Of a stretch of DNA of 64,000 nucleotides, positions 1 to 64,000 are shown piece by piece. The stretch is from Pseudomonas viciae (GTDB taxonomy: Bacteria; Pseudomonadota; Gammaproteobacteria; Pseudomonadales; Pseudomonadaceae). The stretch covers positions 62,001-126,000 of the forward strand of contig NZ_CP035088.1 of NCBI RefSeq assembly GCF_004786035.1, written 5' to 3'. Numbering within the stretch: the stretch's first letter is position 1; each line of letters starts with the position of its first letter. The notes under the pieces are model-generated. The model saw nothing but the letters and a program-made list of their open reading frames with translations, made no database searches and was not told where the DNA came from. A program made the position numbers and the translations under genes.

Positions 1-853
1 CGGTGTTGTAGAGCAGGTGAAAACCGATGACCGTTTCCTGGGGGCTGAAATCCAGGCTGTCGAGCCAGCCCACCAGTGGGTCGAGTACCGGAATGATCAG
101 CAACAGGCCAATCAGCTTGTACAGCAGGCTACCCAGCGCCACCTGGCGCCCGGCGGCGTTCTGCATGCTGGTGCTGAGGAAGGCCAGTATGCCGCTACCG
201 ATGTTGGCGCCGATCACCAGGCCGATGGCCACCGGCAGGCTGATCACTGCGGCACCGGCCAATGTCGCGGTCAACAGCACGGCTGCCAGGCTGGAATAGG
301 AGATCATCGCGAACAGCGCGCCGACCAAGGCATCGAGCAGGATGTCGCCGGTCAGTGAGGCGAAGATCACTTTCACCCCTTGGGCGTGGGTGATGGGCGC
401 AGCGGCTTCGACGATCAACTGCAACGCCAGGATGATCAGGCCGAGGCCGATACCGACCCGGCCCATTTGTCCGGCGCGGGTCTGTTTGCGCGACAGGAAA
501 AAAATCACCCCGAGGAAAATCAGCAGCGGCGACAGCCACGACAGGTCCAGGGTCAGCACTCGTGCCATCAGCGCGGTGCCGACATCGGCGCCGAGCATGG
601 TTGCCAGGGCCGGGGGCAGCGCCATCAGGCCCTGGCCGACAAACGACGTGACGAGCATGGCCGTGGCGTTGCTGCTCTGGACCATGGCCGTGACCATGAT
701 GCCGGCGACGAACGCCAACCAGCGCCTGGACATGTTCTGGCCAATGACATGGCGCAGGTTCGAGCCATAGACCCGCAGGATGCCGGTGCGGACGATGTGC
801 GTGCCCCAGATCAGCAGGGCCACGGCGGAGAGCAAATTGAGCAGGGTCAGCAT
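1..853 (-). CDS. Na/Pi cotransporter family protein (C-terminus outside the window)
   Basis: The reading frame is open from the ATG at 853 to the left edge (284 codons seen), so the stop lies outside. The translation starts MLTLLNLLSAVALLIWGTH and is almost entirely hydrophobic. It contains the family repeats QSSNATAMLVTSF and a second copy near ISYSSLAAVLLTA, which form the two inverted transport repeats of the Na-dependent phosphate cotransporter II family (NptA/YjbB type). It probably moves phosphate across the inner membrane. There is no PhoU-like domain in the visible part, but one could follow. The family call is firm; the substrate is inferred. Confidence 0.85.
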   Translation of the reverse strand, partial: MLTLLNLLSAVALLIWGTHIVRTGILRVYGSNLRHVIGQNMSRRWLAFVAGIMVTAMVQSSNATAMLVTSFVGQGLMALPPALATMLGADVGTALMARVLTLDLSWLSPLLIFLGVIFFLSRKQTRAGQMGRVGIGLGLIILALQLIVEAAAPITHAQGVKVIFASLTGDILLDALVGALFAMISYSSLAAVLLTATLAGAAVISLPVAIGLVIGANIGSGILAFLSTSMQNAAGRQVALGSLLYKLIGLLLIIPVLDPLVGWLDSLDFSPQETVIGFHLLYNT

Positions 854-1020
854 GAGGAGCCCCCTGTTAGCGTCCCAAAGGGACAAATTGACAGTGCCAC
901 ATAGTTCTTTGTTGTACTTAAGCTGTAGTTGGCGAACGGTTCGAGCGCCAGCATTGCACAGCTAAAGATGGGCTTGAAACAAAACTGTCATAAAAACCGA
1001 TCATCCAGGACGACAGAGAT

Positions 1021-1113
1021 CCTGTGGGAGCGGGCTTGCTCGCGAAAGCGGTAGGTCAGTCACATTAATACCATCTGATCCACCGCCTTCGCGAGCAAGC
1101 CCGCTCCCACAGG
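1021..1113. repeat. REP inverted pair (BIME-like)
   Basis: Two REP arms of about 30 bases, CTGTGGGAGCGGGCTTGCTC and its inverse GAGCAAGCCCGCTCCCACAG, face each other across about 35 bases. The whole can fold into one long hairpin, or each arm into a small one. The same core returns at 33610, 39414 and 43366. Confidence 0.85.
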
Positions 1114-1144
1114 GTTTGCATCCGGCGACTTTCCTGCGCGTATG

Positions 1145-1169
1145 AAAAAGGGGCTCCAAGAGCCCCTTC
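1145..1169 (-). terminator. Rho-independent terminator of the TerC-family gene
   Basis: On the minus strand the stem GGGGCT / AGCCCC with a five-base loop is followed by a run of five T. It begins about 20 bases after the stop of the TerC-family gene. Confidence 0.8.
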
Positions 1170-1187
1170 ATTCAATGCCCGGCAGCC

Positions 1188-1955
1188 TTACTGGCCCGGT
1201 ACATCCTTACGCAGTTTCACCGGATCCTGCTGCTTGCGCTTACGCGCCATGGCCGTGCGCATCTTGATGTTGATGGCTTCCACCGCCAGGGAGAACGCCA
1301 TGGCGAAGTAGACGTAGCCTTTTGGCACGTGCACGTCGAACGACTCGGCAATCAGCACCGTACCGACCACCAGCAGGAACGACAGCGCCAGCATTTTCAG
1401 CGACGGGTGCTTGTCGATGAACTCGCTGATGGTGCCCGAGGCCAGCATCATCACCAGCACGGCGACGATAATTGCCGCCACCATCACCGGTACATGGGAG
1501 ACCATGCCGACGGCGGTAATGACCGAGTCCAGGGAGAACACGATGTCGATGATCGCGATCTGGATGATGGTGTAGATGAAGTTACCACCCTTGCCCGAAG
1601 GCTCGTCGTTGGTTTCATCTTCGCCTTCCAGCGCGTGGTACATCTCCTGGGAGCTTTTCCACAACAGGAACAGGCCACCGAAGAACAGGATCAGGTCACG
1701 ACCGGAGATGCCCTGGCCGAACACTTCGAACAAATCGTTGGTCAGGCGCATGACCCAGGTGATGGACAACAGCAACAGGATCCGCGTGATCATGGCCAGG
1801 GCCAGGCCGAAGATCCGGGTGCGTGCCTGCATGTGCTTGGGCATGCGGCTGACCAGGATCGAGATCATGATGATGTTATCGATGCCCAGGACAATTTCCA
1901 GGGCGGTCAAGGTAAAGAAGGCAACCCAGATTTCCGGGTTGGTCAGCCATTCCAT
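1188..1955 (-). CDS. TerC family integral membrane protein
   Basis: A 255-residue protein with about seven membrane segments. The family signature is visible: ALEIVLGIDNIIMIS near residues 19-33 and a second acidic repeat IIDIVFSLDSVITAVGM near residue 140. The Asp residues in the two inverted repeats are typical of TerC/Alx/YgdQ proteins, linked to Mn export or metal loading at the membrane. The start is supported by AAAGGA six bases before the ATG. It is a single gene with its own terminator. Whether it exports Mn or is tellurite-related cannot be read from the sequence; no ter operon is nearby. Confidence 0.85.
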   Translation of the reverse strand: MEWLTNPEIWVAFFTLTALEIVLGIDNIIMISILVSRMPKHMQARTRIFGLALAMITRILLLLSITWVMRLTNDLFEVFGQGISGRDLILFFGGLFLLWKSSQEMYHALEGEDETNDEPSGKGGNFIYTIIQIAIIDIVFSLDSVITAVGMVSHVPVMVAAIIVAVLVMMLASGTISEFIDKHPSLKMLALSFLLVVGTVLIAESFDVHVPKGYVYFAMAFSLAVEAINIKMRTAMARKRKQQDPVKLRKDVPGQ

Positions 1956-2016
1956 GTGAGTTCCTTTGAGCGAGTGTTAGGCCGCGCCACCGAAGGCAGC
2001 GCAGCGGGCATTGCTT

Positions 2017-3324
2017 TTATAGAGTGCTGAACAGCGGAAAAATCCCCATCAGCAAGGCGGCGAACATTATGCACAGGCAAACCAGTACTGCCCACTTCAA
2101 GGTGAAGCGCTGGTGATCGCCGAACTCGATCCCGGCCAAGGCTACCAGCAGGTAAGTGGACGGCACCAGTGGGCTCAACAGGTGGACGGGCTGGCCGACG
2201 ATGGAGGCACGGGCCATTTCCACTGCCGTGATGCCGTAGTGACTGGCCGCTTCGGAGAGCACCGGCAACACACCATAGTAAAACGCGTCATTGGACATGA
2301 AGAACGTGAATGGCATGCTCACCAGCGCCGTAATCACCGCCAGGTACGGGCCGAGGAAATCAGGAATCACCGCCAGCAGGCTTTTCGACATGGCATCGAC
2401 CATGCCGGTGCCGGACAGGATACCAGTGAAGATACCCGCTGCGAAAATCAGACCGACCACCGCCAGCACGCTACCGGCGTGGGCCGCGACGCGGTCTTTC
2501 TGCTGTTGCAGGCAAGGGTAGTTGACGATCATCGCGATACTGAACGCCACCATGAACAGCACCGGCAGCGGCAACAGGCCAGCGATCAGGGTGCACATCA
2601 GGCCCAGGGTCAACGCACCGTTGAACCAGATCAGCTTCGGACGACGGGCGTCCGGGAACTGGGAAACGCTGATTTCGCTGTGGTCCATGTCGTCACCGAC
2701 CAGGTGCAGTTCACCCAGACGGGCGCGCTCGCGCTTACCGTACATGTAGGAAATCGCCAGGATCGCCGCCACACCGGCCAGCATCGCAGGAATCATCGGA
2801 ACGAAGATGTCGGACGGATCGACATGCAGTGCACTGGCCGCCCGGGCAGTCGGACCGCCCCAGGGGGTCATGTTCATCACGCCACCGGCGAGGATGATCA
2901 GGCCAGCCATGATGCGTGGGCTCATGCCGATACGGCTGTAGAGCGGCAGCATCGCGGCCACGCAGATCATGTAAGTGGTCGCGCCGTCACCATCGAGGGA
3001 AACGACGAGCGCCAGAACGGCGGTGCCGACCGAAACTTTCAGCGGGTCGCCCTTGACCAGTTTGAGGATCTTGCGCACGGCCGGGTCGAACAGGCCGGAG
3101 TCGATCATCAGGGCAAAATAGAGAATTGCGAACATCAGCATCACCCCGGTCGGGGCGAGCTTGGTGATGCCTTCGAGCATCATCGGGCCGATCTTCGGTG
3201 CAAAGCCACCGAACAGGGCGAACAGAATCGGGATGATGATCAGGGCGATCAGCGCGGACAGGCGCTTGGTCATGATCAGGAACATGAACGTGATGACCAT
3301 GGCGAAGCCAAGGAAAGTCAGCAT
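2017..3324 (-). CDS. CitMHS family citrate:cation symporter
   Basis: A 435-residue polytopic inner membrane protein. The order of segments and motifs such as DGDGATTYMI (near 110) and NMTPWGGPTARA (near 150) are those of CitMHS carriers, which take up citrate complexed with Mg or Ca together with protons. GGAG lies eight bases before the ATG. It stands alone, 61 bases from the upstream TerC-family gene on the same strand. No two-component regulator of the CitST type is adjacent, so its control is not visible. The family is firm; the preferred metal complex is unknown. Confidence 0.88.
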   Translation of the reverse strand: MLTFLGFAMVITFMFLIMTKRLSALIALIIIPILFALFGGFAPKIGPMMLEGITKLAPTGVMLMFAILYFALMIDSGLFDPAVRKILKLVKGDPLKVSVGTAVLALVVSLDGDGATTYMICVAAMLPLYSRIGMSPRIMAGLIILAGGVMNMTPWGGPTARAASALHVDPSDIFVPMIPAMLAGVAAILAISYMYGKRERARLGELHLVGDDMDHSEISVSQFPDARRPKLIWFNGALTLGLMCTLIAGLLPLPVLFMVAFSIAMIVNYPCLQQQKDRVAAHAGSVLAVVGLIFAAGIFTGILSGTGMVDAMSKSLLAVIPDFLGPYLAVITALVSMPFTFFMSNDAFYYGVLPVLSEAASHYGITAVEMARASIVGQPVHLLSPLVPSTYLLVALAGIEFGDHQRFTLKWAVLVCLCIMFAALLMGIFPLFSTL

Positions 3325-3633
3325 AGGAAATACTCCAGGCGTGGCGCGGCGGGCAAAGGCGAACCAGACAGGTCAGCGCAGGACGCTAAGCACGGGACGG
3401 ACGGATGGAGTTGACGCGATGGGAGAGGTAGCAGCGGACATCAGAATCACCATTGTTGTTGTTAAAAGGGCCGAACGAGCTTTCAACACTCGCTTCTGGC
3501 CACCGGTCTTTTGCCGGTAGTGGGGGCGATCCTAATCGCGCAAGCTTTCAGCCAGCTTTCGCGGCTGGCGATGCTGACGGTTGGGCCAGCCTTTGTGCCG
3601 AGCGGGAGCAAGCTCCCTCGCCACAAAGGTAAG
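3325..3633. other. Intergenic region upstream of the citrate carrier
   Basis: A stretch of 309 bases with no supported gene. It holds the promoter region of the citrate carrier (right of 3324, minus strand), a short inverted repeat around 3500-3517 (ACCGG/CCGGT) and a single REP hairpin at 3598-3626. Open frames here have no ribosome site or recognisable product. Confidence 0.5.
3598..3626. repeat. Single REP hairpin
   Basis: Contains the perfect palindrome GGGAGCAAGCTCCC followed by TCGCCAC, the second REP sub-type of this genome (core GTGGCGAGGGAGCTTGCTCC on the other strand). It lies just past the stop of the DOPA-dioxygenase-like gene and may act as its transcript end. Confidence 0.7.
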
Positions 3634-3972
3634 TCAGGGATTTGCTTTAAACACCGAAAGATCCAACGGCCGCACCGCGCCCATCCAGATCGCATGCTCG
3701 GTGTGGTCCACCAGGTCATCGCCGGTATCCGGGTGCATGAAAACCACCAGGCCTTTGCGATTGAGCGCCAGCCACGGCAAGACCACGCCGATGTACTGCG
3801 GATCGAACGCCAGCTGACAGCTCCAATCCGGGTGCGGGCCGACCGGGCGTTGGTGGACGCGGCCCATTTTCAGTGGGAACAGTTGCGAGGCTTCCTCGCA
3901 CAGCGCCCGCGCCTGGTCGATCGTGGTCGCGTCGAAATACACGTGGGCGTGGTAGCCCTTGATCCGCTGCAT
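3634..3972 (-). CDS. DOPA 4,5-dioxygenase family protein
   Basis: A small protein of 112 residues, the usual length of bacterial members. It starts with IKGYHAHVYFDA, has the central GPHPDWSCQLAF and ends with HTEHAIWMG; these His residues (HAH, GPHP, HTEH) are the likely iron ligands of the family. Plant and fungal relatives cleave DOPA extradiolically; the bacterial substrate is unknown. GAGGAG eight bases before the ATG supports the start. It is divergent from the SDR gene with 83 bases between starts. Confidence 0.85.
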   Translation of the reverse strand: MQRIKGYHAHVYFDATTIDQARALCEEASQLFPLKMGRVHQRPVGPHPDWSCQLAFDPQYIGVVLPWLALNRKGLVVFMHPDTGDDLVDHTEHAIWMGAVRPLDLSVFKANP

Positions 3973-4055
3973 CTGTGACTCCTCGAAAACAGGCCGAACC
4001 CTCTTGGTTTTCCGCAGGTCAGAGCCTTTACACGCGGGAAAAAAGGAAAACAGCC

Positions 4056-4715
4056 ATGAAAAACGCCGAAACCCCGGTCATCAAAGTGGTGCTCTATGGT
4101 GCCATGAGCAGCCTCGGCAGTGCGTTGATGGCTGAAATGCTGCGGCGCCAGCACGAAGTCATCGCCATTCTCGATGATCTTACCGCCCTGGCTCCGCGCC
4201 CGGGCCTGCGGACCAAGACCGGAGACCTCTATGACCCGGAACGGGTCAAGCAAAGTGTCGCCGGCGCCAGCGCCGTGGTGTGTCTGCTGAACGCGCCGGG
4301 GTTGCCGATGAACAGCGAACAAGTGGAGCGCACATTGATTCCGGGGCCGGTGGAGCAAGTATTGGCGGTGGACTCGCTGATCGCCGGAATGGAAGCGGCG
4401 ACTATTCCCCGGCTGTTCCTGGTCGGCGACTTTGTCGTGCTTGATGAAGAGCAGACGGACGACGATTTGCAGCGCCATGCCGCCGAAGAAGTGCTCGATG
4501 CCCTGAAGAACAGCACGTTGCAATGGACCTTGATCAATGCACCGTACGCCGTGCCAGGCCTGGGCATCGAGCATTTCAGCCAGGTCAGCACCAGCCTGGA
4601 ACCCGGCATGGCCGAATCCCTGGAGCGACTGAATCGAGTGGCGGTCGGCATTGCCGATGAGCTGCACTTGAACCTGCATGTGGGGCAGCATGTCAGCTTC
4701 GTGGCCACCAACTAG
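4056..4715 (+). CDS. Atypical NAD(P)-binding SDR family protein
   Basis: A Rossmann-fold protein of 219 residues. After MKNAETPVIKVVLYGAMSSL comes a glycine-poor variant of the nucleotide loop (YGAMSSLGSA) and then the acidic strand end AILDD. The sequence resembles the NmrA/YwnB-type atypical SDRs rather than true epimerases and lacks a clear YxxxK catalytic pair. The frame is open to 3975, but I take the ATG at 4056: AAAAAGG stands just upstream and the fold begins here. The reaction is unknown. Confidence 0.7.
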   Translation: MKNAETPVIKVVLYGAMSSLGSALMAEMLRRQHEVIAILDDLTALAPRPGLRTKTGDLYDPERVKQSVAGASAVVCLLNAPGLPMNSEQVERTLIPGPVEQVLAVDSLIAGMEAATIPRLFLVGDFVVLDEEQTDDDLQRHAAEEVLDALKNSTLQWTLINAPYAVPGLGIEHFSQVSTSLEPGMAESLERLNRVAVGIADELHLNLHVGQHVSFVATN

Positions 4716-4730
4716 CTGTGAACATCCCCC

Positions 4731-4772
4731 GTGGCGAGGGAGCTTGCTCCCGCTGGGCTGCGAAGCAGCCCC
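4731..4772. repeat. Two-hairpin REP element
   Basis: A GGGAGCTTGCTCCC hairpin (within 4731-4754) is followed directly by a second perfect hairpin, GGGCTGC-GAA-GCAGCCC (4755-4771). The element at 20829-20868 has the same two-hairpin build. It sits between the 3' ends of two convergent genes. Confidence 0.75.
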
Positions 4773-4809
4773 AAAAGACGGTTACACACTCAAGTCCCCC
4801 GCCACGGGC

Positions 4810-5760
4810 TCAAACAGCAATCGACGGCAACGGCAATCCCGTGAGCGATTCGGCACTGTTGGCCTGTTCTTCCATCAACCAGTCCACGAACAGCCGTATC
4901 AACACCCCGCGCCGTTTACGCTGGGGTAAGACCACGTAATAGCCCAACCGTGACAGCACCGTTTCAGCGATTGGACGACACAAGAGGCCCTGGGCCAATA
5001 AGTTATCCACAAGGTGGCGCCAGCCGATTGCCACGCCTTGGCCGCCAATCGCCGCCTGGATAAGCAAGGTGTAATTGTCGAACCGCAGCTGTCCGGGGGC
5101 GGGTGGCGAGGTGATGCCCAGCTCACGGAATACGCCACTCCAGTCGAACCAGTTGCTGCTGTTTTCTCCACGCAGATGCAGCAGCGGGAATTCCGACAAG
5201 GCTTGGGCCGGCAAGGGCAGGGGGCGCTCCTTGAGCAACAGCGGGCTGCACACCGGAAAAACTTCTTCGCTGAACAGCCAGCGACTTTCGCCCTGTTTGA
5301 AGCGTCCGTCGCCGAACAGCACGGCAACGTCGATATCCGTGCGCAGCATATTGTGGTTGCGCTCACTGGTGACGAGGCTGACGTCCACCTGCGGGTTGGC
5401 CGCGTGAAACCGGTGCAGTCGCGGCATCAGCCAATAGGCGGCGAAAGCGAAGTCCGTGGCGACCTGCAGCACCTCATGCTGATGCTGGGCGGTGATCGCG
5501 TTCAGCCCCGCGTCGATACTCTGCAAGCCGGCCTGCACCTGCTCGAACAGGATCGTCCCGGCCTCGGTCAGTTCGATGCCACGGTAGATGCGATCGAACA
5601 ATCGCGTGCCCAGTTGCTCTTCCAGGCGTTTGATCTGCTGGCTGATGGCCGGTTGCGTGGTGCCCAGCTCAACCGCCGCCGCCGTAAAGCTGCGATGGCG
5701 GGCCGCTGCTTCAAAGGCACGGAACAGGTCCAGGGACAGGTCACCCAAGGCTTCATACAT
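4810..5760 (-). CDS. LysR-type regulator of choline-sulfate utilisation
   Basis: A LysR regulator of 316 residues. The N-terminal winged helix-turn-helix is clear (FRAFEAAARHRSFTAAAVEL then TQPAISQQIKRLEEQLG, residues 13-55), followed by the periplasmic-binding-like effector domain. It is transcribed away from betC with 114 bases between the two start codons, the classic arrangement for a LysR gene and its target. Such neighbours of choline sulfatase form a distinct LysR family. It probably responds to choline sulfate or choline; I infer this from position. Confidence 0.85.
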   Translation of the reverse strand: MYEALGDLSLDLFRAFEAAARHRSFTAAAVELGTTQPAISQQIKRLEEQLGTRLFDRIYRGIELTEAGTILFEQVQAGLQSIDAGLNAITAQHQHEVLQVATDFAFAAYWLMPRLHRFHAANPQVDVSLVTSERNHNMLRTDIDVAVLFGDGRFKQGESRWLFSEEVFPVCSPLLLKERPLPLPAQALSEFPLLHLRGENSSNWFDWSGVFRELGITSPPAPGQLRFDNYTLLIQAAIGGQGVAIGWRHLVDNLLAQGLLCRPIAETVLSRLGYYVVLPQRKRRGVLIRLFVDWLMEEQANSAESLTGLPLPSIAV

Positions 5761-5874
5761 AAGCTGTGCTTATCCTAGTCATTACCTTGCATGGGCTTTA
5801 CCCCAAAAGGTGGGGGCTACATGCTCAATCGCAGCAATGTCGCATAACTGTCTACTATGGAATGCCGCGAATAC
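5761..5874. promoter_or_regulatory. Divergent control region between the LysR gene and betC
   Basis: The 114-base gap between the two divergent starts must hold both promoters and the LysR operator. A G/C-rich imperfect dyad (TACCCCAAAAGGTGGGG, about 5799-5815) is the most obvious symmetric element. No strong -35/-10 pair stands out. Confidence 0.45.
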
Positions 5875-7389
5875 ATGAAGCGCAAGAACATTCTTTTCAT
5901 CATGGCCGATCAAATGGCCGCGCCAATGTTGCCGATCTACGGTCCTTCGCCTATCAAGCTGCCCAATCTGTCGCGCCTGGCCGACCAAGGCGTGGTATTC
6001 GACGCGGCTTATTGCAACAGCCCGCTCTGCGCACCGTCACGCTTCACCCTGGTGAGCGGCCAGTTGCCCAGCAAGATCGGCGCCTATGACAACGCGGCGG
6101 ATTTCCCCGCAGACGTTCCGACTTATGCCCACTACCTGCGTCGCCTTGGCTACCGCACGGCGTTGTCCGGCAAGATGCACTTTTGTGGGCCGGACCAGTT
6201 GCACGGCTATGAAGAACGCCTGACCAGTGACATTTACCCGGCCGATTATGGCTGGGCCGTGAATTGGGATGAGCCCCACGTGCGGCCGAGCTGGTACCAC
6301 AACATGTCTTCGGTGTTGCAGGCCGGGCCCTGCGTGCGCACCAACCAGTTGGATTTCGATGAAGAGGTGGTGTTCAAGGCCCAGCAGTACCTGTTCGACC
6401 ACATCCGCGAGGACGGTGACCAGCCGTTCTGCCTGACGGTCTCCATGACCCACCCACACGACCCGTACACAATTCCCAAGGCGTTTTGGGATTTGTATGA
6501 CGACAACGACATCCCGCTGCCGCAAACCCCGGCGCAAACCGAACTCGACCCGCATTCCCAACGCTTGCTGAAAGTCTACGACCTATGGGGCAAGCCGCTG
6601 CCTGTGGATAAGATTCGCGATGCTCGCCGCGCGTACTTCGGCGCCTGCAGCTATATCGACAGCAATGTCGGCAAGCTGCTGCAAACCCTGGAAGACACCG
6701 GATTGCTGGACGACACCATCATCGTGTTCTCCGGCGATCACGGGGACATGCTCGGCGAAAAAGGCCTCTGGTACAAAATGCACTGGTTCGAAATGGCCGC
6801 TCGCGTACCGTTGCTGATCAGCGCACCGGGCCAGTTCGCCAGTGGCCGGGTCAGCGCGGCGGTGTCCACCGCCGACTTGCTGCCCACCTTGGTCGAACTC
6901 GCTGGCGGCACGCTGGAGCCAGGGCTGCCCCTGGATGGCCGCTCGTTGGTGCCGCACCTGCAAGGGCAGGGCGGGCATGACGAAGTGTTCGGTGAATACA
7001 TGGCCGAAGGCACCATCAGCCCATTGATGATGATTCGCCGTGGGCCGTGGAAATTCATCTACAGCGAAGATGACCCGTGCCTGCTGTTCGATGTACGCAA
7101 CGACCCCAAGGAATTGGAAGATCTCAGCCAATCACCCGAGCATCAATCCCTGTTCGCCGATTTTCTCGCCGAGGCGCGGGACAAATGGGACATTCCGGCC
7201 ATTCATCAACAGGTGCTCGCCAGTCAGCGACGTCGCCGTTTCGTCGCCCAGGCCCTGGCCTTGGGCACACTCAAGAGCTGGGACCACCAGCCACTGGTGG
7301 ATGCCAGTCAGCAATACATGCGCAATCACATCGACCTCGACGATCTGGAGCGCAAGGCCCGTTATCCACAACCCTGCCAAAACCAATAA
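5875..7389 (+). CDS. betC: Choline-sulfatase
   Basis: A type I sulfatase of 504 residues that hydrolyses choline-O-sulfate to choline and sulfate in the cytoplasm, feeding betaine synthesis. The sulfatase signature LCAPSR at residues 51-56 carries Cys52, the residue converted to formylglycine. The metal-binding start IMADQ and the later FSGDHGD are present, and the C-terminus has the arginine-rich RRRRF stretch of choline sulfatases. No signal peptide is seen. The frame opens at 5857, but the conserved protein begins at MKRKN (5875). choX follows after 15 bases, so they are likely co-transcribed. Confidence 0.95.
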   Translation: MKRKNILFIMADQMAAPMLPIYGPSPIKLPNLSRLADQGVVFDAAYCNSPLCAPSRFTLVSGQLPSKIGAYDNAADFPADVPTYAHYLRRLGYRTALSGKMHFCGPDQLHGYEERLTSDIYPADYGWAVNWDEPHVRPSWYHNMSSVLQAGPCVRTNQLDFDEEVVFKAQQYLFDHIREDGDQPFCLTVSMTHPHDPYTIPKAFWDLYDDNDIPLPQTPAQTELDPHSQRLLKVYDLWGKPLPVDKIRDARRAYFGACSYIDSNVGKLLQTLEDTGLLDDTIIVFSGDHGDMLGEKGLWYKMHWFEMAARVPLLISAPGQFASGRVSAAVSTADLLPTLVELAGGTLEPGLPLDGRSLVPHLQGQGGHDEVFGEYMAEGTISPLMMIRRGPWKFIYSEDDPCLLFDVRNDPKELEDLSQSPEHQSLFADFLAEARDKWDIPAIHQQVLASQRRRRFVAQALALGTLKSWDHQPLVDASQQYMRNHIDLDDLERKARYPQPCQNQ

Positions 7390-7404
7390 CGTAAGGGCAA
7401 GCAC

Positions 7405-8325
7405 ATGCAAAAGTTATCCACAGTACTGACCGCTGGGCTGTTGGCATTGAGCAGTGTTTCGGCGTGGGCCGAACAGAGCTGCGAAACGGTAAAAATGGCC
7501 GACCCGGGTTGGAGTGACATCGCCGCGACCAATGCCATCACCGGTTTCCTGCTCGATGGCATGGGTTACAAGGCCAAGGTCGATACCCTCGCGGTGCCCA
7601 TCACCTTCGGCGGCCTCAAGGACGGCCAGGTGGACGTGTTCCTGGGTAACTGGATGCCGGCGCAGCAGGGCTTCTATGACAAGTTCGTCGCCACCGGCGA
7701 TGTCACGCAACTTGCCAAGAACCTGGACGGTACGGAGTTCACCCTGGCGGTTCCGGACTACGTCTGGGACGCGGGTGTGCATAACTTTGCCGACCTGAAC
7801 AAATTTGCCGACAAGTTCGACAAAAAAATCTACGGCATCGGTTCAGGTGCCCCGGCGAACCTTTCCCTGAAAGAAATCATCAAGACCAATGATTTCGGCA
7901 TGGGCGAGTGGAAACTGGTGGAGTCCAGCGAACAGGCGATGTTGGCGGAAGTCTCCCGGGCCGTGAAGAAACAGAAGTTCGTGACCTTCCTCGGCTGGAC
8001 GCCGCACCCGATGAACGTGCAATTGAAAATGCACTACCTCAAGGGCGGCGAGAAGTACTTCGGCGACACCGGCAGTGTTTATACACTGACGCGCAAAGGT
8101 TATGCACAGGCGTGCCCGAACGTTGGCAAGTTGTTGACCAACCTGAGCTTCACCCAGGAAATGGAAAACAGCATCATGGCCGAGGTGGTGAACAACAAAG
8201 TCAGCAACGCCGATGCGGCCAAGGCCTGGATCAAGGCTAACCCGACGGTGTTGGATAAATGGCTGGACGGCGTGAAGACCCTCGATGGCAAGGATGCGTT
8301 GGCGGCGGTGAAAGCCAAGCTCTAG
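7405..8325 (+). CDS. choX: Choline ABC transporter, substrate-binding protein
   Basis: A periplasmic binding protein of 306 residues with a Sec signal peptide cleaved after SVSAWA (about residue 22). Trp- and Tyr-containing segments, DPGWSD, FLGNWMPA, VPDYVWDAG and FLGWTPHPMN, match the aromatic box with which ChoX proteins hold the quaternary amine of choline. It lies 15 bases after betC. No permease or ATPase gene (choW, choV) follows; the next gene is a SulP transporter behind a large repeat. It probably serves a transporter core encoded elsewhere, as solitary binding proteins do in Pseudomonas. Confidence 0.92.
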   Translation: MQKLSTVLTAGLLALSSVSAWAEQSCETVKMADPGWSDIAATNAITGFLLDGMGYKAKVDTLAVPITFGGLKDGQVDVFLGNWMPAQQGFYDKFVATGDVTQLAKNLDGTEFTLAVPDYVWDAGVHNFADLNKFADKFDKKIYGIGSGAPANLSLKEIIKTNDFGMGEWKLVESSEQAMLAEVSRAVKKQKFVTFLGWTPHPMNVQLKMHYLKGGEKYFGDTGSVYTLTRKGYAQACPNVGKLLTNLSFTQEMENSIMAEVVNNKVSNADAAKAWIKANPTVLDKWLDGVKTLDGKDALAAVKAKL

Positions 8326-8345
8326 GCATAACAGCGAGCGGCTTT

Positions 8346-8512
8346 TGTGGCGAGGGCGCTTGCTCTCGCTGAAGCTGTAGGCGCTGCCGAAGGCTGCGAT
8401 CTTTTGATCTTTCACTTGAGATTCAAGTGTCTGGGGAAAGATCGCAGCCTCGTTGCACTCGACAGCTCCTACAGTGCAGTCCAGCGGGAGCAAGCCCCCC
8501 TCGCCACGGGGG
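8346..8512. repeat. Triple nested REP palindrome
   Basis: Three inverted repeats lie inside one another. The outer arms are REPs of the GTGGCGAGGG type (8346-8371 and 8481-8512). The middle arms are of another family (AGCTGTAGG...GGCTGCGATCTTT at 8373-8412 against AAAGATCGCAGCC...AGCTCCTACA at 8437-8473). The core is a perfect 7-bp hairpin, CACTTGA-GAT-TCAAGTG (8413-8429). It lies between choX and the SulP gene and probably ends or attenuates the bet transcript. Confidence 0.8.
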
Positions 8513-8558
8513 ATCGTTCACCTGATACTCTTGCGCCAAACCCCACCCTTGAGGCCCC

Positions 8559-10127
8559 ATGGCATTCCCCACTCGCCATTCACTCTTCCCTTTCCTGAGC
8601 TGGCTGCCGCGACAGACTCGGGCCAGTGTCGGCCGTGATCTGATCGTAGGCCTGAGCGGTGCGATTCTCGCGTTGCCGCAGTCTATTGCCTACGCGCTGA
8701 TTGCCGGTTTGCCGCCTGAATACGGGCTGTACGCGGCGATTGTCCCTGTGCTGATCGCCTGCCTGTGGGGGTCGTCATGGCACCTGATCTGCGGTCCTAC
8801 GGCGGCGATTTCCATCGTCCTGTATGCCAGCGTCAGTCCTCTGGCCGTGCCCGCCAGCGACGACTACGTGACTTTGATCCTGCTGCTGACGGTGTTGGCC
8901 GGTATTTTCCAATGGCTGCTGGGGCTGTTGCGGTTCGGTGCGCTGGTGAATTTCGTTTCGCACTCGGTGGTGCTGGGTTTCACCCTGGGGGCAGCGGTGG
9001 TGATTGCGCTGGGGCAGTTGCCGAACCTGCTGGGCCTCGACCTGCCGAACGAAGCGACGGCGTTGAAAGGTTTGCTGATGTTGCTCAGCCATATCCAGGC
9101 TGTGGATAAACCGTCATTGCTGCTGGGATTGGGGACGCTGGTGCTGGGTGTCGTGCTCAAGCGGTTGCTGCCGCGCTGGCCGAGCCTGTTGATCACATTG
9201 GTGATCAGCAGCCTGGTGGTCTGGCTGTGGCCGGCGATGTTCGGCCATGTGGCGCTGGTCAGCGCCTTTGCCGGGCGCCTGCCACCTCTCACGCCACTGC
9301 CGCTGGATCTGGAGCTGATCCTGCGCCTGCTGCCCGGTGCCGTCGCGGTGGGCATGCTCGGGCTGGTCACCAGCCTGTCTATCGCCCGTTCGCTGTCGGT
9401 ACGCTCCGGGCAATTGCTCGATGCGAATCAAGAGGTGAGGGCGCAGGGGCTTTCCAACATCATTGGCGGATTTTTCTCTGGATCCTTGTCGGCCGGTTCC
9501 TTTACCCGTTCCGGCCTCAGCTATGAAGCCGGGGCGTGTTCACCCCTGGCCGGGGTGTTCTCGGCCCTATGGGTGGCACTGTTTGCGGTGGCGGGCGCGA
9601 AACTGATCGCGCACATTCCGATCCCGGCCATGGCCGGCAGTATTCTGCTGATCGCCTGGGGATTGGTGGACCATCGCGGTATCCGGGCGTTGTACCGCGT
9701 GAGCCGCGCCGAATTCGTGGTGATGAGCCTGACCTGCCTGGCTACGTTGCTGCTGGAGCTGCAAACCGCAATCTATGCCGGTGTGCTGGCCTCGCTGTTC
9801 TTTTACCTTAAGCGCACTTCACAGCCACGAGTACAACATTCCCATGAAGGGGAAGCAGACATCCTACGGGTTGGCGGCTCGATCTTTTTTGGTGCCAGTC
9901 ATTACTTGCAAGTGCGCTTGCAACGGCTGCAAGCGCAGCGGGTGGTGATTGATGCCCAGCAGATCAACTTCATCGACTATTCAGGGGTGGAAATGCTCCA
10001 CCAGGAAGCCCGGCGCCTGCGCAGCCAGGGGCGCAGCCTGACGTTGCGCAGGGCCCGGCCGCATGTGGTGGAGGAGTTGAAGAAGCTGGAAGGGCCGCAG
10101 AACTGCCCGATCCTTTTCGAGGACTGA
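8559..10127 (+). CDS. SulP family inorganic anion transporter
   Basis: A 522-residue protein with the SulP layout: about 10-12 membrane segments to residue 420, then a cytoplasmic STAS domain (about 425-520, with VVIDAQQINFIDYSGVEML). The N-terminal signature ALPQSIAYALIAGLPPEYGL is clear. SulP proteins carry sulfate or other anions, including bicarbonate. Lying downstream of choline sulfatase, sulfate is an attractive substrate, but a nested repeat separates the genes and the link is inference. There is only a weak ribosome site before the ATG. Confidence 0.9.
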   Translation: MAFPTRHSLFPFLSWLPRQTRASVGRDLIVGLSGAILALPQSIAYALIAGLPPEYGLYAAIVPVLIACLWGSSWHLICGPTAAISIVLYASVSPLAVPASDDYVTLILLLTVLAGIFQWLLGLLRFGALVNFVSHSVVLGFTLGAAVVIALGQLPNLLGLDLPNEATALKGLLMLLSHIQAVDKPSLLLGLGTLVLGVVLKRLLPRWPSLLITLVISSLVVWLWPAMFGHVALVSAFAGRLPPLTPLPLDLELILRLLPGAVAVGMLGLVTSLSIARSLSVRSGQLLDANQEVRAQGLSNIIGGFFSGSLSAGSFTRSGLSYEAGACSPLAGVFSALWVALFAVAGAKLIAHIPIPAMAGSILLIAWGLVDHRGIRALYRVSRAEFVVMSLTCLATLLLELQTAIYAGVLASLFFYLKRTSQPRVQHSHEGEADILRVGGSIFFGASHYLQVRLQRLQAQRVVIDAQQINFIDYSGVEMLHQEARRLRSQGRSLTLRRARPHVVEELKKLEGPQNCPILFED

Positions 10128-10164
10128 AAAGCTTCAGATGAATGCAATTTGTGGCGAGGGTTTA

Positions 10165-10189
10165 TGTGGGAGCAAAGCTTGCTCCCACA
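10165..10189. repeat. Perfect REP hairpin
   Basis: TGTGGGAGCAA-AGC-TTGCTCCCACA is a perfect 11-bp stem with a three-base loop, in the gap between the converging SulP and aroE genes. It may serve as a bidirectional transcript end, but there is no T-run. Confidence 0.75.
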
Positions 10190-10194
10190 ACAGC

Positions 10195-11016
10195 TTAAAG
10201 TGCTAGCTGACGGCGCAGTTCGGCCAGTACCGGCGCAGTGTCCGGGCGAACCCCGCGCCACAGGTAGAACGCTTCGCCCGCCTGTTCGGCCAGCATGCCC
10301 AGGCCATCCATCACCACCGCAGCGCCTTGTTCCTTTGCCCAACGGCAGAACGAGGTCGGTTCCTTGCCATACATCATGTCGTAGCAAACCGTCTTGCCGG
10401 GCTCGATCAAACTTCCAGCAACGGGCGGTACATCCCCTGACAGGCTGGCGGATGTGGCATTGATGATCAGGTCCACCGGCTCTTGCAGCCAGTCAAAACC
10501 ACTGGCCGACACCGGGCCCAGGTCCGCAAACAACTCAGCCAGCAATTCGGCCTTTTCCACCGTACGATTGGCGATGATCACCGAGGCTGGCGCTTCAGCC
10601 AGCAGCGGCTCCAAGGCACCACGCACCGCACCGCCGGCCCCCAGCAACAGGATGCGCTTGCCCTTGAGGCTAAAACCCGCGTTGACGGTCAGGTCCCGAA
10701 CCAGCCCGGCGCCATCGGTGTTGTCGCCCAACAGGCGACCGTCGGCCAGCTTGCTCAACGTGTTGACCGCCCCCGCCCGCTGCGCCCGCTCGGTCAGGCT
10801 GTCGGCCAGGCGGAAGGCGTCTTCCTTGAACGGCACGGTGACATTTGCCCCACGGCCCTCGCGGAAAAATTCCCGCGCGCAACCGACGAAATCATCCAGG
10901 GGCGCCAGCAGCGTGGTGTAGTCCAGCACTTGCCCGGTCTGTTCGGCGAACAGGCGGTGGATCAATGGCGACTTGCTGTGGCCGATCGGGTTACCCATTA
11001 CAACGTAGTGATCCAT
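10195..11016 (-). CDS. aroE: Shikimate dehydrogenase (NADP+)
   Basis: 273 residues, the normal length. It reduces 3-dehydroshikimate to shikimate in aromatic amino acid synthesis. The substrate loop NPIGHSKSP is at residues 9-17, Lys/Asp catalytic segments follow in TVPFKEDAF and GDNTDGAG, and the NADP loop [10 protein letters not shown] lies near residues 124-133. It is read together with hemF, which ends 13 bases before its start. Confidence 0.97.
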
Positions 11017-11029
11017 GGAAAATCCCCGT

Positions 11030-11968
<939 letters not shown>

Positions 11969-12108
11969 CTACGCGGCGTACAGTGGGCCGGTGGCAAATG
12001 GGCGCACAGGATACCACCGCACTTGCCCATGCCACAGTTGACGAAGGTCAAGCTTAGGAGTCCGATAGAAGGCTTGGTAAAAAGTCCTGCGACAAGGAGA
12101 GAGTGAAG

Positions 12109-13086
12109 ATGGCCAAACGTATCCAGTTCAGTTCCCACGGTGGTCCCGAAGTGCTTGAGTATGTGGGTTATCAGCCTGCCGAGCCGGGCCCGCAGCAGGT
12201 GCGTGTCAGCAACAAGGCGATCGGCCTGAACTTCATCGACACCTATTACCGCAGTGGGCTTTACCCACCTCCGACGCTGCCATCAGGCCTGGGCGCCGAA
12301 GGCGCGGGTGTGGTCGAGGCGGTCGGTAGCGACGTCACGCGGTTCAAGGTGGGTGACCGGGTGGCCTATGGCAGCGGTCCGCTGGGCGCCTACAGCGATG
12401 TGCATGTGTTGCCCGAGGCCAACCTGGTGCATTTGCCCGAAACCATCAGTTTCGAACAGGCCGCCGGGGTGATGCTCAAGGGCCTGACTGTGCAGTACCT
12501 GTTGCGCCAGACGTATGAACTCAAGGGTGGCGAAACCATCCTGTTCCACGCCGCCGCCGGTGGCGTGGGCTCCTTGGCCTGTCAATGGGCCAAGGCCTTG
12601 GGCGTGAAGTTGATCGGTACCGTCAGCTCGCCGGAAAAAGCCGCCATCGCCAAGGCCCACGGCGCTTGGGAAACCATCGACTACAGCAAGGAAAACGTCG
12701 TACAGCGTGTGCTGGAGTTGACCGACGGCAAGAAAGTGCCGGTGGTGTACGACGGGGTCGGTAAGGACACCTGGCTGACCTCGCTGGACTGCGTGTCCCC
12801 CCGTGGCCTGGTGGTGAGCTTCGGCAATGCCTCCGGGGCGGTGGATGGCGTGAACCTGGGGATTCTCTCGGCCAAGGGCTCGCTGTACGTCACCCGACCG
12901 ACCCTGGCGACTTACGCCAACAATGCCGAAAACCTGCAACGCATGGCCGACGAGCTGTTCGGGATGATCAGCAGCGGCAAGATCAAAGTGGATATCAACC
13001 AGCGTTATCCCCTGGCGGAAGCGGCCAAGGCCCAGGCCGAGTTGTCGGCACGGCGCACGACTGGCTCGACGATTCTCCTGCCCTGA
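12109..13086 (+). CDS. qor: Quinone oxidoreductase (zinc-independent MDR family)
   Basis: 325 residues; NADPH-dependent one-electron quinone reductase of the medium-chain family. The catalytic domain begins AKRIQFSSHGGPEVLEY, and the coenzyme loop is AAAGGVGSLACQWAK (about 145-159). The zinc ligands of alcohol dehydrogenases are missing, as expected. A GTG at 12103 is in frame, but AAGGAGA at 12094-12100 gives eight bases to the ATG at 12109 and only two to the GTG, so I choose the ATG. It is divergent from hemF. Confidence 0.93.
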   Translation: MAKRIQFSSHGGPEVLEYVGYQPAEPGPQQVRVSNKAIGLNFIDTYYRSGLYPPPTLPSGLGAEGAGVVEAVGSDVTRFKVGDRVAYGSGPLGAYSDVHVLPEANLVHLPETISFEQAAGVMLKGLTVQYLLRQTYELKGGETILFHAAAGGVGSLACQWAKALGVKLIGTVSSPEKAAIAKAHGAWETIDYSKENVVQRVLELTDGKKVPVVYDGVGKDTWLTSLDCVSPRGLVVSFGNASGAVDGVNLGILSAKGSLYVTRPTLATYANNAENLQRMADELFGMISSGKIKVDINQRYPLAEAAKAQAELSARRTTGSTILLP

Positions 13087-13106
13087 TTTAAAGGTTGCTA
13101 AAGAAC

Positions 13107-13132
13107 CTGTGGGAGCAAGCTCGCTCCCACAG
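13107..13132. repeat. REP hairpin between converging genes
   Basis: CTGTGGGAGC...GCTCCCACAG with six bases between arms, in the gap between the ends of qor and tsaC. Same core as the other REPs of the window. Confidence 0.75.
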
Positions 13133-13167
13133 TGGTTTTGTGCAAGATGCAGAAGGTGTGTTCGGGC

Positions 13168-13725
13168 TCAGTCCGGCCGCACCACTTTCCCGGTCGCCAG
13201 GTCACGAATCACGCTGGGGTTCCTGCGTCCACCCAGGTTGCCACCGAGCACCAGGTCGATCTGCCCACGGAAATACTGCTCGACGCGAATCCGCGTGCGC
13301 GCTGCCGGGCGGCCCTGGGGGTTGGCCGAGGTGGACACCAGCGGCCCAACCAGTGAGCACAAATCACGTACGGTCGGGTGATCGCTAACCCGCAGTGCAA
13401 CGGTGTCGTGCACGCCGGTGATCCATTCCGGCAACAGGTTCTGGTGCGGCACCAGCCAGGTATTGGGCCCCGGCCAAGTGCTGGCCATGCGGTCCATCCA
13501 GGTTTCCGGGAAGTCTTCGAACAGAAAGTCGAACTGGTGGATGTTGTCAGCCACTAGAATCAGACCCTTGTCAGGCAGCCGTGACTTGATCGCCAGCAGA
13601 CGCTCCACCGCTTCCTCGTTCCACGGGTCGCAGCCCAGGCCCCAGACCGCCTCGGTTGGATAGGCAATCACCGCCCCGGCGCGAATTTCTCGCGCGGCTT
13701 GTTGCACACGCCAACTGTTGACCAT
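13168..13725 (-). CDS. tsaC: L-threonylcarbamoyladenylate synthase
   Basis: 185 residues. It makes threonylcarbamoyl-AMP for the t6A modification of tRNAs reading ANN codons. The YrdC/Sua5 fold shows in [12 protein letters not shown] (near 24-35), [11 protein letters not shown] and STSANPQG. It lacks the C-terminal Sua5 domain, so it is the short TsaC form. The frame extends to 13746, but the ATG at 13725 has GGAGAG upstream and fits the family start. It lies downstream of dprA on the same strand. Confidence 0.95.
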
Positions 13726-13785
13726 GAAAGACTCTCCGCAACACAAATAAGGCTGTGCGCAGTTTACCGATCTTCCCCATAAAAC

Positions 13786-14880
13786 CTAGCGCGCAAACCA
13801 GCGCCCGTTGTCACAGGTGGCGCGTCCTTCCATTTCCAGCTCGGTCAGCGCCGCCAGCACTTTGGGCAAGCCCCAGCCACTGGCGTCGGCCAGCGCCTCG
13901 CTGCTCAGCGGCGCGGCATGCAGCAGGCGCAGCAGCGGATGGGTCACGGGCTGAGGCTCCGAGGCCGGCGGCAACCGCTGCCAACCGCGCAGCGCTTCGA
14001 GGATGTGCTCGACGGTTTCCACCAGCGCCGCGCCGTCGCGGATCAATTGATGGCAGCCCCGGGCGCCGGGGTGATGAATCGACCCCGGAATGGCATACAC
14101 CTCGCGGCCTTGTTCCGCCGCCAATCGCGCGGTGATCAGCGAACCGCTGGCGACGCTAGCCTCGACCACCAGCACTCCCAGGGACAAGCCACTGATGATC
14201 CGGTTGCGCCGTGGAAAGTTGCTGGCATGGGGTGGCGCGTCCAGGGGGAACTCCGATAACACCGCGCTGCCCTGGGCGGTCATCGCGTCCGCCAGCCGGC
14301 GATTGCGCTGTGGATAAAAATTTTCGAGCCCGGTGCCCAACACGCCGATGGTCTGCCCGCCGACGTCCAGCGCTGCTTGATGAGCCGCCGCGTCGATGCC
14401 CAGCGCCAGGCCACTGGTAATGACAAAACCGGCCCCGGCCAGGCTTCGGGAAAATGCCGCCGCGGTATCCATGCCTGGCCGCGATGCGCGGCGACTGCCG
14501 ACCATCGCCAACTGTGGTTTTTCCAGGAATCCGGCGTTGCCGGCAACGAACAGCAGCGGTGGCGCATCGCTGATCTGGGCCAGCAGCGCCGGGTAGTCAG
14601 GCTGGTCCCACATCAGTAAATGCTGGTCCGAACGCTCAAGCCAGGCCAGTGCATGGGCGGCGCCGTCACGCACATCCGGGTTACGCCGGGCTTCGGCACA
14701 CGCCGCCGGCAACCCCAGCGCGCGCCATGCGCTGGCCGGTGCGCTGATGGCTTTGGAGGCAGAGCCAAAGGCCTCCATGAGGGTCATGAAACGTTTGGGC
14801 CCCAGTTCCGGCAAACGGTGCAGGCGTAGACGGGCCTCCAGTTCCGCAGGGGAAACCGAAGCAGATTCAGGCAATGGCAT
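13786..14880 (-). CDS. dprA: DNA-processing protein DprA
   Basis: 364 residues. DprA loads RecA on incoming single-stranded DNA during transformation. The Rossmann-like core shows in MVGSRRASRPGM and SGLALGIDAAAHQAAL (about 120-165) and RNRIISGLS. An N-terminal SAM-like part and a C-terminal winged-helix part (LLHAAPLSSEALADAS onward) are both present. It lies in the origin-proximal housekeeping block, 60 bases before tsaC on the same strand. Confidence 0.95.
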   Translation of the reverse strand: MPLPESASVSPAELEARLRLHRLPELGPKRFMTLMEAFGSASKAISAPASAWRALGLPAACAEARRNPDVRDGAAHALAWLERSDQHLLMWDQPDYPALLAQISDAPPLLFVAGNAGFLEKPQLAMVGSRRASRPGMDTAAAFSRSLAGAGFVITSGLALGIDAAAHQAALDVGGQTIGVLGTGLENFYPQRNRRLADAMTAQGSAVLSEFPLDAPPHASNFPRRNRIISGLSLGVLVVEASVASGSLITARLAAEQGREVYAIPGSIHHPGARGCHQLIRDGAALVETVEHILEALRGWQRLPPASEPQPVTHPLLRLLHAAPLSSEALADASGWGLPKVLAALTELEMEGRATCDNGRWFAR

Positions 14881-14960
14881 GTGATCATCCTTGATCGTTA
14901 TAAGCCCCGTTAAAACGGGAACAAGCTGTGGATAACTCTGTTGGTAACTTGTGAGAACAG

Positions 14961-15986
14961 CTAAGGATTACGCACCTTGTCGAGCACCGCCAACGAGCGC
15001 GAGGCGTACAGCACCAAGCCGTAGCTGAGCTTGTCGTAGGTGCGGAAAACCATCAGCAGGCCGGCCCGTTCATCCGGGATTTTCACCTGCTCGCCGGTGA
15101 TGCGGTCGCGCACGGTTTCGCCGGTCTTCATCACCGCCAGCACGTTGCCTTCAGCCAGCCCGTCCCGGCGCCCCTTGTTCAGGGTAACCACATCCAGCGC
15201 ACCGATCTGGGTCACGCCGCGGGGTACGTCAAGGATCAGCCCATTGATCGGCGACTTCGGCGCGCTAGGCATGAACGTCGAGTTGATCGAGCGCTCTTCG
15301 CCGCTGAACAGCCGGTCACCGAGGCGCACCTCCTGGGTGGTGCGTTGCAGGGCCAGGGTGGTGACGTCGCCTTCGGTGGCGACCACCTCGCCGCTGCCGA
15401 TGTCGTCGGCGTTGACGCCCAGGAACTCCTTGGTCTCGGGGTCGGTGTAGACCTTGCCCTGGCGGAAGATACCGTACGCTGGCTGGCTCGCGTCGAATGG
15501 GCCACGGGCAAAGACCCGATCCCCCATGCCGCTGAGTACCCGTTCGGCATTGCCGGCAACGATGTACGGCGCTTTATTGAAGTCCTCGGCCTTGTCGACG
15601 ATGCGGTTGCTCAACAGAAAGCTGTTGATGGCTTGCAGCGGGATGCTCGGGATGGCATCGGCCACTGGCGAGCTGCGGATGCGTGGCGACAGCTTGATGG
15701 TGCCCCGCGAGGCACCGCGATTGAGGGTCAGGCGCGGCTGGCCGTTGACGTAGACCAGTGACAGGGTGTCGCCGGGGTAAATCAGGTTGGGGTTTTCGAT
15801 CTGCGGGTTGGCCTGCCAGAGCTCCGGCCATTTCCAGGGTTCGCGCAGGTATTTGCCGGAAATGTCCCACAGTGTGTCCCCCGTCACCACCGTGTATTGC
15901 TGGGGAAAACCTTCCCGAAGTTGCACTTGCCCGTGCGCGATACCGGCCGAGGCCAGGAGCAGCAGGGCGAGTAGTGATTTCCTCAT
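14961..15986 (-). CDS. LysM domain-containing cell-envelope protein
   Basis: 341 residues with a Sec signal peptide ([19 protein letters not shown]) and one LysM domain at about residues 30-78 ([17 protein letters not shown]). The rest is a long unassigned region conserved beside dprA in Pseudomonas. LysM binds peptidoglycan, so the protein is probably periplasmic or outer-membrane associated. It is divergent from def, with 158 bases between starts. Confidence 0.88.
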
Positions 15987-16144
15987 GCGGTGAATCCCTT
16001 TATTATGTGCGTTCGCGTAAAACGCCAGAGCCCCCGTGGCTCGCTCCGTTTCACACAGAGCAACGTTTTACAACGGTAGCCTGCATCCCAAGACACGCCA
16101 GGCCAGCCACCCGACTTTACCTCACACGTGCATTTATCAAGCTT

Positions 16145-16651
16145 ATGGCCATTTTGAACATTCTCGAATTTCCGGACCCGCGCCTGCGCACTATCGCCAA
16201 ACCAGTGGCCGTAGTGGACGACGAAGTGCGTCAGTTGGTCGATGACATGTTTGAAACAATGTATGAAGCGCCAGGCATCGGCCTCGCCGCGACTCAGGTC
16301 AACGTGCACAAGCGTATCGTCGTGATGGACCTCTCCGAAGACCGCAGCGAGCCGCGGGTGTTCATCAACCCCGAGTTCGAAACCCTGACCGACGAGATGG
16401 GCCAATATCAGGAAGGCTGCCTTTCGGTGCCGGGCTTCTATGAAAACGTCGACCGCCCGCAGAAGGTCAAGATCAAGGCCCTGGATCGCGACGGCCAACC
16501 TTACGAACTGATCGCCGAAGGGTTGCTGGCGGTGTGCATCCAGCACGAGTGTGACCACCTCAACGGCAAGTTGTTCGTCGATTACCTGTCTACCCTCAAG
16601 CGTGACCGGATCAAGAAGAAACTGGAAAAACTTCATCGCCAGAATGCTTGA
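16145..16651 (+). CDS. def: Peptide deformylase
   Basis: 168 residues. It removes the formyl group from nascent proteins. All three family motifs are present: GIGLAAT at 44-50, EGCLS at 90-94 (metal Cys92) and HECDH at 134-138 (metal His134 and His138, catalytic Glu135). The frame is open far upstream to 15758, but the protein starts at the ATG at 16145, matching the family length. A strong terminator separates it from fmt. Confidence 0.98.
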
Positions 16652-16663
16652 TGCCCTCCTTAC

Positions 16664-16694
16664 AAAGGCTTGCTGCGGCAAGCCTTTTTCTTTT
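16664..16694 (+). terminator. Rho-independent terminator after def
   Basis: Stem AAAGGCTTGC / GCAAGCCTTT with a three-base loop, followed by TTTTCTTTT. It starts 13 bases after the def stop and lies before fmt, so fmt needs read-through or its own promoter in the short gap to 16723. Confidence 0.88.
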
Positions 16695-16722
16695 GCGACT
16701 GCTTTGTAAATGAGAGCCTCCC

Positions 16723-17682
16723 ATGACTGAGCCACTGCGCATCGTCTTTGCCGGCACCCCCGAGTTTGCCGCCGAACATCTCAAGGCCCTGCTCGCCAGC
16801 CCCCATGAAATCATCGCGGTCTACACCCAGCCGGATCGGCCGGCCGGTCGTGGGCAAAAACTGATGCCCAGCCCGGTCAAGCAACTGGCCCTGGAGAATG
16901 GTCTCCAGGTGTTGCAGCCGCCGACTTTGCGTGATGCCCAAGCCCAGGCCGAACTGGCGGCGCTGAAACCGGACTTGATGGTGGTGGTCGCCTACGGCCT
17001 GATCCTGCCCCAAGTGGTGCTGGACATCCCGCGCCTGGGTTGCATCAACAGCCACGCCTCGCTGCTGCCGCGCTGGCGCGGTGCGGCGCCGATCCAGCGC
17101 GCCGTGGAAGCCGGCGACGCGATGAGCGGCGTCACGGTGATGCGCATGGAAGCCGGCCTGGACACCGGGCCGATGCTGCTCAAGGTCAGTACCCCCATCA
17201 GCGTCGAAGACACCGGTGGCAGCCTGCACGACCGTCTCGCACTGATCGGCCCGCCGGCCGTGGTCCAGGCCATTGCTGGCCTGGCCGCCGGTACGCTGGA
17301 GGGCGAAGTGCAGGATGACCACCTCGCCACCTATGCGCACAAACTGAACAAGGACGAGGCGCGCATCGACTGGAGCCGTCCGGCCATCGAGCTGGAGCGC
17401 CTGGTGCGCGCCTTCTACCCATGGCCGATCTGCCACAGCACCTTGAACGGCGAAGCCCTGAAAGTGCTGGCGGCCAGCTGCGCCGAAGGGCAGGGCGCCC
17501 CCGGTGAAATCCTCGGCGCCAGCAAGGACGGCCTGGTCGTGGCCTGTGGTGAGCAGGCGTTGTGTCTGACGCGTCTGCAATTGCCCGGCGGCAAGGCGCT
17601 GAACTTCAGTGACTTGTTCAACAGCCGCCGTGAGAAATTTGCCGTAGGCACGCGCCTGGGCCAAGCGGTGGACGCCTCATGA
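16723..17682 (+). CDS. fmt: Methionyl-tRNA formyltransferase
   Basis: 319 residues. It formylates initiator Met-tRNA. The N-terminal formyltransferase domain has the folate/catalytic segments [18 protein letters not shown] (near 107) and the C-terminal domain follows from about residue 205. It overlaps rsmB by four bases (ATGA), so the two are translationally coupled. It works with def at the two ends of formyl-methionine metabolism. Confidence 0.98.
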
Positions 17683-18989
17683 ACCCGCGTCTGGCCGCCG
17701 CCAAGGCGCTTGCTGCCGTCCTCAACGGAAAAGCCTCACTCAACAGTTCCCTGCCGACCCAGCTGGACAAGGTGGAAGACCGCGATCGCGGTTTCACCCA
17801 GGACCTGGCGTTCGGCACCGCCCGCTGGCAGCCGCGCTTGTCGGCCCTGGCGGCCAAGCTGTTGCAGAAGCCCTTCAAAGCGGCCGATGCCGACGTCGAA
17901 GCGCTGCTGTTGGTGGGGCTCTATCAGTTGCTCTACACCCGCGTTCCCGCTCACGCCGCCATTGGCGAAACCGTGGGCTGCGCCGATAAACTGAAAAAGC
18001 CCTGGGCCAAGGCCCTGCTCAATGCCGTGTTGCGCCGTGCCCAACGGGAAAGCGAAACCCTGCTGGCCGAGCTGGAACACGATCCAGTGGTGCGCACCGC
18101 CCACCCGCGCTGGTTACAGAAATCCCTGAAAGCTTTCTGGCCCGAGCAATGGGAAGCCATCTGCGCGGCCAACAATGCCCATCCACCGATGATCCTGCGG
18201 GTCAACCGCCGCCGCCATACGCGCGATGCCTACCTGGCCTTGCTCGGCGAGGCGGGCATCCCGGCCATCCCGTGCCAGTACAGCCGCGACGGTATCGTGC
18301 TGGAAACCCCCGGCGATGTGCGCGCGCTGCCGGGCTTCGCCGAGGGCTGGATCAGCGTCCAGGACGAAGCTGCCCAACTGGCCGCCGACCTGCTGGAACT
18401 GGCGCCCGGTCAACGGGTGCTGGACGCCTGCTGCGCACCGGGTGGCAAGACCTGTCACATCCTTGAGGTCGAGCCAAAACTGGCCGGCGTGGTGGCGGTG
18501 GACCTGGAAGCCAAGCGCCTGGTGCGGGTCAAGGAAAACCTCGAGCGCCTGGGCCTGGAGGCCGAACTGATCGCCGCCGATGGTCGCGACACCGCGACCT
18601 GGTGGGACGGCAAGCCGTTCCAACGTATCCTGCTGGACGCGCCGTGCTCGGCCACCGGTGTTATCCGCCGTCATCCAGACATCAAGCTCACCCGCCAGCC
18701 GGACGACATCGCCGCACTGGCGGTGCTGCAGGGTGAATTGCTCGATGCCCTGTGGCCGACCCTGGAAGTCGGCGGCATGTTGCTGTACGCCACCTGTTCG
18801 ACGTTGCCGACCGAGAACACTGAAGTGATCGAAGCCTTCCTCGCTCGCACCCCGGGCGCCCGGGAGCTGGACATCGCCAGCCAGGCCGGCGTGAAGCAGC
18901 CCCATGGCCGCCAGTTGCTGGCCCAGGAGGGCGGTCATGACGGGTTCTACTACGCCAAACTGATCAAGATCGCCGCCGCACGCGGTTAA
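17679..18989 (+). CDS. rsmB: 16S rRNA (cytosine(967)-C(5))-methyltransferase
   Basis: 436 residues. N-terminal NusB-like RNA-binding domain (1-140), then the SAM-dependent methyltransferase. The SAM-binding segment [15 protein letters not shown] is near residues 249-263, and the catalytic motifs [15 protein letters not shown] and [12 protein letters not shown] carry the two conserved Cys residues. It is coupled to fmt by a four-base overlap and followed by trkA after 24 bases. Confidence 0.97.
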
Positions 18990-19013
18990 AACCGATTCGA
19001 TAGGAGTGACTGG

Positions 19014-20387
19014 ATGAAAATCATCATCCTCGGCGCAGGACAAGTCGGCGGTTCGCTGGCAGAGCATCTGGCCAGCGAAGCCAACGACATCACCGTGGTC
19101 GACACCGACGGCGACCGCCTGCGGGACTTGGGCGACCGCCTCGACATCCGTACCGTACAAGGGCGCGGCTCGCTGCCTACGGTGCTGCGCCAGGCCGGTG
19201 CCGACGACGCCGACATGCTGGTAGCCGTGACCAACAGCGATGAAACCAACATGGTCGCCTGCCAGGTCGCCCACACGTTGTTCCACACCCCGACCAAAAT
19301 CGCCCGGGTGCGCGAAGCGTCCTACCTGACCCGCGCCGAACTGTTCGACAACGAAGCGATTCCGGTGGATGTGCTGATCAGCCCCGAGCAGGTGGTGACC
19401 AATTACATCAAGCGCCTGATCCAACACCCGGGCGCTTTGCAGGTGATCGACTTCGCCGAAGGCAAGGCCCAACTGGTGGCGGTCAAGGCTTACTACGGCG
19501 GGCCGCTGGTGGGTCAGCAACTGCGCCAGCTGCGCGAGCACATGCCGAATGTGGAGACCCGGGTCGCGGCGATTTTCCGACGTGACCGGCCGATCCTGCC
19601 CCAGGGCGATACGGTGATCGAAGCGGACGACGAGGTGTTCTTCATCGCCGCCAAAGCGAACATTCGCGCCGTCATGAGCGAAATGCGCCGTCTCGACGAG
19701 AACTACAAGCGCATCGTGATTGCCGGTGGCGGGCAGATCGGCGAGCGCCTGGCCGAAGCCATCGAAAGCCGCTACCAGGTCAAGATCATCGAGATGAACC
19801 CGGCACGCTGCCGCTACCTCTCGGACACCCTCGACAGCACCGTGGTGTTGCAGGGCAGTGCCTCGGACCGCGACCTGTTGATGGAAGAGAACATCGCCGA
19901 CGCCGACATCTTCCTGGCCCTGACCAATGACGACGAAGCCAACATCATGTCGTCGCTATTGGCCAAGCGCCTGGGGGCGAAGAAGGTGATGACCATCATC
20001 AACAACCCGGCCTACGTCGACCTGATCCAGGGCGGTGACATCGACATCGCCATCAGCCCGCAACTGGCGACCATCGGCACCTTGCTTGCCCACGTGCGCC
20101 GCGGCGACATCGTCAGCGTGCACTCCCTGCGCCGTGGCGCGGCCGAAGCGATCGAGGCGATTGCCCACGGCGATGCCAAGTCCAGCAAAGTCATCGGCAA
20201 AGCCATCCGCGACCTCGGCCTGCCGCCAGGCACCACCATCGGCGCGATCATCCGCGACGAAGAAGTGCTGATCGCCCACGACGACACCACCATCCAGACC
20301 GGCGACCATGTGATCCTGTTCCTGGTGGATAAAAAGCACATTCGTGATGTCGAGAAGCTGTTCCATGTGGGGTTGAGCTTCTTCTGA
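19014..20387 (+). CDS. trkA: Trk system potassium uptake protein TrkA
   Basis: 457 residues, the usual length for a peripheral membrane protein with two RCK units. Each half starts with a nucleotide-binding loop: [19 protein letters not shown] at the start and [17 protein letters not shown] near residue 234. It binds NAD and controls the TrkH/TrkG potassium channel, whose gene is not in this window. AGGAG lies about seven bases before the ATG. Confidence 0.97.
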
Positions 20388-20418
20388 TTCAGGCTTTGCG
20401 GTGGCAGTAATGGCCCCA

Positions 20419-20438
20419 TCGCGAGCTTGCTCGCGATA
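20419..20438. repeat. Short REP hairpin after trkA
   Basis: ATCGCGAGCTTGCTCGCGAT is a near-perfect palindrome of the REP core without the flanking GTGGGAGC arms. Confidence 0.65.
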
Positions 20439-20491
20439 GCTATCTAGCAGCCAACTGATCAACCCCTGACACAACCGATAAGGACGCCGCC

Positions 20492-20803
20492 ATGCTCGAC
20501 TCCCTGGAAAAAATGCTCGCCAAGGGTGTGGATAACTCCCTGCTGCGCTTCGGCCTGGGCAAGGGTTACCTGGACCTCGGCGAATTCGCCCGGGCAGCCG
20601 AACACCTTCAGCACTGCGTCGAATTCGACCCCAAATATTCGGCGGCATGGAAACTGCTGGGCAAGGCCCACCAAGGCCACGGCGACCTACCGGCGGCCCG
20701 CCACGCCTGGGAACAAGGCCTCGAAGCCGCCCGAGCCCACGGCGACAAACAAGCCGAAAAAGAAATGACCGTGTTCCTCAAAAAACTGGACCGCCAGCGC
20801 TGA
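20492..20803 (+). CDS. Small tetratricopeptide-repeat protein
   Basis: 103 residues, all helical. Two TPR units are visible: LLRFGLGKGYLDLGEFARAA (about 17-36) and AAWKLLGKAHQGHGDLPAAR (about 51-70). The C-terminus is basic. It is a soluble partner-binding protein of unknown role. Its last 13 codons reappear as a diverged copy at 21991-22029 (see findings). Confidence 0.85.
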   Translation: MLDSLEKMLAKGVDNSLLRFGLGKGYLDLGEFARAAEHLQHCVEFDPKYSAAWKLLGKAHQGHGDLPAARHAWEQGLEAARAHGDKQAEKEMTVFLKKLDRQR

Positions 20804-20828
20804 AAACTTTCAGCCCAGCACAGCCCCC

Positions 20829-20868
20829 GTGGCGAGGGAGCTTGCTCCCGCTTGAGTGCAAAGCACTC
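20829..20868. repeat. Two-hairpin REP element
   Basis: GGGAGCTTGCTCCC hairpin, then GAGTGC-AAA-GCACTC (20854-20868), then six A. Same architecture as 4731-4772. Confidence 0.75.
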
Positions 20869-20927
20869 ATAAAAAAGCCCACCCCCAACCCACTGCCAAT
20901 CCGCTAAAAGCTCAGACGGCGCAAAAA

Positions 20928-21020
20928 CTGTGGGAGCAAAGCTTGCTCGCGATAGCGGTAGACCAGCCAAACCCGTTGTCGACAGCCCTGCCCCAATCGC
21001 GAGCAAGCTTTGCTCCCACA
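20928..21020. repeat. REP inverted pair
   Basis: CTGTGGGAGCAAAGCTTGCT at the left and AGCAAGCTTTGCTCCCACA at the right, with the usual spacer of about 40 bases. Confidence 0.8.
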
Positions 21021-21056
21021 AGTTTGCGGCTTAACTGGCCGGCATTCCCCGCTCAT

Positions 21057-21102
21057 GAAAAGGGGACAGAATTATTGGCTGGAAATAAATCTGCCCTTTT
21101 TC
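21057..21102. repeat. GGGGACAGA-type palindrome, copy a
   Basis: AAAAGGGGACAGAATTATT faces AAATAAATCTGCCCTTTT across a short loop. It belongs to the family at 21712, 21943, 31328, 32127 and 33535, all confined to 21-34 kb. It stands just past the stop of the DUF6201-like gene. Confidence 0.7.
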
Positions 21103-21125
21103 TGAAGCGATTCACTCCGCCCCCG

Positions 21126-21554
21126 CTAGCCCGGCTGATTACCGATGCAATCAGGCAGGTCGGTGCCAATCGTGATCATTTCGACGGAAACTGTGGGGTG
21201 GCTGCCGAAGCCCCAAGACACAGGTCCCCCATAATTCACCAGATCGTAGATCGCGCTTTCGCCAATCAGCTGGCCGTTGCGATTATCGTACAGGCGAAAA
21301 AAGGCCGGAATCTCCCAGCGAACAAACCACTGCTGCTGCTCTGGCTCATCCGGGGGCGACTGGGGGTGAAAGAGGCCGGGCAGTAACCAAAAAGGTTTGA
21401 ATTCCTGAACTCGGTAGCAGCCGTTGGGGCTGATCCTGGCGGCGCCAACGGGCTTCGCCAGAGCCTTTTCCCACCACTGTGAAACGGCCCATAGCCCCGT
21501 GCAGAACACGATTGCAATGAGGGCTAACGTTGGGAGCCGGGTTAGTTTTTTCAT
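21126..21554 (-). CDS. DUF6201-like single-span membrane protein
   Basis: 142 residues if started at the ATG at 21554 (MKKLTRLPTLAL), which opens a typical positive-then-hydrophobic membrane anchor (about residues 5-23). The rest is exported: NGCYRVQEFKPFWLLPGLFH and an IYDLVNYGGP segment recall the DUF6201 family of small Gram-negative envelope proteins. The family assignment is from memory and moderate. It is a solitary gene between GGGGACAGA palindromes and between the two copies of the TPR 3' end, so it looks recently inserted. Confidence 0.6.
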   Translation of the reverse strand: MKKLTRLPTLALIAIVFCTGLWAVSQWWEKALAKPVGAARISPNGCYRVQEFKPFWLLPGLFHPQSPPDEPEQQQWFVRWEIPAFFRLYDNRNGQLIGESAIYDLVNYGGPVSWGFGSHPTVSVEMITIGTDLPDCIGNQPG

Positions 21555-21711
21555 GTTCGCAGACCTATCGGTAACTCGCATATGAAGTTGTTCCCACTCT
21601 TGAGCCCCTGGCACTGGGCTAACGCTCAATGCGCGGTTTGACTGCCGGAATGGCAGTCACCTTACTCAAGGCAGATTTGAGACGTTGCGGGCAAGCTATT
21701 GAGGGACAGAA

Positions 21712-21762
21712 AAGGGGACACCCAATAGCCGGTATCAAGTCAAGGCTAACGGGTGTCCCCTT
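21712..21762. repeat. GGGGACA-type palindrome, copy b
   Basis: AAGGGGACACCC (21712-21723) and its perfect inverse GGGTGTCCCCTT (21751-21762) flank 27 bases. Confidence 0.75.
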
Positions 21763-21812
21763 ATTCCTTGAGACGGGTTGCATCGATAGCAGAGTAGAGG
21801 GTCGTCCAAGCA

Positions 21813-21897
21813 CCTCCCTTCGTCTCGTAAAGTGGCAACCCGACTGAGCCGTGCCTATAGTCTTTGGCGCCATTTTGGCTATCGGAGGCATGGACAT
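21813..21897 (+). repeat. Direct repeat B, left copy (orphan leader)
   Basis: About 85 bases nearly identical to 28507-28590, in the same orientation. It includes the promoter-like TGGCAA-17-TATAGT (21833-21861), the shared TTTGGCGCCA, a GGAGG and the start GGCATGGACAT. Here the frame runs only ten codons before a stop, so the gene that should follow is missing. Confidence 0.85.
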
Positions 21898-21942
21898 TGT
21901 GAAAAGGGGACTGTGTGTGTGAAAAGGGGACTGTGAAAAGGG

Positions 21943-21984
21943 GACAGATTTATTTGCGGCAAATAAATCTGTCCTCTTATACCC
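21943..21984. repeat. GGGGACAGA-type palindrome, copy c, with tandem half-units
   Basis: GGGGACAGATTTATTTG faces CAAATAAATCTGTCCTC. Two further half-units, GTGAAAAGGGGACTGT, precede it in tandem from about 21899. Confidence 0.75.
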
Positions 21985-21990
21985 AAAAAA

Positions 21991-22029
21991 AAATGACCGT
22001 GTTCCTTAAAAAACTGGATTGCCAGCGCT
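21991..22029 (+). repeat. Direct repeat A, right copy (tail of TPR gene)
   Basis: 36 of 39 bases match 20763-20801, the last codons of the TPR gene. Both are followed by a few unrelated bases. It lies 26 bases before the stop of the bpX6-like gene. Confidence 0.85.
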
Positions 22030-22055
22030 CATAAAAATCCCACCCCGGCGGCGCG

Positions 22056-25016
22056 TCACTGCACCGACAAAGTTCGAGTCATAGAGCGGGTTGTGTCGAC
22101 ATGCCACAGGCGGCCCTGATGGTCGAAAAGCACCCATTCATTACCCACGCAACGCAGTTGCGCATGATGCAGCGGCCAGTGCAGGACGGCGCATAACCGG
22201 TCACTGTGGCGGTGGATGAAGTGCCAGCGTGCCTCATCGTCGCCGGTTGCGTAGCAGACCACCAGCCACTGCTCAAACGAGTAGATGTACAACGGATCGG
22301 TAAACTCTTGAATCAGACCGGGCAAGGGATAGCGCTTGCTCGTGCCGCCTTCGTACGCCCTCAGCATGGGATCGCTGTCGGCTTCATGCTCGATCCAGAA
22401 CTCAGTGGTTCGGCCCGTCGCGTTATACACCTGCCAACTGTGTTCCTGACGCCGCGCGGGCATAGAGTCGCGGCTGAGCAATCGGCGGTCGGGCAGGCGG
22501 TAATGCCAGAGCTGGAAATTGTGTGGGGTTTCCAGCAATACGGATTCGTTGCACTCGTCATCCCGAAGGAAGGTAACCTGCCCGGGCAGATCGCCGACGT
22601 GCCAGAGTGTTTCGAACCGGCGATCCACGTCCACGACGCGCAATTGCGAGCCTCGGCCGACGGTCCAGGACGTGCCGTCGAAATTCTTGGCGAAGGCATC
22701 CAGCATCAGCACGCCCAGATCGCTGGCGCTGCGATTGACCAGATCCAGTTTGCAGATGCGCCAGACGTCGCCGCGACGCGCGAGCGCCAGCGCGACCTGT
22801 CGGCTGTGGCCCAGCACGATGGTCTGGGCGGGTACCGGAAAGTGAAAGGCCGTCTTGCCGCTAGCCTCTACCACCAACGCGCCAGCTTCGCCCAGTGCCA
22901 AAAGGTAGCGTCCGTCGGTCAAGGGCACGGCATCGCAGAGAGTCCGGTTGCCCCTTTCTGGCGCCGAGAACGACAAGGGGTCGCTTACCCGCTCAAGGCC
23001 CTGATTAAGAAGTTTGTTCTTGGGAAGGGCGCTGCCGGGCAAGTCCGCTTGTAGCAATTTGTCCTTGCTCATTTTTACCAGCGCTTGAAGCTGGTTCTGG
23101 GTGAGATGGGCGTGTGGCCCGGCCTGATCGCGGATCATCGCCCGCACGGTCGCGGCAGCCAGCCAGGCCAGCGCGGGACTGTGGGCCTTGTGGGCCAGCA
23201 GCGCCTGGGCCAACGTGGCGCGCTCCATAATCCGCTCGGGGTCGTTGCGCAGTTTTTCGACCCAGCTTTCGTATGTCGAGAGGGTGTCGGGTAGCAGGAT
23301 GGCCCGTTTCACCAGTGCGCCGATGGCCAGGCTCCCTCCTGCGGCCTCGGCGGCCAACAGCCATTGTGTGGCGCGTTCGTGCTCTGCCGGCAGACTCCAG
23401 ATCACGTCCACCGCCTGCAACCACAAACCTTTCTCGGTCAGAGCCAGCGCCCATTCCAGGCGCAGACGCGCGGCGGCTTCCGGCCATTTCTTTTCGAGCA
23501 AGAGGACGGCATCGGCGAACGCGTTGTCGCGCCGCGCCACTTGCAACGCTCGCTGCCAATCTCCTGCCAGGCATAGCAGGCGCACGATGGTTGAGCTGGG
23601 CACATCCCAGGCCAGCGCAAGGTCGGCCGCCTGTTGGTGGCGCTGGTGTTTTTCCAGGTAGTCGAGGGCTTCATGTCGTGCCCTCAACAGCTCGGCCAGG
23701 ACAAATACAGCTTCCTCGATACGCCCCTCGCGATCCAGTCGCTCAAAGGACTGCCGGTAGACCTGCTTGAGGTGGGTTCCAAGATCTGCCTCAAACAGCA
23801 TGCTGGTGCGAGGCCCCGATTGCTGGGTGAGCGTCAGATCCTGGCGCCTGTTGGGCGTGCCGAAGGCTTGACCTGCATCGCCCTGGCCGCCGCCCAGCGG
23901 GATGGCGTGGCGCAGTGCTTCTTCCAGGTCGCCATTTTCGAACATTTCCAACATGCGTTGCATGTAAGCGGCCTGCCGCTTTCCGTAAAGCGCTGACAGG
24001 CGTGAATTCTGGGTCAGGCGCGTCAGCCAGCGCCGCCATCTGGCCGGGCCACGTGGCTGGCCCGACGCCCGTGGCGGCACGCTCGGCTTCGATGGTCGGG
24101 CGGCATTGGCGGTAGTGGCAGTGGACGTGTTTCTTGCTGCCGAGAGTGTGCCATTGCGCCGCATCCAGGCACGCACGGCCATCAGTATCAGGGTGAAGAG
24201 TGCCGCGCCGATGACCGTCCAAACCAAGACACTGCCCAGATCGAATGTGGAAGGATCCACAGAGCGTGGCGGCTTGGCGCTCTCAGTCGCAGGGGTAGCG
24301 GTCGGCAACTGCGGACCGTCAAGGGACAGAAATCGGTAAAGGCCAATGCCCACGGCCAGCGCAATTAAACCTAGCAGGCCGTTTTTCAACTCGCCGGTAC
24401 TATGCCGGTTGTTCGCCGGGCCTGGCGTGTGACGCGCCGCAGGTACACCAGGTGTGGCGGCCTGACGCTGGCGCTCCAGCAGGGCTTGCATCACCGCCTC
24501 CCGCTCGGGGCTAACCGGCGCAAGCGAGTCACCCAGGATTTCCCGTATGTCGGTCTGTACCGCCAGCGGATCGGCTAGCGGTTCCGGCAATACGTCCTGG
24601 CAGTCGTAGGTGTCGAGCAGCGCGTACTGGCTGACGTCGATCCATTGATCGGGGGCCAGCGCAGTGGCGTCGCGCAGGTGCAGGGCATTGACCCGGGTGC
24701 CGCGTACCAGCCAGATATCGGCGTGGGCCAGGCGCTGCATTTCTTCAGGACTCAGCCGTGCTGAGCAAAGCGCTCGACCCTGGCGGATCAGCGGCCAGCC
24801 AGCGAGCCCTTCACAAAGCATGGCGCGTGCTTTGGGAAAACGCAGCAGGTCGCCGTCGGCAAAACGATAGGCCCTGGCGTCGGTTTGCCAGTGGGTGAGT
24901 ATCAACCGCGCTCGTTCCTGCTCGCTGAATCGCTCGACGGGAAGCCACAGCGCCTCGATCGGTTGATGACCGCTCAGTGCCGGACGGCGAATAATGACTG
25001 CATCAGGTCCGGACAT
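22056..25016 (-). CDS. bpX6-like protein of a MoxR-vWA-beta-propeller ternary system
   Basis: 986 residues. The N-terminal ~150 residues (ALWLPVERFSEQERARLILT, then DADLLRFP-like DGDLLRFPKARAML) resemble the bpX6 domain described computationally in MoxR-vWA-propeller systems. Two membrane spans follow (about 211-230 and 262-284), then a basic linker, a helical-repeat region (about 420-640) and a WD-like propeller at the C-terminus. The start is the ATG at 25016: GGAGG lies nine bases before it but touches the in-frame ATG at 25025. It overlaps the vWA gene by 14 bases and is last in the operon. It probably anchors the complex in the inner membrane; molecular function unknown. Confidence 0.72.
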   Translation of the reverse strand: MSGPDAVIIRRPALSGHQPIEALWLPVERFSEQERARLILTHWQTDARAYRFADGDLLRFPKARAMLCEGLAGWPLIRQGRALCSARLSPEEMQRLAHADIWLVRGTRVNALHLRDATALAPDQWIDVSQYALLDTYDCQDVLPEPLADPLAVQTDIREILGDSLAPVSPEREAVMQALLERQRQAATPGVPAARHTPGPANNRHSTGELKNGLLGLIALAVGIGLYRFLSLDGPQLPTATPATESAKPPRSVDPSTFDLGSVLVWTVIGAALFTLILMAVRAWMRRNGTLSAARNTSTATTANAARPSKPSVPPRASGQPRGPARWRRWLTRLTQNSRLSALYGKRQAAYMQRMLEMFENGDLEEALRHAIPLGGGQGDAGQAFGTPNRRQDLTLTQQSGPRTSMLFEADLGTHLKQVYRQSFERLDREGRIEEAVFVLAELLRARHEALDYLEKHQRHQQAADLALAWDVPSSTIVRLLCLAGDWQRALQVARRDNAFADAVLLLEKKWPEAAARLRLEWALALTEKGLWLQAVDVIWSLPAEHERATQWLLAAEAAGGSLAIGALVKRAILLPDTLSTYESWVEKLRNDPERIMERATLAQALLAHKAHSPALAWLAAATVRAMIRDQAGPHAHLTQNQLQALVKMSKDKLLQADLPGSALPKNKLLNQGLERVSDPLSFSAPERGNRTLCDAVPLTDGRYLLALGEAGALVVEASGKTAFHFPVPAQTIVLGHSRQVALALARRGDVWRICKLDLVNRSASDLGVLMLDAFAKNFDGTSWTVGRGSQLRVVDVDRRFETLWHVGDLPGQVTFLRDDECNESVLLETPHNFQLWHYRLPDRRLLSRDSMPARRQEHSWQVYNATGRTTEFWIEHEADSDPMLRAYEGGTSKRYPLPGLIQEFTDPLYIYSFEQWLVVCYATGDDEARWHFIHRHSDRLCAVLHWPLHHAQLRCVGNEWVLFDHQGRLWHVDTTRSMTRTLSVQ

Positions 25017-26838
25017 GGGTGTCATCCTCCGACTGCGGTTGTGCCTGATTGCACATGACCTGCAACACCCTGCGCTCGTCCCGGACCGAATACACCACCA
25101 GTTCCCGAGCCTTGGTCAGGGCGCCGATCAGTCCGCTCATCGGACAAAAGCTGATTCTGGCAATGGTCTCGTTGGTGGTGAACAGCACATGTTGCTCACC
25201 CCGGCAGTACAAGGCGACGGTCTGCTGGTTGGGGCCGAGCAAGACCATGGAAAATGCCTCGTCCTCCCCAATCAGCAATCCCAGGCCTTTCCAGCCGGGT
25301 CCCAGGTCGACCTGGCTGGTCCGAAGGTCGGGGGCCACCATCTGCCACTGCTGCTGCCCGTCGACCAGGCGCATCCACGCGCAACCGTAAAAGGTTTTGT
25401 TCCAGTGCGGACTTGCCGGGAACAGTACCTGATCGATGTCGACGTCCTTCGCCGTGCCGACCACATAGCCCGTGGACTGGCTGATCCAGGGATTGATTTG
25501 GTGGACATACAATCGACCGGCATCGTGGCGCAGATAGGCCAGCATGCTGCGATCGACCTGCGCCATGCCCACCACCTTATCGGCGATCGAGTGGGTGACA
25601 CCGGGCTGATGCGGGGTGGGCAGCTTGCCGTTGTCGACCACCCAGAAGGCCAGATGACCCTGGCCGTCGAGCAGGAAAACCCTGCCGTAGGTGCCGTTGT
25701 GCAACCACACCACAGGCAGCAGCGTGGCAGTGCCTGGGGGCAACTGCAGTTGGTCACGCTCGGGGCGGGCGACGGGTTTGAGGCCAGGCATGTTCCAAAA
25801 GACCAGTTGCTCGTCGAGGCTCAGGACCGCGCCGGGCATGCGGCCCGGGAACGTGATCGCCAGCGGCGTGCTGCGGTTGTTCCAGAGAGTCCGGCGAACA
25901 TCGAGCGGTTTTTTCTGCCGGGGAGCCGGAAGCTTGATCACCACAAGCCCAGGCTCGTCGAGCAGTTTCAGGGCGACATGGAAGCCGCTGCTGGCAATGA
26001 TCGGGGCCAGCGTCAGCGCAACCCGTGGAATGAGGGTCTTGACCGCGGTGCGAGCGATCTGTCGCGCGACGTCGAACTCGCCCTTGATCAATTGCAAGGC
26101 AAGGCGCTGGTCGGGGTTGGGCAGGGCAACTTGTCGGGTGGCCCTGTCTTGCAGCGCGACCATCAGGCTGCGGCCATCGAGGCTGTCCTGTATCTGGACC
26201 CGATGAGTGCAGGAGCGGGCGTCGGTGGCAGGCAGTCGTTGGCCGACGATCCAGCGTTCGCCGCTGTCGTAATCCTGTTCCGATAGCCAAGCGCGCCAGG
26301 TGTGCCAGTGCTCATCGCTGACGGTCTGATACGTACGGGCGTCGAGCAGTTGCTTCAAATGCACTGCGCCCTTGAACTCATGTAATTGTGGCGTGTTTTG
26401 CAGGGTCCCCCAGCGCAGCTCGGCCCCGGCTTCGCTGGCCCGGCGGGCGAGCAGGATCAGCAACGCCAGATGCACCAGTCGTGGCCCGCCCAGTTGCAGC
26501 GGGCCGGCGTCGAACAGCACAACGATCATGCGGTTGGCCTGATGAGTGCGATATTGCGGCGCCAGAAACAGGTGTTCGCCAACTGCCGCCCTGCGCAGAA
26601 ATTCGTCGGGTAGCTCATCGGCCAGCAACCACTCGCTGGTCAGCAGTCGTTCATATGGGCCACGGCGTTGCAGATCGCCAAGGCCGTCGGGTTCGGGCTC
26701 GCCGCCCTGCTGCATGCCACGCAATGGACCTAGCAGCGGATTGAGGCGTACGAACAGATCCGCCAGCAATGGCAGCTGTTCGGGGGGAAACCATTGCAGC
26801 CAGTCTCTCCAGGGTTGCAGGGATTGCGGTAATTGCAT
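25003..26838 (-). CDS. Degenerate vWA plus propeller protein of the MoxR system
   Basis: 611 residues. The vWA-like part lies near residues 80-220: strand MIVVLFDAGPLQL occupies the MIDAS position, but the DxSxS metal motif is replaced by DAGPLQ, so metal binding is doubtful. The C-terminal half has repeated four-strand blades (such as LVVWLHNGTYGRVFLLDGQG) expected of a beta-propeller. The ATG overlaps the bpX5 stop (ATGA), so I reject the 57 extra upstream codons. It is the probable target or partner of the MoxR ATPase. Confidence 0.7.
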   Translation of the reverse strand: MQLPQSLQPWRDWLQWFPPEQLPLLADLFVRLNPLLGPLRGMQQGGEPEPDGLGDLQRRGPYERLLTSEWLLADELPDEFLRRAAVGEHLFLAPQYRTHQANRMIVVLFDAGPLQLGGPRLVHLALLILLARRASEAGAELRWGTLQNTPQLHEFKGAVHLKQLLDARTYQTVSDEHWHTWRAWLSEQDYDSGERWIVGQRLPATDARSCTHRVQIQDSLDGRSLMVALQDRATRQVALPNPDQRLALQLIKGEFDVARQIARTAVKTLIPRVALTLAPIIASSGFHVALKLLDEPGLVVIKLPAPRQKKPLDVRRTLWNNRSTPLAITFPGRMPGAVLSLDEQLVFWNMPGLKPVARPERDQLQLPPGTATLLPVVWLHNGTYGRVFLLDGQGHLAFWVVDNGKLPTPHQPGVTHSIADKVVGMAQVDRSMLAYLRHDAGRLYVHQINPWISQSTGYVVGTAKDVDIDQVLFPASPHWNKTFYGCAWMRLVDGQQQWQMVAPDLRTSQVDLGPGWKGLGLLIGEDEAFSMVLLGPNQQTVALYCRGEQHVLFTTNETIARISFCPMSGLIGALTKARELVVYSVRDERRVLQVMCNQAQPQSEDDTHVRT

Positions 26839-27284
26839 CAGCGACCTGCCCACCCATCCTGAATGCGTTGCAGATGCCGGGCCGTGACGGGCAGGCATCG
26901 GTCGAGCGGCACCACTACCCTGGGTGCATGCCACAGTAGTAGTGGCGCGCGCGCGAATCTGCCGAGCAGCGCTTGCCCCATCAGATCCAGCGGTGCGTCG
27001 GGTTCCCAACTGGTGGGCAGCCAGAGACCGGGTGCGGCGGGCTCGGTGCAGGCGTAATCAATGCCCTCGACCCATGGCAGGTCATCGACATTGCCCGTGA
27101 CGATCAGCACGTCACGGTTGGCAGTGGCTTGCAGGTGCGCGATCTGGTCTTCGGGCATGCGCTGCAGCCGTGCATGCAGGCGCGCCGCGACTTCGCCCCA
27201 GGCCACGGCGGCCTGCGGTTGGCCGGGCTCGCGCCGCACTCGCCAGTTCCAATCGATGGCCGTGGCGGTGACCATGTTCGTCAT
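26838..27284 (-). CDS. bpX5-like protein of the MoxR system
   Basis: 148 residues, soluble, no signal peptide. WNWRVRREPGQPQAAVAWGE and LWLPTSWEPDAPLDLM resemble the small bpX5 component that accompanies MoxR-vWA-propeller systems. It overlaps the ATPase gene by four bases at its start and the vWA gene by one base at its end (TGATG-type junctions), which implies tight translational coupling. Role unknown; probably an adaptor between ATPase and vWA protein. Confidence 0.65.
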   Translation of the reverse strand: MTNMVTATAIDWNWRVRREPGQPQAAVAWGEVAARLHARLQRMPEDQIAHLQATANRDVLIVTGNVDDLPWVEGIDYACTEPAAPGLWLPTSWEPDAPLDLMGQALLGRFARAPLLLWHAPRVVVPLDRCLPVTARHLQRIQDGWAGR

Positions 27285-28402
27285 GCCTGGGTTGTCAGCA
27301 GATGGGCCACTTGTCCGCGCGCCTCATGCAGGCGCTGGGGGATGGTCTGGCTGTTGAAGTTGGCATCGATTTCGCGCAGCAGTGCTTCCAGCAGTGGGCT
27401 GGCAGGCGGTTCGCTACGCGCCAGGTAATCCTCTGCCGTTTCAAGCAGACGATGCAGGCGGGCCATTGGTTGCAGCGTCGCTTCCTCGACGGCACTGAAC
27501 AGATGGCTGTTGCTGCATTGGGCAAAAAGATCCTGCAACACCTCGCGGCCGTGTTGTTGAATTTCCCGGGTCGGCAGCACGTAAAGCAGGGGCCAGAGAT
27601 CGGCTTCGCTGGCTTCCAGATGTCCGCGCAGCAAAGCCGCCGCTGCGATCAGGCGCTGAGATTTGACGATACGTCGGTCGGAGAGCTGTATACCGGCTTC
27701 CCGCAACCGGCGGATGGCCTGGGCCAGCGCAGGCCGCATCCGTGACAAATCGACGTCCTTGAGCGCGTGGCCCAGCGTGTCGAGCTGAGTCAGCCCCAGC
27801 AGTTGCGGAACCGGGCGCTGCTCCGACTGCCAGCCGCCGGCCAGCATCGCTTCGAGCTGGTTGTCGGGTACTGCGTCCACGAACAGGTGTAGCAAAAAGC
27901 GGTCGCCGAAGGCCGCCAGCGATTCGTCGTCGGGCAGGCCGTTCGCCGCTGCGACACAGACGCGCAAGGGGCACTGGACCTGGGTGTGACCACGGCGGAA
28001 ACGTCGCTCGTTGAGCACGCCAAGCAGAGTATTGAGGATTGCCGTCGAGCCCAGGAACACTTCATCCAGGAACACAATGTCGGCTTCAGGCAGCATGCCG
28101 CTGATATCGGTCTCAACCGTGCCTTCGCGCAGCTTCTTCAGGTCGACCGTGCCAAACAGTTCCGAAGGCTCGGTGAAGCGCCCTAGCAAATACTCGAAGT
28201 AGCGACCGCCCATGGACTGCGCGACTCGACGCACCACGGCGCTTTTCGCCGTGCCGGGCGGGCCCACCACCAGAATGTGCTCCTGGGCGACCGCCGCCAG
28301 TACGATCAACTCGGCCAACTGCTCGCGACCGACCAGGCCCTCGGTGGCTGCGCGAACGGCGTGACGGATCTGACTGGCGGCGAGATCGAGCGAAGCGGAC
28401 AT
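27281..28402 (-). CDS. MoxR-type AAA+ ATPase
   Basis: 373 residues. Walker A GPPGTAKS at 47-54, Walker B IVFLDEVF at 109-116, sensor 1 within VAAANGLP, and the MoxR feature EYLLGRFTEPSELFG between them. MoxR ATPases act as chaperones that remodel vWA proteins. The ATG at 28402 starts right at the domain; the frame's 55 upstream codons have no family similarity and run into the leader repeat. First gene of the four-gene operon moxR-bpX5-vWA-bpX6 and divergent from the calcium-binding-protein gene. Confidence 0.88.
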   Translation of the reverse strand: MSASLDLAASQIRHAVRAATEGLVGREQLAELIVLAAVAQEHILVVGPPGTAKSAVVRRVAQSMGGRYFEYLLGRFTEPSELFGTVDLKKLREGTVETDISGMLPEADIVFLDEVFLGSTAILNTLLGVLNERRFRRGHTQVQCPLRVCVAAANGLPDDESLAAFGDRFLLHLFVDAVPDNQLEAMLAGGWQSEQRPVPQLLGLTQLDTLGHALKDVDLSRMRPALAQAIRRLREAGIQLSDRRIVKSQRLIAAAALLRGHLEASEADLWPLLYVLPTREIQQHGREVLQDLFAQCSNSHLFSAVEEATLQPMARLHRLLETAEDYLARSEPPASPLLEALLREIDANFNSQTIPQRLHEARGQVAHLLTTQA

Positions 28403-28506
28403 GGGGCATCTTCCTTGAATCTGGAGGGCACATCTTGCCTGAAGGAAAGGGCGAACTGGCCAGTTCATCGGCATGCGATGCGCAAGCTTGAGGCTGTATG
28501 CGTCAG

Positions 28507-28590
28507 TCTTCCCTTCGTTTCGTAAATGGCAACCTGACCGAGCCGTGCCTATAGTTTTTGGCGCCACATCGCTATTGGAGGCATGGACAT
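28507..28590 (+). repeat. Direct repeat B, right copy (leader of the calcium-binding-protein gene)
   Basis: Same sequence as 21813-21897 with about ten differences. In this copy the leader is followed by an intact gene. Confidence 0.85.
28527..28555 (+). promoter_or_regulatory. Candidate sigma-S/sigma-70 promoter
   Basis: TGGCAA, 17 bases, then CTATAGT. The weak -35 and C before the -10 hexamer fit a sigma-S-like promoter. Both boxes and their spacing are conserved in the left copy at 21833-21861, which supports them. Confidence 0.5.
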
Positions 28591-30577
28591 GAGCCAGAGC
28601 ATTTCGCCCGCCGCTTCAGCTGCGCGGAACACAGGCATGGTCGCCACGACCTTATGGGGCTCGGACAAAATCGCAGGTATCACGGTCGATCCAGACGGTG
28701 CGATCTGGCTTGGCGCTTATAGTCGCCTGGGGCTAGGAGGCGAAGAGGATTCAGGCTTCACCGGCAGCCTGGTCCGGTTCAATGCCAACGGTAGCCTGGA
28801 CCGCGACTTCAGCGGCGACGGTAAATCCCTGCTCCCTGTGTCGCTCGATATCGAGGACGGCGGTAATGCCGCCGTGCAGCCGGGCGGGGGCTACCTGGTG
28901 GCGCGCTACGTGAAAGTAGGCGACGCCTGGGTGTCGGGCGTCAGTCGTAATTTGGCGGACGGCAGCCTCGATACGAGTTTCGGGAACGGCGGCACCGTGA
29001 CAGTGCCTTTCTATTGGAATGAAGATCTAGGCCAGCAAGCGTCGTTCTCCGTGCAACGCGACGGCAGCTTCTTCGCAAGCGCTGGGTATCCCTCTGGAGA
29101 GATCTACATCGCCCGCTTCGACGCGACGGGGGCCTTGGTTTCGTCTTTCGCAGAGGCCGGGGTCCTGCACCTGCCAGCATCTGTCGGCATTCATCCCGGC
29201 GGCACGATCGACGTTTCGCTGCAAGGAGACGGGAAGGTATTGATCACGGGGCAAGATACCCTGACCCGCCTCAACCCGGACGGTACGCTGGATAGCAGCT
29301 TTGCGAACGGGGGCAGCCTGGCCTTGGATGTCCATGCAGACGCCCTCGTCATCCAGAACGACGGCAAAATCCTGCTGGCGGGCGCCACGGGCGGCGTGGC
29401 GACCGTCATCCGACTCAATGCCGACGGCTCACTCGACAGCGATTTCGGTGATCAGGGGCGGGTAAGTTGGGGCTCGGAAAGCGCTCCTTTCGCAGTCGCC
29501 GACATGATCGTGCTGGCCGACGGCAGACTATTGATTGGTGGAAGCCAAGGTACGAGCGCGGACGGCTACCTGGCCGCCTTGGTCCAGTTGAACCCCGACG
29601 GCAGCCTGGACCACAGCTTTGGCAATCCCGACGACGGCTATTACCACCTCGACGGTGGCCGCGACGATGACTTCTTGCTCGGGACCGCCTCGTTCGACGA
29701 TGCGATCTTTGGCGGGGCCGGTAACGATCTGCTCGATGGCCAGCAAGGTCGCGACTTGCTGACGGGCGGTGTCGGCGCCGATACGTTCCGTTACCAGTCA
29801 GTCACCGACAGTTACCGAACCGCAACCGCGGCCCATAGCGACCGAATCACTGACTTCGACCCCGGCACCGATACGATCGACCTCGCCTCCCTGGGCTTCC
29901 TCGGGCTGGGCAATGGACATGACGGAACGCTGGCGATACGCGTCAATGAAAGCGGGACGCGGACCTACCTCAAGAGTTTCGATACCAACGCGGACGGGGA
30001 ACGTTTCGAAGTGGTCTTCGACGGTAACTTGGGCCAAGCGCTGAATGAAACCAACATTCTGTTTCAGCAAGCCAGGTTGGTGGGCACAGAAGGGGACGAT
30101 CGTTTACAAGGCAACGCTCGAGGCGAAATCATCGAAGGGGGCGCGGGCGATGATCGCCTTTATGGCGCGCTAGGGAATGATGTGTTGGTTGGCGGAGAGG
30201 GCCGGGACCTATTGGTGGGTGGTGGTAACAACGATGTGTTCCGCTTCGACGGACTGAGCGACAGCTACCGTACCGCCACCGAAAACCACACTGATCGCCT
30301 GATGGACTATACCGCGGGTGAAGACACGATCGACTTGTCTGCCTTGGGCTTTACCCGGCTGGGGGATGGTTATGGCGGCACGTTGGATGTGGTGGTCAAT
30401 GAAGCCAAGAACCTGACTTACTTGAAGAGCTACGAAGTCGATGCGTCCGGGGCTCGATTTGAGTTGAGCTTGGTGGGGGACCACTCCGGTTACCGTGATT
30501 TGAACATCATCTTTGCCGAGCCCTCGGAAGGGGAGGCCATTCAATTAGTTGGAGTGGCTAATGACGTCTGGGTGTAA
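28589..30577 (+). CDS. Secreted-type calcium-binding protein: delta-60 repeats plus RTX
   Basis: 662 residues. The first half holds at least five delta-60 repeats with the core LDxxFGxxG (DGSLDTSFGNGG, DGTLDSSFANGG, DGSLDSDFGDQG, DGSLDHSFGN), probably a propeller. The second half has two RTX blocks, GGAGNDLLDGQQGRD near 374 and GGAGDDRLYGALGNDVLVGG near 517, each followed by a serralysin-C-like segment with DTIDLASLGF or DTIDLSALGF. No Sec signal: a type I secretion substrate in layout, but no transporter is nearby. GGAGG is seven bases before the ATG at 28589 and too near the ATG at 28583. Function unknown; possibly an adhesin or surface protein. Confidence 0.85.
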   Translation: MSQSISPAASAARNTGMVATTLWGSDKIAGITVDPDGAIWLGAYSRLGLGGEEDSGFTGSLVRFNANGSLDRDFSGDGKSLLPVSLDIEDGGNAAVQPGGGYLVARYVKVGDAWVSGVSRNLADGSLDTSFGNGGTVTVPFYWNEDLGQQASFSVQRDGSFFASAGYPSGEIYIARFDATGALVSSFAEAGVLHLPASVGIHPGGTIDVSLQGDGKVLITGQDTLTRLNPDGTLDSSFANGGSLALDVHADALVIQNDGKILLAGATGGVATVIRLNADGSLDSDFGDQGRVSWGSESAPFAVADMIVLADGRLLIGGSQGTSADGYLAALVQLNPDGSLDHSFGNPDDGYYHLDGGRDDDFLLGTASFDDAIFGGAGNDLLDGQQGRDLLTGGVGADTFRYQSVTDSYRTATAAHSDRITDFDPGTDTIDLASLGFLGLGNGHDGTLAIRVNESGTRTYLKSFDTNADGERFEVVFDGNLGQALNETNILFQQARLVGTEGDDRLQGNARGEIIEGGAGDDRLYGALGNDVLVGGEGRDLLVGGGNNDVFRFDGLSDSYRTATENHTDRLMDYTAGEDTIDLSALGFTRLGDGYGGTLDVVVNEAKNLTYLKSYEVDASGARFELSLVGDHSGYRDLNIIFAEPSEGEAIQLVGVANDVWV

Positions 30578-30622
30578 AACGCAGACCGGGTTATTCCTTG
30601 TCTTGGGCCGCATCCCTTTACT

Positions 30623-30657
30623 CCCAGATCACCCTCGCTTGTTGGGGGTGATCTGGG
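30623..30657 (+). terminator. Strong hairpin after the calcium-binding-protein gene
   Basis: A perfect 12-bp stem, CCCAGATCACCC / GGGTGATCTGGG, with an 11-base loop, 46 bases after the stop. The tail GCTGTCGGTCTTTGCC has few T, so it is a candidate terminator rather than a certain one. Confidence 0.5.
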
Positions 30658-30820
30658 GCTGTCGGTCTTTGCCGTGGCGATGGGGGGGTCATGAAGCGGT
30701 GGTGGTTTGAGTAGGTTTACTGAAGAGAGAAAGGGGGGCGGACTGAATATCAAAAAATAAATGCGTCACTCTTTCACGTCCCAATGCCCAGCAGATCTGC
30801 GCAAAACAACACCTCAACCC

Positions 30821-31303
30821 TTAGGTTGAACAGAACGTAAGTACGCTCTCATATATTACTGCGTCTTGAGTTATCAGTAAGAGGCGACAGGCGCCCAGCA
30901 GAGCATGCACGGGTTGTAAATCTTCAATTTGTGCCCAGAACGCGTCGACCTTATCGCTCTCTCCGAACGGTTGAAATGCGATAGCGCTGCTAAATCTGGA
31001 GAGCCTCACCCGATCAGGCAAGCGCTCAAAAACATACCACTCATCAAAGCCCGGCGTGGGCAACTGAGCGATATCCATAATGATAGGACTGATCGCCAAG
31101 TCACCTACACGTTGCCACCCGCTAGCGATCTCAACGGCGCTAAGGTTATAGGGCCCGCTATCCGACGCAGCAATCGCCACATAACGCCCACGTACGAGCT
31201 GAGGAAGCTGGCGAATGAGGTCGCCCAGGTTAACGTCGTATCCATCGTGCCAGTCGAGAGCGCTGTAGCCCGCGTGCGCCCCGGTATGCAGTTCGGTTGT
31301 CAT
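30821..31303 (-). CDS. Hypothetical protein, 160 residues
   Basis: Starting at the ATG at 31303 (MTTELHTGAHAGYSALDWHD) the protein is soluble, without signal or membrane span. The segment PGFDEWYVFERL recalls small immunity-type proteins, but I do not recognise a family. The frame runs 57 codons further upstream, through a GGGGACAGA-type palindrome, which is not a credible N-terminus. It stands alone, divergent from the DUF2459 gene. Function not assigned. Confidence 0.6.
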   Translation of the reverse strand: MTTELHTGAHAGYSALDWHDGYDVNLGDLIRQLPQLVRGRYVAIAASDSGPYNLSAVEIASGWQRVGDLAISPIIMDIAQLPTPGFDEWYVFERLPDRVRLSRFSSAIAFQPFGESDKVDAFWAQIEDLQPVHALLGACRLLLITQDAVIYESVLTFCST

Positions 31304-31327
31304 ATATTTCCTTTGAGGATCAGCGAT

Positions 31328-31370
31328 GACAAAAAAGGGATTTATTTTCTGAAAATAAATCTGAGAGTCA
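31328..31370. repeat. GGGGACAGA-type palindrome, copy d (decayed)
   Basis: AAAGGGATTTATTTTC faces GAAAATAAATCTGAG; the GGGGACAG tips are eroded but the ATTTATTT core is intact. Confidence 0.6.
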
Positions 31371-31385
31371 TCTGGCCGGCCTCCC

Positions 31386-31496
31386 CACCTCACAGAGGTG
31401 GCGCAAAATTCAAGGTGCGAACTTAGACTTTTGCTGAGGAGGTCGTGATGAAATTCTGTGGCATAGACCTGCATTCGAACAACAGCATTGTAGTGC
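31386..31496 (+). pseudogene. IS110-family transposase 5' remnant fused to the next gene
   Basis: The codons at 31448-31495 give MKFCGIDLHSNNSIVV, the start of IS110-type DEDD transposases, including the first catalytic Asp (GID). The ribosome site GAGGAGG at 31436-31442 comes with it. Just upstream is a perfect hairpin, CACCTC-ACA-GAGGTG (31386-31400), possibly part of the non-coding left end of the element. From codon 17 the frame continues as the signal peptide of the DUF2459 protein. No other part of the transposase remains. Confidence 0.7.
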
Positions 31497-32125
31497 TGGC
31501 CCTAGTCCTCACGCTGTTCGGCTGCGCTACCGCGTCGGACCCGCCGAGGGGCGAGGGTGGCGATTGGCGGTCCTTCTATGTAGTGAATCATGGCCTGCAT
31601 ACCGGGTTGGTGATTGCGCGCCCCGATCTGCTTCAGGTGCTTCCCGCACTGGCTGAAGAATTCAGCGACGGCGACCTCGTTGAGTTCGGTTGGGGTGACG
31701 AGGATTTTTACCGAGCCCCACAGGCCACCTTGAGCCTTGCCCTGCGAGCCTTGTTCGGGTCGACGGCAACCGTGCTGCATGCGGTCAAGATTGACGGGGA
31801 CCCCAGGCGGCGTTTCGCCGCAAGCGAGGTCATCGAGGTGCGGGTGACGGAGGACAGCTACCAACGACTGCTCGCGTTCGTGGCCGGGACCTTCACCCAC
31901 TCAGCGACGGGCACCTTGGTGGTGCTCGGGCCTGGTCTGTATGGAGAGAGCCGGTTCTACCAGGCCGAGGGTCGCTATTCGCTGTTTTATACTTGCAATA
32001 CCTGGGTCGCAGAGGCGCTGGCCGCGAGCAACTGTCCAATGTCGCCTGCAGCGGTGATTACGGCGGGGAACGTCATGTCGCAGTTGCGCCGGGCGACAGC
32101 GGTCGGTGCATCCTGCCTTGACTGA
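31448..32125 (+). CDS. DUF2459 lipoprotein with a transposase-derived N-terminus
   Basis: 225 residues. From about residue 38 it is a standard DUF2459 protein (FYVVNHGLHTGLVI, VEFGWGDEDFY, FYTCNTWVAEAL with the conserved Cys/Asn/Trp). Residues 17-26, LALVLTLFGC, are the hydrophobic stretch and lipobox of a lipoprotein signal. Residues 1-16 are IS110 transposase sequence, replacing the native start. The hybrid n-region is long and has only one Lys, so export may be weaker. GAGGAGG lies five bases before the ATG. DUF2459 proteins are of unknown function. Confidence 0.8.
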   Translation: MKFCGIDLHSNNSIVVLALVLTLFGCATASDPPRGEGGDWRSFYVVNHGLHTGLVIARPDLLQVLPALAEEFSDGDLVEFGWGDEDFYRAPQATLSLALRALFGSTATVLHAVKIDGDPRRRFAASEVIEVRVTEDSYQRLLAFVAGTFTHSATGTLVVLGPGLYGESRFYQAEGRYSLFYTCNTWVAEALAASNCPMSPAAVITAGNVMSQLRRATAVGASCLD

Positions 32126-32126
32126 A

Positions 32127-32172
32127 AAGGGGGAGAATTATTTTGCTGGAAATAAATCTGTCCCCTTTTTTG
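32127..32172. repeat. GGGGACAGA-type palindrome, copy e
   Basis: AAAAGGGGGAGAATTATTTTG faces AAATAAATCTGTCCCCTTTT. It lies directly after the DUF2459 stop and before the AT-rich gene; it could also end transcription. Confidence 0.75.
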
Positions 32173-32233
32173 TGCAGTACAATTTGAGTTTACTGGAAAA
32201 CCCAAAACGGGTTTGGAAGTTTGGAGGCATGTT

Positions 32234-32893
32234 TTGGCAAAGAATAAACTCGGAGAGTCGCAAGTTATAGACTTTTTCTCTTCGGTATTGAGGGATCAGC
32301 TGGTCAATAAATTTGGAAGCCATTCGGAATATTTCATTGGGAATTTTTCTGGCAGTCAAGATCGTAAGTATGCAGATTTTTTTGCTGGAACTAATTCCTC
32401 GTGCGTACTTATTGAGTTTAAAGAGTTTGAACGCGAGATTCGGGATGAATACAGGAAGCCTCTCCGAGAAAAGCTATGTAAAAATCTAACGAGTAAAACG
32501 GCAGCATTATCCAGAACTACCCATTTTATTGCCTATAGAGTTTCGAGTATATGTATGGATATAAAGCTATCACCATATGTAGATGTGGTTTGCCCGAAGT
32601 GGTCAATTGGAAGCCCTCCTCTTGAGGCTATAAGCTCTAAAGCACATTATGACTTTATTGATGACTTTCTCTCAGCAAAAGAAGGTGTGGCTATTGATAA
32701 ATTTTTAAAGTACGCAGGGCATCTTAACTCTACCGCTGGAGGTATTGCAGATGGGGCCAGTGCCCCCTTCAAATCAGTACTTTATAGTCGTAATACTCAA
32801 GGTAGAGTTGTAGGTACCATCTTTAATTCACTGGGCGAACTACGAAAACTAATAGATAAGGCACCGAAGATTACACAATCCTGGGAGCCGTAG
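32234..32893 (+). CDS. AT-rich orphan with a PD-(D/E)XK-like signature
   Basis: 219 residues from the TTG at 32234, chosen because TTGGAGG (32221-32227) lies six bases before it; another TTG at 32213 has no ribosome site. Base composition is far richer in A+T than the flanking genes, with rare codons such as ATA and AGA, so it is probably foreign. Asp48 (KYADFF) followed by the strand CVLIEFKEF with Glu61 and Lys63 fits the core of PD-(D/E)XK nucleases. No partner gene is visible. A restriction-like or defence role is possible but unproven. Confidence 0.6.
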   Translation: MAKNKLGESQVIDFFSSVLRDQLVNKFGSHSEYFIGNFSGSQDRKYADFFAGTNSSCVLIEFKEFEREIRDEYRKPLREKLCKNLTSKTAALSRTTHFIAYRVSSICMDIKLSPYVDVVCPKWSIGSPPLEAISSKAHYDFIDDFLSAKEGVAIDKFLKYAGHLNSTAGGIADGASAPFKSVLYSRNTQGRVVGTIFNSLGELRKLIDKAPKITQSWEP

Positions 32894-32982
32894 CGGGTTC
32901 TTGTCTTTCATGAAATGATGACGTCATCACTCATAGTATGAGTCATTGAAGAATGAAAAAAAGTTTGAGAGTCGGGAGTCTT

Positions 32983-33006
32983 CAGAGAAATAAATCCGTC
33001 CCCTTA
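32983..33006. repeat. GGGGACAGA-type half element, copy f
   Basis: Only one arm, AGAAATAAATCCGTCCCCTTA, is present, just past the AT-rich gene. Confidence 0.55.
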
Positions 33007-33054
33007 TTGGTCCTAGTTTCCGCGCCCGTTTCCGTCTTGAGTTAGAGCACGTCG

Positions 33055-33450
33055 TTAAATGGTGGACAAGTCTTTGGCAAAACGCTCGACTTGGCTCGGG
33101 AGGACCAACAGAGAAGCATTTATCCGCCAATCGCAACCGTCATCTGACGTTGAACCCAAGTAGACGCGCAAGAAAACAAATCCTGGAAAAGCAGGATCCA
33201 GGCAGGCCGAGATCGCAAAGTCCTCGCTTTCAGAAAGCCAGTCTTTCGAGGCGCCTTCCTCAAGTTGCGCTACCGAGGCGAAGAACTCGTCAAGTAGATG
33301 CTGGTTATCCGCAGCGGAAATCCATTCTGATGTAATTTCTGCGTGCAGATCAGTACCCGCGAGTCGAGCGACAATGCAGCCAGCCCGGCCGCTAGGACAC
33401 GGAATGATGGTCAGTGTCAGCCCATCCTCTTGCTTTATTTCTGCTGGCAT
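33055..33450 (-). CDS. DUF6228-like small soluble protein
   Basis: 131 residues from the ATG at 33450; the frame also offers a GTG at 33480, and neither has a good ribosome site. The order GLTLTIIP, then LHAEITSEWIS, then LDEFFASVAQLEEG and CLDPAFPGFVFLRVYLGS, ending ASLLVLPSQVERFAKDL, fits the DUF6228 pattern (C-terminal amphipathic helix after a beta sandwich). Such small solitary proteins are often found among immunity-type genes, but no toxin is beside it. Confidence 0.55.
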   Translation of the reverse strand: MPAEIKQEDGLTLTIIPCPSGRAGCIVARLAGTDLHAEITSEWISAADNQHLLDEFFASVAQLEEGASKDWLSESEDFAISACLDPAFPGFVFLRVYLGSTSDDGCDWRINASLLVLPSQVERFAKDLSTI

Positions 33451-33534
33451 TGCTGCACCGGTATCAGAACTGAAGTGCACGATATTACGTATGCACGAGC
33501 TGAAAATTCAAAGACGGATTAGTACGGGGAAACT

Positions 33535-33596
33535 GGGACAGACCACGATTTTGCGCTCACCTGTAATCGGACCGTCTCATAATCGTGGTCTGTCCC
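33535..33596. repeat. GGGACAGA-type palindrome, copy g
   Basis: GGGACAGACCACGATT (33535-33550) and its perfect 16-base inverse (33581-33596) flank a 30-base loop. Confidence 0.8.
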
Positions 33597-33609
33597 CCGT
33601 TCCTGCCGG

Positions 33610-33696
33610 TGTGGGAGTGGATTCGCGAAGGCGGCGGCACATTCAACATTGATGCAAGCTGACCCGCCACCTTCGCGAGCAAGCCCGCTCCCACAG
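33610..33696. repeat. REP inverted pair
   Basis: The left arm GTGGGAGTGGATTCGCGAAG is partly eroded; the right arm CTTCGCGAGCAAGCCCGCTC is intact. It marks the right border of the accessory region, before the cox block. Confidence 0.75.
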
Positions 33697-33746
33697 GGGA
33701 TCGGGGTGTTGCAGATACTGTATTCCGCAGGGGTCTCGCCTTGGCC

Positions 33747-34382
33747 TTATTTACGCTTGAGCATCTCCGGCAACTGCGCCACCAGTTTCTGGTTGTTCAA
33801 TGGCGCACGAATAAACCCACGTTGGGTGCCGTCCGGGCCGATGACGGCCAGGTTACCGCTGTGATCAACCGTGTAGTTGGGCTTGCTGGTATCCGCCGGA
33901 ATGAACGGAATGCTCACCGCATTCGCCAGTTTCTGCAGGTCTTCAACCGACGAGGCGGTCAGCCCTTTGAACTGCGGGTCGAAGTAGCCCAGGTACTGCT
34001 TGAGTTGCTTGGGCGTGTCGCGGTTGGGGTCGACGCTCACCAGTACGATCTGCAACTTATCCACAGCCTCGGGCGGCAGTTCGCTTTTGATCTGGCGCAG
34101 TTGGGCGAGGGTGGTCGGGCAGATGTCCGGGCAGAAGGTGTAGCCGAAGAACAGCAGGCTCCATTTGCCTTTCAACCCGTCCATCGCCACGGGCTGGCCG
34201 TCCTGGTCGGTCATTTTCACGTCCGGCAGGTTGCGGCTCTGGGGCAGCAGGATGATGCCGGCATCGATCAGCGCAGTCGGGTCGCCCTGGCCTCTGCCGG
34301 ACAGTACTTTGTTGATGGTCAGGCCGAGGATCACAGCGATCACGGCCGCGAGGATGAAGACGGTTTTCTGGGTTCGAGTCAT
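33747..34382 (-). CDS. SCO family copper chaperone of cytochrome oxidase
   Basis: 211 residues: an N-terminal membrane anchor (about 8-26) and a periplasmic thioredoxin fold. The copper ligands are complete: Cys84 and Cys88 in FCPDICP and His174 in VDHSG. It helps assemble the CuA centre of subunit II. The ATG at 34382 overlaps the cyoE stop by four bases; the frame's long upstream extension is the shadow of cyoE. Last gene of the cox run. Confidence 0.95.
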
Positions 34383-35278
34383 AGGCTCAACAGTAAGTAA
34401 TGATCTACAAGCAGGGCGATGAACAGCAGGAACAAGTACCAGATAGAGTACTTGAAGGTGTTGATCGCCGCGTGCGGCCGACTGCCACGGTACAACACCA
34501 CGGCCCATTGCAGGAACCTGGCGCCCAATACGAGAGCGCAGACAAGATAGAGCATCCCGCTCATCTGGATCACGAACGGCATCAGGCTCACCGCCAGCAG
34601 CACCAGGGTGTACAACAGGATATGGATCTTGGTGTAGTGCTCGCCGTGGGTCACCGGCAACATCGGGATGTCCGCCTTGGCGTATTCCTCCTTGCGGTGA
34701 ATCGCCAGGGCCCAGAAATGCGGCGGGGTCCAGGCGAAGATGATCAGCACCAGCAACAGCGGTTCGGCGCTGACATGACCGGTGGCGGCCACCCAACCCA
34801 ACAGCGGTGGCGCCGCACCGGCGAGGCCGCCGATGACGATGTTCTGCGGCGTCGCCCGTTTGAGGAAACCGGTGTAGACCACCGCATAGCCCAGCAACGA
34901 GGCCAGGGTCAGCCAGGCGGTCAGCGGGTTGGTGAACGCCAGCAGCATGGCCTGGCCGGCCACTGCCAGCGCCAGGGCGAAGGTCAGTGCGGCGGCCGGT
35001 GAGATGCGTCCCTCGGCCAAGGGTCGTTTGTGGGTACGGGCCATCACCGCATCGATGCGCCGGTCCACCACATGGTTGACTGCCGCCGCGCCACCGGCAC
35101 ACAGGGCGATCCCCAGGTTGCCGAACACCAGGACCGTCCACGGCACCCCGGCGCGGGTGGCGAGGAACATGCCGACCAGCGAGGTGATCAGCATCAGCAC
35201 CACCACTTTGGGCTTGGTCAGCTCCAGATAGTCGCGCCAGATCGCCTGGTTGTGGCGTTCACCGGTCAGGGTTGCCAT
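34379..35278 (-). CDS. cyoE: Protoheme IX farnesyltransferase
   Basis: 299 residues, nine membrane spans. It adds a farnesyl group to heme b to give heme O. UbiA-type Asp motifs are present: [20 protein letters not shown] (near 66-85) and the later [20 protein letters not shown]. It overlaps ctaA by 13 bases and the sco gene by four. Also named ctaB; with ctaA next door it serves the aa3 oxidase. Confidence 0.97.
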
Positions 35279-36345
35279 GGCATCTCTCCTTTTATTGTTA
35301 TGGGACTGGCGCTGTGTTTATGCGGGTAGAAGCGCCAGCGCAGCGGGACGTGATGCTTGACCCGGACCAGGCTGGTACGGGCGTGATAATTGACCAGCAC
35401 CAGGGTCAACAGCAGCGCGGCGCCCCCGGCGTTATGAGCGACCGCCACCGGCAACGGCAGATGGAACAGCACGTTGCTGATGCCCAGGGTGATCTGCGCC
35501 GCCAGGGCGATCAACACCAGCCCGGCCAGGCGGGTCATGCCAACCGCCTTGAGTTGCCAGGCCAGCCCCAGTAGCACCAGCGTCACCAGCAATGCGCCAA
35601 TGCGATGGGTCAGGTGGATGGCTGTGCGCGCATCGCTGTCGAGCTGGCCGCCCAGGTAGTTGGGGCCGATGTGCTGGGTCAGGTGAAAGCCATTGGCGAA
35701 ATCGGCTGGTGGCAGCCATTGGCCGTGGCAGGTGGGGAAATCAATGCAGGCCACCGCCGCGTAATTGGAGCTGACCCAGCCGCCCAGGGCGATCTGGCCG
35801 ATCACCAGCAGCAGCCCGGCCGTCGCCCAATGTTGCAGGCGCTTGGGCACAGTCAGCGCCGGCAGTACGCCGGACAATCTCAAGGTCAGCAGAAACAGCA
35901 GGCTCAACGTCGCGAACCCGCCCAGCAAATGCCCGGTGACCACTTGCGGCCAGAGTTTCAGGGTCACGGTCCACATGCCGAACGCCGCTTGCGCAAAGAC
36001 CACGGCCAGTAGAAACAGCGGCAGCTTCAAGGGTAGACCGGGGTGACGACGGTTCATCCAGGCCCGGGCGGCCAGCACGGTAATCATTAGCCCCAGGGCG
36101 CCCGCGAAGTAGCGATGGACCATTTCGTTCCAGCCCTTGTGGGCTTCCACCGGGGCGTCGGGATAATGCAACTCGGCATGGGCCAGTTGGGCTTCGCTCT
36201 TGGGCACGCTGATAAAACCGTAGCAACCGGGCCAGTCCGGGCAACCGAGGCCCGCATGGGTCAGCCGGGTGTAGGCGCCCAGCAGGACGACGATCAGTGC
36301 CAGCAACGTGGCAAACAGCGCGAGGCGAAATCCAGGTTTGGCCAT
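35266..36345 (-). CDS. ctaA: Heme A synthase (COX15/CtaA)
   Basis: 359 residues, eight membrane spans in two four-helix halves. It oxidises the heme O methyl group to give heme A. Conserved His and Cys positions appear in [19 protein letters not shown] near residue 26, [19 protein letters not shown], and the second-half [10 protein letters not shown]. It ends inside cyoE (13-base overlap), so the two are coupled. Confidence 0.95.
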
Positions 36346-36355
36346 GTCGATGCCC

Positions 36356-36940
36356 TCATCCGATGTTCGACAGTTTCAGCAGGTGGCGCAGGTCGTTGAG
36401 CAAGTCCTTGCCCTTGACCCGGGCGTCGTAGCGCAGCACCAGGTTGCTGTGGGGATCGATAATCCACAGTTGCGCGCCGCCAGAGCCCTGGGCGCCTTTC
36501 TGATAGGCCGGCAGGTCCAGTGGATAGCGTTGCAGTTGCGGGTATTCGCGCTGCAGTTGCGCGTCATAGTCCGCATCCAGCGGTTGTGCGATGGCCAGGG
36601 CGTGGCTGGCGCGACCGGCTTCGCGGCCCAGGCCGATCTGCACCTGGCGGGCCAGGTACACCAGTTGCCGGCAATCCACCGAGCATTCCTGCGGTGCGGT
36701 GACCAGGATCTGCCAGCGCTGTTCATCGGCCTGTACGCCAATTTCGGCGCGGGTCTGGCCGTTGCCGATCAGTTCGCCGTGGTAGCTGCGGCTTTCCGGC
36801 ACCCAGAACTGGAATTTGTACATGCCGGTGGCGAGAATCATCGGGCCGATCACCCCGAGCACGATCAGCAGCAATTGCACGCGGCCCTTGCGACGGTTGG
36901 GCGCCTCAGACGTGTTGGTTGGATTCATGGTGCTTCCCAT
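36356..36940 (-). CDS. Membrane-anchored Sco-like protein of the cox cluster
   Basis: 194 residues from the ATG at 36940, preceded by GGGAGA; the ATG at 36928 is the alternative. One membrane span (about 22-42), then a periplasmic domain. It carries CSVDC (Cys86, Cys90), a CxxxC in the place of the Sco copper motif, and later IDPHSNLVLRY with His164, comparable with VDHSG of Sco. It is usually left as a hypothetical protein next to ctaA. I infer a thioredoxin-fold metallochaperone or thiol reductase for CuA. Confidence 0.7.
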   Translation of the reverse strand: MGSTMNPTNTSEAPNRRKGRVQLLLIVLGVIGPMILATGMYKFQFWVPESRSYHGELIGNGQTRAEIGVQADEQRWQILVTAPQECSVDCRQLVYLARQVQIGLGREAGRASHALAIAQPLDADYDAQLQREYPQLQRYPLDLPAYQKGAQGSGGAQLWIIDPHSNLVLRYDARVKGKDLLNDLRHLLKLSNIG

Positions 36941-37643
36941 GGTGTCTCCCTGCGTTGTGCCATCCGAGATAAAGGAACAGGCCAAACAGCGCCGCCGCCA
37001 TGGCGAACCACTGCACGGCATAACCGAGGTGTTTTTCCGGCCCCATGGCCACCACGGGCCAATCGGTCCGGTAGGCGCCGGGGCCGTTTTGTTGGCGTAA
37101 CTCGTAAGTGAAACCGTTGCGGCCCAGTTCGGCCCAGAGTTTGCCCGGCTCGATGGCGGTGACCAGTCGCGGCCACGGTGCATCGGCCGGATCGGCGTGC
37201 AATTGGAACGTGGCGCCCGGTGCAACGTAGACCCAGGCTTGGAGGCTCACAGGTGCTTCAGGTGTGTTGAAGACTGGCGGGGTGCGGCGGTCGGGCCAGG
37301 GTATCCAGCCGCGATTGACCAGCAGCCACAACCCGGTTGCCTGGTCGAGAAACGGTTGCAGCAATTCGACGCCGACCTTGCCGTCGTGCTGGCGGTTGTC
37401 CAAAAGGATGCTGTGCTCGGTGTCGAACTGGCCGTGCAGGCTGACCGGTCGAAAAGCCGGATCCGGCGTTTGTTGCAACTGCGTGCTGTCCAGCGGCGGC
37501 GCCACGCGGCGCTCGGCGTAACTGTCCATGAGCACACGCTTTTGTTCGCCCCGGCTCAATTGCCAGAACCCCAGGCACACCATGACCGGCACCAGAACAG
37601 CGACCACCAGAGACGGCACGACGCCCGGCCGGAAGTGTTTCAT
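36906..37643 (-). CDS. SURF1 family cytochrome oxidase assembly protein
   Basis: 245 residues with the SURF1 layout: a membrane span at each end (about 8-24 and 212-230) and a large periplasmic loop. Motifs LGFWQLSRGEQKR, HSILLDNRQHDGKVGVELLQPF, LVNRGWIPWPDRR and the C-terminal HLGYAVQWFAMA are typical. It aids heme a insertion into subunit I. The frame extends to 37856, but the ATG at 37643 starts at the first span. Its 3' end overlaps the Sco-like gene. Confidence 0.93.
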   Translation of the reverse strand: MKHFRPGVVPSLVVAVLVPVMVCLGFWQLSRGEQKRVLMDSYAERRVAPPLDSTQLQQTPDPAFRPVSLHGQFDTEHSILLDNRQHDGKVGVELLQPFLDQATGLWLLVNRGWIPWPDRRTPPVFNTPEAPVSLQAWVYVAPGATFQLHADPADAPWPRLVTAIEPGKLWAELGRNGFTYELRQQNGPGAYRTDWPVVAMGPEKHLGYAVQWFAMAAALFGLFLYLGWHNAGRHHGKHHESNQHV

Positions 37644-37713
37644 GGCACCGTCCGAAAGCCGTCGAACGGGATAGCTATACTCACGTGCATTGCATCCCCC
37701 CGGAGTGTCCCTA

Positions 37714-37917
37714 ATGCTAAAAGCAGCCATCGTCCTGATGCTGATTGCCACGATTGCCAGCCTGTTCAGCGGTCTGTTTTTTCTGGTCAAGGACGACAGC
37801 AGTTCCAATCGCCTGGTCATCGCCCTGGCGATTCGGGTCAGCCTGGCTGCCGCCACCGTCGGCTTGATTGCCTGGGGTTTTTTCAGCGGCCAGTTGGTCT
37901 CCCACGCGCCCTGGTAA
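37714..37917 (+). CDS. DUF2909 twin transmembrane protein
   Basis: 67 residues on the opposite strand to the cox genes. Two membrane spans (MLKAAIVLMLIATIASLFSG and the later VSLAAATVGLIAWGFF) joined by a short charged loop. Small twin-span proteins of the DUF2909 type sit in this position between coxC and SURF1 in Pseudomonas. The ATG at 37714 is chosen over the one at 37690 because the first span begins there. Probably a small oxidase-associated protein; unproven. Confidence 0.8.
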   Translation: MLKAAIVLMLIATIASLFSGLFFLVKDDSSSNRLVIALAIRVSLAAATVGLIAWGFFSGQLVSHAPW

Positions 37918-37925
37918 CGTTGGTT

Positions 37926-38813
37926 TCAGAGCACGTAGACGAAGACGAACAAGCCAATCCACACCACATCGACGAAGTGCCAGTACCAGCTCGCCGCCTC
38001 GAAGCCGAACTGGTGCTCGTTGTCGAAATGCCCGCGCATGATCCGCATCAGCATGACGAACAGGATGATCGTGCCGATGGTGACGTGGGCGCCGTGGAAC
38101 CCGGTGAGCATGAAGAACGTTGCGCCGTAGACACCCGAGCCCAGGGTCAGGCCCAGTTCCTTATAGGCGTGGATGTATTCCTCGGCCTGGAAGCCCAGGA
38201 AGGCACAACCCAGCAGGACAGTGATCGCCAGCCAGATTTTCAGCGCGCCGCGATGGCCTTTTTTCAGGGCATGGTGGGCGATGGTGACGGTCACGCTGGA
38301 GCTGACCAGCAGGATGGTATTGAGCAGCGGCAAGCCCCAGGGGCTGATGACGTCCTTGGGCGCCGGAAAGAGTTTCGGGTCGGGGTTGTTCAGCAAGGGC
38401 CAGGCGAACTCGAAGCTCGGCCAGAGCATGTGCGACAGCCCCTTGGTGCCTTCACCCGCCAGGCCTGGCGCCGAGATGTTGCGCACATAGAACAGCGCAC
38501 CGAAGAAGGCGATGAAGAACATTACTTCGGAAAAGATGAACCAGCTCATGCCCCAGCGGAACGAGCGGTCGAGCTGCGCACTGTAGAGCCCGGCGCGACT
38601 TTCCTTGATCACCGCGCCGAACCATCCGAACAGCATGTAGGCCACCAGCAGGCCGCCGACGAAAAAGATCAGCGGGCCATGGGATTCCGGGCGCGCCGCC
38701 TTCAGGTCGTTGAACCAGGTCGCCAGGCCATACACCGTGACGAACATCCCGACCGTGGCGATGATCGGCCATTTGCTCTGGGCCGGAACGTAATAGTGTT
38801 CGTGAGTTGCCAT
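37926..38813 (-). CDS. coxC: Cytochrome c oxidase subunit III
   Basis: 295 residues, seven membrane spans. It starts with HEHYYVPAQSKWPII and shows the subunit III features SEVMFFIAFFGALF, LNTILLVSSSVTVTIAHHAL, LTGFHGAHVTIGTI and the final FEAASWYWHFVDVVWIGLFV. It stabilises the core of the aa3 oxidase. It follows ctaG after 24 bases. Confidence 0.97.
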   Translation of the reverse strand: MATHEHYYVPAQSKWPIIATVGMFVTVYGLATWFNDLKAARPESHGPLIFFVGGLLVAYMLFGWFGAVIKESRAGLYSAQLDRSFRWGMSWFIFSEVMFFIAFFGALFYVRNISAPGLAGEGTKGLSHMLWPSFEFAWPLLNNPDPKLFPAPKDVISPWGLPLLNTILLVSSSVTVTIAHHALKKGHRGALKIWLAITVLLGCAFLGFQAEEYIHAYKELGLTLGSGVYGATFFMLTGFHGAHVTIGTIILFVMLMRIMRGHFDNEHQFGFEAASWYWHFVDVVWIGLFVFVYVL

Positions 38814-38837
38814 TTATTGTTCTCCTTATCGGGCACG

Positions 38838-39389
38838 CTATCGGTCAGTGTTTACAGCCACCGGTGGATGACGAGCGGTGATATCGAACAGCGTGTAGGA
38901 CAGCGTCAGGTGCTTCACTTCCTTGGGCATGTCCCGGTCAACGATGAAGCGCATGGGCATTTCGATACGTTCGCCGGGTTGCAGCACTTGCTGGGTAAAA
39001 CAAAAACATTCGGTCTTGTGGAAATAGGCCGCCGCGTTGCTCGGCGCGATGCTCGGCACCGCCTGGGCGCTCATCGGCCGGTTGGTGGGGTTGTGGGCGA
39101 CGAAGACCATCTCGTTCACCGCCCCCGGCCGGACCACCAGTTCATCGCCCTTGGGGTAGAAGTCCCAGACCATGTCCACTGAGTTGGTCGACAGGAACTG
39201 CACGCGAACCTGCCGTGATTCATCGACGGTTTGCTCACCTTCGTACTGCCCCGCGGTCTTGCCGTTGATGCCAAACGCCTTGCACATCACGTCGTAGATC
39301 GGCACCAGGGCAAAGCCGAAGATAAACATGGCCACCACCACCATCAGCAGGCGAGTGACCAGCTTCTTCAGCGAGATCGAGTCAGCCAT
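38838..39389 (-). CDS. ctaG: Cytochrome c oxidase assembly protein CtaG (Cox11)
   Basis: 183 residues: one membrane anchor (about 12-32) then the periplasmic CtaG domain. The copper motif ECFCFTQQVLQPGE (near residues 127-140) is intact. It delivers copper to the CuB centre of subunit I. A REP pair separates it from coxA, which may lower downstream expression. Confidence 0.96.
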   Translation of the reverse strand: MADSISLKKLVTRLLMVVVAMFIFGFALVPIYDVMCKAFGINGKTAGQYEGEQTVDESRQVRVQFLSTNSVDMVWDFYPKGDELVVRPGAVNEMVFVAHNPTNRPMSAQAVPSIAPSNAAAYFHKTECFCFTQQVLQPGERIEMPMRFIVDRDMPKEVKHLTLSYTLFDITARHPPVAVNTDR

Positions 39390-39413
39390 GGTTCTGAACC
39401 CCTACACATAACC

Positions 39414-39502
39414 CTGTGGGAGCGGGCTTGCTCGCGAAGCAGGCGCTGCGGTCTAACAGAAACACCGCGTCATCGTTCTTCGCGAGCAAGCCCGCTCCCA
39501 CA
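39414..39502. repeat. REP inverted pair inside the cox operon
   Basis: CTGTGGGAGCGGGCTTGCTC at the left and GAGCAAGCCCGCTCCCACA at the right, in the gap between coxA and ctaG. Repeats in this place can stabilise the upstream mRNA. Confidence 0.85.
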
Positions 39503-39519
39503 TGGGCTCCATGTGTCAT

Positions 39520-41112
39520 CTATTTCACTTCCGGCGGCGTAGTGAAGGTGTGATACGGCGCCGGCGAAGGCACGCTCCACTCCAACCCTTCGGCCCCATC
39601 CCACGGCTTGGCCGGTGCTGGCTCGCCACCACGGATGGTCTTGATCACGATGAACAGGAAGAAGATCTGCGTGGTGCCGAACATGAATGCGCCGATGGAC
39701 GAAACCATGTTGAAGTCGGCGAATTGCAGGTTGTAGTCGGGGATCCGCCGGGGCATGCCCGCCAGGCCGACGAAGTGCATCGGGAAGAACGCCAGGTTCA
39801 TGCCGACGAACGACAGCCAGAAATGCAGCTTGCCGAGGGTTTCGTCATACATGTGGCCAGTCCACTTCGGCAGCCAATAGTAGGCCGAGGCGAAGATCCC
39901 GAAGATCGCGCCAGGCACCAGCACATAGTGGAAGTGCGCGACCACGAAGTAGGTGTCCTGGTACTGGAAGTCCGCCGGTGCGATGGCCAGCATCAGCCCG
40001 GAGAAACCGCCAATGGAAAACAGGATCACGAACGCCACGGCAAACAGCATCGGCGTTTCGAAGGTCAGCGAGCCTTGCCACATGGTGCTGGCCCAGTTGA
40101 ACACCTTCACCCCGGTGGGCACGGCGATCAGCAGGGTGGCGTACATGAAGAACAGCTCGCCCACCAGCGGAATGCCCACCACGAACATGTGGTGCGCCCA
40201 GACGATGAACGACAGGAACGCAATGGCCGCCGTGGCGTAGACCATCGAGGTGTAGCCGAACAACGGTTTGCGTGAGAACGCCGGGATGATCGAGCTGACG
40301 GCACCGAAGGCCGGCAGGATCATGATGTACACCTCGGGGTGGCCGAAGAACCAGAACACGTGCTGGAACAGCACCGGGTCACCGCCGCCGGCGGCACTGA
40401 AGAAGCTGGTGCCGAAGTGGATGTCCATCAGCATCATCGTCACGCAGCCGGCCAGCACTGGCATTACCGCAATCAGCAGGAACGCGGTGATCAGCCAGGT
40501 CCAGACGAACAGCGGCATTTTCATCAAGGTCATGCCGGGGGCGCGCAGGTTGAGGATGGTGGCGACCACGTTGATCGCGCCCATGATCGAACTGATGCCC
40601 ATCAGGTGGATGGCGAAGATGAAGAACGTCACGCTTTCCGGCGCATAGGTGGTGGACAACGGCGCGTAGAAGGTCCAACCGAAGTTCGGCCCGCCGCCGG
40701 GTGTGAACAGTGTCGACACCAGCATCAGGAACGCCGCCGGCAACAGCCAGAAGCTGAAGTTGTTCATCCGTGGCAGCGCCATGTCTGGTGCGCCGATCAT
40801 CAGCGGGATCATCCAGTTGGCGAGGCCGACGAAGGCCGGCATCACCGCGCCGAAAACCATCACCAGGCCATGCATGGTGGTCATCTGATTGAAGAATTCC
40901 GGCTGCACGATCTGCAAGCCGGGCTGGAACAGCTCGGCGCGGATCACCATGGCGAACGAGCCGCCCAGCAGGAACATCGAGAACGCGAACCACAAATACA
41001 GCGTGCCGATATCCTTGTGGTTGGTGGTCAGTACCCAGCGCATCAGGCCCTTGGCGGGGCCGTGGGCGTGGTCGGCACCGGCATGACCGTGGTCATCGAT
41101 CACAGCACTCAT
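39520..41112 (-). CDS. coxA: Cytochrome c oxidase subunit I (aa3 type)
   Basis: 530 residues, twelve spans. The heme and CuB ligands are visible: HGLVMVFGAVMP (heme a His), FWFFGHPEVYIMILPAFG with the cross-linked His-Tyr, VWAHHMFVVG (CuB pair) and VAHFHYVLVPG (heme a/a3). The start at 41112 (MSAVIDDHGHAG) has AAGGAGA seven bases upstream; the frame extends further without support. It reduces O2 in the terminal respiratory chain and pumps protons. Also called ctaD. Confidence 0.98.
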   Translation of the reverse strand: MSAVIDDHGHAGADHAHGPAKGLMRWVLTTNHKDIGTLYLWFAFSMFLLGGSFAMVIRAELFQPGLQIVQPEFFNQMTTMHGLVMVFGAVMPAFVGLANWMIPLMIGAPDMALPRMNNFSFWLLPAAFLMLVSTLFTPGGGPNFGWTFYAPLSTTYAPESVTFFIFAIHLMGISSIMGAINVVATILNLRAPGMTLMKMPLFVWTWLITAFLLIAVMPVLAGCVTMMLMDIHFGTSFFSAAGGGDPVLFQHVFWFFGHPEVYIMILPAFGAVSSIIPAFSRKPLFGYTSMVYATAAIAFLSFIVWAHHMFVVGIPLVGELFFMYATLLIAVPTGVKVFNWASTMWQGSLTFETPMLFAVAFVILFSIGGFSGLMLAIAPADFQYQDTYFVVAHFHYVLVPGAIFGIFASAYYWLPKWTGHMYDETLGKLHFWLSFVGMNLAFFPMHFVGLAGMPRRIPDYNLQFADFNMVSSIGAFMFGTTQIFFLFIVIKTIRGGEPAPAKPWDGAEGLEWSVPSPAPYHTFTTPPEVK

Positions 41113-41194
41113 GTCCTGTCTCCTTCGAACGAGTGGGCTGGACGGCGCGGGGCGCTGAGCCCCGACCGGCTGCAGGAACAAGCATCAGGCCGGC

Positions 41195-42322
41195 TCATTT
41201 GCTTTCCGCCTGTTTGAGTTCCAGCACTTGTTTGGGCGTAACCATGTCGCCCTTGTTGTTGCCCCAGGCGTTACGTTCATAGGTCACGACCGCGGCGATA
41301 TCGACTTCCGACAACTGCTTGCCGAATGCGGCCATGGAGGTGCCGGGTTTGCCGTGGAAGACAATGTTCAGGTGGTCAGCCACAGGCCCGGTGGCGATTT
41401 TCGAGCCCTTGAGTGCCGGGAACATCGGCGGCAGGCCCTGGCCTTCGGCCTGGTGACAGGCCACGCAGGTGGTGTGGTAGACCTTGTCACCGCGCTCGAT
41501 GAGCTCCTGCTGGGTCCATTCCTTGCTGGTCAGCTCTTTAAGCTGCGCGGCCTCGGCCTTGCGCTCGCCCAGCCACTTTTCATAGTCGGGCTTGCTCTTG
41601 ACCTCCACCACGATCGGCATGAACCCGTGGTCCTTGCCGCACAGCTCGGCGCACTGGCCGCGGTACAGGCCGGGCTTGTCGACGCGGGTCCAGGCTTCGT
41701 TGACGAACCCGGGAATCGCATCGCGCTTGACCGCGAAGGCCGGCACCCACCAGGAGTGGATCACGTCGGCGGAGGTCACCAAAAAGCGCACCTTGGCATC
41801 GACCGGCAGCACCAGCGGCTTGTCGACTTCCAACAGGTAATGTTCGCCCTTGGCGCTCTGGTTATGGATTTGTTCGGCGGGGGTGGCCAGGTTGCTGAAG
41901 AACTCGACGTCCTGGCCCAGGTACTTGTAGTGCCACTTCCATTGATAGCCGGTGACCTGGATATCGATGTCCGACTCGCTGGAGTCGTACATCTTGATCA
42001 GGGTGGCGGTGGCAGGAATCGCCATCAGCACCAGGATCAGGAAGGGCACGATGGTCCAGAGAATTTCGACCCGGGTGTTTTCGTGAAAATGAGCGGCATT
42101 TTGGCCGGTTGAACGGCGGTGCATGATCATCGACCAGAACATGGCGCCGAAGACGATGATGCCGATGACTACACAGATCCAGAAAATGGTCATGTGCAAG
42201 TCGAACACTGCGTTGCTGATCTGTGTCGCTCCAGGCGCCATATTCACAGTCCAGGCCGCTTGCGCCTGGCTGAAAATCGACCACAACAGGAGGCCCATCC
42301 ATACGTGTGGATGTCGCGTCAT
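41195..42322 (-). CDS. coxB: Cytochrome c oxidase subunit II with a fused cytochrome c domain
   Basis: 375 residues. Signal peptide, two membrane spans (about 40-64 and 90-110), cupredoxin domain with the CuA site (His189, GQCAELCG with Cys224 and Cys228) and a C-terminal cytochrome c domain with CVACH at 286-290. This caa3-like fusion is normal for Pseudomonas aa3 oxidases. AAGGGGAA precedes the ATG. First gene of the operon. Confidence 0.97.
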   Translation of the reverse strand: MTRHPHVWMGLLLWSIFSQAQAAWTVNMAPGATQISNAVFDLHMTIFWICVVIGIIVFGAMFWSMIMHRRSTGQNAAHFHENTRVEILWTIVPFLILVLMAIPATATLIKMYDSSESDIDIQVTGYQWKWHYKYLGQDVEFFSNLATPAEQIHNQSAKGEHYLLEVDKPLVLPVDAKVRFLVTSADVIHSWWVPAFAVKRDAIPGFVNEAWTRVDKPGLYRGQCAELCGKDHGFMPIVVEVKSKPDYEKWLGERKAEAAQLKELTSKEWTQQELIERGDKVYHTTCVACHQAEGQGLPPMFPALKGSKIATGPVADHLNIVFHGKPGTSMAAFGKQLSEVDIAAVVTYERNAWGNNKGDMVTPKQVLELKQAESK

Positions 42323-42694
42323 TGCGGGTTCCCCTTATCGTTCTTGTTATCCCGTAGGCTTAACGCCTGCGGCAAGGGAGCGGTTACAACAGACTACGAA
42401 CTCGACCGCCGTGCCTTGCTGCTTGTGCATCGGGTGTCATCAGCTAACTCCATTCAGAACCGAGTATAGACAGCGACTGCAACCTCGCAACGCGATGGCG
42501 TAAATCGTTTGAAACAGACGGGGCTTGCGCTAGAGCCCGCGAATGGAGAAGGATGCGAACTGCGTGATGGCAAATCGATATAACTGATGTCGTATCAAGG
42601 AAGAGGCAGTTATGCAAAATAGGTCTTAGGAGTGTTTTTGCGCCAGCTAAGTTATGTCTTCCCTATTTCATTGCCTTTGTTTCCTGGAGTTGTC
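42323..42694. other. Divergent gap upstream of coxB
   Basis: A stretch of 372 bases with no gene. It holds the cox promoter candidate (42463-42491, minus strand) and an AT-rich part near 42570-42640 likely to hold the promoter of the rightward 216-codon gene (TATAAC at 42579 without a good -35). Confidence 0.55.
42463..42491 (-). promoter_or_regulatory. coxB: Candidate cox operon promoter
   Basis: On the minus strand TTGCGA, 17 bases, then CTATACT. The -10 with a preceding C matches the sigma-S preference, which suits an aa3 oxidase known in P. aeruginosa to need RpoS. The coxB ATG lies about 140 bases downstream. Confidence 0.5.
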
Positions 42695-43345
42695 ATGAAC
42701 ACCGCCGCATTGCGCGAGCAGATCCAAAAAGCCCAACAACATGAAGCCGAGACCGGCCAGTTGACCCGTCAGCTGGAAGCCCAGTTGCCGAGCTTGCATG
42801 CAGCCATTCAACTGCCAGACGTTGATGCCAAGGGCGTCATGACCCGCTTTGTCACCGCTTATATCGAGCAGGTGCCCGACCTGCTGGACGCCGCCAACGA
42901 GGTGGCTCGCGAGGCCGGTATTGAATCGCAGATCAAGCCGGTGCTGAAAATCGCCGAGCAGTTTTTCCTCCAGCCACCCAAGTTGATGGAAGGTCACGTC
43001 GGCCTGGACAGCCTGTTGGATGAAGCCTACCTGGCGCACCGGCTGGTGGAGGAGGTCAACGATTTGTACATCAAGCATTTCAGCCAGCCACTGATCCCAC
43101 TGGACATGACCGTCGCCAACCTGATCGCCCACCATTTGATCGGCGAACCGTTCGCCAACCAGTTGGATGAAGCCGTGCACCACGCGGTGGATGAAATGCT
43201 CGACGAAGACAGCTTTGCGCTGGAGTCGGTGGAATCGTATCGGGAAAAGCTCAACAGCCCGGACACCGGCGCTGCCTGGAAGCGCTGGCCGTGCCTGTCG
43301 CGCCAGTTGGGCGTTGGGTTGGAGCTGGATCAGCCAGCGGCTTGA
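42695..43345 (+). CDS. Conserved hypothetical protein beside the cox operon
   Basis: 216 residues, soluble and strongly helical, no signal peptide. The N-terminus is a coiled-coil-like helix (ALREQIQKAQQHEAETGQLT). The rest is acidic with EVNDLYIKHFSQPLIPLDMT and several long helices. I recognise no domain. The ATG at 42695 has CCTGGAG upstream. Transcribed away from coxB. Confidence 0.75.
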   Translation: MNTAALREQIQKAQQHEAETGQLTRQLEAQLPSLHAAIQLPDVDAKGVMTRFVTAYIEQVPDLLDAANEVAREAGIESQIKPVLKIAEQFFLQPPKLMEGHVGLDSLLDEAYLAHRLVEEVNDLYIKHFSQPLIPLDMTVANLIAHHLIGEPFANQLDEAVHHAVDEMLDEDSFALESVESYREKLNSPDTGAAWKRWPCLSRQLGVGLELDQPAA

Positions 43346-43365
43346 TCCAGCAGAAACCTAACCCC

Positions 43366-43458
43366 CTGTGGGAGCGGGCTTGCTCGCGAAAGCGGTGGAT
43401 CAGTTAACGAACAGGTTGACTGGTGGTCTGCAATCGCGAGCAAGGCTTGCTTTCGCAT
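43366..43458. repeat. Diverged REP pair
   Basis: The left arm CTGTGGGAGCGGGCTTGCTC is intact; the right arm CGCGAGCAAGGCTTGCTTTC has an insertion and lost the GTGGGAG tip. It separates the cox region from the type VI cassette. Confidence 0.7.
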
Positions 43459-43517
43459 TGGATCTCAGTTGTTCCTAAATTATTTGTCCTACACACGACC
43501 CGTTCGCCCCTCTTGGG

Positions 43518-45707
43518 TCAGATGATCGAATCAACATCCAGCATATAAGGTTTGCCAACGACGTACCCGCGAGCACCACTGACCAGTTCTATGTCAGCAT
43601 TTACCGTAGGTGCCATTGCCAATTGCTCAGCGACCCTGTTCTCTGCATGTGCCCGCCAGCGGGCCAAGCTTTTTGCCAGACGTTCGGGGTGTTCCGACAA
43701 GCTTCCGTAAACGTCTTTTCCGCTGACCGATGTGGTACGCAGCGTAACCAGGCGGGCCTGCGTGGCGCGCGTCTTGTCAATCTCGTGGGTGAGCGCAATG
43801 CTAATGGGCCTTTCGCTACGTCCATTGGGGGCGCCCCGTCCTGTCAGATACCTGTTTTCGTCGCGCAACTGCTGGGTAATTCGTTCCAGTGCGTCGGCTA
43901 TCCACTCATATTCGCGCCTTGTCACCAACGTGTCCCCCGACGCCTGCGCTTGATGCCAGCGTCGCAAGGTTGCCCAGCAAGCGGGGATGTAGCTAGGGAC
44001 CATGAAGTGATTGCTGATGTGGAAGAGTTGAGACACTAATGCCGGACGATCCGGTAAGCCGTGCTTATGCTGGAGGGCCACTTCGCAGGCAGCGTGTTGA
44101 GTAATGGTGTCGCAACTGGGCGTCCACAGGATCGAAGACTTCTCCTGGCGGCCGAACTCCACCGGGAGGAAGTGCCGCAAAATGCCGTGGTGTGCGTAGG
44201 GCTCGCCTGTCCAGTTGGTGATACCGGCCACGAACACTGAAAGGCCAACGGGTACGTTGATAAACATCAGTGCGGTTCCTGTGCCATAAACGCCTGGCTT
44301 GGTGTTCATCCAACTGCCGGGCACGCTGGGTACCGGGTCGTTATGGTTGACCATGCGGTAGTGCACCAGGGATTGGGCATTTTTAACGAATGTGGCATCT
44401 GCGGCGCGGGGCGCGCCGTAGGTGTAGAGCTGGATGTTGTAATCGAAACCTGCTCTGCGACGCAGCATTTCCGAAAGCAAAAGTGCCACGGCTCCGCCCA
44501 GGCTGTGGCCGCAAATCAGCAGCTTTTGCCCTGTGTAGAACCTGTCCAGATAGCTTGTCACGAAGGCCGCCGCTTTTTTAGCGGCCCCATAGAACCCTTG
44601 ATGCACTTGGCCGACACCTTCTTCAAATGGCACTTGTCGCGCATCGGCGTCGCGCAGGCCGTCCGGGAGCGTTTCCGAAGTGCCGCGCACTGCAATCAGG
44701 ATCAATTCGTTGTTGTGGGTGATAAAAGCCTGGGTATCAGTGGCTTTCGCCCCGAGTTTGCGGTCGTCGAGAAAATGGACTTTGGCGGGATGTTCCTGAT
44801 CTACGCCCAATTCTGGATTATTGACCGCGTAGAGGTTGGGGTCGAACGGCACGATCTCTAGACGTTTGGAGTAGGGCACGTCCTCGTACAATGGGTAGTA
44901 ACAAGGTTTTGCTTGCTCTGGATAGAGCTTCCAGAGCTCTTCGAATTTAGCCAATGCATCCGCGAACCAGTTACCTATGCTCGGCTGTTGAGTGAAGCTT
45001 ACCGGTGTTGTTATCGGCGATTTGTCAGGCATCTGGCCGAAGGGGCAATAGGTCAAGGTTGACATGAGCGCCAGTTGGTACAGGTTAAGTGCGCAGAACT
45101 CAGGTGCGGTAGACAACATAGGCCGTAAGGCCCGCAGAGGGCGAACTTCCAGCACCGTATGCTTTTGCGGCATCAGGGCCACTCCGAGCTTGCCGTGCTC
45201 GCCCATGAGCCGTGCCGGTCCCATGCTGAGTGGGTAATGGCGATACACCTCTGGCGGCAGATGCGCGACATGCCTGACCAGATGGCGTACTTCCACTTGG
45301 AAGAACTCATCGGCGCGGGCTTGCGCGGGATTTTCTCGGGTGCGGGTGGCGTTGGTGTTCAGGTAGCGTGTTTGTTCGGCGCGGACTTGCAGTTCGGTGA
45401 TTTCGAGGGGGTAGCTATCTCTGCGCTGGAGCTCCGTATAGAGCTTTTCATGGGCTCGATACTTCTGATCCAAGACAAGGCTAATTGGTCCGGCGTAGTG
45501 GTTATCGACTTTGCCGATGCCTGTAGCATCCAGGTTGCCAGGGTATCGCTGACCCTCTGAATCGGTAACAAAATATGCCAGCCCAGCATATGGCTCACCC
45601 GAGCCAAACTCGTCCACGAGTTGAAAACTGGTCCATTGCCCACCCACGGGGCAGGCCAGCTTGCGACTGCTCAGCGGCGATTCCAATTCCTTTTGCAATG
45701 ACAACAT
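43518..45707 (-). CDS. Type VI lipase effector (class 3 lipase fold)
   Basis: 729 residues from the ATG at 45707 (AGGAGA seven bases upstream). The catalytic core is at about 325-525: nucleophile elbow CGHSLGG with Ser402, then NHNDPVPSVP with Asp457 and YAHHGILRHF with His506/507, a complete Ser-Asp-His set of the Lipase_3 fold. The first ~80 residues (FQLVDEFGSGEPYAGLAYFV...LDATGIG) look like a transthyretin-type domain as used to dock on VgrG. Last gene of the vgrG-DUF4123-lipoprotein-lipase cassette. It probably attacks membrane phospholipids of competitors (Tle type). Confidence 0.8.
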   Translation of the reverse strand: MLSLQKELESPLSSRKLACPVGGQWTSFQLVDEFGSGEPYAGLAYFVTDSEGQRYPGNLDATGIGKVDNHYAGPISLVLDQKYRAHEKLYTELQRRDSYPLEITELQVRAEQTRYLNTNATRTRENPAQARADEFFQVEVRHLVRHVAHLPPEVYRHYPLSMGPARLMGEHGKLGVALMPQKHTVLEVRPLRALRPMLSTAPEFCALNLYQLALMSTLTYCPFGQMPDKSPITTPVSFTQQPSIGNWFADALAKFEELWKLYPEQAKPCYYPLYEDVPYSKRLEIVPFDPNLYAVNNPELGVDQEHPAKVHFLDDRKLGAKATDTQAFITHNNELILIAVRGTSETLPDGLRDADARQVPFEEGVGQVHQGFYGAAKKAAAFVTSYLDRFYTGQKLLICGHSLGGAVALLLSEMLRRRAGFDYNIQLYTYGAPRAADATFVKNAQSLVHYRMVNHNDPVPSVPGSWMNTKPGVYGTGTALMFINVPVGLSVFVAGITNWTGEPYAHHGILRHFLPVEFGRQEKSSILWTPSCDTITQHAACEVALQHKHGLPDRPALVSQLFHISNHFMVPSYIPACWATLRRWHQAQASGDTLVTRREYEWIADALERITQQLRDENRYLTGRGAPNGRSERPISIALTHEIDKTRATQARLVTLRTTSVSGKDVYGSLSEHPERLAKSLARWRAHAENRVAEQLAMAPTVNADIELVSGARGYVVGKPYMLDVDSII

Positions 45708-45719
45708 ACGCAAATCTCC

Positions 45720-46493
45720 TTATTCCGTACAACCTGGGTAAATGGTGCATTTGCGCCCATCCGGCATCCGAAAGCCGCTGAAGTCTTTGTAATTGCCAAA
45801 GCAAAATGCGTATTGATCTTCAAAGTTATCGCCCATGCAGCGCTTCCAACCGTTAGGGACTTTCACCCAGGTATCCGCCATGTAGGGTCTTTCCTCTTCT
45901 GCCAACCTGATATTCATTTTCACGGTCTTACCCGGCAGTTGATCAAGGGTGTACGCCGAGAAAGGGCGACCACGTCCGGGCTCTCCCTGAGGGTTGGTTT
46001 TTTTACAATCGAGAATTTTTACGATGCGTCGCTTGCCCCCTGAAGTGCGGAACAACCACTGACATTGACCGTAAAAGGTGCTTTCACCTGCTTCGTTGAA
46101 AATGCCTTTGTACTGCGGTTCCAACTCCTCACGTATGACAACGGCTGCGGAATCTCCGCTGATGTCCCCCCAGTCATCGCCATAAGCCGAATTGATTTCG
46201 AGCCTGATGCGAGAGATCACCAATGGGCAGCCGCTAACTGTTCTGTGCAGGGCAATCTGAGAGTTCGGCTGATATTGTTTGCGCCACTCCAGGTTGTACC
46301 CGACTTCCGTATTTCTACCCCCAGGTACGGTGCAGGTTTGCCCCTTGGCTGGTACGTACACGGCAACGGCCTGATAGGCAAAATCGGGCGGCAGATCAGC
46401 GATAAAATTGAAAGTATTCGGCTGTTGGCTCACGCAACCTGTCGTTGTCGCAATGCTCAAGCCAAGGCTTATCCCCTGCAGGGCGCTCTTCAT
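45720..46493 (-). CDS. Lipoprotein, candidate immunity protein to the lipase
   Basis: 257 residues from the ATG at 46493, which overlaps the chaperone stop by four bases. Signal peptide with lipobox TTGC at about residue 20, so the mature protein is lipid-anchored, probably facing the periplasm. Six or more Cys in the mature part (such as GQTCTVPG, GCPLVIS, CQWLFRT, CTIYPGC) suggest disulfides. Type VI lipases are commonly neutralised by lipoproteins encoded beside them; position is the main argument. No known domain recognised. Confidence 0.7.
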   Translation of the reverse strand: MKSALQGISLGLSIATTTGCVSQQPNTFNFIADLPPDFAYQAVAVYVPAKGQTCTVPGGRNTEVGYNLEWRKQYQPNSQIALHRTVSGCPLVISRIRLEINSAYGDDWGDISGDSAAVVIREELEPQYKGIFNEAGESTFYGQCQWLFRTSGGKRRIVKILDCKKTNPQGEPGRGRPFSAYTLDQLPGKTVKMNIRLAEEERPYMADTWVKVPNGWKRCMGDNFEDQYAFCFGNYKDFSGFRMPDGRKCTIYPGCTE

Positions 46494-47344
46494 AACGGCG
46501 CTTCTCCCTGCCAAAACTCCGCTGTCAAACGCACCCGTTCAAAATGTTCGTCGGGGCTTTCGCCGGAGCGCGCCTGCCAGTGGGACGCCAGCGAATGGGC
46601 TGGCGCTTGCAGGCTCTGGGTCAGCAAAAACGCCAGCTGTTCCGGCGCCTGCCAGTTCCACACCTGCGCCTGGTTGAGCGTGGTGCGTAACCACCCGTCC
46701 GGGTCCTGCCGCTCGGCGAGTTTGGCGTAGACCTGGACATGCTCAGCTAGCAGAAAACGCCGTGCATTGATCAGACGGGTTTCCATGGTTTGCCATGGGG
46801 GAGCAGGTGCCTGTAGCCAAGGCGGCGAATCAGGTACCGGATGCTTGTCTGGGCACGGGTTATCGGTGCTTTCCCAGCCCGTACCCTGCCAATAGCACAC
46901 ACTGATCGCCGGCCCGAGATAGGCCGGATAGGCTTCCACAGGCAGATACTTGAGCGCCCGGGCCAATACGCGATTGTCATGGAAGCGATACAGCGCCTGA
47001 TGGGGGGGCTTCCCGATGATTAATCGCTCACGCCAGTGTTCCACCAGCATGGGCAGATACCCTTTGGGAACGCTGGCAAGCCACCCCCAATGGCTGTATG
47101 GCCGCTTGAGCAGTTTGTTGATGTTTCTATCGTTGGGCTGATCGAAGGTGAAGACAAACGGGCCTGCATCATCGAGGTCAGCGACCGTGGTCTGGCCGTA
47201 GACACTCAGGTACTTATCGGGACGGCTGCTCTCCAGCAATGTCTGGCGCATCGGGCGCTCATTCTCGCAGTCCAGCACGATGCACAACGCGTGGCCGAGG
47301 CGATGCTGTTCGATCAACCATTGATGAGGGAGCGAGTGAGTCAT
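46490..47344 (-). CDS. DUF4123 effector chaperone/adaptor
   Basis: 284 residues. DUF4123 features are seen in the N-terminal half: ALCIVLDCENERPMRQTLLE, GPFVFTFDQPN and HWGWLASVP, FHDNRVLARALKYL. Such proteins load a cognate effector onto VgrG. The ATG at 47344 overlaps the vgrG stop by four bases, and its own stop overlaps the lipoprotein start, so the cassette is fully coupled. It should serve the lipase two genes on. Confidence 0.85.
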   Translation of the reverse strand: MTHSLPHQWLIEQHRLGHALCIVLDCENERPMRQTLLESSRPDKYLSVYGQTTVADLDDAGPFVFTFDQPNDRNINKLLKRPYSHWGWLASVPKGYLPMLVEHWRERLIIGKPPHQALYRFHDNRVLARALKYLPVEAYPAYLGPAISVCYWQGTGWESTDNPCPDKHPVPDSPPWLQAPAPPWQTMETRLINARRFLLAEHVQVYAKLAERQDPDGWLRTTLNQAQVWNWQAPEQLAFLLTQSLQAPAHSLASHWQARSGESPDEHFERVRLTAEFWQGEAPL

Positions 47345-49410
47345 GCGGCTGCGGCTCCTGTTGGACAGATACCTTCGCAACAGGCCTTGCAGACCGGACA
47401 GAAGTCCAATCCCACGGCTTTACTGACCGTCATCAGGGCACGCTGAGTGGGGGCGAACACTGGGGGCGGATTCAGCAGCGCAGCCAAGGAGGCTGTTGAT
47501 TCAGGTTTCAATGACGAGGCTCTGGTGCCTGACAATGGGGTACCGCCGATCTGGATTTCACTGCTGCTGTGGATACCGCTGTGATCGATCACAAGGTGCT
47601 GGCCCCCTGCACTCAAACTGAGGGTTGCACCTGCCTGGAGGACCAGATGAGCACCTGCCTTGATATGCACTTGCTGGCCAGCCTCGACGACTAGCGTTTG
47701 CTCGACGCTGGTGTGGCGGTTGGCCACTCGCAGGTAGTCGTTGCCGTCGACCTGGGTTGTGCGATCGGCAGCCGTGGTCCGATGCTCTTCTGCTTGCAGT
47801 ACGGTAATGCTGTTGCCCTTGATGGTTTCCCGACGCTCGTTGCCCACCACCAGACGACTGTCGTTTTCTATCTTCTGCTCCATGTCACGCTGGGCGCGCA
47901 GGTAGATCAGTTCCTGACCTGCGCGGTCTTCCAGATGCAATTCATTGAAGCCTTCGCCTGGTGAGCTGCGAGAACGGAACACCGTGCGGCTTTTGTGGGC
48001 AGGCAAGGGATAGGGCAAAGGGTTGGCGCTATTGGTCAGGCATCCGCTGATCAAGGGCTTATCGGGATCGCCTTCCATGAAGGACACCAGCACTTCCATG
48101 CCTACTCTTGGGATCGTGACACCGCCGTAGCCGTTGCCTGCCCAACTGGATGCGACGCGCAACCAGCAACTGCTGCCGTCATCGAAGTGGCCCGAGCGGT
48201 CCCAGAAAAACCTGACCTTGACCCGGCCATAGGCGTCGCAGTGAATGTCTTCGCCTTCAGGCCCCGTGACGATTGCTGTTTGGCTGCCCGATATGCGTGG
48301 TTTTTGGTAAGCCCGCTGCGAGCGAAAGATTGCATCCCAGGGCGTGGCCACGAAAGTATTGCGGTAGCCCTGATGGAAGCGGTCATTCTGTGCGTCAGTG
48401 TCGATGCTGGTACTTTCTTCCAGCACCTGCGGCTGTTTGCCTTCGTGCTGCACTTCGGTCAGCAGCCATAGATCATTCCACTCTTGGCGAGGGTGTTCAC
48501 TCAATGGCAGGAAATGTCCCGTTGCCAGTTCCGGCTGATCACTCCTGCCTTCGGCCTGGCGGTAGTCGGCGCGATGGCGCTCCAGGGCCCGCCGAGTCAT
48601 TAACTTGCCGCGATTTTCCTGGGTAAACCCGCCGGGAAAATCATAGGCCTCCAAGTCTGGTCGAAATTCGTCGATGTCTGGTTTACAGGCATTCTCCAGG
48701 AGAAACGTTGCCTTCTTGAAATCGTAATCACGGCGAGTGACTCGGCTGGTCCGAGTCTCCAGCCGCAGGCCAAAACGCTGGATAACCGGCTCGTCGCAAA
48801 CCATACCGCTGTCGTGTTTATAAACGGTGGAGCGGTCAAGTTTTGGAAATACGGTCTGGTCATCGCCAAAGACCAGGTGGTGGCCTGAACCATCGTGCTG
48901 AAAATGATAGTGCATACCTTCTTCGTGACAGAGGCGCTCGATGAAGTGCAAGTCAGATTCGTGGTACTGCACACAGTAGTCACGCGGCGGATAATGCTCA
49001 CTCAATTGGAAGCGATGAGTATCGGTGAAAATGCCATGTTCCTTAAGGATCAATGTGATGATCTGCGGAACACTGACGTGCTGAAAAATACGTTGATTGG
49101 TGCGGTGTTTCAAATAAGCCAGTTGTGGCACTAGCTGAATTTTGTAACGAGTTAAATATGTGCCGGGATCATTCTGTATAACGTGATAAATCAACCCGTG
49201 AACGCCGCGGTCTTGTTGATTTAACGCAAGAAACGCCGGCTTGTTTAACAGGCGTTCAAGATCCATATCCCTCCGTTCGCTGACGAGTTCAATATCGAAT
49301 GAATAGGGTGTGCTAATGGCTTCGTATCCTTTGAAGCGCAAAACTTTGAGATCATGTTTTAGGTCGGCAATCTTGAGGCGAAAGTTAGAGCGATCAATGG
49401 TGTGGGACAT
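47341..49410 (-). CDS. vgrG: Type VI secretion tip protein VgrG
   Basis: 689 residues. gp27-like N-terminal part (YEAISTPYSFDIELVSERRD onward), then the gp5-like OB fold (GPEGEDIHCDAYGRVKVRFF, WLRVASSWAGNGYGG, PRVGMEVLVSFMEGDPDKP), then a helical needle. There is no large effector extension, only a ~60-residue tail ending in a cluster of Cys (CPVCKACCEGIC). It forms the puncturing tip of the T6SS tail. AAGGA is nine bases before the ATG. First gene of the effector cassette; divergent from tssA. Confidence 0.95.
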   Translation of the reverse strand: MSHTIDRSNFRLKIADLKHDLKVLRFKGYEAISTPYSFDIELVSERRDMDLERLLNKPAFLALNQQDRGVHGLIYHVIQNDPGTYLTRYKIQLVPQLAYLKHRTNQRIFQHVSVPQIITLILKEHGIFTDTHRFQLSEHYPPRDYCVQYHESDLHFIERLCHEEGMHYHFQHDGSGHHLVFGDDQTVFPKLDRSTVYKHDSGMVCDEPVIQRFGLRLETRTSRVTRRDYDFKKATFLLENACKPDIDEFRPDLEAYDFPGGFTQENRGKLMTRRALERHRADYRQAEGRSDQPELATGHFLPLSEHPRQEWNDLWLLTEVQHEGKQPQVLEESTSIDTDAQNDRFHQGYRNTFVATPWDAIFRSQRAYQKPRISGSQTAIVTGPEGEDIHCDAYGRVKVRFFWDRSGHFDDGSSCWLRVASSWAGNGYGGVTIPRVGMEVLVSFMEGDPDKPLISGCLTNSANPLPYPLPAHKSRTVFRSRSSPGEGFNELHLEDRAGQELIYLRAQRDMEQKIENDSRLVVGNERRETIKGNSITVLQAEEHRTTAADRTTQVDGNDYLRVANRHTSVEQTLVVEAGQQVHIKAGAHLVLQAGATLSLSAGGQHLVIDHSGIHSSSEIQIGGTPLSGTRASSLKPESTASLAALLNPPPVFAPTQRALMTVSKAVGLDFCPVCKACCEGICPTGAAAA

Positions 49411-49805
49411 CTGTTGGTCCTTGGGCTGTGGCTGTGACTCTTGGTCATATTGAAGCAGGCCTGGCGGGGGAAAATATCTATGACTGCAAAAAAAGAAAAG
49501 GATGTAGGATTTTTCTTCGGAGTAAAAGTGCGGTTGAGTATGAAACAGTTTGAAGTGATTTCCAGTGGATGGATGATGTGTCCAAACTTTACGAGAACGG
49601 CATGGTTTCGGAAGTTTCTGAGGGTGAGGTTTTTTTCGTAAAAGGAGAAATTTCCTACTTTTTTATTTGCCAAACTTTGGCATTCTTTGCGGCGTTCGGA
49701 TGTTGAGTTGTGGTGTAAGTTTCTATTTGTAAGTTAATTTTTACCTTGAGTAACTATGCCTCCGAACGACCAAGTCATAAGCCAAATTTATTTACAGGAT
49801 CGTGA
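49411..49805. other. AT-rich divergent control region between vgrG and tssA
   Basis: A stretch of 395 bases, clearly richer in A+T than the flanks, with no supported gene. Two dyads stand out: TGCCAAA-C-TTTGGCA at 49668-49682 and the wide pair CGTTCGGA (49693-49700) / TCCGAACG (49761-49768). It must contain the promoters of both the secretion operon and the effector cassette; I could not fix the exact boxes. Confidence 0.6.
49668..49682. promoter_or_regulatory. Perfect 7-1-7 palindrome, possible operator
   Basis: TGCCAAACTTTGGCA has seven-base arms around one central base. It lies 124 bases before the tssA start and about 260 before vgrG. A protein-binding site is a reasonable guess; the binder is unknown. 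Confidence 0.4.
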
Positions 49806-51362
49806 ATGTCGTATTCCGGAAAACTGTCCGCCTATTATTTGGCTCTCGCCAAATCGCCCGTTTCCAAGGAGCGTTTTGCGGGTACGGACGTCCGTTTTTC
49901 AAACGAATACGAAGCTTTGGAAAGCGAGCTGGGCAAAGCCCTGTCGATGCATGAAAGCGGTCAGGTCGACTGGCTGAAGGTCCTTGAGCAAAGTGAAGCG
50001 CTGTTGCGCACTCAGTCGAAAGATCTGCGAGTGGCAGCCTGGCTGACGTGGGCTTTGTACCAGCGTGAATCCTTCCAGGGGTTGTTAGCCGGTCTCGGTC
50101 TCTTGCAGCATTTGTGCAAAAACCACTGGTCCGAGATCTATCCAGCCAAGGCACGAACCCGTGCCGCCAGCATCAATTGGCTGATACCGCGCCTTGAGCG
50201 GGCGTTGAGCGATGATGTTGCGATCAAGGAGCAGTTACCGTTGTTCCGTCATCTGGCGCAGCAACTTGACGGTCTCGATGCCGTCTGCACCGCCCATTTG
50301 GGTGATGATGCCCCTCTGTTGTTACCGCTGTCCCGGCGATTCATCAACATGATCCAGCGCGTCACCGACAGCCAGCCACAAACCGGCCCCGTTGGGACGG
50401 TAGTGGCTCAGGTGAAGCAGGCAGCCACTCAACTGTTCACTCCCGGTGCGCCGATCGAAAACGAAAAAGAGGCCCATAAGGCCCTGCGTGCCCAGCAGGA
50501 AGGGGCGCGTCCGCTATGCGCCTGGTGGCTCAAACAAAAAGCCACTGACGTTCGCGCCCTGCGCCTCAATCGTACCTTGCTCTGGTTGGCTATCGACGTT
50601 ATGCCCGAGCGCAATGCCGAACAGATAACCCTGCTGCGTGGGCTGCCGACGGACAAGCTCAAGGCGTATCAGGACACCCTCCAACAGGGCAACTACGCGG
50701 ATCTGCTGGTGGAGCTCGAGATCAGCCTGGCGAAGGCCCCCTTCTGGCTCGATGGCCAGAGACTCGCCTGGGAGTGCCTGCAAGGTCTGAACGCCGAGCT
50801 GGCCATGCGGGAGGTGGAAATCCATTTTGCCTTGTTCATCCAGCGCCTGCCGGGTGTTGTCGAACTGCGTTGGCATGACGGTGCGCCGTTCGCGGACCCG
50901 GCCACCCGAGCCTGGATCGCTGCCCAGGTAATGCCTCACCTGCAAAGCCCCGGCGCCGCGCCCAGAGCCGACATTGCCGAGGACGCTACGCCTTGGGAGC
51001 TGGCGCTGGAAGAGGCTCAGTCGATACTGCGCAAAGATGGCCTCAAACCTGCCGTCCAGTTGCTCAGGCAAGGCATGCAACACGTTCACGGCGCCCGCGA
51101 GCGTTTCCTTTGGCGTTTCGCGATGGCTCGCTTGTGCTTCTCAGCCAAGAAATACGAACTCGCCAAGGTTCAGCTCGAGGCCCTCGATCAGACGCTACTA
51201 CACCCGGACCTGAATGCCTGGGAGCCCGAGCTCGGGTTGCAGGTGCTGCATTTGTTGCACAACTGCTGCGAGTTGTTGCCCCAAAACCACGCCGTGCGTG
51301 ATCGCAAGGAAGAGACCTACCGCAGGCTGTGTCACCTCGACCTGGAGCGGGTAATCGAATAG
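49806..51362 (+). CDS. tssA: Type VI secretion protein TssA
   Basis: 518 residues. N-terminal ImpA domain (YYLALAKSPVSKERFAGTDV, then DLRVAAWLTWALYQ and LCKNHWSEIYPAKARTRAA), long middle part and a VasJ-like C-terminus (RFLWRFAMARLCFSAKKYEL). It guides sheath assembly at the baseplate. First gene of the secretion operon; tssB follows after 32 bases. Confidence 0.93.
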   Translation: MSYSGKLSAYYLALAKSPVSKERFAGTDVRFSNEYEALESELGKALSMHESGQVDWLKVLEQSEALLRTQSKDLRVAAWLTWALYQRESFQGLLAGLGLLQHLCKNHWSEIYPAKARTRAASINWLIPRLERALSDDVAIKEQLPLFRHLAQQLDGLDAVCTAHLGDDAPLLLPLSRRFINMIQRVTDSQPQTGPVGTVVAQVKQAATQLFTPGAPIENEKEAHKALRAQQEGARPLCAWWLKQKATDVRALRLNRTLLWLAIDVMPERNAEQITLLRGLPTDKLKAYQDTLQQGNYADLLVELEISLAKAPFWLDGQRLAWECLQGLNAELAMREVEIHFALFIQRLPGVVELRWHDGAPFADPATRAWIAAQVMPHLQSPGAAPRADIAEDATPWELALEEAQSILRKDGLKPAVQLLRQGMQHVHGARERFLWRFAMARLCFSAKKYELAKVQLEALDQTLLHPDLNAWEPELGLQVLHLLHNCCELLPQNHAVRDRKEETYRRLCHLDLERVIE

Positions 51363-51394
51363 GCCCGCGGGCCCCAATTGCAAGGAGAAAAATC

Positions 51395-51898
51395 ATGGCC
51401 CAAGAAGGCTCGGTCGCTCCGAAAGAGCGTATCAACGTCACTTTCAAACCCGCCACCGGTGGGGCTCAGGAAGAAATTGAGCTGCCGCTGAAACTGGTGG
51501 CGATCGGTGACTACACCCGCCGAAAAGATGAACGCAAGATCGAGGAACGTAGGCCCATCGGCATCGACAAGATGACTTTCGACGAGGTGTTGGCCAAGCA
51601 AGAACTGAGCTTGACCCTGAGCGTACCGAGCCGTCTTCAGGAGGAGCACGATACCGGGGAATTGGCCGTGCAACTGCGCCTGAACTCGATGAAGGACTTC
51701 AATCCGACGAGCCTGGTCGATCAAGTTCCAGAGCTCAAGAAATTGATGGAGCTGCGCGATGCGTTGGTAGCACTCAAGGGCCCGCTGGGCAATGCCCCGG
51801 CGTTTCGCAAAGCCATCGAAGGGGTACTCGCTGACGACGAATCCCGAAGCCGTGTGCTAGATGAGCTAGGCCTGAACACCTCAGCCATGGACGTTTGA
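51395..51898 (+). CDS. tssB: Type VI sheath small subunit TssB
   Basis: 167 residues. Sheath features: VAPKERINVTFKPATG, LPLKLVAIGDYT, DKMTFDEVLAKQELSLTLSV and the C-terminal helix (LMELRDALVALKGPLGNAPAFR). The ATG at 51395 has AAGGAG eight bases upstream. It pairs with TssC to form the contractile sheath that ClpV recycles. Confidence 0.97.
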   Translation: MAQEGSVAPKERINVTFKPATGGAQEEIELPLKLVAIGDYTRRKDERKIEERRPIGIDKMTFDEVLAKQELSLTLSVPSRLQEEHDTGELAVQLRLNSMKDFNPTSLVDQVPELKKLMELRDALVALKGPLGNAPAFRKAIEGVLADDESRSRVLDELGLNTSAMDV

Positions 51899-51923
51899 TT
51901 CACTCAGTCAAGGAAGCCGACAC

Positions 51924-53399
51924 ATGAGTACCCCTGCTGCACAGCAACAGACCCAAGACAATGGCGATTACAGCATTCTTGAAAGCATCATTGCCCAAAC
52001 CCGTTTGACCCCGGACGATGAAGCCTACGACATCGCCAAGCGTGGCGTGTCGGCGTTCATCGAAGAGCTGCTCAAGCCGCAGAACAGCGGCGAGCCGGTC
52101 AAGAAAGCCATGGTTGATCGCATGATCGCTGAGATCGATGCCAAGCTCAGTCGTCAGGTGGATGAGATCCTCCATCACCCGGAGTTTCAGGCGTTGGAGT
52201 CGGCTTGGCGCGGTTTGCAATTGCTGGTTGAACGCACCAACTTCCGCGAAAACATCAAGATTGAAATGCTCAACGTCTCCAAGAGCGATCTGCTGGACGA
52301 CTTCGAGGACTCACCGGAAGTCATGCAGTCGGGTTTATACAAGCATATCTACACGGCTGAATACGGCCAGTTCGGCGGGCAACCGGTGGGTGCGATTATC
52401 GCTAATTACTTTATGTCCCCAAGCTCGCCAGACGTGAAGTTGATGCAGTACGTGTCCAAAGTCGCCTGCATGTCCCATGCGCCGTTCATTGCTGCGGCCG
52501 GTCCTAAATTCTTTGGTCTGGAGAGCTTCACCGGCCTGCCGGATCTCAAAGACCTGAAAGACCACTTCGAAGGCCCGCAATTTTCCAAGTGGCAGAGCTT
52601 TCGTCAGTCGGAAGACGCTCGCTACGTAAGCCTGACCGTACCGCGCTTCCTGTTGCGCAACCCATACGATCCGCAAGAGAACCCGGTCAAGTCGTTCGTA
52701 TACAAGGAAACCGTTGCCAACAGTCACGAACATTACCTGTGGGGCAACACTGCGTATGCGTTCGGCACCCGGTTGACCGACAGTTTTGCCAAGTTCCGCT
52801 GGTGCCCGAACATCGTCGGTCCACAAAGCGGTGGCACGGTTGAAGACCTTCCATTGCACCACTTCGAGAGCATGGGGGAAATCGAAACCAAGATTCCTAC
52901 CGAAGTGTTGGTTTCCGATCGCCGCGAATACGAACTGGCCGAGGAAGGCTTCATTTCCCTGTCCATGCGCAAAGGCAGCGATAACGCTGCGTTCTTCTCC
53001 GCCAGCTCAGTGCAGAAGCAGAAATTTTTCGGTACCAGCGCCGAGGACAGGCAAGCAGAGCTGAACTACAAACTTGGCACCCAGCTACCGTACATGATGA
53101 TTGTCAATCGCCTGGCCCATTACTTGAAAGTGCTGCAGCGCGAGCAGTTGGGGTCATGGAAAGAGCGCACGGACCTGGAGCGTGAGCTCAACAACTGGAT
53201 ACGCCAGTACGTGGCTGACCAGGAAAACCCGAATGCCGAAGTCCGTGGCCGTCGTCCGCTGCGTGCGGCCAGGATTGTCGTCAGTGATGTGGAGGGTGAG
53301 CCAGGCTGGTACCGCGTTGGCCTGAACGTACGACCTCACTTCAAGTACATGGGCGCCGATTTCACCCTGTCGTTGGTTGGCAAACTGGACAAGGCATAA
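51924..53399 (+). CDS. tssC: Type VI sheath large subunit TssC
   Basis: 491 residues, the usual length. Family segments LESAWRGLQLLVERTNFREN, YGQFGGQPVGAIIANY, FIAAAGPKFFGLESFTGLPD and RGRRPLRAARIVVSDVEGEPG near the end. It forms the sheath with TssB, whose gene ends 25 bases upstream. Confidence 0.98.
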   Translation: MSTPAAQQQTQDNGDYSILESIIAQTRLTPDDEAYDIAKRGVSAFIEELLKPQNSGEPVKKAMVDRMIAEIDAKLSRQVDEILHHPEFQALESAWRGLQLLVERTNFRENIKIEMLNVSKSDLLDDFEDSPEVMQSGLYKHIYTAEYGQFGGQPVGAIIANYFMSPSSPDVKLMQYVSKVACMSHAPFIAAAGPKFFGLESFTGLPDLKDLKDHFEGPQFSKWQSFRQSEDARYVSLTVPRFLLRNPYDPQENPVKSFVYKETVANSHEHYLWGNTAYAFGTRLTDSFAKFRWCPNIVGPQSGGTVEDLPLHHFESMGEIETKIPTEVLVSDRREYELAEEGFISLSMRKGSDNAAFFSASSVQKQKFFGTSAEDRQAELNYKLGTQLPYMMIVNRLAHYLKVLQREQLGSWKERTDLERELNNWIRQYVADQENPNAEVRGRRPLRAARIVVSDVEGEPGWYRVGLNVRPHFKYMGADFTLSLVGKLDKA

Positions 53400-53407
53400 G
53401 CGCAGTC

Positions 53408-53818
53408 ATGACTTATGGCAGCCTTTTCGAGCGCCTGAATGGCGCAGTCCAAAACCGTGCGGGTATGAGCCGAGAGGTTTGCGTCGTGACATCCGTGGCT
53501 GCTCACCTGGCCAAGATGCTCAGCACCCGCGCGGGCAGCGTGCAGACTTTATCCGGTTACGGGTTACCGGATCTCAACGACATGCGCCTTAGCCTGCATG
53601 ACGCCAGGAGTCAGGCCCGGAAGGCAATCGAGACATTCATCGAGTCTTACGAGCCACGCCTCAGGAATGTCTGTGTCGCTTCGTTGCCGAACAATGCCGA
53701 TCAGCTTCGCTTGTCTTTCCGCATCGACGCTTTGCTGGATGTGGAGGGGATTAAGCGGCAGGTGAGTTTTTCCGCATGCCTGGACGGCAGCGGCCAAGTC
53801 AGGGTCAACCAAGGATAG
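53408..53818 (+). CDS. tssE: Type VI baseplate subunit TssE
   Basis: 136 residues of the gp25 type. SLFERL at the start and LSGYGLPDLNDMRLS near 52-66 fit the family, as does FIESYEPRL. It lies nine bases after tssC. It is a baseplate wedge component that starts sheath growth. Confidence 0.92.
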   Translation: MTYGSLFERLNGAVQNRAGMSREVCVVTSVAAHLAKMLSTRAGSVQTLSGYGLPDLNDMRLSLHDARSQARKAIETFIESYEPRLRNVCVASLPNNADQLRLSFRIDALLDVEGIKRQVSFSACLDGSGQVRVNQG

Positions 53819-53823
53819 CTCCC

Positions 53824-55611
53824 ATGTCGTTCAACCACTATTACCAGAGCGAGTTGACCGCGCTGCGCCAGTTGGGCCGGTGTTTCGCCGAGCGTAACCC
53901 GGCGTTGGCACCGTTTCTGGGGCAGGCTGGGCGGGACCCGGATGTGGAACGTTTGTTGGAGGGGGTCGCGTTTCTGACGGGGCGCCTGCGTCAGAAGCTT
54001 GATGACGAATTGCCGGAGTTGAGCCATTCGTTGATGCACCTGTTGTGGCCGAACTATATGCGGCCACTGCCGGCCTTCAGTATTTTGCAGTTCGATCCCC
54101 TCCAGCGATCCGGACCCGCACTGCGGGTGGAGCGCGATACGCCGGTCGAGAGCAAGCCTGTCCAAGACGTACGTTGCCGTTTTCTGACTTGTTACCAAAC
54201 TGAGGTCCTGGCGTTGGATCTGACTGGGTTGAGTTATTCGGTAAAGGGGGATGGTTCGCTGTTGAGCTTGCGTCTGGAGATGCGCTGCGACGGTCATTTG
54301 GGGGAGTTGCAGTTGAGCCGTTTGCGTCTGCACTTCGCTGGCGAACGGTACATCAGCCAGATGCTCTATCTCAGTCTGTTGCGCAAACTTGAAGGTATCG
54401 AGCTGATCCCTCTGGATGATACGGGCAGCCCCATCAGCGCCGTGGACGGTGCTCCAATGACGTTCCGGCTCTGCGCCGACTGTGTCCAACCGGTAGGGTT
54501 TGCTGAAGAGGAGGCACTAATCCCGTATCCGTTGAATACCTTTCGCGGCTATCGCTACTTGCAGGAGTACTTTGCCTTTCAGGACAAATTCCTGTTCGTC
54601 GACGTCAATGGCCTGGACGTGCTCAACGCTTCACCGCAAGAGGCCCTCAAACAGATGCGTGGTCTGGATCTGCGCTTCGATATTGGCAAGAGCGGCATCC
54701 AGCGGCTGCGTCCAACGCTGGATAATGTGAAGCTCTATTGCACGCCTATCGTCAATTTGTTCAAGCATGACGCGCAGCCAATCCGATTGGATGGCAAGCA
54801 GGACGAGTACCTGCTGCTGCCGGCCAATTACGACCAGGAGCACTGCGGCGTGTTTTGCGTCGAAAGCGTCACTGGCTGGGACCCCGGCGGCCAGGGTAAT
54901 CAGGCCTACGTGCCGTTTGAGTCCTTTGAGCACGACTCAAGCTTCGATGTTCCCCACAGCCGCCCCTATTACAGCGTCCGCCAACGTCCGTCACTGCTGC
55001 ATGGCGGCCTCGACACCTGCCTGGCCTTTGGTGCCCGGAACACTCAGACCTATGAAACCCTGTCGATCGAGCTGATGTGCACCAACCAGAATCTGCCCCG
55101 TCAACTCAAGCCCGGTGAGATCGACCAACCCGCCGAAAAGAGCCCTGAGTCGTTGAGCTTTCGCAACATAGGCTCGGTCACCCCGTGCTTCGCTCCGCCA
55201 ATCAATCAGGACTTCCTCTGGAAGCTGATCAGCAACATGTCACTCAACTATCTGTCGCTGGCTGACGTGAGCGCGCTCAAGGTCATTCTCGAAACCTACG
55301 ATTTTCCGCGCTACTACGACGAGCAGACAGAGAAAGTCAGCAAGCGCTTGCTGGACGGGCTCAAGTCGATCAGGCATCGCCACGTCGACCGGCTGCATCG
55401 CGGGTTGCCGGTTCGCGGCTTGCGCACCGAACTGACCATCGACCCCCAGGGATATATCGGCGAGGGCGATGTGTTCGTTTTTGCTTCGGTTCTTAACGAG
55501 TTTTTTGCGCTTTATGCCAGCCTCAATTCGTACCACGAACTGCGGGTGAACAGCACACAAGGAGAGGTGTACCAATGGACACCGCGTATGGGCCAGCAGC
55601 CGCTTCTATAA
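53824..55611 (+). CDS. tssF: Type VI baseplate subunit TssF
   Basis: 595 residues from the ATG at 53824 (MSFNHYYQSELTALRQLG), six bases after tssE. The N-terminal segment FAERNPALAPFLGQAGRDPD then VERLLEGVAFLTGRLRQKLDDE is diagnostic. With TssG, TssE and TssK it builds the baseplate. Its end overlaps the start of tssG by 37 bases. Confidence 0.96.
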   Translation: MSFNHYYQSELTALRQLGRCFAERNPALAPFLGQAGRDPDVERLLEGVAFLTGRLRQKLDDELPELSHSLMHLLWPNYMRPLPAFSILQFDPLQRSGPALRVERDTPVESKPVQDVRCRFLTCYQTEVLALDLTGLSYSVKGDGSLLSLRLEMRCDGHLGELQLSRLRLHFAGERYISQMLYLSLLRKLEGIELIPLDDTGSPISAVDGAPMTFRLCADCVQPVGFAEEEALIPYPLNTFRGYRYLQEYFAFQDKFLFVDVNGLDVLNASPQEALKQMRGLDLRFDIGKSGIQRLRPTLDNVKLYCTPIVNLFKHDAQPIRLDGKQDEYLLLPANYDQEHCGVFCVESVTGWDPGGQGNQAYVPFESFEHDSSFDVPHSRPYYSVRQRPSLLHGGLDTCLAFGARNTQTYETLSIELMCTNQNLPRQLKPGEIDQPAEKSPESLSFRNIGSVTPCFAPPINQDFLWKLISNMSLNYLSLADVSALKVILETYDFPRYYDEQTEKVSKRLLDGLKSIRHRHVDRLHRGLPVRGLRTELTIDPQGYIGEGDVFVFASVLNEFFALYASLNSYHELRVNSTQGEVYQWTPRMGQQPLL

Positions 55612-56582
55612 GCGTGCTGACACGAGGAATACGTGAGTACTCGCTGTTCCAGGCCGTGTTGCTGGTCGTGGACCGACTGCGAGAGGCACACCCGTTTTTG
55701 GACGATGAGGATCTGTACGAGCGGTTGGAGTTTTGTGCCAACCCAAGCCTCGGATTCCCGGGTAGTGACATTGATCGATTGGAGTTTTTCGAGGAACACG
55801 GGCAGGTGCGGGCTCGTCTGCGCTTGAACCTGATTGGCTTGGTGGGCGCTGGGTCCCCCTTGCCTGCGTTCTATGGTGAACAGGCTTTGGGGGACGACGA
55901 AGAGGGCAATCCAACTCGTGATTTCCTCGACCTGTTCCACCATCGTCTTCAACGATTGATGCTGCCTATCTGGCGTAAGTACCGCTATTGCGCCAGTTTC
56001 CAAAGGGGGGCCCGCGATCCGTTTTCCGAGCAACTGTTGGCGCTGATTGGCTTGGGCGGCGAACAGATCCGCAAGGCCACTCAATTGAATTGGAAACGTC
56101 TGCTGCCGTACCTGGGCCTATTAAGTCTGCGGGCGCATTCGGCGGCGTTGATCGAAGCGGTACTGCGTTATTACTTCAAGCACGCCGAATTGAACATCGA
56201 GCAGTGCATCGAGCGTCGTGTGGCCATCCTTGGCGAGCAACGCAATCGTCTGGGGAACGCCAAGAGCCTACTGAGTGAGGATTTGGTGCTGGGCGAACGA
56301 GTTCGTGATCGCAGCGGCAAGTTCCGGATCCATATCTGCGAACTGGACTGGCAGCGTTTCCATGAGTTCTTGCCGATCGGCGTCGGTTACCAGCCGCTGT
56401 GCATGCTGGTGCGATTCACCCTGCGCGATCCCCTCGAATATGACATTCGCCTGGTCTTGCGCCGACAGGAAATACGCGATCTGCGTATTGGAGAACAGAA
56501 CATCTGCCGCCTGGGATGGACCAGCTGGCTGGGGCGTGAACGCGCTGACGGCGTGGTGATCCTCAGCAGTAAAACTCAATAG
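55575..56582 (+). CDS. tssG: Type VI baseplate subunit TssG
   Basis: 335 residues. EYSLFQAVLLVVDRLREAHP, then LNLIGLVGAGSPLPAFYGE, DLFHHRLQRLMLPIWRKYRY and the C-terminal GYQPLCMLVRFTLRDPLEYD are typical. The overlap with tssF means coupled synthesis of the two partners. Confidence 0.95.
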   Translation: MDTAYGPAAASISVLTRGIREYSLFQAVLLVVDRLREAHPFLDDEDLYERLEFCANPSLGFPGSDIDRLEFFEEHGQVRARLRLNLIGLVGAGSPLPAFYGEQALGDDEEGNPTRDFLDLFHHRLQRLMLPIWRKYRYCASFQRGARDPFSEQLLALIGLGGEQIRKATQLNWKRLLPYLGLLSLRAHSAALIEAVLRYYFKHAELNIEQCIERRVAILGEQRNRLGNAKSLLSEDLVLGERVRDRSGKFRIHICELDWQRFHEFLPIGVGYQPLCMLVRFTLRDPLEYDIRLVLRRQEIRDLRIGEQNICRLGWTSWLGRERADGVVILSSKTQ

Positions 56583-56593
56583 GAATGGACGAC

Positions 56594-59176
56594 ATGATCA
56601 ACGTAGACCTTCAGCAACTCATTCAGGCGCTGGACGCCGACACCAGGAGCGACTTGGAACGTTCGGCCGAGCGCTGCGTGGTCCGTGGCGCAAACAAGGT
56701 CCTGGTGGAAGACTTGTTGCAGGGTCTGCTGGAACGACCGCAAGGTCTGCTCGCCCGTGCTTTGCAGGATGCCCAGCTAAGCGCAAGCGAGCTGAGCGCC
56801 GCGCTGCAACCGCGTACTGAGCATAGCGCCTCGCGCAACCCGATATTTGCCCCTGAGCTGGTGCAGTGGCTGCAAGATGCGTTGCTGGTGGCCAATCTCG
56901 AACTGGGCCAGAGCCAGGTCGGGCAAGCAGCCTTGAACCTGGCGTTGCTGCGCAATCCGATCCGCCACGCGGGCAGCTATTACCAAGTGTTGCTTAGCCG
57001 GCTGAACGTCGACCGGCTGAAAGATTTCGCCTTGTCACAACAGGTACAACCGGTTGCCGGTCAATTCGCCGTGCCAGGCGACTCCCTGCTGGAGCGCTTC
57101 ACTCATAACCTGACCCAGCAGGCCCGCGATGGCCAACTCGACCCAGTGCTTTGTCGGGACGGTGAGATCAGGCAGATGATCGATATCCTCGTTCGTCGCC
57201 GCAAAAACAATCCCATCGTGGTCGGTGAAGCGGGGGTGGGCAAGACCGCTATCGTCGAAGGCCTGGCCTTGCGCATCGCCGCCGGGGAGGTACCGTCAGT
57301 ACTCGAAGGTGTCGAATTACTGTCGTTGGATATGGGACTGCTGCAGGCCGGAGCCAGCATCAAGGGCGAATTCGAGCGTCGCCTCAAAGGTGTGATCGAC
57401 GGCGTCAAGGCTTCGCCAAAATCCATCATCCTGTTCATCGACGAAGCCCACACCTTGATCGGTGCGGGTGGCAATGCTGGTGGTTCTGACGCGGCCAACT
57501 TGCTCAAGCCGGCCCTGGCCCGAGGCGAACTACGGACTATCGCGGCCACTACCTGGGCTGAGTACAAAAAATACTTTGAGAAAGACCCGGCCCTGGCTCG
57601 TCGTTTCCAGCCAGTGCAGTTGCACGAGCCGACCGTCAGTGACGCGGTGACCATCCTGCGTGGTCTGGCCCAGGTCTACGAGGCCAGTCACGGTATTTAC
57701 CTGCGTGATGATGCGGTGGTTGCGGCGGCGCAATTGTCCGCCCGCTATCTGGCTGGTCGTCAACTGCCGGACAAGGCCGTCGATGTGCTCGACACTGCAT
57801 GCGCGCGCGTGCGCATCAGTTTGGCCGCTGCGCCACAAAGCCTCGAGCGACTGCGCGGCGAATGGACCGAAGGCGAGCGTCAGCGCCATGCGCTGCGTCG
57901 TGATGCGCGGGCCGGCCTGTTGATTGATCTCCTGGAACTGGAGGCGCTGGAGGGGCGTCTGGATGGCATCGAAGACGAGTGTCGGGTACTGGAGATCCAA
58001 TGGACCGAGCAACGAATTCTTGCTGAGCGCTTGCTGTCGCTGCGTCAGCAACTGGCCAGAGCGCGGGAAGCCGCGGTGGATCAAGCCTTGTGCGTCGAGA
58101 CCCTGGAAGCGGCATTGAGCGAAACCCATAGCGCATTGATGGAGGCGCAAGTTCAGGGACGTCTGGTCAGTTTCGAAGTTTGCCCACGGCTGGTGGCCGA
58201 AGTGATCGGTGCCTGGACAGGCATACCGCTGGCGCAACTGGCACGGGAGCACAACGTTAAAGTCGCCAGCTTCGCGGCTGACCTGCGTACACGCATTCGC
58301 GGTCAGGAACAGGCTGTGCAGGCGCTTGACCGTGCGATGCGCGCCACCGCTGCTGGCCTGAACAAACCTGACGCCCCGGCGGGTGTATTTTTGTTGGTGG
58401 GGCCCAGCGGCGTCGGTAAGACCGAGACGGCTCTGGCCTTGGCTGATCTGCTATACGGTGGCGACCGTTTTATCACCACCCTCAATATGGCCGAGTTTCA
58501 GGAAAAACATACTGTTTCCCGACTGATCGGCGCACCACCTGGCTATGTCGGTTTTGGTGAAGGCGGCATGCTTACCGAAGCCGTGCGGCAAAAACCCTAT
58601 TCAGTCGTGTTGCTTGACGAGGTCGAAAAGGCTGACCCGGATGTGCTGAACCTGTTCTACCAGATCTTCGACAAAGGTTTGGCCAATGACGGGGAAGGGC
58701 GAGAGATCGACTTTCGTAATGTCCTGATTCTGATGACGTCGAACCTGGGCAGTGAGCGCATCAGCGAGCTGTGCGAGAACGGCGCGCAACCGAATGCCGA
58801 ACGCCTCGAAGAAGCCATTCGCCCAATACTCAGCAAACATTTCAAACCAGCGCTGCTGGCACGCATGTGCGTGGTGCCGTACTACCCGGTAAGCGGCTCG
58901 GTGTTGCGTGAGCTGGTGGAAATCAAACTCGATCGCTTGGGTGGGCGACTGCACCGTCGTCAGCTGACCTTCAGTTATTGCGGGAGGCTTGTGGACCACT
59001 TGGTTGAGCGTTGCGCTCGTAGCGACGGTGGCGCTCGGCTAATCGATCATCTGCTCGACCTGCACCTGACCCCGCGGGTGGCGGACCGCTTGCTCGCGGC
59101 CATGGCGGCTGGTGAACAGCTGCGACATGTACACGCCACGCTTAGCGGCGACGCCGTAGCTTGCGAATTCAACTGA
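56594..59176 (+). CDS. clpV: Type VI AAA+ ATPase ClpV (TssH)
   Basis: 860 residues. N-terminal sheath-binding domain, first AAA with GEAGVGKT (about 211-218) and ILFIDEAHTLIGAGG, a coiled middle domain (about 420-530), and second AAA with GPSGVGKT and VVLLDEVEKADPDVL. It unfolds contracted sheath for reuse. Two ATGs are possible (56585, 56594); AGGA at 56581-56584 lies nine bases before the second, so I prefer it. Confidence 0.96.
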   Translation: MINVDLQQLIQALDADTRSDLERSAERCVVRGANKVLVEDLLQGLLERPQGLLARALQDAQLSASELSAALQPRTEHSASRNPIFAPELVQWLQDALLVANLELGQSQVGQAALNLALLRNPIRHAGSYYQVLLSRLNVDRLKDFALSQQVQPVAGQFAVPGDSLLERFTHNLTQQARDGQLDPVLCRDGEIRQMIDILVRRRKNNPIVVGEAGVGKTAIVEGLALRIAAGEVPSVLEGVELLSLDMGLLQAGASIKGEFERRLKGVIDGVKASPKSIILFIDEAHTLIGAGGNAGGSDAANLLKPALARGELRTIAATTWAEYKKYFEKDPALARRFQPVQLHEPTVSDAVTILRGLAQVYEASHGIYLRDDAVVAAAQLSARYLAGRQLPDKAVDVLDTACARVRISLAAAPQSLERLRGEWTEGERQRHALRRDARAGLLIDLLELEALEGRLDGIEDECRVLEIQWTEQRILAERLLSLRQQLARAREAAVDQALCVETLEAALSETHSALMEAQVQGRLVSFEVCPRLVAEVIGAWTGIPLAQLAREHNVKVASFAADLRTRIRGQEQAVQALDRAMRATAAGLNKPDAPAGVFLLVGPSGVGKTETALALADLLYGGDRFITTLNMAEFQEKHTVSRLIGAPPGYVGFGEGGMLTEAVRQKPYSVVLLDEVEKADPDVLNLFYQIFDKGLANDGEGREIDFRNVLILMTSNLGSERISELCENGAQPNAERLEEAIRPILSKHFKPALLARMCVVPYYPVSGSVLRELVEIKLDRLGGRLHRRQLTFSYCGRLVDHLVERCARSDGGARLIDHLLDLHLTPRVADRLLAAMAAGEQLRHVHATLSGDAVACEFN

Positions 59177-59177
59177 G

Positions 59178-60704
59178 ATGAGTGCGATGTTCAAGCAAGT
59201 TTCGCAACCGCTGGCCTACGCAGAAGCCCTGGCGGCGTTGTTTTCCAACCTTTCGCGCTCGGTCGATGGTGTTGCGCTGTCGGCGGATTTCATTCTGGGA
59301 GCCGCGCGGCTCATTGGCTGCGAACTGGTGCAGTTGTACGTGCGCGATACCACCCGCACTCACCTGGAAATAGACACCGAATGTCTGGAGGGCCAGTTGC
59401 AGTTTCGTGACCGAGCCGGCCTACCTTCCGATTACAACGGTGAGCAATTGTTGCAGTTCGCCCTGTGCCAGAACCGCGTGGTGTGCCTCGGCGCGTTGAG
59501 CGACAGCGTGCACGACACCCGCTTTCTACCGGTCCGGGCCAAGCCTTGGCAGTCACTGCTCTGCGTGCCGTTAGCCAACTCGCAGGGAGACGTCGAGGGC
59601 TTGTTGCTGTGCGCCAGCAGTCAACACGTCGACCTGCGCGGGTTCGCCGAATCCTTAGGGCATCTTGGGGCGTTCGTGCTCAACCAGATGCACCGATTGC
59701 AATGCCTGCGCCGTCCTGCTGGCGAAACCCAGCCTATCGCCACAAGCCTGCCGAGTGCCACCGGCTACGGCTTGATTGGTAGGAGCGCGGCGATGCGCCA
59801 TACCTGCTCATTGATCAGCAAAGTACTGCATAGCCCTTATACCATCTTGCTGCGTGGTGAGACCGGCACGGGCAAGGAGGTGGTGGCTCGGGCCATCCAT
59901 GATTGGGGGCCGCGTCGGTCCAAGGCATTTATCGTGCAGAACTGCGCGGCGGTGCCCGAGAATTTGCTGGAAAGCGAGCTGTTCGGCTATCGCAAGGGCG
60001 CGTTCACTGGAGCGGACCGGGACCGTGCGGGGCTGTTCGATGCGGCCAACGGCGGCACGCTGCTGCTCGATGAAATCGGCGATATGCCATTGTCCCTCCA
60101 GGCCAAGCTGCTACGGGTGTTGCAGGAGGGTGAGGTCCGTCCGCTGGGGTCTAACGACACCCATACCATCGACGTACGCATCATTGCCGCCACTCACCGC
60201 GATCTGAAACTGTTGGTGACGGAAGGCAAGTTCCGTGAAGACCTGTATTACCGCCTCGCCCCGTTTCCGATCCAATTGCCGGCGCTGCGTCAACGCGAAG
60301 GCGACGTCATCGAACTGGCGCGACATTTTGCCGACAAGGCTTGCACGTTATTGCGGCGTGATCCGGTGCGCTGGTCCGACGCGGCGCTCGATCATCTGGC
60401 CGCCTACGGCTTCCCCGGAAACATACGTGAACTCAAAGGTGTCGTGGAAAGGGCCGTGCTGTTGTGCGAGGGCGGCGAACTGCTGGTCGAGCATTTTGAG
60501 CTGTATATCGAGCCCCCGCCGGAACGTGGCCGCATGAACCTTCGCGAACGGCTGGAGCAGGTTGAACGTGGCTTGCTGATCGATTGCCTGCGCGAGAACG
60601 CCGGTAACCAGACACGCACCGCCCGCGAACTCGGCATTGCACGCCGCACGCTGCTTTACCGCCTCGCACGACTGAATATTCATCGGAGGGATTACGGTGA
60701 TTGA
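59178..60704 (+). CDS. Sigma-54-dependent activator of the T6SS (Sfa type)
   Basis: 508 residues. GAF-like sensor (about 15-180), AAA+ domain with Walker A GETGTGKE (227-234), intact GAFTGA loop (274-279) that contacts sigma-54, and [21 protein letters not shown]-terminal Fis-type helix-turn-helix ([20 protein letters not shown]). It starts one base after the clpV stop. It corresponds in place and layout to the activator of the H2-type system. No receiver domain, so it is not a standard response regulator. Confidence 0.93.
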
Positions 60705-60766
60705 CCCTCGTCCTCACCCACTCATGCCGATGCTGGTTCAGCCCTTTCATTGATGGAGAACTTTCT

Positions 60767-60907
60767 ATGCCTGTCTATCCCTGGCAAGCCCTCCTGCTGA
60801 CTTTCGTCGTGCTATTCGGCCTCGGCGGCTGTAGCGGTAATTACAAATTCAATGACAGTGGCTATCGCCCACTGGGTGATCCGCAGGCGGTCAATCGCGG
60901 CAAGTGA
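60767..60907 (+). CDS. Tiny lipoprotein between the activator and FHA genes
   Basis: 46 residues. MPVYPWQALLLTFVVLFG leads to the lipobox GLGGC (Cys at about 22), leaving a mature peptide of about 25 residues (CSGNYKFNDSGYRPLGDPQ...). GGAGA lies eight bases before the ATG. The H2-type clusters of Pseudomonas have an unnamed small reading frame in the same place. Role unknown; perhaps a helper of TssJ or of the membrane complex. Confidence 0.8.
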   Translation: MPVYPWQALLLTFVVLFGLGGCSGNYKFNDSGYRPLGDPQAVNRGK

Positions 60908-60925
60908 TCGCAAGGAGTCTCATCG

Positions 60926-62128
60926 ATGGAACTTGTTTTCGAAATGCTGAATGCCAGGCAATTCATCGCTACACCGCCGCGTCAGAAAACTTTCGGGCCG
61001 GCCGGTGGCGTGATCGGGCGAGGCGAGGGCTGTGACTGGATCATCCCGGACCATCGGCGTTTGCTGTCCAAGCGCCATGCGCAAGTCAGCTTCCGTGAGG
61101 GCGAATTTTTCCTAACCGACATCAGTGGTAACGGCACGACCCATCGTGAAAGCGGCGAGCGCCTGCCCAATGGCGAACCGGTACGCATCAAGGACGGCGA
61201 TATCTACATGATGGGCGATTTCGAAGTCCTGGCCCGGCTGCTCGCCGGCCCGGCCAGCAACGCTACCGAAACCGTACGTCCGGTACCCACCGGCAATCTC
61301 ATTCCAGACGACGCATTTCTGGATCTTGATCCGTTGAAGGCCTTGGACCAACGGGAGCGTGTTTACCCGGAAATAGATGAGTTGATCAACCCTACAGTCG
61401 TACCGCCGGATGCCCTACATCGTCCGGACTACGCACGCGTCGACATGGAGAGCCTGCTGTTGCCGGAACTGATAGACGCTCCGATCGAGCCTGCGCGGGA
61501 GTCGGTTGCATTATCCGATGCGGTCGAACGTCCACACGAAGGTTTCTGGGAGCGTTTCGGTAACGCACTGGGCATGGATCTGAATAGCTTGGACATTGAG
61601 GCCCGCGAAGCCCTGGCGATCAGTACCGCGCGGCTGCTTAAGGAAAGTGTCCAAGGTCTGCAGCAGAGTTTGCGCACCCGTGCCGAGCTGAAAAACGAAC
61701 TGCGTTTGGCCCAGACCCTCATCCAAAGCGAGCAGAAGAACCCGCTGAAGTTTGCCGACGATGCCCGTCATGCCCTGCAGGTGCTGTTGCAGCCGGCCCA
61801 ACCTGTCCAGTTATCTGCCGACCAGGCCATAGCCCGTGCATTCCGTGATTTGCAGGCTCATCAAATAGCCTTGCTAGCTGCTAGCCGCACCACCTTGCGC
61901 GCAACGCTGGAACATTTTTCGCCTCAGTTATTGGCCCTTCGTCTGGAGCGGGACCATAGGCCGCTGATCAACACCGCTGGCCACTACTGGAGGGCTTATG
62001 GCCGCTATCACCAAGCCCTTTGCCAGAACGACGATTGGACCGAGCGTCTGCTGGCCCGTGACTTTGCCCAGGCCTATGAGGAACAGGTTCGCCTTATTTC
62101 CACCCTGCACACCAATCACCATGGATGA
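60926..62128 (+). CDS. tagH: FHA domain protein of the T6SS (TagH)
   Basis: 400 residues. FHA domain at about 5-105 with the phosphopeptide-binding residues in VIGRGEGCDW, SKRHAQV and ISGNGTTH. A linker follows, then a conserved C-terminal helical domain (from about 200, FWERFGNALGMDLNSLDIEA). It probably reads a Thr phosphorylation made by a kinase encoded beyond the right edge. It overlaps tssJ by four bases. Confidence 0.93.
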   Translation: MELVFEMLNARQFIATPPRQKTFGPAGGVIGRGEGCDWIIPDHRRLLSKRHAQVSFREGEFFLTDISGNGTTHRESGERLPNGEPVRIKDGDIYMMGDFEVLARLLAGPASNATETVRPVPTGNLIPDDAFLDLDPLKALDQRERVYPEIDELINPTVVPPDALHRPDYARVDMESLLLPELIDAPIEPARESVALSDAVERPHEGFWERFGNALGMDLNSLDIEAREALAISTARLLKESVQGLQQSLRTRAELKNELRLAQTLIQSEQKNPLKFADDARHALQVLLQPAQPVQLSADQAIARAFRDLQAHQIALLAASRTTLRATLEHFSPQLLALRLERDHRPLINTAGHYWRAYGRYHQALCQNDDWTERLLARDFAQAYEEQVRLISTLHTNHHG

Positions 62129-62637
62129 CGTACATGTCTCGCTGCACGATGCATTTATTCAGAACTTCGACGGTATTTGCCACGATGCTGCTGTTGGCTG
62201 GCTGCGCTACGTTGTCGCCTTTGTCGACGATGACCAAACTCAACCTCACGCTGACGGCCAGCGCTCAAGTCAATCCAGACCTCAACGGACGGCCATCACC
62301 GGTGGTGGTGCGGTTGTATGAGCTCAAGCATCCGGTGGCTTTCGAAAACGCGGATTTCTTCAGTCTCTATGAACGCGCCAGGGAAAGCCTGTCGCCCGAT
62401 CTGGTTTCCAGCGAAGAGCTGGAGCTACGCCCAGGTGAAACTGTCGAACTCAGGCTCGACATCGCCAGGGGCGGACGTTATGTCGGTGTGCTCGCGGCGT
62501 ATCGTGATCTGCCGAAAGCTCGATGGCGTTATACGCTGCCGGTCGCTGCGGCGCGGTTGACCGAGGCGAACCTGACCTTTGATCAGGACGGCATCGCTGG
62601 CGCTCATGAACGATTGGCCAAGGCATATGATCGATGA
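62125..62637 (+). CDS. tssJ: Type VI outer-membrane lipoprotein TssJ
   Basis: 170 residues from the ATG overlapping the tagH stop; in-frame ATGs at 62134 and 62149 are alternatives, the last giving the most usual signal peptide (MHLFRTSTVFATMLLLAGC). Lipobox LAGC, then the transthyretin-like fold with LTLTASAQVNPDLNGRPSPV, VVRLYELKHPVAFENADFF and VGVLAAYRDLPKARWRY. It anchors TssM at the outer membrane. It overlaps tssK by four bases. Confidence 0.95.
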   Translation: MTYMSRCTMHLFRTSTVFATMLLLAGCATLSPLSTMTKLNLTLTASAQVNPDLNGRPSPVVVRLYELKHPVAFENADFFSLYERARESLSPDLVSSEELELRPGETVELRLDIARGGRYVGVLAAYRDLPKARWRYTLPVAAARLTEANLTFDQDGIAGAHERLAKAYDR

Positions 62638-63965
62638 ACCACGATAAAGTCATCTGGCAGGAGGGCATGCTGCTGCGTCCGCAACATCTGCAGCACAATG
62701 ATCGTTACTTCGATCACCAGTTGAAGGTCCGCACCCGGTTGCTAACCAGTTACGCTTGGGGTTTCCTGGCGCTGGAAATCGATTCGCAGTTTCTCAACAT
62801 GGGCCAACTGGTGGTCAGCCAGGCTGCTGGCGTCTTGCCGGATGGCAGCTTGTTCGAATTGGGTGGAAGCGCCGAACCGCTGGTCCTAGAAGTCCCGTCC
62901 AATACCAGCAATGCCCCTATCTATCTCGCGCTGCCACTGGTAACCGGCAATCACATCGAGTCCCGTCGTCCGGAGCAGTCTGACGTGCTGGCGCGCTACA
63001 CCACCTACGAAGCGCAGGTGGCTGACTCCAATGCCGCAGACGCCAGCAGCAGCCAGATCAGCTGTGGCCGTCCTGATTTGCGCCTGCTGCTGGGGGAGCA
63101 ACAGAGCGACAATGCGTTTGTGAAACTCAAGCTTTGTGAGGTGCTCGACACCACGCCTGATGGTGTGATCAAGCTTGATCCGAACTTTGTGCCGACCTTT
63201 ATCCAGGCCAGATCATCCAGCTACCTGCTGTCGTGCCTCAAAGAGGTCATCGGCATGCTAGGTCTTCGGGGCGACAGCCTGGCAGAGCGGGTTCGCTCCA
63301 GCGGCAGGGGGGGTGGTGCACAAGTCGGTGATTTCATGATGTTGCAACTGATCAACCGCACCGAACTGTTGCTACGTCATTATCTGGACCTGGAGCAGGT
63401 GCATCCCGAAACGCTATACCGCTCACTGTTGGTCCTGCTGGGTGACCTGGCGGCTTTCTCCAGTGACAGTAAACGCCCGCCGCTCAGTAACCGTTACCAG
63501 CACAGCGACCAGGGCGGATGTTTTCGAAACCTGATGCAAGCGATCCGTCAGGTACTGTCAATGGTGCTTGAGCAGCACGCTATCGAACTGCAACTGCAGG
63601 TGCGCCAATACGGAATTACCGTTTCGCCAGTGCAGGACCTCTCATTGCTGGATTCGGCTTCGTTCGTATTGGCGGCAAGTGCCAACTGCGACGGCGAAGA
63701 GCTGCGCCATCGCTTGCCGTCGCACTTAAAGGTCGGTTCGGTTGAGCGCATTCGTCAGTTGGTCAATCTGCATTTGCCTGGGATCAAACTCAGGCCATTG
63801 CCCGTGGCGCCGCGGCAGATCGCATTCCATGCCAACAAAACCTATTTCATCCTCGAACCTAGCTCCGAAGACCTGGCTCAGCTCAAGCGCTCCGCCGGCT
63901 TTGCATTCCATGTTTCCGGGGATTTCGCCGAGCTTGAACTGAATTTTTGGGCCATTAGGAATTGA
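62634..63965 (+). CDS. tssK: Type VI baseplate subunit TssK
   Basis: 443 residues. The start VIWQEGMLLRPQHLQHNDRY is diagnostic; ELLLRHYLDLEQVHPETLYR and HLPGIKLRPLPVAPRQIAFH follow. TssK links the baseplate to the TssJLM membrane complex. Coupled to tssJ by overlap. Confidence 0.97.
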   Translation: MNHDKVIWQEGMLLRPQHLQHNDRYFDHQLKVRTRLLTSYAWGFLALEIDSQFLNMGQLVVSQAAGVLPDGSLFELGGSAEPLVLEVPSNTSNAPIYLALPLVTGNHIESRRPEQSDVLARYTTYEAQVADSNAADASSSQISCGRPDLRLLLGEQQSDNAFVKLKLCEVLDTTPDGVIKLDPNFVPTFIQARSSSYLLSCLKEVIGMLGLRGDSLAERVRSSGRGGGAQVGDFMMLQLINRTELLLRHYLDLEQVHPETLYRSLLVLLGDLAAFSSDSKRPPLSNRYQHSDQGGCFRNLMQAIRQVLSMVLEQHAIELQLQVRQYGITVSPVQDLSLLDSASFVLAASANCDGEELRHRLPSHLKVGSVERIRQLVNLHLPGIKLRPLPVAPRQIAFHANKTYFILEPSSEDLAQLKRSAGFAFHVSGDFAELELNFWAIRN

Positions 63966-63970
63966 CCACC

Positions 63971-64000
63971 ATGGATAAGGATAATCCTCAGGATGAAACA
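63971..64000 (+). CDS. tssL: Start of tssL (cut by the window edge)
   Basis: Ten codons, MDKDNPQDET, begin five bases after the tssK stop. The assignment rests on position: tssL follows tssK in this type of cluster. A hydrophilic N-terminus is normal for TssL. Confidence 0.6.
   Translation, partial: MDKDNPQDET

Follow-up and report, generated by a model that had tools for sequence, protein, structure and literature searches.

We identified a four-gene operon in Pseudomonas viciae that is a beta-propeller type MoxR-vWA ternary system of the bpX5/bpX6 type, a family that has already been described. With its duplicated flanks, the operon occupies a variable chromosomal site. The likeliest role for this remodelling system is conflict with an invader rather than housekeeping, which we put at about an even chance. 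New here are the co-occurrence of the quartet across phyla, the degenerate MIDAS-like site, an apparently optional membrane anchor and the duplicated flanks at a variable site.

Organization of the operon

The four genes lie on the minus strand of the window (the whole 64,000-nt stretch analysed), spanning 22056–28402 in the order MoxR, bpX5, vWA-like propeller and bpX6:

27281..28402, minus strand: MoxR, a RavA-like bpMoxR AAA+ ATPase (373 aa; Pfam PF20030)
26838..27284, minus strand: bpX5 protein (148 aa; Pfam PF19921 and an alignment of 63 sequences)
25003..26838, minus strand: vWA-like protein (611 aa; predicted helical N-terminal region, alpha/beta domain and C-terminal propeller)
22056..25025, minus strand: bpX6 protein (989 aa; predicted bpX6 domain, membrane hairpin, alpha-solenoid and propeller)

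MoxR and bpX5 overlap by 4 nt (ATGA), bpX5 and the vWA-like gene by 1 nt (TGATG), and the vWA-like gene and bpX6 by 23 nt, or by 14 nt if bpX6 begins at the second ATG, its start codon being ambiguous between 25025 and possibly 25016. Of the 28 other Pseudomonas loci, 27 preserve the exact 4-nt MoxR-bpX5 overlap, and every comparison with differences (11 pairs) gives a dN/dS under 1, which argues that the operon is not a chance arrangement. The original prediction had described an overlapping four-gene set, complete and translationally coupled, in an accessory location, and the measured overlaps and the surroundings described below support it. Promoter-like sites are slightly above chance (4 versus 1.7, sd 1.4), terminator-like sites are at chance level (6 versus 5.5 expected), and no RNA family was found in 20300-29000.

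Family assignment of the subunits

The Pfam search proposed with the original prediction matched bpMoxR, bpX5 and bpX6. MoxR scores about 299-300 bits against PF20030 (cut-off 27). Because this cut-off is also passed in 12 of 14 control genomes, it is not diagnostic alone, and it is the high score rather than the pass that counts; two other places in the P. viciae genome pass it too, at 62.8 and 45.6 bits. Both Walker motifs are intact, as had been claimed: Walker A reads GPPGTAKS, a variant of the GXXXTAKS form, and Walker B reads VFLDEV. The GxxGTAKS P-loop is present in 67/69 MoxR homologues, and the portion of Kaur 2020 (PMC7159879) drawn on here describes the GXXXTAKS variant as occurring "often" in the bpMoxR of ternary systems. 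The family models and the P-loop both fit that published account.

The nearest solved structure to MoxR is E. coli RavA (3nbx, E 1.4e-42, residues 6-270), and the curated model of full-length RavA scores MoxR at 170 bits, below its cut-off of 681. That RavA is the nearest MoxR relative among solved structures favors a rival reading, which we consider possible if rather doubtful: the operon would encode an accessory chaperone for assembly or maturation, comparable to RavA-ViaA, NorQ-NorD or CoxD-CoxE. Its MoxR and vWA-like adaptor would act on a dedicated host protein complex and remodel it, with bpX6 as tether or client, conferring a niche advantage and no immunity.

The small second protein, predicted to be bpX5-like, matches PF19921 at 175 bits (cut-off 27) and carries a motif, LPWxxGxxY, conserved in the alignment of 63 sequences. 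The bpX6 protein matches Pfam bpX6 at 216 bits (cut-off 27), a model that matched none of the 14 control genomes. Profile comparison gave nothing significant between bpX5 and bpX6, or between the two propeller proteins. Family-model searches of the four proteins found no effector or catalytic domain besides MoxR. PADLOC-DB 2.0.0 holds no specific model for the quartet, giving weak AAA matches to MoxR (best 18.9 bits) and none to the other three, and in PHROGs MoxR alone of the quartet has matches, mostly to ATPase-type families (best 162 bits).

The third protein had been called a vWA-propeller protein, of which the propeller stands: the predicted structure has an alpha/beta N-terminus and a C-terminal propeller of 26 strands in about seven blades. 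The vWA part found no Pfam vWA match in any of 71 members (the P. viciae copy and 70 aligned homologues). Structure searches with the model returned results filled by the propeller, and hhalign comparison of the N-terminus with other vWA proteins, several of them poorly extracted ORFs, was not significant. Fold topology, position and the literature suggest a divergent vWA-like protein. Its MIDAS-like site, the metal site of canonical vWA domains, is degenerate, which speaks against the chaperone reading. Mean pairwise identity across the 71 sequences is 53% over the N-terminal 90 residues versus 22% over the propeller, a pattern that would follow if the former were a fixed interface with MoxR and the latter a variable surface for recognition.

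Membrane segments of bpX6

Structure prediction divides bpX6 into a bpX6 domain (12-181), an alpha-solenoid (329-661) and a propeller of about seven blades (684-987; 28 predicted strands). Hydropathy places two hydrophobic segments at about residues 217-235 and 266-284, between the modelled bpX6 and solenoid domains. Pfam, hydropathy and the model thus agree with the predicted large bpX6-like protein with two membrane spans and a propeller C-terminus.

These two segments are what favors an envelope-stress machine at the inner membrane, as originally suggested. Against this, a linker devoid of membrane segments is seen in 19 of 51 bpX6 homologues, one from Pseudomonas and 18 from Lysobacter, Tahibacter, Myxococcota and other loci with linkers of 43-102 aa. 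In these 18 short-linker loci, the extracted bpX5 and vWA-like proteins have not acquired a membrane segment instead. The anchor of bpX6 thus appears optional across homologues; we therefore demoted the envelope-stress reading, which is not established and which we regard as unlikely. The same observation weighs on the chaperone reading from both sides, since RavA-ViaA act at the inner membrane according to the part of PMC9489729 consulted, which is the predicted site of P. viciae bpX6, yet over a third of the homologues lack the segments.

Distribution and inheritance

All 28 of the other Pseudomonas loci carry the four genes in the same order, as do, counted from stop-to-stop frames, 71 of 78 loci from many phyla; contig ends cut the remaining seven. 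Matches to bpX5 and bpX6 and conserved co-occurrence of the four genes, whose absence had been named beforehand as grounds for rejecting the prediction, were both found. The system is rare: bpX6 was found in 29 of 398 Pseudomonas genomes, the P. viciae copy included, and in 3 of 398 genomes drawn from the phylum, two of which are Pseudomonas.

The other 28 Pseudomonas loci fall in just 12 contexts, some common to many species, and at synonymous sites the operon is about as far from its nearest relative (dS 0.28-0.45) as three core genes are (0.36-0.53), suggesting at least partly vertical inheritance. Recent foreign origin is not indicated by dS relative to core genes or by base composition (G+C 63.4% in the operon versus 64.4% in rsmB-trkA). 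Pairwise dN/dS below 1 throughout, with 0.06-0.41 in the bpX6 domain, gives no sign of arms-race diversification. Mobile carriage likewise found no support: bpX5 had no match in the plasmid and phage collections searched, and the vWA-like protein had no relative in one scan of viral contigs. A MoxR search returned two plasmid records, below 60% identity.

Purifying selection, inheritance by subclade and mostly ordinary neighbours would all fit an accessory chaperone; the rare and patchy distribution does not.

Inferred cassette edges and the variable site

Flank comparisons delimit a putative cassette; it and its surroundings are as follows:

22035..28505, no strand: inferred cassette, the operon and about 100 bp upstream
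21982..22034, plus strand: copy of the TPR-gene 3′ end (53 nt, 87%; direct repeat D1; original 20754-20806)
21830..21897, plus strand: 68-bp copy of the RTX-gene upstream region including its start (repeats D4 and D14; original 28524-28590)
20492..20803, plus strand: left flank, TPR gene next to trkA (Pfam TPR)
28583..30577, plus strand: right flank, DUF5122 propeller and RTX repeat protein (Pfam)

The left edge directly follows the TPR-gene-end copy, which adjoins the bpX6 stop codon. On the right, a bpX-bearing relative (G173) is similar up to 28505 and P. putida 700447 up to 28495, and similarity to the RTX-gene flank of G039, a relative without the operon, starts at 28511. The 68-bp repeat has just two matches in the 6.7 Mb genome, and one promoter-like site lies within each copy.

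The TPR gene is matched in 227 of 249 Pseudomonas genomes. In G039 the TPR-RTX interval carries Septu PtuA/PtuB; Hachiman directly follows the TPR gene in a second relative (G153), with HerA-DUF4297 at a distance of 8-11 kb from the gene in a third (G124). These come from hand-picked proteins in six genomes, chosen as defence-like or unfamiliar, so they are occurrences and give no rate of defence genes at this site. Other defence-type genes lie farther on from the TPR gene in relatives.

The window also holds a lipase-domain gene 15 kb away and type VI secretion genes from about 19 kb away, and in one relative (G205) ORFs tentatively read as the same secretion block directly follow the TPR gene. 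The operon could accordingly be a partner of that cluster, for instance in immunity or self-protection. We consider this very improbable: G205 has no bpX6 match, and no type VI family is among the 25 listed of 154 neighbour families.

Gene neighbourhoods

We scanned 142 ORFs adjoining the operon in 50 of the 53 contexts, one being the G173 copy at the TPR site. They were called with a crude caller and picked by coordinate, two from one flank and one from the other; the counts have no control set. Fifteen PADLOC families were matched at E 1e-20, each in one or two ORFs, and the neighbours are mostly ordinary genes, so a general defence-island link was not found. No Pfam family occurs in more than 3 of the 142 ORFs, a count lowered by the choice of differing contexts; the lack of a recurring candidate substrate gene argues against a dedicated chaperone. 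A LysR-type ORF cluster does lie near 19 of 86 loci.

The defence machine of the original prediction is therefore not established: it is favored by the Septu and Hachiman genes that adjoin the TPR gene in relatives, and not by the ordinary neighbours in the 50 contexts. Also counting against a conflict role are the lack of matches in the plasmid, phage and viral searches described above, the dN/dS values, the at least partly vertical inheritance, the missing effector domain and the absence of a specific PADLOC model.

Proposed mechanism

We consider a conflict role most likely because the system is rare, patchy and self-contained and sits in a zone where relatives carry anti-phage systems. We infer a hexamer, docking, a direction of signalling and a role as follows. 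A MoxR hexamer would act as an ATP-driven remodeller, with the divergent vWA-like protein as its adaptor, docking through the strongly conserved N-terminus, while its fast-changing propeller may read a target. The core would have bpX5 as a fourth, obligatory subunit. The bpX6 protein may serve as client or output arm: coupling to the complex would go through its bpX6 domain and the conserved alpha-solenoid, and its own propeller would bind a target or partner; in the P. viciae lineage a two-helix hairpin would tether it to the inner membrane.

In its most specific form, which we offer tentatively, this would be a four-subunit anti-phage or anti-plasmid system: a MoxR motor working via a vWA adaptor that has lost its metal site, two recognition propellers, no separate toxin or nuclease, an anchor gained and lost between lineages, and a cassette that, within this Pseudomonas group, trades places in one chromosomal zone with systems of the Septu, Hachiman and HerA types. 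The comparison across loci sharpens the hypothesis: bpX5 should be treated as core, the mechanism would not depend on the membrane, and variation is concentrated in the propellers and the linker. With a compact complete copy, definable cassette edges and a tractable genus, the 2020 conflict proposal becomes directly testable.

Comparison with known systems

The original prediction called the machine undescribed, which does not hold. MoxR-vWA-beta-propeller ternary systems were defined computationally in 2020, as subsystem 4, and proposed to act in biological conflict (Kaur 2020, PMC7159879). As far as the portion of that paper used here goes, they share with the quartet a bpMoxR with the GXXXTAKS loop, a divergent vWA-type protein with a C-terminal propeller, a third component with a globular N-terminus, membrane segment, helical repeats and propeller, the lack of a classical effector, and occurrence in Pseudomonas. 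In contrast to that description, bpX5 is here an invariant fourth gene, where the paper has linked extra genes in some systems only; our models give each propeller about seven blades, against about four stated for the vWA component; the membrane segment appears optional; and the bpX6 domain shows no hypervariability among family members. We found no functional test of these propeller systems in the open-licence literature searched.

The same four genes (a ravA-type ATPase, bpX5, a gene labelled 6ND4 and bpX6) appear among those found solely in P. syringae clade 2b-a, within a single plasticity region, RGP_32 (PMC9677677); in the part of that work consulted they stand in a table listing genes unique to the clade, with neither a mechanism nor a comparison given.

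Septu, Hachiman and HerA-DUF4297, which close relatives carry next to this TPR gene or no more than 12 kb from it, are built of unrelated proteins, and the analogy is one of location alone. The VMAP, iSTAND and FtsH MoxR-vWA systems have the MoxR-vWA core in common with the quartet, and their type of third component is absent from the Pfam matches of the four proteins. RavA-ViaA of E. coli is similar in pairing an AAA+ protein, the nearest solved MoxR relative, with a vWA-type partner. It differs in that similarity to RavA does not extend past residue 270, no vWA model matches the partner protein here, and the P. viciae system adds two extra subunits and two propellers.

An intact four-gene operon

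In the 6.7-Mb P. viciae genome, of which the window covers 62001–126000 of contig 1, four genes overlap in tandem:

28402–22056, minus strand: four-gene operon of bpMoxR, bpX5, a vWA-like propeller protein and bpX6

The original prediction of a complete operon was borne out, as all four families are encoded, with overlaps of 4, 1 and 23 nt (the last being 14 nt if bpX6 uses its second ATG). By whole-genome search, bpX6 occurs once in this genome. It is present in 29 of 398 sampled Pseudomonas genomes, P. viciae included, and in 3 of 398 genomes sampled across the phylum, two of them Pseudomonas; it was absent from all 14 control genomes.

When conserved co-occurrence, named alongside that prediction as a test of it, was checked, the quartet appeared in the same order in 28/28 other Pseudomonas loci, 27 of which keep the 4-nt MoxR–bpX5 overlap. 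A wider survey, in which an alignment of the third, vWA-like protein was run against a single genome of each species, yielded 78 loci, among which many of the 28 reappear; record titles include Pseudomonas, Chromobacterium, Lysobacter, Tahibacter, Myxococcota, Armatimonadota, Obscuribacter, Streptomyces, Kitasatospora and others. With weak bpX5 relatives recognized by iterated profiles, the ordered quartet was found in 71 of these loci, the remaining seven ending at contig edges, and no violation of the order was seen among the 78. As the third protein served to find the loci, its own presence in them reflects how they were selected. In Pseudomonas sp. KNUC1026 (loci L036/L090), the vWA-like and bpX6 genes appear interrupted.

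Mean pairwise identity across 71 vWA-like proteins is 53% for residues 1–90, 37% for residues 91–262 and 22% for the propeller. Across 51 bpX6 proteins it is 37% for the bpX6 domain, 48% for the solenoid, 33% for the propeller and 23% for the linker, this last value being computed from fewer pairs. Wherever differences exist, dN/dS lies between 0 and 0.60 in 11 pairs. Given these identities and ratios, the bpX6 domain is not hypervariable within its family. The operon is a real, intact and selected four-gene machine of an already described kind.

An optional membrane anchor

In the linker that joins the bpX6 domain to the solenoid, plain hydropathy called two hydrophobic segments in 26 of the 51 homologues, one in 6 and none in 19. 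One segment-free protein is from Pseudomonas (locus L089), with a 23-residue linker; the other 18, with linkers of 43–102 residues, come from Lysobacter, Tahibacter, other Lysobacteraceae, Myxococcota, Obscuribacter, Chloracidobacterium, Latescibacterota and further MAGs. No segment with a mean hydropathy of at least 1.8 was found in the bpX5 or vWA-like proteins extracted from those 18 loci, the partner-protein check setting aside bpX5 of L118 and MoxR of L116 and L118. Some of their MoxR proteins carry a hydrophobic segment near residue 25, which we interpret as belonging to the ATPase fold. Several actinobacterial bpX6 proteins outside the 51 have one or two hydrophobic segments. The bpX6 membrane anchor is thus optional.

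Duplicated flanks around the operon

The operon is flanked on one side by a TPR gene, which adjoins trkA, and on the other by an RTX gene. Directly past the bpX6 stop codon is an 87% copy of the 53-nt TPR-gene end, and to its left a copy of the RTX start region, matching at 91% over 43 nt and at 95% over 20 nt; a genome-wide search placed the 68-bp RTX start-region element at two sites only. From left to right, the TPR end is followed by an unknown gene, the copied RTX start, the copied TPR end, the operon and the RTX gene. This arrangement is most simply read as two alleles of one interval lying side by side, an incoming cassette having recombined through its flanks. At the right edge, the alignments with the bpX-bearing relative G173 and with P. 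putida 700447 extend to 28505 and 28495, respectively, and similarity to the flank of the operon-free relative G039 starts at 28511; judged from these alignments, this edge is fairly sharp.

Other features were observed nearby:

20424–21025: REP-like inverted repeats (GCTTGCTCGCGAT type), past trkA and the TPR gene
21060–21077, 21938–21978, 32150–32167 and 32988–33005: copies of the partly palindromic repeat AAGGGGACAGATTTATTT, flanking both sides of the operon and RTX-gene stretch; of 15 matches in the genome, allowing up to 2 mismatches, 5 lie within the same 12 kb
21126–21629: ORF of 167 aa within the duplicated interval, in its left allele; no match in Pfam or PADLOC searches
28583–30577, plus strand: DUF5122 propeller and RTX repeat protein, with some match in 143/149 Pseudomonas genomes and full-length matches at 88–91% in four other genomes only
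33747–41181: cytochrome oxidase genes (SCO1, CtaA, SURF1, COX1), separating the variable zone from the type VI secretion genes
43518–64000: type VI secretion genes, encoding a class 3 lipase-domain protein, VgrG-type and ImpA-type proteins, VipA, TssF, an AAA ATPase of the Clp type and a sigma-54 regulator

The same site in relatives

In G039, PtuB (226 bits) and PtuA (490 bits) adjoin the TPR gene within the TPR–RTX interval, which holds other genes besides. We compared the stretch past the TPR gene in the best 20 further of 227 matches. Nine (loci L199–L207) share a conserved block, which we take to be lpxL-like, glyQ/glyS, gmhB and plsC. This block was not seen in the other 11 (L188–L198), whose content differs, several having a two-component and hydrolase block in common. 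PADLOC was run on hand-picked proteins from five of these 11 (L188, L191, L192, L194, L195 and L198 being set aside; the L192 stretch ends at 5.7 kb), so the matches give no frequency of defence genes.

Gene content past the TPR gene in related Pseudomonas genomes (PADLOC bits in brackets)
G153: Hachiman, immediately past (429 and 1066)
G124: HerA-DUF4297 and a ThsA-like protein, 7–11 kb away (892, 397 and 66)
G210: NsnA-like protein and ATPase (115 and 73)
G239: PDC-M60A, 9–13 kb away (292)
G125: PtuA-like ATPase and PDC-M42C protein (127 and 141)
G205: read as a T6SS, immediately past
G173: bpX operon, 7.7 kb away

The zone past the TPR gene is variable and bears defence-type genes.

Inheritance, neighbours and role

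We consider conflict the most likely role of the system, with roughly even confidence; its main rival, a function as an assembly chaperone, is a distinctly more tentative proposal. Our literature search found no published functional test of such a four-gene system.

Two lines of evidence weigh against defence. Flank sharing sorts the compared loci into 53 contexts, and we surveyed 142 neighbouring ORFs from 50 of them, the G173 copy being one. The 25 of 154 Pfam families shown cover regulators, transporters and enzymes of ordinary kinds, TerD being present in two ORFs, and PADLOC at 1e-20 matched 15 families, in one or two ORFs each. Mostly ordinary neighbours with such sparse PADLOC matches count against a defence role. 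Secondly, flank sharing groups the 28 Pseudomonas loci into 12 contexts, several common to related species, and operon dS to G173 (0.28–0.45) resembles the values for rsmB, trkA and the TPR gene (0.36–0.53). The module is therefore often a stable chromosomal resident, which also speaks against defence.

Comparison with known systems

The genes flanking P. aeruginosa core defence hotspots differ from those here, and the available part of that text does not mention trkA (PMC10250203). For P. syringae, ravA is listed together with genes for a bpX5-domain and a bpX6 protein and with one labelled 6ND4, all in RGP_32 and unique to clade 2b-a (PMC9677677, Table 2). Kaur et al. 2020 (PMC7159879) stressed N-terminal variability for the whole group, whereas the bpX6 domain departs from this when compared within its own family. 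They described the system as ternary, with a subset carrying extra linked genes; the bpX5/bpX6 subtype, in contrast, is a quartet.
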